IMG/VR virus record: IMGVR_UViG_3300042892_000428
Location: 1-38,081 of that record
Reading direction: 5' to 3' (one strand)
From: a virus
Length of the DNA: 38,081 bases
Numbering within the stretch: the first letter of the stretch is position 1; each line of letters opens with the position of its first letter. Shown here piece by piece: positions 1 to 38,081 of the stretch. The position numbers and the translations under genes are program-made. The notes below the pieces were generated by a model, which worked only from the letters and a program-made list of their open reading frames with translations, was not told where the DNA came from and did not search any database.

Positions 1-436
1 CATGCATGGCCCAATAGTTCGGATAAAAACAAAACTCTACATCATTGGCTTCACTGCCATCTGTATTCTCATGTGTTTTCATAGCATAGACAAACTCTTT
101 GGTCCAGCAACTTAGCCCACCATTACCATACATAAGACCATTTATCGTATTACGGGCTTTCCAACGGAATACACAATCCTTGTTATTGTTATCTAATATT
201 AGTTGTAGATTAAAGAATTCTGGGTCTGGTATGTTGTCGCCATCGATTAGAACAAATCGATCAGTTGAACTAGCATCCGCTGCGGCTTTATGGGCAGCGT
301 CTGATCCCTTAATTCCATCTACACGCCGAGCCCATGGTACCATATTTTGAATTTTAATCCATGTCTCTTCCTTCTTAGGCTCATCGTAGCTAAGATAGAT
401 ACAATCTAAATCTGCTATATCAATTATTTGAGTCAT
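1..436 (-). CDS. Glycosyltransferase-like protein (GT-A type), C-terminus cut by window edge
   Basis: The reading frame opens with ATG at 436 and is still open at base 1, giving 145 residues. A TAG lies three codons upstream in frame, so this ATG is the first possible start. Residues 61-68 read FVLIDGDN: a hydrophobic strand ending in D65-G66-D67, the DxD motif that binds the metal and nucleotide-sugar in GT-A glycosyltransferases. It is followed by a segment ending in NGLMYGNGGLSCW, typical of the acceptor side of such folds. It overlaps the end of the upstream gene by 17 bases and is the last visible member of an AT-rich unit that holds two other GT-A-like genes. The sugar and the acceptor (virion protein, DNA or host surface) cannot be inferred. 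The family assignment rests on motif and fold pattern only. Confidence 0.6.
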   Translation of the reverse strand, partial: MTQIIDIADLDCIYLSYDEPKKEETWIKIQNMVPWARRVDGIKGSDAAHKAAADASSTDRFVLIDGDNIPDPEFFNLQLILDNNNKDCVFRWKARNTINGLMYGNGGLSCWTKEFVYAMKTHENTDGSEANDVEFCFYPNYWAMH

Positions 437-776
437 AGTATTCTATGTCGTTATAAATTTCATCTTTTTCTAATAGAAGTCCCGCATGGGTTTTAACTAC
501 CGCATATCCATGGGTGCTCTTTGTTAATTTTACACTAATTCCCAAGTCAAGAGCAATCTTTTCTAGACGTTTTTTTGAAACATTCACAGTATACCGGAAA
601 TAATTATCATAAGTTTCTTGATCGACAACCAAATATTGAGTATTTTCTGGGTGATTCCGTGAACTGCACATTACAATCCTTCCACTATCATCATAATGAA
701 TTCTATATTCAATAGACTCTTCGACGATTTTTGGAAAACTATTATATGCTTTTTGAAATTCTTCTTCCCAACTCAT
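420..776 (-). CDS. Unknown small protein in glycosyltransferase unit
   Basis: I do not recognise this protein of about 118 residues. It is acidic and soluble-looking, with no signal peptide or membrane segment. The N-terminus (MSWEEEFQKAYNSFPKIVEE) looks helical; a middle part rich in aromatic and beta-prone residues and a C-terminal lysine-containing part follow. The open frame begins at 782 with ATG-AAG-ATG. The upstream AAGGA is only 2 bases from the first ATG but 8 from the ATG at 776, so 776 is preferred. It overlaps the upstream glycosyltransferase-like gene by about 35 bases and the downstream one by 17, so translation is probably coupled. Its place between glycosyltransferase-like genes suggests a role in the same pathway, but that is inference from position. 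Confidence 0.7.
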   Translation of the reverse strand: MSWEEEFQKAYNSFPKIVEESIEYRIHYDDSGRIVMCSSRNHPENTQYLVVDQETYDNYFRYTVNVSKKRLEKIALDLGISVKLTKSTHGYAVVKTHAGLLLEKDEIYNDIEYYDSNN

Positions 777-1623
777 CTTCATATTCCTTAACTAATTCTT
801 CAGTGACCCAATCTTTAAAATAATAATGCACAGGATAATATTGATTAACATTATTAATACGTATCATAGGTAAATCTGTTTCACACATAACTAAATTATG
901 CCAACTATCATTGCTAGAAAATCCGTTTATTGCTGGCTTCATATGCACGAAGTTAATAAAATCTACTCCGGGTATTGTACACTTTTCGAGACCAAATATT
1001 TTAGCGGCTAATGCATATACTATGTCAGTGGTCGGTTTGTCATCTCTCGAGTTTTTTAATAAGTTGTCACTGATATATTTCCAATTTGTAAAAATTTGTT
1101 CAGCCAATCGAAAAAACTCTGCCGATTCTAGATCATAACGAAAATACATTAATCCATTATATATGTCAGGTAATTCGTTATCATCAAATACTTTTCTATA
1201 ATTGCGTACTTCGCTAGAGTTACCAAGATAATTTTTACACCCTTGACTTAAAACTATATTTTTTAATCTAAAAGTATTCCACCAATGACTAATACTGCGA
1301 GTAAAAATTAAATCACTTTCAAGTTTAATAGTTTCTTTAAATGGAGTAAGATAAAAAACTTGCCATTCATTTGACAACTTCCACTCTTCATCTTTGGCCA
1401 TGTCTTGTTCGATTAGTATTATATAATCAAATATCTTACGATGTTTATCTTCAATTTGAGATAATGTATATTCATCAACTGCTACAGCATATAGACTATC
1501 CGACATTGATAATTTAACACTCATAGCTTGCACGTAGGCTAATTCTAAATAATTTTTGCCAGGAATATTTTGGGCGATGGTCATAAATCCCTGCTGTGCT
1601 TGATGTGGATTTATTCTGTGCAT
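742..1623 (-). CDS. GT-A-like glycosyltransferase, variant DxD (ESD)
   Basis: The protein has 293 residues. Around residues 93-106 it reads TPFKETIKLESDLIF, which lines up with SPYDETLLIDSDYLT of the next upstream gene (1611-2450). In that alignment E102-S103-D104 takes the place of the DxD metal-binding motif. Further on, an NGLMYFRYD segment and a DIVYALAAKIFG helix resemble the acceptor-binding part of GT8-like enzymes. The two genes therefore look like diverged paralogues. The first acid of the DxD is Glu here, which may still bind metal or may mean weakened activity. ATG at 1623 overlaps the upstream stop by 13 bases. Substrate unknown; not a gene I can name. Confidence 0.6.
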   Translation of the reverse strand: MHRINPHQAQQGFMTIAQNIPGKNYLELAYVQAMSVKLSMSDSLYAVAVDEYTLSQIEDKHRKIFDYIILIEQDMAKDEEWKLSNEWQVFYLTPFKETIKLESDLIFTRSISHWWNTFRLKNIVLSQGCKNYLGNSSEVRNYRKVFDDNELPDIYNGLMYFRYDLESAEFFRLAEQIFTNWKYISDNLLKNSRDDKPTTDIVYALAAKIFGLEKCTIPGVDFINFVHMKPAINGFSSNDSWHNLVMCETDLPMIRINNVNQYYPVHYYFKDWVTEELVKEYEDELGRRISKSI

Positions 1624-2450
1624 ACCTTATCCACAAAAGAATTAAAATTATTAGATAATAAATATTCCTTATCCATAACGTGTATATTTTGACGAGGAAT
1701 TACATAGGCATTATCTTTTTCTTTTACTGTTATCAGATTATCGTTAATATCCAAAGATGTTACTATATTATTAAATGTCATCATGGGCCATAGAATTCCT
1801 TGCGAGATATTTTGCTCATATCCATTTAATATATTATTAGCGATAGTAAAGGCAAAATCATTTCTAAAACTTCTGTATTTAATATGATATAGTTTCATAT
1901 AATATGTATAATTTCTTTGGATGCGTCCTACAAGGTCAAACAACATTTTTGTTTTTTCTGTTTTTCTAAACAAGATCACTGTAGCCCATTGATAGTTAAA
2001 ACCAAATGTGCCTATCGGATCTGCCCATGGTCCATTAGGAGTCTGATTATGTGCCATTATCTTATAGTCAAAATCTTGCTCAAATAATTTAAGTAATGAC
2101 TGATCCAATGTGAGATAATCTGAATCAATTAACAATGTCTCGTCGTATGGGGATAACTCGTAGGCACGAAATCTATCTCCGTTTCGCCAGGCACCTGGCT
2201 GACCGATCTTATAATTTTTTAGGGTATTATCTACATAAACGATTTGATCAAAAATTTCTGTAGTAATTTGTTGATCTGTTATTAGTGTTACAGGTAGGTC
2301 TAATACTTTATGCACCAATCTTGCCGCTTGTTCGGCTATCCTGACATAATCAATTTTAATTTCATTGATTTCAGTATTAAAAGCAAATAGTAATATACCC
2401 CTAGACTTTTCTTGCACGACGAATTTCTTCATGTTGAATATGCCATTCAT
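1611..2450 (-). CDS. GT-A-like glycosyltransferase with DSD motif
   Basis: The protein has 279 residues in the longest frame. It starts like a Rossmann-type nucleotide-sugar enzyme (GILLFAFNT near residue 18, then LPVTLITD near 52). Residues 100-115 carry ETLLIDSDYLTL, with D109-S110-D111 as the DxD motif of GT-A transferases. Later segments (GTFGFNYQWATVILFRK, RNDFAFTIA) fit the GT8-like layout. ATG at 2450 gives a 50-base overlap with the upstream gene; a second ATG at 2432 lies closer to the fold and is equally possible, since neither has a good Shine-Dalgarno sequence. The DNA is AT-rich compared with the structural genes (14 of 60 G+C in bases 1621-1680). Acceptor unknown; glycosylation of the neighbouring fibre proteins is one option. 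Confidence 0.65.
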   Translation of the reverse strand: MNGIFNMKKFVVQEKSRGILLFAFNTEINEIKIDYVRIAEQAARLVHKVLDLPVTLITDQQITTEIFDQIVYVDNTLKNYKIGQPGAWRNGDRFRAYELSPYDETLLIDSDYLTLDQSLLKLFEQDFDYKIMAHNQTPNGPWADPIGTFGFNYQWATVILFRKTEKTKMLFDLVGRIQRNYTYYMKLYHIKYRSFRNDFAFTIANNILNGYEQNISQGILWPMMTFNNIVTSLDINDNLITVKEKDNAYVIPRQNIHVMDKEYLLSNNFNSFVDKVCTE

Positions 2451-2715
2451 TCATAACCAATTGATAATGCTGTTGACATTTGGTTAAAAATTCTTGTCGA
2501 AGGATCTTAATAGGATTTTGATATGTATCTTCTAGGAACAGTTCGTCACTGTTCCATGCATTAAGGAATCCTATCAGTTCAGGGGTAACTTTAAATAGGC
2601 CGCCGTTGTAAGGAACGTGAAGATCTGTTTGGATTTTTTCTCGCAGTATACGTTTGTTAACTTGATAGTCAGTGGCTAATCGTATTTCTGTGATCAATTG
2701 ATTTAAGTTGCTCAT
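2401..2715 (-). CDS. Small conserved-looking phage protein, first gene after terminator
   Basis: This is a 104-residue, mostly helical, charged protein with no signal peptide. It begins MSNLNQLITEIRLATDYQVN and ends in a basic HEEIRRARKV tail. I believe similar small proteins sit next to tail-fibre genes in other T4-like phages, but I cannot name a function. A fibre-assembly helper is a guess from size and position. It is the first gene after the strong hairpin at 2746-2776. A GATAAATA late-promoter motif ends exactly 5 bases before its ATG and there is no well-placed Shine-Dalgarno sequence, so its mRNA may begin at the start codon. Confidence 0.7.
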   Translation of the reverse strand: MSNLNQLITEIRLATDYQVNKRILREKIQTDLHVPYNGGLFKVTPELIGFLNAWNSDELFLEDTYQNPIKILRQEFLTKCQQHYQLVMNEWHIQHEEIRRARKV

Positions 2716-2720
2716 ACAGC

Positions 2721-2728
2721 TATTTATC
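2721..2728 (-). promoter_or_regulatory. T4-type late promoter motif GATAAATA (leaderless class)
   Basis: On the minus strand the motif reads GATAAATA, one base off the T4 late consensus TATAAATA. It ends 5 bases before the ATG at 2715. T4-type late transcription starts about 6-7 bases after the motif, so the predicted RNA starts at or next to the ATG. It lies directly after the terminator and would restart transcription for the glycosyltransferase unit. Confidence 0.5.
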
Positions 2729-2749
2729 GGCCTAAAATGCGGCCTAAAA
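2728..2749 (-). repeat. Two direct copies of a 10-mer between terminator and late promoter
   Basis: The plus strand has CGGCCTAAAA at 2728-2737 and again at 2740-2749, a 12-base period. On the minus strand this reads TTTTAGGCCG twice, the second copy running into the GATAAATA motif. It may be a protein-binding site, or part of the extended terminator U-tract region reused by chance. Confidence 0.5.
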
Positions 2750-2776
2750 AAAAAGCACTCTATTAGAGTGCTTTTT
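2746..2776 (-). terminator. Intrinsic (Rho-independent) terminator, possibly bidirectional
   Basis: A near-perfect inverted repeat pairs bases 2751-2761 with 2765-2775 (core AGCACTCT / AGAGTGCT) around a 3-base loop. On the minus strand it is followed by a run of T from 2754 downwards; on the plus strand a T run also follows. It ends the fibre unit just after the stop at 2790. Confidence 0.9.
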
Positions 2777-2789
2777 CATAATTAAAAAA

Positions 2790-3749
2790 TTATGCTACTG
2801 TTGGGGTGCCCCAGGCTGTACCATTCAGATAAGTAGTCTCAGGAAAGATGATATCAACTCTGCTGGTTAATGTGACATTGATAGCGTCATTGAAATTTGA
2901 GTTGGTTTGTGCTGCTACACCGCAACCAAATGTAAATGTTATGGCTGTGCCTTGGTCACCCGTGCTGCCTTGGGTGCCATTGGAGTTTACTAGGATTCTA
3001 GCCCAATCACTCTGATATGTATATGTTGCTGAATTACTTGATACGTTAGCTAGAAGTGTTGGTGTAGTGGTTAATGTATAGTAACCAGCTGATGAATTAC
3101 TAGTATTAAGCGTACCACCTGAGCCGGTCCTAGCTGCACTGTTAGCATCATAGATGATACTACCAGCTAACCAAGTTTGGAATAGATTCACGATATCTCC
3201 ACTACGTGATGTGGCATTATTATTAGTAGCAGTTAACACTAGCTGTAGTCTGCCACCAGCATTAAAGAAATAACGTGCGGCATTAGCACTAGCAAATGTT
3301 ACTGTTCTCGATGCAGCAAATCCATAATTACTAACAGAATCAGGGAATGAAATCGAGGAGTTAAATCCAGTACCTGTAGTTGTTGATCCAACAGCATAAT
3401 AGGAATTTCTAGTCGTGTTAACCTGTGTAACTGCGGTAGCGACGTTGGCAAAATAAGTGATCGTTTGACCAGCAGTCATATTAATATTTGCACCTGTTGG
3501 TCCACCACCAATGGTGGCTTGACCTTGATGTGCCAATGCGTTATTAATCGTATAGACTAAACCTGCCCATTGGGTAGCTGTAACTATGCCTGTTGCACTA
3601 ACTGATGATAATAATGTTGTGCTTTGACCGTAGCCAGTACGTTGCCAACCAGTTCCCCATACCCAAGCAACATTGCCGCCCGTTGTAGTAGAAGCTAAAC
3701 CGTTAAAGTCCGTTGCTTGAATTAATTGTCCTGACCCAGTATATGCCAT
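2790..3749 (-). CDS. Virion structural protein, tail-fibre-like
   Basis: The protein has 319 residues, is rich in Thr, Ser, Asn, Ala and Gly, low in charge and has no Cys-rich or membrane part, as usual for phage fibres and adhesins. The N-terminal 65 residues (IQATDFNGL, W.WGTGWQRTGYGQ, VTATQWAGLVYTINNAL) have the pattern often seen in baseplate-attached phage fibre proteins. The rest is beta-strand-like with Asn/Ser/Thr loops and ends in TYLNGTAWGTPTVA, a short tip-like segment. Start ATG at 3749 has AAGGG 10 bases upstream. It is the last gene before the terminator. Receptor binding or decoration is inferred from composition and place; no catalytic motif is visible. Confidence 0.65.
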   Translation of the reverse strand: MAYTGSGQLIQATDFNGLASTTTGGNVAWVWGTGWQRTGYGQSTTLLSSVSATGIVTATQWAGLVYTINNALAHQGQATIGGGPTGANINMTAGQTITYFANVATAVTQVNTTRNSYYAVGSTTTGTGFNSSISFPDSVSNYGFAASRTVTFASANAARYFFNAGGRLQLVLTATNNNATSRSGDIVNLFQTWLAGSIIYDANSAARTGSGGTLNTSNSSAGYYTLTTTPTLLANVSSNSATYTYQSDWARILVNSNGTQGSTGDQGTAITFTFGCGVAAQTNSNFNDAINVTLTSRVDIIFPETTYLNGTAWGTPTVA

Positions 3750-3764
3750 ATTACTTTGACCCTT

Positions 3765-5201
3765 TTAACTATTTAGCTTGACGATAGCTTCAACTGTGCC
3801 TTCGCCTGCTGAGGTTTTATCTTGTAAGCTACGTCCGATGACGTTAAATGCAGTGATTTCACTACGTTGAGCAGCACGAGCTAGTCCAGCACCTGCTGAT
3901 ACTAGTCGATCACCTTTCTTAACTTGGCCTGTAACACGCACAGGAACACGTCCTTGCACTGCCACAGCTGGGTGAGTTTGATCGTTACCAGCATCTCCAT
4001 TCATTAAGAATGCAGCACGAGTGCTAACAACACCAAATACGTCTTCTGTTAAGTCTTCTGCAGCCGCAGTGATTTCTTTAGTACCACCTAGTGCTACTAC
4101 TGTACCAGCTGGATAAGAAATATCTGCTTCAAATCTTTCTGCTAAGTCGGCGTACTGAGCTGTAATTGCAGTACCACGTAGGAATGTAGCAAATACATTA
4201 GCAAACGGCAATGTGCTTGATCCAATGCTAATAGCATTTGCACTGCTTGGCAATAGTGAATTATTAAATATACTAAAACTTGATGATGTTAAATTACCTG
4301 TGGCGGTTAGCGCACCACTAAATGTTGATAGTCTGCTTGAAGCAGCCAATGTTAGGATAGCTGTCTGCACACCGTTTGAGTTTACATCAAACCGTAGATT
4401 CTTGTTATTTGTTGTTTCTTGGATTACGGCCACCGAGGCACTACTGGCATCTAATACTAGATCGCTACCAATAGTTGCGCCACCACCAAGTGTAAGAGCA
4501 CCTGTGGTAGTTTGTGGAGTATCTTTAAGGATAAATTGACTAGCACTATATCCACCTAGTGTGCTAGCACCTGTTGTAGCACCTGTAAACTGTGCGCCAG
4601 TTAATGTTGCTTGGCTGATCAAGTTAAGTCCAGGAATAAGTGTGCTAAATCCAGGGATCGATGTTTGTGGAGTAAATGTAGCATCTTTGCTTAGGATAGC
4701 AATAGCACTGTTACTGATGTAGAATTTAACTACGACATGGCTACCTGAGCTAGAATCTAAAATTGTTTCAACCACGGCACCACTGGTACCTGCTGTTGAT
4801 GTATATGATGGTCCAATGGTAATCCAAGCACTGCCTGAATATACTTTTAATTGTGCATTTGTAGTATCCCACCAAATATCACCTGTAACGCTGATTGCAT
4901 TTGATGGTGCTGTTGATTGTGAAATCGAACTTGAAATTGGCTTCCATATATTAGTTACAGAATTGTAAATTTTTAAGATATCATTGACGTCATCATACCA
5001 AAGTTGGCCCGTTAACGGTGCATTTGGTGGCGTGCTATTAGCGAAGTTCTCTAGATGTTGTATGTAGTTTTCGTTAAGGAAAATACCATAACCAGCATAG
5101 TTTTTACCAATCAAGGTAATACTAGTTGCTGTGGTATTTACGGTACCATCTTGTACTGTAGCTATGACCGCACCCGCTGTTGTAGTAACTGTATATGCCA
5201 T
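3765..5201 (-). CDS. Tail fibre paralogue 3, C-terminal YADLAE (peptidase G2-like) domain
   Basis: The protein has 478 residues. Residues 1-130 form the module shared with the products of 6083-7357 and 7371-8762: MAYTVTTTAGA, TLIGKNYAGYG, LENFANS, GQLWYD and GDIWWDTTNAQLKVY. The middle is beta-rich, with LGGYSASQFIL and IGSSTLPFANVFA fibre repeats. From residue 346 it carries YADLAERFEAD..YPAGTVVALGG..E, followed by VFGVVSTRAAFLMN and GRVPVRVTGQVKKGDRL. This pattern occurs at the C-terminus of many phage fibres and resembles the peptidase G2 (autoproteolytic trimerisation) domain. Only this paralogue has it, so it may be the one processed during trimer assembly. AGG lies 8 bases before the ATG, and two late-promoter motifs lie upstream. 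Confidence 0.75.
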   Translation of the reverse strand: MAYTVTTTAGAVIATVQDGTVNTTATSITLIGKNYAGYGIFLNENYIQHLENFANSTPPNAPLTGQLWYDDVNDILKIYNSVTNIWKPISSSISQSTAPSNAISVTGDIWWDTTNAQLKVYSGSAWITIGPSYTSTAGTSGAVVETILDSSSGSHVVVKFYISNSAIAILSKDATFTPQTSIPGFSTLIPGLNLISQATLTGAQFTGATTGASTLGGYSASQFILKDTPQTTTGALTLGGGATIGSDLVLDASSASVAVIQETTNNKNLRFDVNSNGVQTAILTLAASSRLSTFSGALTATGNLTSSSFSIFNNSLLPSSANAISIGSSTLPFANVFATFLRGTAITAQYADLAERFEADISYPAGTVVALGGTKEITAAAEDLTEDVFGVVSTRAAFLMNGDAGNDQTHPAVAVQGRVPVRVTGQVKKGDRLVSAGAGLARAAQRSEITAFNVIGRSLQDKTSAGEGTVEAIVKLNS

Positions 5202-5225
5202 TTTTCTAACCTATTTATATTATAT

Positions 5226-5233
5226 TATTTATC
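5226..5233 (-). promoter_or_regulatory. T4-type late promoter motif GATAAATA before fibre paralogue 3
   Basis: GATAAATA on the minus strand ends 24 bases before the ATG at 5201, the same spacing as the promoter at 34988-34995. The predicted leader would contain the AGG Shine-Dalgarno element. A second, exact TATAAATA sits at 5212-5219, but its predicted start would leave only about 4 bases of leader and lose the AGG; either or both could be used. Confidence 0.55.
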
Positions 5234-5237
5234 ACTG

Positions 5238-6083
5238 TTACGGTGCTATGGTTACATAACCATCTCCGCCGGGATTCGAAGCTGGCCCACCATTAGTTCC
5301 AATAGTAGGAGTAATACCTATAGGTGTTAAATTCTGCCCATTTATGCCGGAATAAGCACCACTATCGCCCCCTGGTGTTGCGCCACCCGCTCCACCTAAT
5401 GGGAATCCTGCGCCGCCCCCGCCACCACCACCACCGTCACCGGATTTGTCTACACCCGGAGCTCCGATTGATGTAGCGTTATACGCCGTAGCACCTTGTC
5501 CTAATCCGCCACTGCCTAATCCTGCGCCACCTGCTCCGCCACCGCCCGCAGCCACGATAATTTGAGTAGCACCTAGTCTTACTGTGGTTGCAGCACCGCC
5601 TCCCCCACCAGCACCTGATGTGCCCGAACCGCCTGCATTACCACCACGACCACCATTATATGTTCCAGCTGGATCTACACCTCCGGCCCCACTACCAGTT
5701 CCACGGACTCCACCTGCTCCAGCACGACCACCACCCCCAACTATAAACGTAAATACGTCTCCTGGAGTTACTTGTATAGTGGCTGTTACTACATTACCGG
5801 CAAATCCAACAGTTGCTGGATTAGGGCCGTCTCCACCACCAGATCCACCGCCTGCGCCTGCTACGATTAAGTTAGCAGAATGCACGCCAGCTGGGATTGT
5901 ATAGGTATAGGTACCCGGAACACTATAAGTTGTTGTGGTAATACTGTCAGGATAAAACTGTTGCCATTCACCGTTAATATTAACATGGGCAGATCTTACA
6001 TTGGCCCAAGTTCCACTATTGTTGATGTAGAGTTCTTTGACCTGTGAACGAGTATTGCTGTCCCATACATATAATTTTGACAT
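5238..6083 (-). CDS. Glycine-rich adhesin-like tail protein (polyglycine regions)
   Basis: The protein has about 281 residues. Residues 1-50 (MSKLYVWDSNTRSQVKELYI, then GTWANVRSAHVNINGEWQQF) look like an attachment domain. A YTYTIPAGVHSANLIVAGAGGG segment then leads into about 190 residues dominated by glycine, with runs up to eight Gly broken by short variable loops. This recalls the Gly-rich receptor-binding adhesins at long-tail-fibre tips of T-even phages such as S16 gp38, where polyglycine-II helices carry hypervariable loops; that likeness is by composition, not alignment. The frame continues to a TTG at 6098, but ATG at 6083 overlaps the upstream stop as TAATG and is preferred. Very likely a receptor-facing component; receptor unknown. 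Confidence 0.7.
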   Translation of the reverse strand: MSKLYVWDSNTRSQVKELYINNSGTWANVRSAHVNINGEWQQFYPDSITTTTYSVPGTYTYTIPAGVHSANLIVAGAGGGSGGGDGPNPATVGFAGNVVTATIQVTPGDVFTFIVGGGGRAGAGGVRGTGSGAGGVDPAGTYNGGRGGNAGGSGTSGAGGGGGAATTVRLGATQIIVAAGGGGAGGAGLGSGGLGQGATAYNATSIGAPGVDKSGDGGGGGGGGAGFPLGGAGGATPGGDSGAYSGINGQNLTPIGITPTIGTNGGPASNPGGDGYVTIAP

Positions 6084-7357
6084 TATATTTGATACCAAAT
6101 ATCCCCGTTACTGCCACCACTTGGGGGAGATGCAGACACGTATTTGTTACCTTGGCTGTTTTTACCAGCAGTGGCTATAGTTGAAGTCACATAACTCTGT
6201 GTTGCTACTACATTGGTATTAATAAAAATATTACCAAGAACTGTTAGATTTCCTGATATTGTTGCTGTAGTGGCTGTTACATTACCGTTGATTAAATTGC
6301 CAACGAATGAACTAGCAAATATTTCGTTGAATTTTTGACTGCTAGTACCGATATCGATAGTATTATCACTAGTTGGCAATAATCCATTTTGCACAGATAC
6401 CGCACCAGTTAATGTGCTAGCTCCAGTTACTGATAATGTTCCTGCTGTAGATAAATTTTCAGTGACACTAACTGATTTATCAAAACTTACACTGCCGGTG
6501 CTGCCGCTGATAGCTATTGATTTAGTTGTAGTGTTTCCGCCAATGTTTGCATAAAAGGTAATATCTTTATTATTAGTAGTGCCGCGAACGCTGACCTCAC
6601 TGGGCTGAGATACTATAGTTAAATCTGTTCCAATTACTAAATTGCCCACACCTAGACTATAAGGTGTGCTGGTATTTTGATCACTGCGTAAGAATTGATT
6701 AGATGCTACACCGTTAAGATATAATGCATTGCTAGCATCACCTGTAAACTGTGCACCAATTGAACTGGTGCTATTTAGATTAAATCCTGGTTTGATTGTA
6801 GCAAATCCAGATAATGTAGTTTGTGGAGTAAATGCAGCATCATAGCTGATTATACCTACAATATTATTTTCAACTTTGAGTTGTATAACCACATGTGGAT
6901 TAGAACTAGAATCATTGATAGTAGTAACAATGGCTCCAGAACCTTGTAGTGTGCTAGGAGGTCCTATTAATACCCAAGTAAGGCTAATTTCACTCCAAGC
7001 ATACAATTGATTATTAGTAGTGTCAAACCATAGATCACCTGGGGTACCAGTTGCTGGAGCACCTGCTTGTGAAATACTACTACCAACAGGTTTCCAAACG
7101 TTTGCACCAATATTCCATACCTTTAAGGTGTTTACTTCGGTATCATACCAAAGCATACCTGTAAGTCTTTTTGCTTGGGCAGGGGCGGTATTAGCCGCAA
7201 AATTTTCTAATAGGTGCACAAAGTTTTCATTTAAGAAAGCACCATAGCCTGCGTAGTCTCTACCAATTAAAGTCAGTGGAGTAGCAGAAGTATTGATTGT
7301 CGCATCTTGAACTGTAGCTACAAAGCTACCAGATGTTGTTGTTATTGAATATGCCAT
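6083..7357 (-). CDS. Tail fibre paralogue 2
   Basis: The protein has 424 residues. Residues 1-140 carry the shared module (MAYSITTTSGSFVATVQDAT, TLIGRDYAGYG, LENFAAN, GMLWYD, GDLWFDTTNNQLYAW). After a middle beta-rich part come LLPTSDNTIDIGTSSQKFNEIFASSFVGN, which matches the LLPSS..AISIGSS..PFANVFA repeat of paralogue 3, and a heptad-like Val/Thr stretch. It ends NGDIWYQI, almost the same tip as DGDFWFQIES in paralogue 1. AAGG lies 7 bases before ATG at 7357. The stop overlaps the next start by one base, so it is coupled to the Gly-rich adhesin. Presumed trimeric fibre; the receptor cannot be inferred. Confidence 0.75.
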   Translation of the reverse strand: MAYSITTTSGSFVATVQDATINTSATPLTLIGRDYAGYGAFLNENFVHLLENFAANTAPAQAKRLTGMLWYDTEVNTLKVWNIGANVWKPVGSSISQAGAPATGTPGDLWFDTTNNQLYAWSEISLTWVLIGPPSTLQGSGAIVTTINDSSSNPHVVIQLKVENNIVGIISYDAAFTPQTTLSGFATIKPGFNLNSTSSIGAQFTGDASNALYLNGVASNQFLRSDQNTSTPYSLGVGNLVIGTDLTIVSQPSEVSVRGTTNNKDITFYANIGGNTTTKSIAISGSTGSVSFDKSVSVTENLSTAGTLSVTGASTLTGAVSVQNGLLPTSDNTIDIGTSSQKFNEIFASSFVGNLINGNVTATTATISGNLTVLGNIFINTNVVATQSYVTSTIATAGKNSQGNKYVSASPPSGGSNGDIWYQI

Positions 7358-7370
7358 TCTTTCGCCTTAA

Positions 7371-8762
7371 TTAACTTTCTATTTGGAACCAGAAGTCACC
7401 ATCTGCAGAACCAATATCATTTACACCAGGATCGGGTTCAGCTGTGCTGACGATCTTAGCACTGCGATGTGCCGCATTACCCCACCATTGTCCTGCTGTC
7501 CTTACATACCCCGTTGATGCTACTGACGCATCACCTGATGCACCACGTGTAGCTGTTACTACGTTAGCTGTAGCACCATTTTCTAAATACACACCAGCAC
7601 TGGTAGCTGTCATTATAGTAGATCCATCGATGACTAGATTTGCAGAACCGGTGCCGCTGTCATTGAACCACATCCAACTGTTGTTCTGATAGATCTTGTA
7701 TGGGAATAATCCAGATAACCCTGATGATACAAATTCTGTAGTAGCGATCATCGTATTACTTGTGCCAGCCGGTGCTGTTACTGCTGTTGAAATGCCCCAA
7801 AGATTAGCATTGATGAATCTATCGTCAACATAACCTTTAGTAGCAATTCCTAATGTTGTAGTCGGAACTGCGGCAACTTCAACTGCGCCACTGACACCAT
7901 TGATGCTGAGATATTGTGTAGCAATGCCTGCTGTTGTAGCTCTAACACTAATATTACCACCGTTGATATTGTTAGTGATTGTTAGGGTATTGCTGGCTGT
8001 AGATAATGTAGCAACTTGATAATTACCAAGTGTAACACCACCATTGTTTAAAATTGCCAGTGTGCCTGTGCCGCTGTTGTTAATGTTATTACGGAAATAG
8101 TTAGCTGCTGGCTGTGTGCCCAGATAGCTGGAATTATTAGCTGTGCCCCAAATTGTTCCAGCAGTGCTGATTGTGCTCATGTTATAACCAATCTGGATAG
8201 TGCTAAAACCTGCGATCGGTGTCGCTGGAGTAAAGTTTGTAGAGCTAATTATCGCTGTGCGTGTGCCATTGAGATACATAGAAACAACATCAACCAATGT
8301 TGTACCGTTACTGATCTGTTCCCAAAGTGCGCCACTCTTACCGTTCACAACGCTGTAACCAGGGCCTACTAAGATCCAACCTTCAGCTGCATAAGGACTA
8401 GTTCCATCATAGCAGTATAATTGTTTATCGGTATCGTCCCACCATAGGTCGCCTGCAACTGTTGTGCTTGGAGGTGTTGATTGGCTTGTGCAACTACCTA
8501 CATTTTTCCAGATAGATGTTGATGTCCAAACTTTTAGTGTCTTGTTACCAGAGTCATACCATAATTGTCCAACGTTGGGGGCGGTTGGGCTTACACTGTT
8601 AGAGAAGTTCACTAGTAATGCTACAAGGTCCTCGGCAATGATTTCCCCGTAACCTGCATAGTTACGTCCTACTAAAGTCAAGCTGGAAGCAGTATTGTTC
8701 ACTGTACCATCAAGTATAGTGCAAAGTATTCCGCCATTGGGTAAGTTAATTACATACGACAT
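7371..8762 (-). CDS. Tail fibre paralogue 1
   Basis: The protein has 463 residues. The N-terminal 145 residues are the shared module (MSYVINLPNGGILCTILDGT, TLVGRNYAGYG, LLVNFSNS, GQLWYD, GDLWWDDTDKQLYCY). The middle contains ATKGYVDDRFINANLWG and MIATTEFV, repeats common in fibre shafts. The C-terminus ends DGDFWFQIES, a tag shared with paralogue 2. AGGA lies 9 bases upstream of ATG at 8762. The three paralogues are alike in protein but clearly diverged in DNA, so the duplication is not recent. A fibre role is inferred from composition, repeats and position after the baseplate genes. Confidence 0.75.
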   Translation of the reverse strand: MSYVINLPNGGILCTILDGTVNNTASSLTLVGRNYAGYGEIIAEDLVALLVNFSNSVSPTAPNVGQLWYDSGNKTLKVWTSTSIWKNVGSCTSQSTPPSTTVAGDLWWDDTDKQLYCYDGTSPYAAEGWILVGPGYSVVNGKSGALWEQISNGTTLVDVVSMYLNGTRTAIISSTNFTPATPIAGFSTIQIGYNMSTISTAGTIWGTANNSSYLGTQPAANYFRNNINNSGTGTLAILNNGGVTLGNYQVATLSTASNTLTITNNINGGNISVRATTAGIATQYLSINGVSGAVEVAAVPTTTLGIATKGYVDDRFINANLWGISTAVTAPAGTSNTMIATTEFVSSGLSGLFPYKIYQNNSWMWFNDSGTGSANLVIDGSTIMTATSAGVYLENGATANVVTATRGASGDASVASTGYVRTAGQWWGNAAHRSAKIVSTAEPDPGVNDIGSADGDFWFQIES

Positions 8763-8777
8763 TTTTCGTTATCCTAG

Positions 8778-9431
8778 TTATGCTGTCAAGTTAGTTAATG
8801 TTTGAACTCTCACTGTATATTCAATTTGAATAAGCCTATTCAATGCCTTCTGCACTGGGCTGAAAATCACGTGTGTCAATAGTGGTAATCCTGCACCCAA
8901 CCCCGACGCACCATTTAAGTAACCAAATAATCCCAATTCGTCAAACACAAAATCACCGTTTAGGGTCTGGCTGTTGTCAAACACTGCTTGTCCACTTGGC
9001 TCACCGTAGTCAAGTAAACAACTTACTACTATATCTGTATATTTTAGTCCAGGAGTATGATTTACGATCATCTTATTATTCACTGGATCTGTATTGGCCG
9101 CATTAGTATCATCTACGATTTTAAAATATGTAGGATTATACAAGTCAGCATTGGCTACGTTGGTATTCGTAGGCAAATAGGTAATAACACCTGTAGGGTC
9201 AACTGTAGTACCACCGTTACCAAAGTGCATTTCTGTGATAAACTTAGTGCCTTTATTGGCAACATTTTCCGCTAGTGCCACTGAGAAGTTTTCATAGTGG
9301 ATAGCATTGCGTTTATTAACAAACACTTCTTTAGTTACAGGATCAAATATCTTGATATGTCCCTGTAGATGTATACCGCCCTTTTCATCAGGTTGTTTTT
9401 TTGGTTGAATATCTTGTGTTGTAGTAGTCAT
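8778..9431 (-). CDS. Virion structural protein of unknown fold, baseplate-fibre junction
   Basis: From ATG at 9431 the product has 217 residues. The opening is a Lys/Gln-rich linker (TQDIQPKKQPDEKGG). A compact domain follows with IKIFDPVTKEVFVNKRNAIHYENFSVALAENV and TKFITEMHFGNGGT, then beta strands ending in LNRLIQIEYTVRVQTLTN. I cannot name the family; the pattern looks like a conserved baseplate or fibre-connector protein. The open frame extends to an ATG at 9458, which has no Shine-Dalgarno sequence. I prefer 9431 because a GATAAATA motif ends exactly 5 bases before it, the same spacing as at 2715 and 28700, and because the extra nine residues look like read-through of that motif. Moderately sure of the start, sure of the frame. 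Confidence 0.65.
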   Translation of the reverse strand: MTTTTQDIQPKKQPDEKGGIHLQGHIKIFDPVTKEVFVNKRNAIHYENFSVALAENVANKGTKFITEMHFGNGGTTVDPTGVITYLPTNTNVANADLYNPTYFKIVDDTNAANTDPVNNKMIVNHTPGLKYTDIVVSCLLDYGEPSGQAVFDNSQTLNGDFVFDELGLFGYLNGASGLGAGLPLLTHVIFSPVQKALNRLIQIEYTVRVQTLTNLTA

Positions 9432-9436
9432 ATTCT

Positions 9437-9444
9437 TATTTATC
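9437..9444 (-). promoter_or_regulatory. T4-type late promoter motif GATAAATA (leaderless class)
   Basis: GATAAATA on the minus strand ends 5 bases before ATG at 9431. If it is a true late promoter the RNA starts at this ATG, which would settle the gene start against 9458. Confidence 0.4.
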
Positions 9445-9467
9445 GCTTCTTTATCCATGATATTTTC

Positions 9468-11342
9468 TTACCATATCGCCAAGTTAGCGCGGCGCCAAGT
9501 ATTGTCAGCAATACATACATAAACGTAACTGCTATCGTAGCTGATCTGTCCAGTAGTTCCTACTGAGTTATTAGCTGTTGGAACATAAACGTTGCAGACA
9601 ATTAAATTGCCGCAAATGGTTACATTTGAATTACTAAACGTAGTAATTACATTTCCAGCTAATGTTCCACCAACGTGGACTTTAACTGTGGTATTGGGTG
9701 TATCTGTTCCTAAGGTCAAGTTCCCTGAATTAATGTAAACATACCCGTCGTTTTTACCGCTGACTGTCCAGGAGCTTGAGCTAAAATTATTACCATTTAT
9801 ACCCATGTCAATATATTTGCTGGTGTCTGTGCCATCTGGGGCTGTGGCAATAAAGTCTGCACTGTTCTGTGTTCCTACGCTGTCAACGTTTTGTATGTTT
9901 AGTTGTGAATAACTATTAGCAACGCCAATACCAGTGAAAATTACATTAGCAAAGGCAACACTTGGGAGTGCAAACCCTGATGTGATATTCCCTCCAAATA
10001 CTACAAAATCGCCAGTATTTACCAGTGCCCCAACATTACCACTGTAGGTTGGTAGATATGTAGAAACTTTCGCATTACTATATGATTGATCATCTACATA
10101 CCCTGTCATCCCAATGTTGGCAGTTAAGGTTGAATTATCAACATATCCTTTCATTGCTAAATTAGCTTGAGTAATATTATTATTTAAAGTAGTGATTATA
10201 GGTGCTGTATTGCTAAATGCTGTAGACTGTGTTGTAGCATCTGGGAATATTATATCACCATTATTATTAAATGCCCATTGCTGAGCTACATTACCATCGC
10301 TGTTGGTTTCTAATACTACGCTATCACTAGCATAAACTGCGGCATTGCCTGTGTCTGTTAAGTATATGCTGGTAGCATCGCTGATAATATTGCTGGTAAA
10401 CACTGCGGTGCTGGCATCTTCATTATAGATTGCTGTGTTATCGGGTAAACTAATATTGCCTGGAATTGTGGTATCGCCAGTAGGATCAAAGGACCAAGTG
10501 CTGTCACCTGCGGTCAGTGTTCCGACATCATTTACAGCGTTAATAATAAATTCAGCCGGATCGCTTAAATATTGGCCAGCAAAAGTTAACACATCACCAG
10601 CGGTATATCCTTGACCGGGATTATATACCTCCCATACTGAAATGCTACCACTTCCACTCTCGGGGTTGGTAGTTTCTTTGATCACGAAAGCGAATCCAGT
10701 TCCTGTTCCACCCGTGGGATATATAACAAATCCTCTGTTGTATCCTTTTTCTGTTCCAGGATTAGTTAATGTGACAGAATCAACTGCACCCTGTATAAAA
10801 TTAACTCCCCCGGCACCGCAATTAACCGTATTGGAACTAACTGTTGGAGTAGAAACACTGGCTGCACCAAAGTCGCCAGTTGATGTTATATTACCTGCTG
10901 AGATATTACCTGCTGTGATATTGCCCGTAGACCCTTCAACACTGAATGTTGGAGTAGTTGTAGTATTACCTACTGTTGTAGATCCAACTGAAATATTACT
11001 AGCCGAAACATTGCCTGTATAGGTATCTAGACCACTTGTTCCGACTGCGTTTCCGCCAAAAGTTAGTTCTCCGCCCGCAGTTCCGATCGGAACTCCACCA
11101 ATGTAAAGAGTATTAGCACTTAACCAAAGATCTTTCCACCATGTAGTAGAGTTACCAATGCTATAAGTATTACTGGCTAACGGAATTATATTACCACCAG
11201 CATTGCCTAAAATATAAGTTCCTAGTTGATCCAAGTTGGCCTGCACGGTAGTTAATGTGCCCGTGATGTTGCTGACTATGGGTAACAGGACATTGCCCTG
11301 TATAGCAGCTACATTTCCAAGTTGGCTAATCTTAATTGTCAT
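9468..11342 (-). CDS. Tail fibre / collar-type structural protein
   Basis: The protein has 624 residues. It starts MTIKISQLGNVAAIQGNVLLP, a usual opening for phage fibre or adhesin subunits. It then has ASNTYSIGNSTTWWKDLWLSANTLYIGG, a widespread phage fibre repeat, and short GNIxAGNI/GNISVG repeats. Residues of about 190-280 hold a module with LTNPGTEKGY and NPGQGYTAGDVLTFAG that resembles a repeat near residue 3830-3900 of the upstream giant protein. GYVDNSTLTAN and GYVDDQSY shaft motifs follow, and the end is a QISYDSSYVYVCIADNTWRRANLAIW tip. The ATG shares its A with the stop of the giant gene, with GAGG just upstream, so the two are translationally coupled. Function in host contact is inferred. 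Confidence 0.75.
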   Translation of the reverse strand: MTIKISQLGNVAAIQGNVLLPIVSNITGTLTTVQANLDQLGTYILGNAGGNIIPLASNTYSIGNSTTWWKDLWLSANTLYIGGVPIGTAGGELTFGGNAVGTSGLDTYTGNVSASNISVGSTTVGNTTTTPTFSVEGSTGNITAGNISAGNITSTGDFGAASVSTPTVSSNTVNCGAGGVNFIQGAVDSVTLTNPGTEKGYNRGFVIYPTGGTGTGFAFVIKETTNPESGSGSISVWEVYNPGQGYTAGDVLTFAGQYLSDPAEFIINAVNDVGTLTAGDSTWSFDPTGDTTIPGNISLPDNTAIYNEDASTAVFTSNIISDATSIYLTDTGNAAVYASDSVVLETNSDGNVAQQWAFNNNGDIIFPDATTQSTAFSNTAPIITTLNNNITQANLAMKGYVDNSTLTANIGMTGYVDDQSYSNAKVSTYLPTYSGNVGALVNTGDFVVFGGNITSGFALPSVAFANVIFTGIGVANSYSQLNIQNVDSVGTQNSADFIATAPDGTDTSKYIDMGINGNNFSSSSWTVSGKNDGYVYINSGNLTLGTDTPNTTVKVHVGGTLAGNVITTFSNSNVTICGNLIVCNVYVPTANNSVGTTGQISYDSSYVYVCIADNTWRRANLAIW

Positions 11343-14300
11343 TATATATCCTCAGTATAAATTTCTACATTGCTTTCAGTGGTTAATGTATTTATCGCAT
11401 CTTCAGTGCCTAGACCTTGAGATGTTTCAACTATTGGTGCTATGTTAGCTTTTAAGAACAATGCTCCCGGTGTAGTTGATCCAGTTAATCCTGTTCCATC
11501 TATAGCAGTTCCCGACCCGCTGTTGTATAATACATTGGCAAATACCATTAGATTTCCGGCAAACGTACCTGGTATAGTCTGTGCTGAGCTAGCATCAACT
11601 ACCTGTGCTCCTGCTCCATGTTCTAGATAAGCACTAGTTCCTTGTGTACCTCTGCGTAGCTGTCCTAAGACATTTAATCCCGGTAATACAGAAACGTTTG
11701 CTTGAACACTGGCATTACCAAAATCATCAGGCGCATTAACATTACCTGTGGTCCTATAGTTGATTCCACTGTTACTAATGGCTGTACCAATTGCATAGCT
11801 GGTATTAGCAGTCCACGCAACTGGAGTATATACGGTTTTAGTATAATAAGTTATACGTTCACCGTTGATGAATACTACCCCAGGACGTGCATATACTGTG
11901 TTAGGTGTTGGTAATACATTCGCATCAACTACAAAAATTTCGCTGTCTGTTAACTGTAAAGGTAGCTCTAAGATAGTGGACGCCGCACTTGATATACGTA
12001 GATAGTTAGTTTCATCCATCATATTATCAAACACGCGATAGGCTATGATGTTAGCATTAGCATTGATTTTAGTATAGATTCTCATGTCTAAGGTGTCATA
12101 GGTCCTACCAGGAACTAGTTCTTCTGGAGCATGGCTATGATCTGTATCAACATACGCACCACCATCAGTGATGATATCTTCCGGAGCTGTTCCTAAGCTG
12201 AGTTGGCTGTATAGGCTGTACATAGCTACATCTACACTTCTAGTAGATAATAGTGCCAGACCGTCGCTGCTGTATTGAACAGCATCATATGATGCAACAT
12301 CATATCTACGACCATATAGTGGGCTCAGACTAAAGTCAGCACCTTGCACAGGTAATTTTGGATAATCGATGCCATTGATCAATGGACTTAGATTATCATA
12401 GTTTGCCGTTATGGTATCATCTGTGTTAAGAGTAACATTCACAGTGAGCGTTACCTGAGTAACTTTGATTGGTATACCACCGTAACTGATTGGTACAGCA
12501 TTGGCTGTAATACTAGCAGGATTGCTTAGATTCAAACTATTAGCAAACCAACTATTATTTACGATAGTGGTTTCGAACGGTATGCCGATACCGCTGACAT
12601 ATTCACCAACTTCTGGAGAAGCCTCAAATGATGGGTGGATATTACCGCTGATGCCCGAAATAGCTGTGCTGTTGTTGGCAATATTAGCAGTGATAGTTCC
12701 ACGACTGTTAACCATCAATATAACGTTAGATACTATGTTGGCTATATAACCTGCGTCAACTCCGTTGCTGGTAATATACATACCTGGTAGTAATGTCGGA
12801 GCATTGAATACATATATTGTATCAGTATCGGCTGCAGTATTAGCCAATGTCACTGGCACAGATATAAAATCAATGGTCGGCATTATATCAGTTGGCTCAT
12901 AGAAACCAACTATGCGATCGTTGGCATTACTAAATGCATTGGCAAAATATTCAGTATAATCACTTGGAATAAATGTAGAAGCTGTAGTAATATTTGAGTT
13001 TACGCTATAGGCCTTACGTATCATCACGTTGCCATCTTGGAAAGCATAGCTAACGATCTGTCCTGCGGTATAGGTCGTATTAGCTGCCCAACGTTGGACG
13101 GTGCTGTCATAACTGATACGATCAAATTTTATCTTAGTATCAAAGCTACGAGCAAACGGACTCTTCATTACTGCATAAGCATTTGCCTGTGTAGTAGCAC
13201 TGCCATTGATGATTACGCTTGGTGTAGTCGTATATCCAACGCCTGCATTAGTCAGTGTGATTGATGTTATAGCACCAGTATTACCGTCAATAACGGCTGT
13301 AGCAGTGGCGCCACTACCATTGCCGTCTACGCTAGAAATAGTCACTGTAGGTGGAGTAGAATAATTAGCACCACTGCTTTCTAATTGTATACTTGACACT
13401 ACTAGATTTCTATTAACATACCATTGATTGTATGGGAATGTCTGCCAAGTTGCAGAATCTTCTTCAACATAAGGAACTTCGCCACTCGGACTACGGAATA
13501 TACCGTAACCTGTTGATGTATCATAGTAAGCCGGTAAGTCAAAGTCTGTAACGCTACCTTCATAGGTATCATCACCAGTGTAGTCGATCAAATATTCACG
13601 TATCTTAGTTCTATAAGGTTTAACTTCATTGATATAGTCTTGATAGTAGGTTTGGTTATCAACTACATAGCTTGGGAACTGTGCAAGTGATCTTAGTTTA
13701 TGAGTTACGCTGATAAAGCTGGATTTAAATATCCAGTCAACATAGTTTTGTTCTGTCAACAGATAGTTAACTAGAATAAAAAACATATTATTGAATTCGC
13801 CCTCTAAGGTGTTGGTAAACAGTTCGTCGTTTAACGATTGCACTATAGCACGGATCTCATTGTTGGGATTTTGATCAAATCTATTGCTGTCAAAGTCTTG
13901 ATTACTAAAGCCAAGACTATTGCCTGCAAAATCACCCAATGATGTATCAAGCTGTATAGTACCATTTTGGATACCCACTACCTGCAATGTTCCATCATCT
14001 TGAACTACAACTAACTGCCAGGTGCCTGCACCAGTGGCGTTGCTGATATAGATAATCTGTCCGCCAACCGCACGTAATTTTAATGCATCGTTGGTAGTGT
14101 TAACGCTGAAGTCTGGTTTAGTTGCTGAGCTATATCCATCAGCATACCAATCAATGTAATTCCAATACAAGCTGGTCTTGTAACTTTGAACTTTGATTAT
14201 CTCCCAAACCTTAGATTCTGATAATTGATATAATACCCAAAGACCATTTTGGGTTATATCATTGTTTACTAATACTCGATATCCGGGAGCAAGTTCATCT

Positions 14301-17300
14301 GTGTTGATATAAGATAATTCTATTTCTGTCGTTACACCTTGTTCGTATTCACCTTTTTTATAACTAGGTGTAGGTTCCTGTGCATTTAATCCTGTAAGAT
14401 CAAATTGTTCAGTTATAGGATTAACAGCAAATATGTTATTGACAAAACTTACCATCTCATTAACAGCCTGTAGTCTATTAACAAACATATTCTGTCTTGG
14501 TCTAAAGCTAATACCATATCTGTCAGCTTGACTTAATTTTGGATCTGGAACTGTAGAGCTAGATTGATCTATACCACTTAAACTGTCAATTAATTTATTA
14601 ACTATGTTAGTAGGTATAAGATTATCTGGATTACCTTGTTGCACTAGCTCATATTCACTATGTATGATATCAGTATTGATAACCAACTGATGGTCTAGAT
14701 GCATGATAGTGTTGTCAGCTGATAGGTATTCACTGACGTTATAGAACGCTATTGCATCACCACGTATTATTGCACCAAACGCAATGTTTTGATTTTTAGG
14801 ATTTAGTATATAGTCTGTAATAGCACTGACTGGTAACTTCCTGCTTGGATTGTTAGGGTCAACGCTGGTTTTATTCTTAACCCAATAGTAGTAACGTGTA
14901 ACAATAATGCTGGTTACTGGATCTACAAAGATTTCTTCTACGTAAGCACTGTCATCTGCATATTCAGGTATACCATCACCACCGTTGGCCGCATATTGGC
15001 TCGGTAGATAATTGCTTCTCACCCACTCAAGGACTTCAACCGTTGATCCTGGGAATAGTTGTCCCCAATATAAACTACGATAGGTTAATGTATCTTGTTC
15101 ATAGTCAATATATCTAAGTTTAGAAAGATTCCACCATACTTGGCCAATTTGGTTATTGCCCCAATAGATATTTTGATTGATGTCTGCTTTGGGGTTCGTT
15201 CCTCTATTATAGATAGCAGGATCATATTCTGTTTTAAATGAAATTTCTTGTTCAGCTTGTCCTAGTATGCGACCTTTAGCAGGATCAATAAATTGTAGAT
15301 TATATTTAATCAGACTGGTTGTGTTATCGTATAGATATCCACGGCTGATACTGTCAAGATCAACTTTGGGCTGTTGATAACGGATAAGTTCCCAACCTCG
15401 TATCATCAATGGGTTAGAAAATATATATACTGTTCCTGATTGTGCAGGTTTTCCACTTAACGTGGTGCCTGGCGCAGACACTGTGACAAATGTTCCTTCG
15501 ATATCTAAGCTGTAGCCAAACTGTGCGCCTTCGATCAAACTACCTGGATCTAATTGTTGTGCGTAAGCATAACGACCTGGATGTTCAACCATATTACGTG
15601 GATCATCGTATAATTCATATATGTAAACGCTACCACTGCCTTGGATGGTGTCATATAATCTTGTAGTGCTGTCATCCATAGTAGTACCAGCCGGTGTAGT
15701 CAACACATCAAATGTAGTAAATTGTTTTGTAGTTCCGCGGGCACTGCCAATTACCAACATATAAGCATTGGCAGCTAGTTTAACCTTGTTACCAAAATAT
15801 TCTCCCGGAAGGCCAAACGGATTAACGATAATCTGCATGAATGCAAACACGATAGTGTTAGCATCTGCATAAACACCTGGACTACCTGGTTGATTGGTTC
15901 CGGCCAGGATACGTAGTAGATTTTTAGCCACTGTGCTGTCAGAATCAAATCTTAATCTTCCGGCACTATTGCTTGCTGTAATACCTAATAATTTGGCATC
16001 ATTGACATCTTTAACAAAGCTGTCTAGACTAACTCTTAACTGTGCTGTGGTCGTTGTACCGTTAACACTGACGATATTACCTGACGACCAACTAAACACA
16101 TTAGCATTGTCGTTGTAGTCACTGACTGTGATATATCTACTACCAGTCGCCGGTGTATCAACTAATACTGTTACATTAGCTACGCCAGTAGCAGATACAG
16201 TCTGTGTGATATAGTCGCCTACATTGGCTCGGACATTGGCACTTAATGTTATAATATTACCAACAGTCGCAGGCATCCAACGACCGCTGACTGTAATCTC
16301 AAAGTTGTCTAGGCGAATACTGTCGCCTGGCATGAATATTGGATCTGTGTCATAGGCAGTGTTAGTACCATATAGTCGACCTTTGTTATGGAACTTCCAG
16401 ACCGCACCTGAATTATATTCTGTGCCATTGTTATAATTAGGTGCGCCGATATAGATAGCACAGTTGTTTGAACAGATCGTTAGGCTGGTGCCAAATGCCG
16501 CATTTGATTGGATAGCTCTTAGTCCACCTTCAAGGCTGTCTACACCAACTAATCGTTCCAATAGCCTAAACTGATTAACTTCAATATACAGGACACGGCC
16601 GATTGGTGGAGGAGTAATAAATCTAATCTTGTTAGAGCCAACAACTATATAGTTAGTAACTTCAACGTTGTCTAAGGTAACTTTATAAACTGATGCTATA
16701 GAACCCTCTGTAGTGTAGTCCTGACCACCAGTTCCGGGGTCAGCATCTATAACTGTATTAAATGCTTCAATCACGCGATCATATACATAAACAGATCCTG
16801 CACCAATTTTAAGTGTACCATCATCGCCAACAACATTGTCATTTGGTGTGCCCACTGCTAGTTGTGCGCCATCAAAGCTGCTTGACAATGCAAACCCAAA
16901 TTGTGAGCCAGTGTTGCTGATTGGTAATGTCAATGTATCCAACAGTTGATAATAAGGTTTTTGCTTAATGCTGATGGTGCTGGTATCAAGTTTTTGTGGA
17001 TCAGCAATATTACCATTATTGACAAAGTTAATCGTCGTTCCATTTAGGTAATAATCAAGATTTGGAATAAATGTCTGATTCGCATTAGTAATCAATAGTG
17101 AGCTAGGATCATTAGTAACAGCCGGAGTAAATGCTGTTAAGAATATGTTGCTGGTTACAGCATAAGCATTTGCAGTCAATGGATATGCATCTACATTAGA
17201 TAAGAATCCGCCGGTGGTGATACTAAGTTTAGCTGATATATTGGCGTTTCCAACAGTTACGTTTGCGTCATAGACAAAGTTAATTAAATTGTCAACTTGA

Positions 17301-20300
17301 TAAGAATTAGCATTGACCCCAGGTGTAATATAAGTTATTGTGGCTGTGGCGCCGGTAGCGGCCTGTGTGATTGTAGACCCAACTACAACATTAGCACTAC
17401 CCAATAATGCTTGAAGATTTGCGCTGGTTGTTAGTGTGTATAAACTATTAACAGATATAATTTGTTCTGCAACAGGAATATATCTATTAAGACCATAGAC
17501 GTGAACATTACCGCTAGATACCGCAGAATCGCCGGGTGCACCTATGTATAACCAATCACCTGTTTGACTAAATGCCAGGCTGTGACCAAACTGTCCTTGG
17601 GAAAATACATTGCCTACAATGATTTGGGTGCGATCAAACGCAGTAGCAAATTCTGATTTATAATAGGTGTAAACATATCCCACGTTACCGTAACTTTTTG
17701 GAGCGCCAACTGCTAATACTGTATTAGATTCTGGATCAGTGCCGAGCTCAACAGCATGACCAAACGCACGAGTATTCGCACTCAGTGGACTGATACTGAA
17801 ACTTTCTTGGAACGTGCCTTCGTAATCTTTTAAGAATGTGTTAACTACACCAATGTTGCTGTTAGAGTTTGGAGCTCCAGTGACCACTATTAGCCCATCA
17901 CCGGACATTTTTACACTTGATCCATATCCATCACCAGCACTATATCCACCTGCTTGTTTAGTTAACTGTTGTTCTATTGTCCACGGTGCTTGTTTTTCAT
18001 AGACTTTCCAGGTATTGTTTGGCTGAGTGCCAAATGGTTGACCTTGCACTGCGTTTGTTTCAGCATCATCGTCGATCCAAATTTTATCACCAACTTTCCA
18101 GCCATTGGGCGGATTTAATAGTCCATATATGCGACTATCTTCCATATATAGGAATCGCATGCTATCCATGCGGAATAATATACCCAGACCATCTTGAGAA
18201 GTTAGGTTAGATGTGTCGCCTGCGTAGGTTACCATAACACTAGACGCGGTCATTACTCTATATACCTGATAGAATCCATCAAATGCTGGATCAAAGTCTT
18301 TGACTAAGAATACACTACCTGCAATAAATTTATGAGGGTCTTGTGTAGTAAATGTTATATACCCATTGAGAGCGTTAGCAACCTGTGTTACAAAATTATT
18401 TGTTTCAGTTACACGATAGACATTCCACTGTTGGCTAAAGTCTTTAGCGCACCATATGGTATAGCCACTGCCCATGTTAGCTATTTGACCATCAAGATCT
18501 TGATAGTTAGCCAGATCAAATATCTGCGTATCAACATCGTCAATGTTAACATATCCTGCTGTCGGAATATCATTATCATAGTCGCTGTTATCAGTCCTAT
18601 TAAGTGCAACATTACCAGTGAATCTTCCGTAAGATTTATAAAGCTGTGATTGATTGAATACTGTAATGCCGTCTGCTAGATTGTTGTCAGCTTCACCAAC
18701 AAATCTTGCCACACTAGGATTAACACCAAATGCGCTTTCATTTAATGGAATCTCTACAAAAGGGTTAGTATCTAATGCACCATATTCACCGACACGCATA
18801 GCCCATTCTTCGTAGTAGCTGATATCACTGCTTAGGTTATTAAATGTAGCCTTGAGCATCTGATTAACAGCATTGGCCGTACCTTTCTGCGCGATAAATC
18901 CTTTGTAGAATTCAATTTGTGTGGTTTCAGTTACACCAAGGTCTGATAGATAACGTCTTGGTTTAAAACCAATCAATGCATGGCTATAACTTATCTGATC
19001 TTGATCTTTAATCTCAGCATATGAGTCATAGAATGATTGTGACTGCACTGCTAGTGTTGAGAAATTAGGTAGTAGGCCTTTCTGGATTTGACTTTGATCA
19101 ATCTGTTGCCAATATTGGAATTCAAATGTAGTGCTGGCCACTACATCTATTAGAGCAGTGTAGTATTGGCTCTTATATTGGACTAACTCTCCTTTGAGAT
19201 AGTCCTTGCCTTGATTCCATTCTTTAACCACACCGGAACTGTAGACAAATCCAGGTGCTGATAGACTGCCATTCCAGGCTGCTGTTTTTTGCCCTACTAG
19301 TTTTAATCTAAACTGTCTATTACCGCTTTCTGGTTGATAGATAACATCATTGAACACTGTGGTATTGTCAAATACCAATGCGTGTTCATACTGCACTAAG
19401 TCAACTTCAACATATCCTATAACTGTTGCAGGATCAGTAAAATTAAGTTTGAACTCAGTGGCTGATCGCATGACATTGTAATTGTTATTTCTAACTAGAT
19501 TAAAGTTTTGATCTAATACCTTGCTGGCATATTGGCTATCTTCAATCCCAGCAGTGATCGCTCCAATAGTAACAGCACTGATACTATCAGCCACCGGTGA
19601 TAATACGATAATACTACCTGCTCGCCAACCTTGTTGTATCCAATATAAGAATTCTTTAACTGACAGTTTCCAATCACGCATTTCGTTTAGCATTGGATCT
19701 GAATCAGTGAATGTAAATCCCTGTGCTATTAGGTAACGTTCATAGCCTATCAGGAAGTCTGCTACCTGTTGTGCTGTGGTAAATTCATGGCCGTATGGCA
19801 CATTTAGTTTTAAGTTTTGATAGTTATTGAATATCGTAGCACTGCTGTTTAATACAGTTATTCTATAAGCATTATTATTAACTATGCTTGGGATGATAGT
19901 AAAGAAACTATTGAATAAATCGTAGCCTCTAACTGTCCAACCAAGGTCAGTTTTTTCAACAATAACTGCACTGTAAATCAACTTGTCGATAGGCACGGGA
20001 TTTTCATTTAGATAAACACCGTAATTTTGATCTGGTATTAACACGCTGGCATTGGTGCTGGTAGGACTAACTTGTTCAGCTAATACTTCTAGGTATTTTT
20101 GATCAGTAAATCCTGCAACTTTGTAGGCAAGATTAACTTGGAAATTTTTCAACAACGGTGAGATATACGTTGAAGGATTAATACCTTGGCTGATAAGATA
20201 ATCAGCGATCCAGTTTAAGTAACCCGCACCTCTATATAATGTGCCTGAACTGGTATCACCATTAAATTGTATTATATTCTGTGTAATATGATGATTTGTA

Positions 20301-23300
20301 GTTAAAGTTAGATACTGTTCGGACCCTGTAGATATTCCGGTTGCTGTGTCTTGTATAGTATACAACGGATTGATATATGAATAGTTGTAGGTGTCTATCA
20401 AAGATCCAAAATACTTAGCTGGTTTAGCTAATGCTAGAGCCTGTTGAACAGCATAGGGGAATTCACTGCTTGAACGCCAGGCAAATTCTACAGGACCATA
20501 TTGACCTACTTGCCAAGCTCCGGCTGCTCGCTTGGTGTTCAATGAGCGTGTTAATATCTGTTGTGGACTTAATAAATTACCATTTACATCCACAGGAATA
20601 ATTTGACTTAGTCCTGGACGTGCATAGTTTAAATCTACACCTTGGCGGAACCCGTCAACGATAAGGCCTGCTTCTAGATTGTCCCATAATAGTTTGTTAC
20701 CACCAGTGTATGGTCCTGGACCATAATAACTTTCCCACCAGTCTGGTTCTGCTGAGAATCCTAACATTTCCCAAGGCGTAATATGTGGACGGATAGTATC
20801 ATAGTAGTATTGATAACAAGCACGCCAGCTACCTGGTAAGTTTGCACCGTCGATTACATCAGTGCTGCCTGCATAGTTCCAAGTAAACGCATCATTGGGG
20901 TCAAATGTATCATTAGTGCTGAAATCTAATTTGTTATCGCCGATCCAGTTTAAGAAATAGATAGATGTCAATTGGTTAATTTCAGCCAGGGTATATTCAC
21001 TGGATCTGAATCTACCAGGAACCACTTGTAATATATCACCGAATGTACCGCTTAAAGGTAACTTGATATTATTATAGATACGTTTTTCTAACTCTAATAA
21101 AAAGTCATCACGGAAGTCGTTGAATGCTGGAGTAATGCTGCCGTCGTGTCCTCGTATAACCGTGGTTGGTGTTCTGTAGGTGTCATCTAGGAATATCTCT
21201 GGGATATAAATTGGCCATAACCCTAGTTTAGTAGGAGTCTCCGGAATGTAATTACCGTCGGTATTGCTGTATTCTACGATTCTAATAACATCATCTACTT
21301 CAAGACCAATCAAGAAATCAATCGATGGTGTTGTGGTATTAAATGTATAATCAACATTGTTAAGTAACTGCACATCGTTGCGATAGACTAATACTGCTTG
21401 GTTGCTGAGTTTTTGGCTATCAAATATATTAGTGATTTCATAGTTTGTTTTTAACGGATCAAATACTAAGAAACCATCTACACCCGGTTGCTGGCTGACA
21501 ATGTTAATCAAAGTACCATATGGCACCATGTCACTGTAGAACCAAGGGAATGATTTATTCTTAACTTGATTAATTTTAGTTAATATTAGATCAACACTGG
21601 CTGTTGGATCTGTTGGTTGTATACCAGTCAATGACGTGCTGAGTTCTAAAAATTTATTCTTAAATTTTGTATATTCTTGTTGTGCATAACGTAATGCGTT
21701 TACATAATTAGCTGTCTTGTCAATCAAGAACAAACTAGCATAGGGTGTTGGACTACTATGTTGTAGGATTGTTCCACCTTGTTGTTTGATATCAATATCT
21801 CTAAGATTACTTTGTCCTAAGATGTTACCTTCAACGATGGTGCTGTTCTGTGCCAATGCTACCAAATGGTTACGTATCTGTCCCAGTGTTAGTGTATCTA
21901 TATCAATGTTCTGTGCATTTAAATCTAAGTTTTGCGGAACTTGATAGAAACCCAACTTACTAATCTGTTGACTATAGATTAAGATATCAATTTGATCACC
22001 TACTGTCAGTGAGGTAGATAATCGAACAGCACTGTTGGCTAACGTCCAATTTGTTGGTTGTATATATTGGAAGTTTTGAAATACTTTAGTATAAGGTATT
22101 GATGCGTCTACTTCAGGAACGATGTCTACTACAAATGGATTATTAGTGCCATCAAAAACATAACTGATCTGTTGATACTGATGGCTAAGTTCAGGAACTG
22201 TGGCCCAGGTGTTCCTAGGTTGTAGTGTTTCAGCGGTTAAGATTTTTTGTATATAACCAGTATTAATCAGCTGTGTAGTTATAATATCACTGTCATTGAC
22301 ATAGCTAAATGTATCGGTGTTAAAATAGTTTTGGAACTTGATATCACCTTGTGTGGTAAATGTCTTGTAGCTAAGATAGAAATTAGTTACAGGATTATTA
22401 TTGCTGTCATAGATTGTAGGAATGATGCCTTTTGACAAGATTGGGTCTGTAGTTCCGGTAGCGGCCCGCACATAGCCAAAAATCTGTGTACCTACAAATG
22501 TAGATCTAATATATGTTGAAAGGCTCTTGCCTGTAGCATCTAATACATCAAACAATGGTGGTTGTTGTAATGCAGTTTTTTGTTGGCTTTCATTCCAGGT
22601 AACCCCATCATACCACCATTGACTACCTTTGTATTGGCCTAATGCCACTACCACGGTAGAATATGTCTCTACATCTCCATCTTCAGCCAATGATAATTCA
22701 ATACGATACGGTCCTGCGGGTAATTGTTGGTCATCAACTTCATATTGGACCAGACTAACTACATAAATTTTATTGCGGACCAACGGATCTTCATCGGCGC
22801 CAAAGACCACACGTAGGCCATCAAACAAGGTAACACCGAATGCTATGGCATAGGTCTGCCCTTGTAATTCTGTAAAGGCATTTTTAGTGCTGGTATCTAA
22901 GATATCAATGTAATCGAGTCCAATGCGCCCCTCATTGATTAATTGTAGATCACAGTCAAACTGCACGATAGGTCGTTGGGCTCTACTAGCCTGATCTATT
23001 GTTGGTAGTGTTCCATTATATTCAGAGGTAGCTAAAACTACATCAATATGAAACCAACGATTGGTACGTGACCAAGCATTGCGATCAACACTGGCACGAT
23101 TAATAGTGATATAATCAGGAAATATCTCGTTTGGATAGTTTAATGCTAGCTCAGCATTATAAGCTTCTGGGGTGATCAGCTGATCAACCGGAACTAGTCT
23201 TATACCGCCATTATATTGGCTAACGTCGCCGACTTGTTCTACGTAAAACTGACGATTTTGATAACTGGTCGGAGTTACATCTTCTGCAAATTGTATTTTT

Positions 23301-24862
23301 AATCCGCTAGTAAATTCTACGCCATTGGGGCTGGTATAGACTAATTGGCCAATGATGTCTGTTTCAACATCGATAGTCCACGCATTATAGTTTACTATCT
23401 GCACATTTTTATAAATGTCTGCCCTAGCGCCATCTTGTACCCATAGATTGTTCAACTGACAGGTAAGTATTGGAACTTGTTTTAGAAAACCATCATAGTC
23501 TTTGTAATATTCTTTATTAGCATTAACAACCCCAAATCTTACATAGACTTTTTCATCAACATTAACTGCTTGTTCGAATACTAGTCTTGTCACATAATCA
23601 ATCGATCCATCTGCATTCTTAATACCAGCATCAACATAGACCACACGGAATACACCGTAACGTTCTGCTTCTGGAACTACATACCCAGCATTAAAATTAG
23701 GAGCAGTAAATGTATATGCTCCACTGGCTGTGGTAGTAAGGTTTGCACTAAGTGTAACATTAGCATTGGCTGAATCAACGCTGACTATAGTAGTTCCGCT
23801 TGGGACACCTGTACCAGACACTGCAAGATTGGCAATTAATTTATCTGTTGAAGCTAGTGTGATGACATTAGATCCCGATGCTCCGGCTGTTGCTGCTAGT
23901 GTATTAACTATTACTTCAGGATAGGTCCATACTTCTTCACCTATATTAGTAGCTAACTGCACATTAACAAACACTAGATGTTTACCGTTAAGTTGACCTG
24001 TGATGCCACCATACTGTGGGTAGTTGGCTAAGAATGTCGAAACTAATTGATTTTGAAAATTACTAAATGGTAAAGTATCAAATGGAGTTGCATAGTCAAC
24101 TGAATAGACTAATTCTTGAGCTAAGAATCTATCTTGTGCTGTGGTTTGTGGAACATTAAATGTTATAGTTCCAACATCAATACCGTTATTTTCAACGCCT
24201 AATATATCTCTTGAGCTTAATGTAGGTGTTGCTGAGATCACACCATCTACACCTAGCTCAGTTTGTATCCAGAATGGAACTCCGGGTTGATCAACAGTAA
24301 AGGTATAACTACCTCCACGTGCTAAAATAATGCTGTTGTCTACTACACCATTGCTCTTGAATATATAACGACCATTGGCACTGTCTCTAGTAACCACATA
24401 ATCTATAGTGAGATCAAGGCCAGTAGTATTAACTTCTACGAAGTCAGGTCCATCAGGTAACCAATAGTATTGGCTAAAATTAACAAACTTGTCATAGCTG
24501 ATACGTGGGTCAAATGTATAATATTCTTGTTCAAACATTCTACTATGATCGGTGGTAATACCGCCATAGTAGCTGATCTTTTCAAGTAGATCAACATAGG
24601 TTGCAAAGAATGTAATATTATTTTGTTGATCTCGTATGACCACACTAGGTTCAAGTTGATAATCTTGCCTAACCGCAGTGTCTTCAAGGACATAACTGTC
24701 TGTGCTTTTATACGTGGGAGCAAATCTACGACCAATATAACCATACAGCGTGGCAAAATTTGGTTCTGATACCAACTGATCCATGGTCGCCGACAAGAAC
24801 TTCTGATTCGTGTCGGATCTAAAGGTAGTTGGTAAAAAGTTATAGGTTTTTCTTTCAGCCAT
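11342..24862 (-). CDS. Giant 4506-residue baseplate/tail protein in the gp7-gp8 position, with seven FG-GAP repeats
   Basis: One uninterrupted frame of 13.5 kb begins at ATG 24862, with AGGA 5 bases upstream. It starts 8 bases after gp6 and runs straight into the fibre genes, where T4 has gp7 and gp8 (gp7 is about 1030 residues). Residues 1-150 hold YNFLPTTFRSDTNQKFLSAT and NFSQYYWLPDGP, a head that looks conserved. The segment near 1340-1560 is rich in Trp and Tyr (WWESYYGPGPYTGGNKLLWD). Between about 2311 and 3150 there are seven FG-GAP type repeats (FG..L....G....IGAP....G.VYVY), as in an integrin-like seven-bladed beta-propeller, with long inserts. Near 3830-3900 two GxGYxxxPxV repeats follow, and the last 700 residues are fibre-like. 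There is no protease, nuclease or membrane motif. The gp7-type wedge role is inferred from order; the propeller suggests protein or glycan binding. Confidence 0.75.
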   Translation of the reverse strand: MAERKTYNFLPTTFRSDTNQKFLSATMDQLVSEPNFATLYGYIGRRFAPTYKSTDSYVLEDTAVRQDYQLEPSVVIRDQQNNITFFATYVDLLEKISYYGGITTDHSRMFEQEYYTFDPRISYDKFVNFSQYYWLPDGPDFVEVNTTGLDLTIDYVVTRDSANGRYIFKSNGVVDNSIILARGGSYTFTVDQPGVPFWIQTELGVDGVISATPTLSSRDILGVENNGIDVGTITFNVPQTTAQDRFLAQELVYSVDYATPFDTLPFSNFQNQLVSTFLANYPQYGGITGQLNGKHLVFVNVQLATNIGEEVWTYPEVIVNTLAATAGASGSNVITLASTDKLIANLAVSGTGVPSGTTIVSVDSANANVTLSANLTTTASGAYTFTAPNFNAGYVVPEAERYGVFRVVYVDAGIKNADGSIDYVTRLVFEQAVNVDEKVYVRFGVVNANKEYYKDYDGFLKQVPILTCQLNNLWVQDGARADIYKNVQIVNYNAWTIDVETDIIGQLVYTSPNGVEFTSGLKIQFAEDVTPTSYQNRQFYVEQVGDVSQYNGGIRLVPVDQLITPEAYNAELALNYPNEIFPDYITINRASVDRNAWSRTNRWFHIDVVLATSEYNGTLPTIDQASRAQRPIVQFDCDLQLINEGRIGLDYIDILDTSTKNAFTELQGQTYAIAFGVTLFDGLRVVFGADEDPLVRNKIYVVSLVQYEVDDQQLPAGPYRIELSLAEDGDVETYSTVVVALGQYKGSQWWYDGVTWNESQQKTALQQPPLFDVLDATGKSLSTYIRSTFVGTQIFGYVRAATGTTDPILSKGIIPTIYDSNNNPVTNFYLSYKTFTTQGDIKFQNYFNTDTFSYVNDSDIITTQLINTGYIQKILTAETLQPRNTWATVPELSHQYQQISYVFDGTNNPFVVDIVPEVDASIPYTKVFQNFQYIQPTNWTLANSAVRLSTSLTVGDQIDILIYSQQISKLGFYQVPQNLDLNAQNIDIDTLTLGQIRNHLVALAQNSTIVEGNILGQSNLRDIDIKQQGGTILQHSSPTPYASLFLIDKTANYVNALRYAQQEYTKFKNKFLELSTSLTGIQPTDPTASVDLILTKINQVKNKSFPWFYSDMVPYGTLINIVSQQPGVDGFLVFDPLKTNYEITNIFDSQKLSNQAVLVYRNDVQLLNNVDYTFNTTTPSIDFLIGLEVDDVIRIVEYSNTDGNYIPETPTKLGLWPIYIPEIFLDDTYRTPTTVIRGHDGSITPAFNDFRDDFLLELEKRIYNNIKLPLSGTFGDILQVVPGRFRSSEYTLAEINQLTSIYFLNWIGDNKLDFSTNDTFDPNDAFTWNYAGSTDVIDGANLPGSWRACYQYYYDTIRPHITPWEMLGFSAEPDWWESYYGPGPYTGGNKLLWDNLEAGLIVDGFRQGVDLNYARPGLSQIIPVDVNGNLLSPQQILTRSLNTKRAAGAWQVGQYGPVEFAWRSSSEFPYAVQQALALAKPAKYFGSLIDTYNYSYINPLYTIQDTATGISTGSEQYLTLTTNHHITQNIIQFNGDTSSGTLYRGAGYLNWIADYLISQGINPSTYISPLLKNFQVNLAYKVAGFTDQKYLEVLAEQVSPTSTNASVLIPDQNYGVYLNENPVPIDKLIYSAVIVEKTDLGWTVRGYDLFNSFFTIIPSIVNNNAYRITVLNSSATIFNNYQNLKLNVPYGHEFTTAQQVADFLIGYERYLIAQGFTFTDSDPMLNEMRDWKLSVKEFLYWIQQGWRAGSIIVLSPVADSISAVTIGAITAGIEDSQYASKVLDQNFNLVRNNNYNVMRSATEFKLNFTDPATVIGYVEVDLVQYEHALVFDNTTVFNDVIYQPESGNRQFRLKLVGQKTAAWNGSLSAPGFVYSSGVVKEWNQGKDYLKGELVQYKSQYYTALIDVVASTTFEFQYWQQIDQSQIQKGLLPNFSTLAVQSQSFYDSYAEIKDQDQISYSHALIGFKPRRYLSDLGVTETTQIEFYKGFIAQKGTANAVNQMLKATFNNLSSDISYYEEWAMRVGEYGALDTNPFVEIPLNESAFGVNPSVARFVGEADNNLADGITVFNQSQLYKSYGRFTGNVALNRTDNSDYDNDIPTAGYVNIDDVDTQIFDLANYQDLDGQIANMGSGYTIWCAKDFSQQWNVYRVTETNNFVTQVANALNGYITFTTQDPHKFIAGSVFLVKDFDPAFDGFYQVYRVMTASSVMVTYAGDTSNLTSQDGLGILFRMDSMRFLYMEDSRIYGLLNPPNGWKVGDKIWIDDDAETNAVQGQPFGTQPNNTWKVYEKQAPWTIEQQLTKQAGGYSAGDGYGSSVKMSGDGLIVVTGAPNSNSNIGVVNTFLKDYEGTFQESFSISPLSANTRAFGHAVELGTDPESNTVLAVGAPKSYGNVGYVYTYYKSEFATAFDRTQIIVGNVFSQGQFGHSLAFSQTGDWLYIGAPGDSAVSSGNVHVYGLNRYIPVAEQIISVNSLYTLTTSANLQALLGSANVVVGSTITQAATGATATITYITPGVNANSYQVDNLINFVYDANVTVGNANISAKLSITTGGFLSNVDAYPLTANAYAVTSNIFLTAFTPAVTNDPSSLLITNANQTFIPNLDYYLNGTTINFVNNGNIADPQKLDTSTISIKQKPYYQLLDTLTLPISNTGSQFGFALSSSFDGAQLAVGTPNDNVVGDDGTLKIGAGSVYVYDRVIEAFNTVIDADPGTGGQDYTTEGSIASVYKVTLDNVEVTNYIVVGSNKIRFITPPPIGRVLYIEVNQFRLLERLVGVDSLEGGLRAIQSNAAFGTSLTICSNNCAIYIGAPNYNNGTEYNSGAVWKFHNKGRLYGTNTAYDTDPIFMPGDSIRLDNFEITVSGRWMPATVGNIITLSANVRANVGDYITQTVSATGVANVTVLVDTPATGSRYITVSDYNDNANVFSWSSGNIVSVNGTTTTAQLRVSLDSFVKDVNDAKLLGITASNSAGRLRFDSDSTVAKNLLRILAGTNQPGSPGVYADANTIVFAFMQIIVNPFGLPGEYFGNKVKLAANAYMLVIGSARGTTKQFTTFDVLTTPAGTTMDDSTTRLYDTIQGSGSVYIYELYDDPRNMVEHPGRYAYAQQLDPGSLIEGAQFGYSLDIEGTFVTVSAPGTTLSGKPAQSGTVYIFSNPLMIRGWELIRYQQPKVDLDSISRGYLYDNTTSLIKYNLQFIDPAKGRILGQAEQEISFKTEYDPAIYNRGTNPKADINQNIYWGNNQIGQVWWNLSKLRYIDYEQDTLTYRSLYWGQLFPGSTVEVLEWVRSNYLPSQYAANGGDGIPEYADDSAYVEEIFVDPVTSIIVTRYYYWVKNKTSVDPNNPSRKLPVSAITDYILNPKNQNIAFGAIIRGDAIAFYNVSEYLSADNTIMHLDHQLVINTDIIHSEYELVQQGNPDNLIPTNIVNKLIDSLSGIDQSSSTVPDPKLSQADRYGISFRPRQNMFVNRLQAVNEMVSFVNNIFAVNPITEQFDLTGLNAQEPTPSYKKGEYEQGVTTEIELSYINTDELAPGYRVLVNNDITQNGLWVLYQLSESKVWEIIKVQSYKTSLYWNYIDWYADGYSSATKPDFSVNTTNDALKLRAVGGQIIYISNATGAGTWQLVVVQDDGTLQVVGIQNGTIQLDTSLGDFAGNSLGFSNQDFDSNRFDQNPNNEIRAIVQSLNDELFTNTLEGEFNNMFFILVNYLLTEQNYVDWIFKSSFISVTHKLRSLAQFPSYVVDNQTYYQDYINEVKPYRTKIREYLIDYTGDDTYEGSVTDFDLPAYYDTSTGYGIFRSPSGEVPYVEEDSATWQTFPYNQWYVNRNLVVSSIQLESSGANYSTPPTVTISSVDGNGSGATATAVIDGNTGAITSITLTNAGVGYTTTPSVIINGSATTQANAYAVMKSPFARSFDTKIKFDRISYDSTVQRWAANTTYTAGQIVSYAFQDGNVMIRKAYSVNSNITTASTFIPSDYTEYFANAFSNANDRIVGFYEPTDIMPTIDFISVPVTLANTAADTDTIYVFNAPTLLPGMYITSNGVDAGYIANIVSNVILMVNSRGTITANIANNSTAISGISGNIHPSFEASPEVGEYVSGIGIPFETTIVNNSWFANSLNLSNPASITANAVPISYGGIPIKVTQVTLTVNVTLNTDDTITANYDNLSPLINGIDYPKLPVQGADFSLSPLYGRRYDVASYDAVQYSSDGLALLSTRSVDVAMYSLYSQLSLGTAPEDIITDGGAYVDTDHSHAPEELVPGRTYDTLDMRIYTKINANANIIAYRVFDNMMDETNYLRISSAASTILELPLQLTDSEIFVVDANVLPTPNTVYARPGVVFINGERITYYTKTVYTPVAWTANTSYAIGTAISNSGINYRTTGNVNAPDDFGNASVQANVSVLPGLNVLGQLRRGTQGTSAYLEHGAGAQVVDASSAQTIPGTFAGNLMVFANVLYNSGSGTAIDGTGLTGSTTPGALFLKANIAPIVETSQGLGTEDAINTLTTESNVEIYTEDI
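11389..11396 (-). promoter_or_regulatory. Possible late promoter motif GATAAATA inside the 3' end of the giant gene
   Basis: GATAAATA on the minus strand lies 46 bases before the ATG at 11342, inside codons of the giant gene. The leader would keep the GAGG ribosome site. It could boost fibre transcripts apart from the 13.5-kb gene, but a chance match within coding DNA is possible. Confidence 0.3.
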
Positions 24863-24869
24863 TATAATC

Positions 24870-27800
24870 CTAAGCAGTTATTAGTGCGCCAGTTTGGTTA
24901 AGTTGTGCCGCTGTAATAGCAGTGATAATCTTAACATCATTGACAGTCGCGCAACTGGTAATGATTTCATTAATGTTTGCATTGACCTGCATCAAGCTAC
25001 CAAACACGCTGGCTTCGTTAGCAGGGACTATGACAATACTGGAAATGTTTGGAACTAGTTGCATGTGTAAATATGCCGCAAGTTCACTGAAATAAAATGT
25101 TTCACCAAAGTCCCAATTGGCTATATCAAAGTAGCTGTTAATTGTAGCGATCACTGATGTTTGTATTTCGTTGTCGCTGATGACCACGTTAGAATTTTTA
25201 ACTACTTTAAACTGTGCCTGTAGTTTAGGATCAGCTTTGGCTCCAAACAATGGTTTAAACTGTGCGGGATTGTAGATGATAGTATCGCTAACGGCCTTAT
25301 ATTCATCTAAACTGCTGTAGCTAATTTCTAATTGATCACTGGTTGGCAAACTAGGTTGTGTGATAGTTCCTGTGATGTCCTGTACCCATGATTGATAATC
25401 GATACTGTATTGTTGTGTTAGGATATACAGGTCAATGATATTGTTTGGACTTGGGTCAATACGACGATTGTTTGGACTGTTGTGACGATATTGGAAATAT
25501 AAATCTTGTCGGCCTAGTTTAGCTGAATACCCCGTGACAGCATTTAATGTATAAACTTCTCCAGCGATCGATAATTGATAAAATGTGTCAATTGGCACAA
25601 TATAAAATAGTTGTCCGTTTTGGTATAAGGTAGCTGCTACCTGTGCATCACGTAGAGAAGCATATTGTGATACCACTGTGTTGTTATCAATAGGTGTTTC
25701 AGTTACAAAATTGTCATAGCCTATGATTGATTGGAAATAAACATATTTGTTAGTTACATCTACATTAGGATTAACCAATAGTTCAAACAATTCAGGATTG
25801 TCCGGAATACCATCGTTGTCGGTGTCAGAGAATGTTACATAGATTCTGTTGATGTCAGTGTAACCGTCAACTTCAGTGATACTCTTATAGATATTCCAAA
25901 TGTAATCGAGTGCTAGTGGATTACTGTTATCGGGTTGTGTGTTAACTTTTAATACTTTGATCTGATCTTTAACAGTCAATCCAGTAGAGGCATCAAAAAT
26001 CTTTGTAGTACCATCATAGTAAAAATTAGTTTCTTGCACGCTTTCAAATACATAATTTAATCCGCGATAGCTGACTGTGTAGGTTTGACCTACTGTTTGG
26101 AATGCTATGATCCAACTGCTGTCTAATGCTTGGCCACTAGTATCTCCTGTGTTGGTTAGACTGAATGCATCGCCGGTGTTTAGATCTTGTGGGGTGATAA
26201 TCTTCCAGCTGGCTGATACTATGTCATAGCGTAGGCCAAAATTAGCAAACGCCTGTATGTAACCAACCATAGTTGAAACCAGAGCATTTGAGAACGCTAC
26301 GTTAAACACAGCAAATACACGATCAGCTGATGGAAATTCGTCTATAGGTATGATCTGATTGATGGTCACTGGCCCTTCGCCATTACTTAAATTACCCTGG
26401 CCACCATTGGTGCCATCCCCTACTACTAATTCAATAGCCGCATAGACGTAATACTTGTCACCCGGATTGCGTGGTATTCCTGTTTTAATACGATTTTGTG
26501 CATCAAAGTAGTTGCCATCACCTGCTGATAGCTTAACTATAGAACTCTGCACGATATATTTGTTAGTGCTGGTTACTGCCGCGCCAATCTGTAAGATCTT
26601 ACCTGTGCTGTCTTGGAAATAGCCTGTGCAACCATTGGCAATAATTGTTGAGGTATGCCAATAGATATCAGTTAGATCTAATAATGGATAGTGTGCATAG
26701 AAAAACTGTAGTGTTTCTGGTGCTTGTGCTATTAGTGCTATACGATCGTAGATAACTTTATAAATGTCATTGGTAGTATTATAGTCAAAGCTAAATGTAT
26801 TGGTCGTGTTGTCACGATATAACATACCATCTTGTGAAAAGATATTAGTAGATGAATACTTACCGGTTACATCAATAACATCTAAATAACGACTGATGCC
26901 ACTTGATGTTCTATTGACTGCTTTGATCTTTAAAATATCATTGAATAAAGTGTAAGGCAAGATATTATAGTCTTCACCTGTAATCATACGATTCTGTGTA
27001 TAGAATTGTTGTGGTGCTTTTTGTTTAACGCTGTCAAGACTTTCACGTGTAGTAGCATTAGCCACTGTATATTGTAGGCTGGCTGTGATTGTAATAGTTT
27101 CAACGCGGCCTGCGGCACCAACATAGTTAATTGGTATTACCACACCCTGCATTTCATCGGGAGTGATTTTATATTGTAGGCCATTACTGACGCGATAGTA
27201 TATACGGAAGTTACCTTGTGGAATATTGGCAAATGATCCGTCACCAAAGATTAAATCAATTTGATCACCAGCGCGGCTATTGATCTGATAGATATTTTTG
27301 TTTGATGTAGCATTGTAGATAACATTGGTATTGGCCACTGCTGGAACTTTTTCCCATAGGATATCCAAATTACCGTTGCTGTCTAGGCTATACACCCAAA
27401 TGTCTGTGTTGTTGATGTTATTGGTATTAACGCTGTAAACACGATTAGGAATACTTTCAGCAAGATTAAAATCTAAGCTCTTTAATTCGCCTTGTTTAAA
27501 ATACAAGAAATATCCTGTGTTGTTACTGCCGTTGCCTAGGTTATCATTTCTATATAAAAAGTTAAATGGCGCATTTAGTTTAGGGTCAGCTTCGTAAATA
27601 TATGTTTCGTTTGCGCTGGTAGGACTTACCATTTCAAATGACATCTGTGATCCGGCTACAGTAGATTTAAAGCTGTAGGTAGATAAGATATTAGGCACTA
27701 GATTGATCTGATATTCTTCGTTAGTAATACCATTGATGATCTGACTGTAAGCTGGTTTGCCGATGGCTTGATTATTAACCAATGATGCATTAAGTATCAA

Positions 27801-28271
27801 TGTCATTTGTTCTAACCAATTGCTGTTACCTGCGTCTGCCCAATTGATCACTAATCCGCTCAGATTAAGACCATTACTGTCATAGACGTTTTCAGTAGTC
27901 GATACGCTGTTAAATTTCAATAAACCAACAGCAGGAATATTACGTTTAGGATTATAGCTGACTAGGCGTGCTAGTTTAAGTATGCTGTCACGACGCTGCG
28001 CAGTATCAATAAAGTTTTCACGAGCATTTAAATCTGCGCGGAACGCTAGGCTTTGGCCCAGGAACGCGATCATATCGATTAGGGCGATAAACTCACTGGA
28101 TTCAATGAAGTCGTTAAAGTCTTCAGGATAGTAAAGCTGTAGATAGCTAACCATGCTAGCACGAAGTGTTTCGTAATCATAGCTTTGGAAGTCTGCGTTA
28201 CGAAACGCTTGATATAGCTTAGTCCAATCTTGTGAGACTAATAAACTGGTTTGTCGTGTGGTGGTTGCCAT
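24870..28271 (-). CDS. 6: Baseplate wedge subunit, gp6-like
   Basis: The protein has 1133 residues, clearly longer than T4 gp6 (660). Residues 10-110 (SQDWTKLYQAFRNADFQSYD, YLQLYYPEDFNDFIESSEFI, IDMIAFLGQSLAFRADLNAR, RDSILKLARLVSYNPKRN) match the N-terminal hallmark of T4-like gp6. That part dimerises around the baseplate to make the inner iris together with gp25 and gp53. The central part carries the baseplate J-like segment near residues 330-450 (NRAGDQIDLIFGDG, RITGEDYNILPY-like MITGEDYNILPY). The extra length is in the C-terminal half, which also includes a DTDNDGIPDN stretch resembling a calcium-binding thrombospondin type 3-like loop. AGGG lies 8 bases before the ATG at 28271, and a late promoter motif lies upstream. 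Gene order 25-6 supports the call. Confidence 0.88.
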   Translation of the reverse strand: MATTTRQTSLLVSQDWTKLYQAFRNADFQSYDYETLRASMVSYLQLYYPEDFNDFIESSEFIALIDMIAFLGQSLAFRADLNARENFIDTAQRRDSILKLARLVSYNPKRNIPAVGLLKFNSVSTTENVYDSNGLNLSGLVINWADAGNSNWLEQMTLILNASLVNNQAIGKPAYSQIINGITNEEYQINLVPNILSTYSFKSTVAGSQMSFEMVSPTSANETYIYEADPKLNAPFNFLYRNDNLGNGSNNTGYFLYFKQGELKSLDFNLAESIPNRVYSVNTNNINNTDIWVYSLDSNGNLDILWEKVPAVANTNVIYNATSNKNIYQINSRAGDQIDLIFGDGSFANIPQGNFRIYYRVSNGLQYKITPDEMQGVVIPINYVGAAGRVETITITASLQYTVANATTRESLDSVKQKAPQQFYTQNRMITGEDYNILPYTLFNDILKIKAVNRTSSGISRYLDVIDVTGKYSSTNIFSQDGMLYRDNTTNTFSFDYNTTNDIYKVIYDRIALIAQAPETLQFFYAHYPLLDLTDIYWHTSTIIANGCTGYFQDSTGKILQIGAAVTSTNKYIVQSSIVKLSAGDGNYFDAQNRIKTGIPRNPGDKYYVYAAIELVVGDGTNGGQGNLSNGEGPVTINQIIPIDEFPSADRVFAVFNVAFSNALVSTMVGYIQAFANFGLRYDIVSASWKIITPQDLNTGDAFSLTNTGDTSGQALDSSWIIAFQTVGQTYTVSYRGLNYVFESVQETNFYYDGTTKIFDASTGLTVKDQIKVLKVNTQPDNSNPLALDYIWNIYKSITEVDGYTDINRIYVTFSDTDNDGIPDNPELFELLVNPNVDVTNKYVYFQSIIGYDNFVTETPIDNNTVVSQYASLRDAQVAATLYQNGQLFYIVPIDTFYQLSIAGEVYTLNAVTGYSAKLGRQDLYFQYRHNSPNNRRIDPSPNNIIDLYILTQQYSIDYQSWVQDITGTITQPSLPTSDQLEISYSSLDEYKAVSDTIIYNPAQFKPLFGAKADPKLQAQFKVVKNSNVVISDNEIQTSVIATINSYFDIANWDFGETFYFSELAAYLHMQLVPNISSIVIVPANEASVFGSLMQVNANINEIITSCATVNDVKIITAITAAQLNQTGALITA

Positions 28272-28291
28272 GCTATTTCCCTATTATCTAG

Positions 28292-28299
28292 TATTTATC
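28292..28299 (-). promoter_or_regulatory. T4-type late promoter motif GATAAATA before gp6
   Basis: GATAAATA on the minus strand ends 20 bases before the gp6 ATG, in the 51-base gap between gp25 and gp6. The predicted leader of about 14 bases holds the AGGG ribosome site. Confidence 0.6.
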
Positions 28300-28322
28300 A
28301 GGAAAATAAACTGTGTAGTTAA

Positions 28323-28700
28323 TTATTGTGTAGAAAGTGTGTCGTTGGTGCCGTTGAAATTCATCAGCATGACTCTAGTCTGATTAGTTAATACGTAACG
28401 CAGTTGTAGTTCTATTTGTATGCCTTGATCATATTCTGTAACAATGATATTATCAAAACTTACACGTGGATCATAGCTAGCGATAGCACGAATATCCTGT
28501 GTGATCACGCTTTTTAGGTCTTCTGTAAAGGGTTCATGCAGGACATTCCAAATGATAGTGCCAAAATTTGGACGCATGAGCTTTTCACCCTTGCGTATGT
28601 TGAAATGATTGAAAATATCCTGCTTGATCAAATCAAAATCCGTAAGGCGGAAGTTCTTGCTAGATCCTAGAGTGCTAAATCCTTTATATGTAGTGGCCAT
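28323..28700 (-). CDS. 25: Baseplate wedge subunit gp25 (GPW/gp25 family)
   Basis: The protein has 125 residues; T4 gp25 has 132. The family signature is clear: residues 21-60 read DFDLIKQDIFNHFNIRKGEK then LMRPNFGTIIWNVLHEP, the R-x-G-E-x-x-x-x-P-x-F-G core of the gp25/GpW family, also seen in TssE of type VI secretion. The C-terminal half has the expected beta-alpha pattern (DPRVSFDNIIVTEY, IQIELQLRYVL). With gp6 and gp53 it forms the wedge core that nucleates sheath assembly. The ATG at 28700 follows the spike gene stop by 8 bases. A GATAAATA motif ends 5 bases before it, and the only Shine-Dalgarno-like AAGGA overlaps that motif, 11 bases from the ATG. Confidence 0.95.
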   Translation of the reverse strand: MATTYKGFSTLGSSKNFRLTDFDLIKQDIFNHFNIRKGEKLMRPNFGTIIWNVLHEPFTEDLKSVITQDIRAIASYDPRVSFDNIIVTEYDQGIQIELQLRYVLTNQTRVMLMNFNGTNDTLSTQ

Positions 28701-28705
28701 GTAAA

Positions 28706-28713
28706 TATTTATC
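28706..28713 (-). promoter_or_regulatory. T4-type late promoter motif GATAAATA (leaderless class) before gp25
   Basis: GATAAATA on the minus strand overlaps the stop codon of the spike gene and ends exactly 5 bases before the gp25 ATG. The predicted RNA start is at or next to the ATG. The overlap with the TAA stop could favour this motif by chance, so confidence is limited. Confidence 0.45.
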
Positions 28714-30769
28714 CTTGGTTTACGGCCTGGACCTGCCCAGCCAATATCGAAGCCGCATACTTGCCTTGGTTGAATATATCTGCGCCCGTGCCTTGTCCTT
28801 CTCTGAAGTTTTTGGCGGCATCTACTCCAACTTCGTGTGCCAGGGCCAACATACCCGCCACATCTTCGGGCGGTTGTTCTTCTGAGATCGCACCACTGGC
28901 AACCATGGCAGTATAGTTATTACTAGTCAATTCTGCCATGATAGATTCTTGTTCAGGCCCATTATCTAATAATGCATCAACTGAGTCTATACCATTCTTT
29001 CCGATCCAACTGTTGGGATTTTGTAAATCTTCATTGCTAGCCACAGAGCTTTTTACATAGCCGCCATCTACTAATGCTTGATAATCAATTTGGTATTTGC
29101 CTACTGCCCCCGTATCAGTGTCAACTGAGGTATAATCGTTACCTGACCCTGCTTGTGCTAATAAAGCTGTGGTTTGGTCTTGACTTAATGTTCCCACTGG
29201 TGCACTGGCTGCGGGTTGGTTCCTTAGGTCTTTTATTGATGCGGCATTTTGCACTCCGGCGCTGGCCGCAGTTTTAGTAGCATCAATGGCGCCTTTATAA
29301 GGTTTTGGTTGTATGCCCGGACTGGTTGGTTGAAAGAATACTCCATTGTAGCCACGTGAGTATGGTTCGTGTGTTGGGGCCACTGTTACTATGGTGCTTA
29401 AGGCATTAGGAACAACACGCCAAACACCGCTGGAATTTAGTCCTGCGCCAGGTAAGCTGTTTACCTGCAAAGGATCTACTCCCTTGACTGAGGTAGAAGC
29501 GCCGCTGTTTTGATATATGCCGCTGGCATCTACAGCAAACTTAGCAGCGGCTTTTAAAGACATTGCCGCAGAAGATTCTACGTTAAATGCCGCACCCGAT
29601 TTAAATTCTGTTAGTCCAGAGGATTCTACTTTTAGTGTTCCTGTTAGTAATTCTGTTTTAGTAGTTTCTAATTTAATTTTTGATCCGGATTTCATATTAA
29701 TACTACCACCAGCATTGATATTAATATTAGTGTCGCTGTGCAGATTAAGTGTGCCTTCACTACGGACATTAAATGATCCTGATGCATAAGCACTGATACT
29801 GCCGCTTGGCCCTAGTTCGATCCAACTACCGCCATCTGCGTGTGCGATATAGATAGTTTTATTAGTATCGTGCATTAAGATCTGATGACCATTAGCAGTG
29901 CGAAGTCTGACCAATTGATCTTCACCCAAGGCCGCACCATCGTCCATGACGAACACATGCCCACCTTTGCGTGATTTAATCTTTAGATATTTTGGATCAA
30001 TTTTACCCGCAGACAGTTCTGATGTGTATTTGTCTTTAGATTCTTTAGTGTCTGCTGGATCATCTAATGGACGGCCAGGTGTGCTGATACCAAATACTTG
30101 GCTTGGGCTTTCGCGCTGGCTTGAGCTAGATATAGCACCGCGAGTAGTATCTTGGTCTAGTCCTTGTTTGCGTAGGATATTATACTGTATCACATGTACA
30201 GGTTTATTGTTTAGATAAAATGCGGTGTTGGTAAAATCTTTGGTGTATTCATTGAATTCGACCACTGGAACGATATCGCCCTTGGCATAGGATTTACGTT
30301 GTTCAGCAGTTAGACTATTAACGTCTACATTTTGTGTGCCTGCGATTCCTGGCAACATGAAATGACTGAGATTGCTATTAACACAACCAATAAAATACCC
30401 ACGTAAGGGATCACCAGCGATAAAGATAACGATAACTTCTACACCAATGTCTGGTGGCACCATCCACATACCATAGGTATGACTTACTCTGGTAAAACTG
30501 TTGTCTGGGCTCGGAGTATCTGTGTGTGATTGCACCTGACTGGTATAGCCCATGTATGGACTACTATAGCTGACTGTACGCCAATTGTTTGCATCATCTG
30601 CTGGGCCACCTAGATCAGGAATGTATACCTGCAGTCTACCCGACAGCGTTGGGTCAAGATTATTTTTAACTATACCTACGTATGGATAGGGATCAACACG
30701 AGTGCCCGGAGCGTCTTCACGTCTTGCTGCTTTAACTACCTTACTACCTATCCTGTCATTGATTGCCAT
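28709..30769 (-). CDS. 5: Central spike protein, gp5/VgrG-like, with C-terminal muramidase-type domain lacking the catalytic Glu
   Basis: The protein has 686 residues. Residues of about 25-150 (YPYVGIVKNNLDPTLSGRLQ, YMGYTSQ, GMWMVPPDIGVEVIVIFIAG, PLRGYFIGCV) form the OB-fold of gp5/VgrG spikes. Residues of about 335-420 are short repeats (LNLHSDTNININAGGSINMK and on), the triple-stranded beta-helix needle. From residue 528 there is a lysozyme/transglycosylase-like domain: LLAQAGSGNDYTSVDT, GAVGKYQI, then EDVAGMLALAHEVG. In active relatives the A-x-x-E-S-G motif holds the catalytic Glu; here that place is Gly541 (codon at 29147-29149). T4 gp5 carries its lysozyme between OB-fold and needle, so the layout is permuted. 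AAGGA is 7 bases before the ATG. It penetrates the outer membrane or cell wall during injection. Confidence 0.85.
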   Translation of the reverse strand: MAINDRIGSKVVKAARREDAPGTRVDPYPYVGIVKNNLDPTLSGRLQVYIPDLGGPADDANNWRTVSYSSPYMGYTSQVQSHTDTPSPDNSFTRVSHTYGMWMVPPDIGVEVIVIFIAGDPLRGYFIGCVNSNLSHFMLPGIAGTQNVDVNSLTAEQRKSYAKGDIVPVVEFNEYTKDFTNTAFYLNNKPVHVIQYNILRKQGLDQDTTRGAISSSSQRESPSQVFGISTPGRPLDDPADTKESKDKYTSELSAGKIDPKYLKIKSRKGGHVFVMDDGAALGEDQLVRLRTANGHQILMHDTNKTIYIAHADGGSWIELGPSGSISAYASGSFNVRSEGTLNLHSDTNININAGGSINMKSGSKIKLETTKTELLTGTLKVESSGLTEFKSGAAFNVESSAAMSLKAAAKFAVDASGIYQNSGASTSVKGVDPLQVNSLPGAGLNSSGVWRVVPNALSTIVTVAPTHEPYSRGYNGVFFQPTSPGIQPKPYKGAIDATKTAASAGVQNAASIKDLRNQPAASAPVGTLSQDQTTALLAQAGSGNDYTSVDTDTGAVGKYQIDYQALVDGGYVKSSVASNEDLQNPNSWIGKNGIDSVDALLDNGPEQESIMAELTSNNYTAMVASGAISEEQPPEDVAGMLALAHEVGVDAAKNFREGQGTGADIFNQGKYAASILAGQVQAVNQG

Positions 30770-30784
30770 GTGTCTTTCCTTTGA

Positions 30785-33643
30785 TTATTGCACCGCAGCT
30801 TCGCCAGGCACCCTATTACCTCTACTAGATATTGGAGTAAAGTTAGGTGCTATAGCCTGTGGTTCTGTTTGATCGGATATAGTTTCTTCTGGTGCAGTTT
30901 CATTCACTATACGTAGATCCTGTGCGTTCTGTGTTAGTAATGGTGGTACGTTATTAGCTTCTTGTGCTGCCTGTTGATTCTCTCCAGCTGTCTGATTAGT
31001 TGCCGAGTCACTAGCATCAGCTGTAGACTGTTGTGGTCCACCACTTTGTAACAAGCTAGGAATAATTGGCGGTGTTTGTGTGATACCTAATTTACCTGGG
31101 AATGCGTCTGGATTGGCTTCCTGACGTTCTGTTCGTTCTGTTCCATTGGTATTTTGTAATTCAGTATAATCAAATGCAGCTTGACGAGGTAGTCGTGTCA
31201 TTTCTAATTCTTGTGTGAATTGACCACTGCGGAAATTGCTAGTAACTTGTATAACCTGATACAGTCCGCTAAACAAACTAGTTTTATAGTCAGGGTCAAA
31301 TTCCATTAGTCCTGTTGACTCGTCAATGTCAACAGGAGTGCGGAATAATACCTGTGCATAAACTACTCCGTTGTCCATTACTAAACTACCGTTATTTGGT
31401 AGTAGTCTTTCGTCGTCGGTGGGCTTTGTGGGTGTAGCTGTAATACTAGCCTGCACAGTTGGTTTATAAAAGATATCGTCTTGTTTGATAAAATCAGGGT
31501 CACCTAAGATTTTTAATTTTAAACCTACCATGTCGGCCATACTGTCGGTCATTAAACTATCAGCCAAATCAATCGATGCTACTTCTTTGGTATTTGTGGC
31601 TCCACCAGTTGCGGCAGCTTTAGAATTCTGCACGACCGGGTGCAGTATAGATGGCATAATAGCATTAGGTTCCATAGATGGTGCGCCACCGGTATAGTTT
31701 GGAAAATTCTGAGTTTGCTCGGCGATAGTATTACTGTCAGCACTAGGACTAAGCTCAGACATACTGTTTCTATAAGCTGTAATTTGACTAAAATATAGGG
31801 CATTAAAGTTTATATCAAAATCAAATACATCATCATTCTTTCCTGTATAGATGTAATTATAGTTCTTAGTTGGATACAACTGTGTACCTTGCGGTGCTAT
31901 ATCAAGCCGAACATTAAAAATCTTGTAAGATTTAACTGTATAGGTAATTTCACGGGCCCATACCTTTCTAATGTTGTCAAATCCTCGCAGTCTGATAGTA
32001 GGAACGATCCTAAACCAATTGAGTGGTTCTTCAGCCATTTCTTTTCTTTTTTGATCGTAACTAGGATCTTCGGGTATAATTAGCTGATTCTGTATATAAT
32101 CACTGTTGCGAATTATATATTCTAAGAGTTTTTCTATAGTTGTGCCATAGTTAATTTGGAATATAACTTTGGTAGGATCGTATACTGCCTGCTCTTCGCC
32201 TGCCCCTTGTCTTTTTATATTTACGAAGTCGTTCGGAGTTCTGGCATCTTGCATCCTAGTGCGTTTGGGAGTAACGATGTCTGGGTGGGTGAACAGGCTC
32301 TTACCAATCGCATCATCAAATTCAAATCTATAGATATCATTCTCACCAATCTTGCCGTTGATTTTAAGATTTTCATTCCATTCGTTGATTGCAGTGCCAT
32401 AGCTCTTAACACGGGTATAGGTTGTATTGGCAGTTCCGCTAAAGTTTGGTCCTATATTATTTTGTTCAGTTATAGCACGCTCACCTGGTACCTGATTGCC
32501 GGCAAATGGCACAGTATCAGCAGGGGTGCCTTCAATTGATTGAAAAAATTCTGCCACTGACCCTGCCACTACTTCAAAGTTAGCTGGAGTAGTTACAGTA
32601 TTAGAATCAAATGCTGAATGGCCAAATGCTGTGGCTTGTATTCTATATTCTGCACCTTTTCCGCTAACACGCACATCAAATTTTATAATCTTAATAGGTA
32701 TGCGTTTACGCAATTCTTCAACTGATCCAACAATCTTCCCAGCATCATCAATGGTAAAGAAATCTATCTGTAACATATAAGGCTGATCTAGATAGTTTTG
32801 ACTGTTAACAGATTTAGCGGTTTTGATTATGCGTTCTACTAAAGTAAAGCCGTAGGGTTCAACGATAGTAAACGTAAGATCAATAGCGTTGGTATTTCTA
32901 GTCGCTTTATTTGGCGCTATAGTAGTTACTACATTTAGATCATCAAAATAAAAATCTCTATCAAAAAATTCACTGCGTGGAAAATTATCTGGACTATATC
33001 GACCAGCACTGGCTATTAGCACACGTTTTGGAGTATAAGTCTGTGTGTTGACTGTGTCATTATATTCTTCATCACTTAGCATGTGTAGGCTTAGGCCGTA
33101 GATGTAGCTAGGATATTGATGTAGTCTATTGGGAATTGGATATAATATGCCAGGGCGGGTAGCCGTGACAATATTTTCCTCACCAGCAACTTCGGTAGGA
33201 GTTTGTGTATTGGGTGTAGCCGGGCCACCCCCTGTCAGTGCATTAGCATTATTGATGCGTTTTTGTAGATCTGTACCTTCACTGCGTTCATAGTATTTGT
33301 CCACTACTGTAGCGGCATCAGCGGCGGTGGTTGTTGCTTTAAGTCTTGCTCCTGCGGCTTTTTCTTTACCTTGTGTTAGTTCGTAGTTTACAAAATCTAA
33401 TTGTTGTTGGTAGGTAGATTGACTTAACGGAACACCTGCAAATTCTTGGAAGTCGGCCTGTCTAGATCCTCGCCATTGTGCGATACCAGCAGCACCACGA
33501 CCGCCTCCGGCACCATTAAATGCCTGAGGGTTAAGAGCCGATTCTGCTTGTAGATTACCAACGATACCAGCGGCCTGTGCTGGAGACCAACCCTTGCCTT
33601 GGAAGAAACTTAGTGCGGTTTGAGCTGCTTGACTAGTGGCCAT
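30785..33643 (-). CDS. Baseplate hub protein: N-terminal tail lysozyme fused to gp27-like hub
   Basis: The protein has 952 residues. Residues 1-140 form a phage tail lysozyme domain: FFQGKGWSPAQAAGIVGNLQ, E34 in QAESALNPQAF as the likely catalytic Glu, GAAGIAQWRG at 51-59, then LDFVNYELTQGKEKAA. A Pro/Thr linker follows. From about 165 there is a large hub-like region (YGLSLHMLSDEEYND, DRDFYFDDLNVVTTIAPNKA, EPYGFTLVERI) that looks like the gp27-type hub of marine T4-like phages. The last 150 residues are Gln/Asn/Pro-rich and probably flexible. It sits between gp53 and the spike, and it would trimerise under the spike. AGGT lies close before the ATG at 33643. It would locally degrade peptidoglycan during injection. 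Confidence 0.78.
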   Translation of the reverse strand: MATSQAAQTALSFFQGKGWSPAQAAGIVGNLQAESALNPQAFNGAGGGRGAAGIAQWRGSRQADFQEFAGVPLSQSTYQQQLDFVNYELTQGKEKAAGARLKATTTAADAATVVDKYYERSEGTDLQKRINNANALTGGGPATPNTQTPTEVAGEENIVTATRPGILYPIPNRLHQYPSYIYGLSLHMLSDEEYNDTVNTQTYTPKRVLIASAGRYSPDNFPRSEFFDRDFYFDDLNVVTTIAPNKATRNTNAIDLTFTIVEPYGFTLVERIIKTAKSVNSQNYLDQPYMLQIDFFTIDDAGKIVGSVEELRKRIPIKIIKFDVRVSGKGAEYRIQATAFGHSAFDSNTVTTPANFEVVAGSVAEFFQSIEGTPADTVPFAGNQVPGERAITEQNNIGPNFSGTANTTYTRVKSYGTAINEWNENLKINGKIGENDIYRFEFDDAIGKSLFTHPDIVTPKRTRMQDARTPNDFVNIKRQGAGEEQAVYDPTKVIFQINYGTTIEKLLEYIIRNSDYIQNQLIIPEDPSYDQKRKEMAEEPLNWFRIVPTIRLRGFDNIRKVWAREITYTVKSYKIFNVRLDIAPQGTQLYPTKNYNYIYTGKNDDVFDFDINFNALYFSQITAYRNSMSELSPSADSNTIAEQTQNFPNYTGGAPSMEPNAIMPSILHPVVQNSKAAATGGATNTKEVASIDLADSLMTDSMADMVGLKLKILGDPDFIKQDDIFYKPTVQASITATPTKPTDDERLLPNNGSLVMDNGVVYAQVLFRTPVDIDESTGLMEFDPDYKTSLFSGLYQVIQVTSNFRSGQFTQELEMTRLPRQAAFDYTELQNTNGTERTERQEANPDAFPGKLGITQTPPIIPSLLQSGGPQQSTADASDSATNQTAGENQQAAQEANNVPPLLTQNAQDLRIVNETAPEETISDQTEPQAIAPNFTPISSRGNRVPGEAAVQ

Positions 33644-33647
33644 CTAC

Positions 33648-33950
33648 CTATAGTCCCAATGCTGAAGTTAGATTCTGTTTCTGTGGCACGTATATCGTAA
33701 CACCCGGCTGGAAATCAAATATAGGGTCTTGTAGGACATTTGGATTACGTATAGCAAACACCCACCACAGTGCCGGGTCACCATATAAGTCAAATGCCAG
33801 TAGATCAGGACGGCCTTGATAGATAGCATCAATCTGATATGCTACATCTTTTGCGTCAATTGGAATAGCCGGAATATTAGCTACGTCTAAAAAGAAACCA
33901 TAGATGTCAGTATTTGCATAAGGGCTGGACCTTGAGTATGTAACTGCCAT
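33648..33950 (-). CDS. 53: Baseplate wedge protein, gp53/LysM-like
   Basis: The protein has 100 residues. The core YQGRPDLLAFDLYGDPALWW, then VFAIRNPNVLQDPIFDFQPG and TIYVPQ matches the LysM-like part of T4 gp53 (there RPEELANAIYGNPQLYWVLL). It fits the tail protein X/LysM pattern, a short domain that pins wedges to the hub or sheath. It is only half the length of T4 gp53 (196), keeping just this core. The ATG shares a base with the stop of the upstream gene (TAATG), with GGAGGA 8 bases upstream, so it is strongly coupled. Order 53-hub-spike-25-6 fits the T4 baseplate cluster. Confidence 0.82.
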   Translation of the reverse strand: MAVTYSRSSPYANTDIYGFFLDVANIPAIPIDAKDVAYQIDAIYQGRPDLLAFDLYGDPALWWVFAIRNPNVLQDPIFDFQPGVTIYVPQKQNLTSALGL

Positions 33951-34963
33951 TAGATGAATCCTCCAAATCCTCTGTCATTGTCTGCTAATAGGTCACCATT
34001 GGCAAACTTGTTAAGATCAAAGCGGTCATGTAGATTTTTACGGCTATAAATTGGACGCAGAGTCACTGATATGGTGCTGACTGCCGGAACACGAGTAGTT
34101 GTTGTTATCGTATTATATTCTAATTTAGGTGCTGTGGTTGCCCTGGTTCCTTCTTTACTAGATTGCAATAGAGCCGGAACAAATGCTTTTTCTTCCTCTG
34201 ATAGTTGCACGCTGGTATTTGGTCCAGCTGGTGCTGATGCGGCTGACTCTGTTAAACTAGTCTTGCTAATAGGTACCTGTATATAATCTACTTCAGAAGG
34301 CATAGTGTGTTGGAATGAGGTAATCACACAAGGAACATGTGGGAAGTAGTGGCTACCGTAGCCATCTAAAAATACTATCGGGGGTGGGTTACCTACGTTG
34401 GCACCAGTACCAAAAAACATTTTAGTTGCTGAACGGAAAAAGTATATGGCCGCCATTAGATATTGTCCATCTGCAGGACCCTGGACTGTGAATTCGCCTG
34501 ATACCTGTATGTCTGCCACTTCTGAGTTGTTGTAAAAGTGTGCGGGATAATTACTATGTGTAAGGGCAGCTGAAGTATAGTTGGCTTGGTGTGTTACTGA
34601 AATTTGTGGAACATAAGGCCAAATAACACCATTGGTTTCTAATAGAGGATACATCAAAGCGTTTGGCAACAGTGTAGGATCTTGGTAGAATATACCCGCA
34701 CCTGCGGCTAGACTTACACGGACACGCCAATCGTCTTCAGCGGCAGCAGTAGCACCACCAGTAGACGAAGCATTTTGGAATCCAATATTAGGTTCGGCTT
34801 TGGCCAAACTGCTGGCACCACCTGGTAGTAACCCGCTGATAGCACTGCGAGCTTTACTGGGATTTAGCAGATCAAACACAGTATTACTACCTGGGATTCC
34901 GCCGGATTCTCCAGGAGCCAGACTGCTAGATTGATTAAAGATGCCGCCTAAATTTAGTGCCAT
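33950..34963 (-). CDS. Baseplate / tail-tube-associated structural protein, first gene of late unit
   Basis: The protein has 337 residues. The first 75 are low-complexity Ser/Gly/Ala. From DDWRVRVSLAAGAGIFYQDP to about residue 230 there is a compact domain (GVIWPYVPQISVTHQANYTS, VADIQVSGEFTVQGPADGQY, GSHYFPHVPCVITSFQHTMP) with the strand pattern of tail-tube or tube-initiator proteins. By place and size it could correspond to gp48 or gp54, which start the tail tube on the baseplate, but I cannot align it to either with certainty. A second part ends in RGFGGFI. AAGAGG lies 10 bases before the ATG, downstream of an exact TATAAATA late promoter. Expected abundant in virions. Confidence 0.6.
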   Translation of the reverse strand: MALNLGGIFNQSSSLAPGESGGIPGSNTVFDLLNPSKARSAISGLLPGGASSLAKAEPNIGFQNASSTGGATAAAEDDWRVRVSLAAGAGIFYQDPTLLPNALMYPLLETNGVIWPYVPQISVTHQANYTSAALTHSNYPAHFYNNSEVADIQVSGEFTVQGPADGQYLMAAIYFFRSATKMFFGTGANVGNPPPIVFLDGYGSHYFPHVPCVITSFQHTMPSEVDYIQVPISKTSLTESAASAPAGPNTSVQLSEEEKAFVPALLQSSKEGTRATTAPKLEYNTITTTTRVPAVSTISVTLRPIYSRKNLHDRFDLNKFANGDLLADNDRGFGGFI

Positions 34964-34977
34964 ATTTAAAATACCTC

Positions 34978-35006
34978 TTGTTCTTAGTATTTATAGGTAT
35001 TATAAT
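34978..35006 (+). promoter_or_regulatory. Host-type (sigma-70-like) promoter for the late sigma gene
   Basis: A perfect -10 TATAAT at 35001-35006 is preceded, 17 bases away, by a weak -35 TTGTTC at 34978-34983. The predicted start near 35013 leaves a leader of about 22 bases with AAGGA before the ATG. The divergent late motif at 34988-34995 lies between its two boxes, so the two promoters cannot be occupied together. Confidence 0.5.
34988..34995 (-). promoter_or_regulatory. Exact T4-type late promoter TATAAATA, head of the structural unit
   Basis: The minus strand carries the exact T4 late consensus TATAAATA, ending 24 bases before the ATG at 34963. The predicted leader of about 18 bases contains AAGAGG. 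It is the first element of about 32 kb of co-directional structural genes. Confidence 0.75.
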
Positions 35007-35034
35007 AGTAGTAGTTAAAAGGAACCCGTGACCC

Positions 35035-35916
35035 ATGAGAAAGGTAAATTATCTAAACAATAAAGATATTCTTAAGGAAATACATAAGAGTAAATTGACA
35101 TATTGTAGTTTTATCAGCGATGATGTAAAAAGTTATGACATGATTGTCCTTGGCGTTGACAAGATTACTAAAAAAGCAGTGCAGGAAGCTCGCAAGATGC
35201 GTGCAGAACGGCTAGCTAAAGAAGCACAAGAAGCAGAACTGCTATTAGGAAACAAACGTAAATTGGATGAATTCTTAACCCCAACCAAAGATATTCCCAT
35301 AACCGATGTAGTATTCCGTGTTATGACTTGGGAACATATACCAATTGATGATGTTAAACAGAAAAAAGCCGACTTGAAGGCACAAGAAGAATATGATGCT
35401 GATGAAGATAATTTTGAAACTGAGTATGACGAGCCCATAGTAGTCAAGGGTGCAACAAAATACATGAAGGTTAACTTTCCCCCATTCCAACACTACTCAG
35501 TAGATGAAGAACTAAATCCCGTGTGTGTGGGTAAAAGCCATTGGAAGGGCGGCGTTGAAAAAGGCAAGTTTAGCCGAGATCACGGCACCATGACAGCTAA
35601 ACTAGCACACATGTTTATCAAACTATGTGAACGTTATGCTACCCGTAGTAACTGGCGTGGTTATACCTATAATGATGAAATGCGTAGCCAAGCTCTACTA
35701 CAATTAAGCCAGATTGGGCTACAGTTTGATGAGGCAAAAAGCCAAAATCCATTTGCCTATTACACGGCAGCTATCACTAATAGCTTTACACGTGTTCTAA
35801 ACATCGAAAAACGTAATCAAAATATCCGTGATGACATCTTAGAGATGAACAATTATTCACCAAGCTACACACGCCAAGGCGACTGGGGTGCTGGTGGTGG
35901 ACATTACGAGGAATAA
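35035..35916 (+). CDS. 55: Late-transcription sigma factor, gp55 family
   Basis: The protein has 293 residues; T4 gp55 has 185. Residues 188-268 are the sigma region 2-like core: LAHMFIKLCERYATRSNWRG, YTYNDEMRSQALLQLSQIGL, FDEAKSQNPFAYYTAAITNS, then FTRVLNIEKRNQNIRDDILE. T4 gp55 has the same layout (FSGYT, KYKNPHAYITQACFNAF, IKKERK). The N-terminus VNYLNNKDIL matches T4 YNYVNNKELL. Between them lies an insert of about 150 residues with a charged coiled-coil-like helix (46-80) and an acidic stretch (118-133). The C-terminus (GDWGAGGGHYEE) shows no counterpart of the T4 clamp-binding SLDFLYE. It would direct host RNA polymerase to the TATAAATA-type promoters seen in this window. Start: ATG with AAGGA 11 bases upstream. 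Confidence 0.9.
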   Translation: MRKVNYLNNKDILKEIHKSKLTYCSFISDDVKSYDMIVLGVDKITKKAVQEARKMRAERLAKEAQEAELLLGNKRKLDEFLTPTKDIPITDVVFRVMTWEHIPIDDVKQKKADLKAQEEYDADEDNFETEYDEPIVVKGATKYMKVNFPPFQHYSVDEELNPVCVGKSHWKGGVEKGKFSRDHGTMTAKLAHMFIKLCERYATRSNWRGYTYNDEMRSQALLQLSQIGLQFDEAKSQNPFAYYTAAITNSFTRVLNIEKRNQNIRDDILEMNNYSPSYTRQGDWGAGGGHYEE

Positions 35917-35931
35917 TTGACAATATAAGAT

Positions 35932-35960
35932 TTGCACTTTACTTTTAACTTGCGTATAAT
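35932..35960 (+). promoter_or_regulatory. Host-type promoter giving a leaderless gp47 mRNA
   Basis: A perfect -10 TATAAT at 35955-35960 is preceded, 17 bases away, by TTGCAC at 35932-35937. Six bases separate the -10 from the ATG at 35967, so transcription is expected to start at the A of the ATG. No Shine-Dalgarno sequence is present. Confidence 0.5.
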
Positions 35961-35966
35961 ATAACT

Positions 35967-36983
35967 ATGGCTAATCTATTTAAAAAAGTCGCCGTTTTAA
36001 CGGATATCCACTTCGGCCTTAAAAGCAACAGCAGCACACACAACGACGATTGTCTCAACTTTGTCAGATGGTTTATAGAAACCGCCAAAGCAGAGGGCTG
36101 TGAAACTTGCGTAATGTCGGGAGATTGGCACAACAATCGTGCGGCGATCAACATAGTCACACTGAATTATAGTCTTACTGCCTTAGAGTTACTAGGCAAG
36201 GCGTTTGATCGTGTGTTCTTTATTCCGGGCAATCACGATCTGTACTACAGAGATAAACGTGACATACAGTCAGCTGAGTGGGCCAGACATATACCAAACA
36301 TTGAGATTATCAACGACTTCTACAAAGAAGGTGATGTCAGTATCGTTCCTTGGCTAGTTGGTGATGATCATAAAAAACTAGGCAAGATTGAAGCCAAATA
36401 TATGTTTGGGCATTTGGAACTTCCACACTTCTATATGAATGTCATGGTAGCCATGCCGGACACTGGTGAAATCAAAGAAGGTGCGTTCAATGGTGTAGAA
36501 CGAGTATTTTCTGGGCACTTCCATAAACGCCAAACACGTGGCAACATTACTTATTTAGGTAATGTGTTTCCACACAATTATGCTGATGCTGGAGATGATG
36601 ATCGTGGTATGATGATCATCGAATGGGGGCAAGAGCCTGTATTCCATAGTTGGCCAGGACAGCCTAGATATCGTGTGTACAATCTAAGTGATGTTCTCAG
36701 GACTCCAGAAAATTTATTGTTACCAAACATGCATTGTCGTGTTAATCTAGACATTGATATCAGTTACGAAGAAGCAACATTCATCAAAGAAACGTTTGTT
36801 GGCACATATCAATTACGTGAATTAACCTTACTACCAGTTAAGAATGTAGACATTGGCACTGACATCATGTTAGGTAATATCAAATTTGAAAGTATCGACA
36901 GTATCGTTACTAACCAATTGACTAACATAGCCAGTGACCATTACGATCCAAATTTATTATTAGATATCTATAGGCATCTATAA
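35967..36983 (+). CDS. 47: Recombination endonuclease subunit gp47 (Mre11/SbcD-like)
   Basis: The protein has 338 residues, close to T4 gp47 (339). All metallophosphoesterase motifs are visible: D13-I-H15 (TDIHFG), G52-D53-W-H (SGDWHNNR), G88-N-H-D91 (PGNHD), H149 (FGHLE) and G183-H-F-H186 (SGHFHKR). The C-terminal 100 residues fit the capping domain. With gp46 (an SbcC/Rad50 ATPase, not in this window) it resects DNA ends for recombination-dependent replication. It lies 50 bases after the gp55 gene with its own promoter, and there is no Shine-Dalgarno sequence before the ATG. Base composition is like that of the structural genes (26 of 60 G+C in bases 36421-36480), unlike the AT-rich genes that follow. 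Confidence 0.93.
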   Translation: MANLFKKVAVLTDIHFGLKSNSSTHNDDCLNFVRWFIETAKAEGCETCVMSGDWHNNRAAINIVTLNYSLTALELLGKAFDRVFFIPGNHDLYYRDKRDIQSAEWARHIPNIEIINDFYKEGDVSIVPWLVGDDHKKLGKIEAKYMFGHLELPHFYMNVMVAMPDTGEIKEGAFNGVERVFSGHFHKRQTRGNITYLGNVFPHNYADAGDDDRGMMIIEWGQEPVFHSWPGQPRYRVYNLSDVLRTPENLLLPNMHCRVNLDIDISYEEATFIKETFVGTYQLRELTLLPVKNVDIGTDIMLGNIKFESIDSIVTNQLTNIASDHYDPNLLLDIYRHL

Positions 36984-36985
36984 TT

Positions 36986-37849
36986 ATGCTTAATATTGTT
37001 AATAAATTTGAAGAGACAGCATCGAGCAATCCTTTTTTATTAATAAGGCATGCGCCAGGCGGTGGTGGTAAATTTTTAATGTCTGTGTTAATGGCTAGTA
37101 GTTCTATTGCTCATTTTGATTCAACTATAGAACAAAATAAAACTGATAAAAAATGTTTAGATTATATTAAAGAAAAATTTACTTCTAATATTGATGATTG
37201 GTTAAAAATCGAGCCCGATTCAATAGATGCATGGAATTTGCATTTTATAAGCACAAAATATCCTCGAGGAGAGACACTAGACATTGACCAATTTATTAAT
37301 TTGGCCAATTCTGAAGCTACTAATCATTATCACAATTCATTGAGTCGGAAGAAATTGATCTGTATGTCTTGGCTTAAATTGTCCGTGCCTGAATATTTTA
37401 TTGGTGCAAAAAATATTGTCATAATAGTTGATAAAAAATCAATGCGTTGGTTGCACCGTGCCCATTGGTACAAACACTATGCTGTTTCTGATCGCGGTAT
37501 TCATCTTAAAATAAATGATCCTAAATATCATCATACTAGTACCATGGTATCTTATGCTAGGAAATTTAACAATCCGATTTATTTACTGGATAGTCCTCGG
37601 ACATTTATTAAAGAAAATATCATTAATTGCGGAGTTAAAAAAATATTTTCCGAGCCTGATAATTTTAAAAATCTTATTAATAAATGTTACGTTAATTTAT
37701 CAGACATAATAGATGAAAATTCATTTATTAATTTAATCAAACATATCACAAAAAATCTTAATTTACACGATATAGATCAAACTTTTGTAAGAAATGCACA
37801 TAAACACTGGATTAGTTGCCACAACTTTAAATATGCTAAAAATTCTTGA
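36986..37849 (+). CDS. Unknown protein with glycine-rich loop PGGGGKF (possible P-loop/sulfotransferase-like)
   Basis: The protein has 287 residues. Residues 17-35 (FLLIRHAPGGGGKFLMSVLM) form a hydrophobic strand, a Gly-rich loop with K29 and a helix. This resembles a P-loop or the PAPS-binding loop of sulfotransferases, but it lacks the Ser/Thr after Lys of a Walker A motif. The fold pattern continues with IVIIVDKKSMRWLHRAHW, a strand-turn-helix typical of such enzymes, and a C-terminal NLIKHITKNLNL helix. It starts 2 bases after gp47 without a clear ribosome site. The DNA is AT-rich (14 of 60 G+C in bases 37621-37680), unlike gp47, suggesting a separate origin. A sulfotransferase-like role is a guess; it is safest to call it unknown. 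Confidence 0.6.
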   Translation: MLNIVNKFEETASSNPFLLIRHAPGGGGKFLMSVLMASSSIAHFDSTIEQNKTDKKCLDYIKEKFTSNIDDWLKIEPDSIDAWNLHFISTKYPRGETLDIDQFINLANSEATNHYHNSLSRKKLICMSWLKLSVPEYFIGAKNIVIIVDKKSMRWLHRAHWYKHYAVSDRGIHLKINDPKYHHTSTMVSYARKFNNPIYLLDSPRTFIKENIINCGVKKIFSEPDNFKNLINKCYVNLSDIIDENSFINLIKHITKNLNLHDIDQTFVRNAHKHWISCHNFKYAKNS

Positions 37850-38081
37850 TGAAATAGAGTTAGTTGAATACGATGCTCGTTTTGACGATTTGTACTATCG
37901 ACTATTGGCCTTAAAAAAAGAAACTTTTGAATTTAACGAAAGGATAGTCATATGGCATACCGATACTGAATATTTTTATTATAATCACCCGACAGGGTTT
38001 ATTACTCATAATTTATTTTCTACTATTAGAAAATTAGATATACCATTATTTGTGTTTATTATTTTAACAAATCAGAGTCAG
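37833..38081 (+). CDS. Unknown protein, C-terminus cut by window edge
   Basis: ATG at 37833 opens a frame of 83 codons that is still open at the window end, overlapping the previous gene by 17 bases. It begins MLKILDEIELVEYDARFDDL. It then has IVIWHTDTEYFYYN and LFSTIRKLDIPLFVFIILTN, a pattern of two beta-alpha units with an HTDTEYFY segment. I believe similar proteins occur in other T4-like phages next to partners like the upstream gene, but no function is known to me. Coupled translation and shared AT-richness suggest the two form a pair. Confidence 0.65.
   Translation, partial: MLKILDEIELVEYDARFDDLYYRLLALKKETFEFNERIVIWHTDTEYFYYNHPTGFITHNLFSTIRKLDIPLFVFIILTNQSQ

Follow-up and report, generated by a model that had tools for sequence, protein, structure and literature searches.

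The DNA analysed here is a 38-kb virus record of the IMG/VR type (IMGVR_UViG_3300042892_000428); the window is the whole stretch of 38,081 nucleotides. Its largest open reading frame (ORF), of 4506 codons, lies in a baseplate operon with the order gp53-like, tail-lysozyme protein, gp5/VgrG-like hub protein, gp25, gp6, the 4506-aa ORF and fibre-like genes. The upstream gp53, lysozyme, gp5/VgrG-like, gp25 and gp6 genes support the baseplate setting that the initial annotation had given to the propeller protein. The main features are as follows.

24870..28271, minus strand: gp6-like baseplate wedge protein, 1133 aa (phrog_10646, E = 7.7e-298)
11342..24862, minus strand: giant virion protein of the baseplate wedge region, 4506 aa (phrog_10938 family)
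18668..21025, minus strand: conserved N-terminal flank, residues 1280-2065, common to PA5oct-like and Atu_ph07 homologues
15392..17980, minus strand: inserted propeller cassette, residues 2295-3157 (863 aa), with empty sites in L154 and L232/L240/L241/L242
14363..15391, minus strand: conserved C-terminal flank, residues 3158-3500, common to cultured RaK2-like jumbo phages
9468-11342, minus strand: fibre-like protein, 624 aa, the next gene after the 4506-aa ORF, with conserved ends and a mosaic middle among close relatives

Three further fibre-like proteins on the minus strand (7371-8762, 6083-7357 and 3765-5201) share a similar N-terminal part and form a paralogue family. Near the window start (2-2450, minus strand), ORFs look glycosyltransferase-like by eye.

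The 4506-aa protein belongs to phrog_10938 (1175 bits), with homology over both flanks. The same backbone is found in the giant virion proteins of Paride/PA5oct, Atu_ph07, RaK2, K64-1, CBB, GAP32 and others; for Paride and Atu_ph07, blastp matches flank the insertion on either side. In Paride, Atu_ph07 and CBB, too, the gene directly follows gp6, the position that gp7 occupies in T4. The gene of the CBB homologue, CBB_236, follows that of the wedge protein immediately, and mass spectrometry of CBB virions identified the product through 21 unique peptides (PMC5259590). Two stretches of the 4506-aa ORF (residues ~1886-1920 and ~3925-3939) resemble carbohydrate-binding module 5/12 (PF02839), below the cut-off.

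No homology to T4 gp7 was detected for the giant protein or its propeller: hhalign gave probabilities of 1.3%, 0.1% and 0.2% using a six-member gp7 profile and parts of the 4506-aa protein, a comparison that leaves room for distant kinship. The suggestion that such a disk is not known in T4 is thus borne out only in part, so far as sequence similarity to gp7 goes, with the reservation that gp7 itself (L151:5061-8156) contains an Asp-box-like motif, SNDKGQTW. The Asp-box is typical of another class of propeller than FG-GAP. T4 gp7 may therefore hold a propeller of that other class, which we offer as a lead only.

The initial annotation had described seven FG-GAP repeats at 15400-17940, which corresponds to residues ~2308-3154 of the 4506-aa ORF. 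This was borne out. The computed repeats start with FG or YG at residues 2313, 2367, 2425, 2655, 2790, ~3024 and 3115, within 2 residues of the earlier figures. Pfam PF14312 (FG-GAP_2; gathering cut-off 23 bits) matches the full protein with E = 1.4e-10 (41.6 bits) and residues 2250-3200 with E = 1.8e-16 (60.5 bits), placing the repeats in this family, and it matches 35 of 35 homologues at E ≤ 1. The related family PF01839 (FG-GAP) gave no match in a search of the genome and was set aside in favour of PF14312. An HMM for cross-validation, trained solely on 64 repeats from a distant clade, finds exactly seven repeats in the 4506-aa protein, scoring 8.0 to 30.2 bits each; the best score among 200 shuffles of the protein was 5.9 bits, below all seven. 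A search of the PDB with the single sequence gave no match, and only a profile of the region built from 35 homologues reached integrins, matching alpha chains with a best E of 8e-8, in agreement with the relationship proposed earlier. Blades were counted in 99 of 124 unique homologues, the other 25 having none; seven is both the commonest count and the maximum. A second, partly overlapping set of 60 further homologues likewise never exceeds seven.

The blades and their inserts, all on the minus strand, were mapped from the HMM and from DSSP strands of the predicted model.

17945..17983, minus strand: N-terminal strand WTIEQQL, residues 2294-2306, assigned to blade 7 as its outer strand, which would close the ring
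17780..17944, minus strand: blade 1, residues 2307-2361 (HMM and DSSP strands)
17603..17779, minus strand: blade 2, residues 2362-2420 (HMM and DSSP)
17453..17602, minus strand: blade 3, strands 1-3, residues 2421-2470 (HMM and DSSP)
16958..17452, minus strand: blade 3 insert between strands 3 and 4, residues 2471-2635, ~165 aa
16748..16957, minus strand: outer strand of blade 3 and strands 1-3 of blade 4, residues 2636-2705 (HMM and DSSP)
16607..16747, minus strand: small insert of blade 4, residues 2706-2752, ~47 aa, capping an extended hairpin whose long strands are 440-453 and 508-522 of the model
16379..16606, minus strand: outer strand of blade 4 and strands 1-3 of blade 5, residues 2753-2828 (HMM and DSSP), the most conserved part of the propeller
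15848..16378, minus strand: blade 5 insert between strands 3 and 4, residues 2829-3005, ~177 aa
15578..15847, minus strand: blade 6, preceded by the outer strand of blade 5, residues 3006-3095 (HMM and DSSP); a long loop joins strands 2 and 3
15407..15577, minus strand: outer strand of blade 6 and strands 1-3 of blade 7, residues 3096-3152 (HMM and DSSP), the best PF14312 stretch

Inserts of 100 to 230 residues had been expected at three places. Those of blades 3 and 5 are of this size, but the one between blades 4 and 5 shrinks to ~47 aa if the hairpin is counted as part of the blade. DSSP strands read with the integrin topology place each of the three, in blades 3, 4 and 5, between the third and the fourth strand, which agrees with the proposal that they lie on one face. 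The blade 3 insert varies in length and sequence, with a mean identity to relatives of 42%. Two homologues of the blade 5 insert region match the Flagellin_IN motif, and in the 4506-aa ORF the resemblance is visible by eye. Loop conservation did not differ significantly between the two faces of the disk (p = 0.14), and no binding face stands out.

We asked whether the seven blades form one ring. The AlphaFold2 model of residues 2250-3200 (pLDDT 79, pTM 0.75) finds mostly integrin alpha chains as its best PDB matches (E ~2e-8), but the whole model superposes poorly, with a TM-score of just 0.36 of the target, presumably because of the inserts. Against viral models, Foldseek gives the same model a TM-score of 0.73 of a 411-residue Harvfovirus protein. 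The short-insert homologue L036 was predicted with a pLDDT of 83.6 and a pTM of 0.87. Its DSSP strands allow an assignment to seven four-stranded blades, the last of which would be completed by the strand before the first repeat. Foldseek aligns the L036 model with integrin alpha-5 at E = 6.7e-10 and a TM-score of 0.62-0.63 of about 450 residues. In the 4506-aa ORF the WTIEQQL strand (DSSP strand 46-51 of the model) has the same offset from FG as the other six outer strands, from which we infer closure. The large inserts between blades 3-4 and 5-6 (165 and 177 aa) and the low overall TM-score of the ORF's own model would also fit repeats that form separate domains, split by the inserts and never joining into one ring. 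We consider this very improbable, as the seven blades of L150 follow one another almost contiguously in ~430 residues without large inserts, the short-insert model superposes on an integrin propeller chain, and homologues never exceed seven blades. A closed seven-bladed ring in residues 2295-3157 is thus well supported by the L036 model, its superposition and the near-contiguous blades of L150. The cross-validated HMM, the L036 model and the integrin alpha-5 superposition together uphold the initial annotation's complete seven-bladed FG-GAP propeller.

The propeller resembles that of integrin alpha (FG-GAP, PF01839) in its seven FG-GAP repeats and strand plan. It differs in being part of a virion protein, in belonging to FG-GAP_2 and in the large inserts of blade 3 (~165 aa) and blade 5 (~177 aa). 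Integrin-alpha propellers carry calcium-binding loops of the DxDxDG type between strands 1 and 2 of several blades. A pattern search of residues 2291-3160 found no such motif. The phage domain would then be a seven-bladed FG-GAP_2 beta-propeller on the integrin-alpha plan, lacking calcium sites, in which the N-terminal strand completes the last blade. FG-GAP_2 type proteins of Harvfovirus, Terrestrivirus and Mimivirus LCMiAC01 share the fold by Foldseek (Harvfovirus up to 0.73-0.80 of the target by TM-score), but they are separate proteins of large eukaryotic viruses with no baseplate insertion. Similar repeats, by fold or sequence, occur in FG-GAP-like virion proteins of cyanophage S-TIM5 (H6WG31, 407 aa), Atu_ph07 (a 'hemagglutinin') and Sinorhizobium phage Phosso; these are products of separate genes rather than parts of a giant wedge-region protein. 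Baseplate propellers proposed for receptor binding are known from PhiKZ gp131C, with seven blades, and the phi11 RBP, with five (PMC4901313); they share with the present one the location at the phage baseplate but sit in other proteins.

The insertion point is exact. It falls at a conserved W...W of the giant virion protein, where the occupied site reads WKVYEKQAPW-(863 aa, ending RGW)-ELIRYQQPKVD and the empty site of L154 reads WKVYQKYGVW-FEYRSENKKVD. No FG-GAP repeats were found in the giant proteins of cultured relatives, including RaK2, CBB, PA5oct and Atu_ph07, and in those read the insertion point holds shorter or unrelated content. In Atu_ph07 (L069) the same slot is filled by ~1500 aa (residues ~1690-3130) of repeated glycine-rich beta motifs, unlike the propeller. 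A tree of 140 divergent rows, 118 with the propeller and 22 without, was built from the flanks. Presence or absence of the propeller requires just 3 changes on it, against 20.8 for shuffled labels. The propeller is cleanly absent from L232/L240/L241/L242 (L240 is the same contig as L232), which lie inside the propeller clade, and in L255 (L255:5757-8036) a YHYH domain (PF14240, E = 4e-29) occupies the propeller slot; the losers are a handful of contigs and L255 a single metagenome contig. No downstream partner gene was seen to be lost together with the propeller, the losers' downstream genes within reach of the locus being unchanged. Read most simply, a large clade of uncultured phages gained the propeller once, at its base, and the domain was later lost cleanly in one case and exchanged for YHYH in another; depending on the root, the basal change is either this gain or a single basal loss. 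The single insertion was most likely made into an exposed loop of the giant protein, in the ancestor of the clade. A history of one gain followed by loss and exchange points to a contact disk added on to the tail and not to one of its core parts.

The propeller is under purifying selection and evolves with its backbone. In three close pairs its dN/dS was 0.08-0.11 and that of the flanks 0.04-0.07, ratios that are rough because synonymous sites are near saturation in some comparisons. Propeller identity tracks backbone identity (r = 0.88, 595 pairs). Blades 5-6 are conserved like the flanks (0.79-0.83 versus 0.80). Lower conservation is seen in blades 1 and 2 and in insert 3. Against its nearest relative, the adjoining fibre-like gene (9468-11342) shows blocks of 45-59% identity, compared with 95% for gp6 and 99% for a 226-aa gene. 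Judged by sequence, its 624-aa product would be a likelier candidate than the propeller for setting host specificity. Low dN/dS, evolution with the backbone and the mosaic next gene together indicate that the propeller is probably not the main determinant of host range.

What might the propeller do? FG-GAP and integrin propellers are ligand-binding domains. This, together with the receptor-binding role proposed for the propellers of the phi11 RBP and PhiKZ gp131C, would suit a primary receptor-binding domain that sets host range. We regard that role as improbable in view of the low dN/dS, the lack of mosaic exchange among relatives, the absence of the propeller from some members and the more variable fibre-like gene beside it. 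The main rival is a structural docking platform, a scaffold within the baseplate to which a fibre, an accessory protein or the neighbouring wedge would be anchored and which would not touch the host. The strength of purifying selection and the joint evolution with the backbone fit docking equally well, blades 5-6 are as conserved as the flanks, and host specificity seemingly resides in the mosaic next gene. We nevertheless hold a docking platform to be less likely than an accessory contact disk, since the domain is missing from L240/L241/L242 and swapped for an unrelated one in L255 while the reachable downstream genes stay the same, and since no such domain was found in cultured relatives. 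Clean loss and replacement also argue against an essential inter-wedge part, one of the roles the initial annotation had raised.

The reading we lean towards, with modest confidence, is a closed FG-GAP_2 ring, inserted once, that acts as an accessory baseplate contact disk for a conserved ligand. A domain that can be lost or exchanged, that is held by purifying selection and that has a ligand-binding fold fits an exposed accessory disk; its exposure, orientation and ligand binding are what we infer from these properties. The propeller would most likely serve as a rigid disk on the baseplate and bind a ligand that varies little between hosts, for example a glycan or protein common on cell surfaces. 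The constrained side of the disk would consist of blades 4-6, and the freer one of blades 1-3 and insert 3.

Phage baseplate propellers are already known, as are FG-GAP proteins in viruses and cultured phages. The open-access papers searched contained no account of an FG-GAP propeller within this wedge-region protein and none that combines FG-GAP, baseplate and phage, and the paper on the 'moraphage' lineage does not mention propellers. An FG-GAP cassette inside the giant wedge-region protein thus looks new. The carriers are uncultured, distant T4-like (jumbo-type) phages, in which the end of a contractile tail that meets the host incorporates a propeller of the adhesion type, familiar above all from animal integrins. 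Its gain, loss and replacement can be traced at one exact site, and natural relatives that lack it make its role directly testable. Tentatively, the W...W point could be a docking bay for exchangeable surface domains, holding a propeller, YHYH, other beta-rich inserts or nothing, and the integrin-like baseplate disks of the propeller clade would then touch the host as a second and conserved layer, alongside the tail fibres. Phages of this type may use the site more generally to add surface domains.
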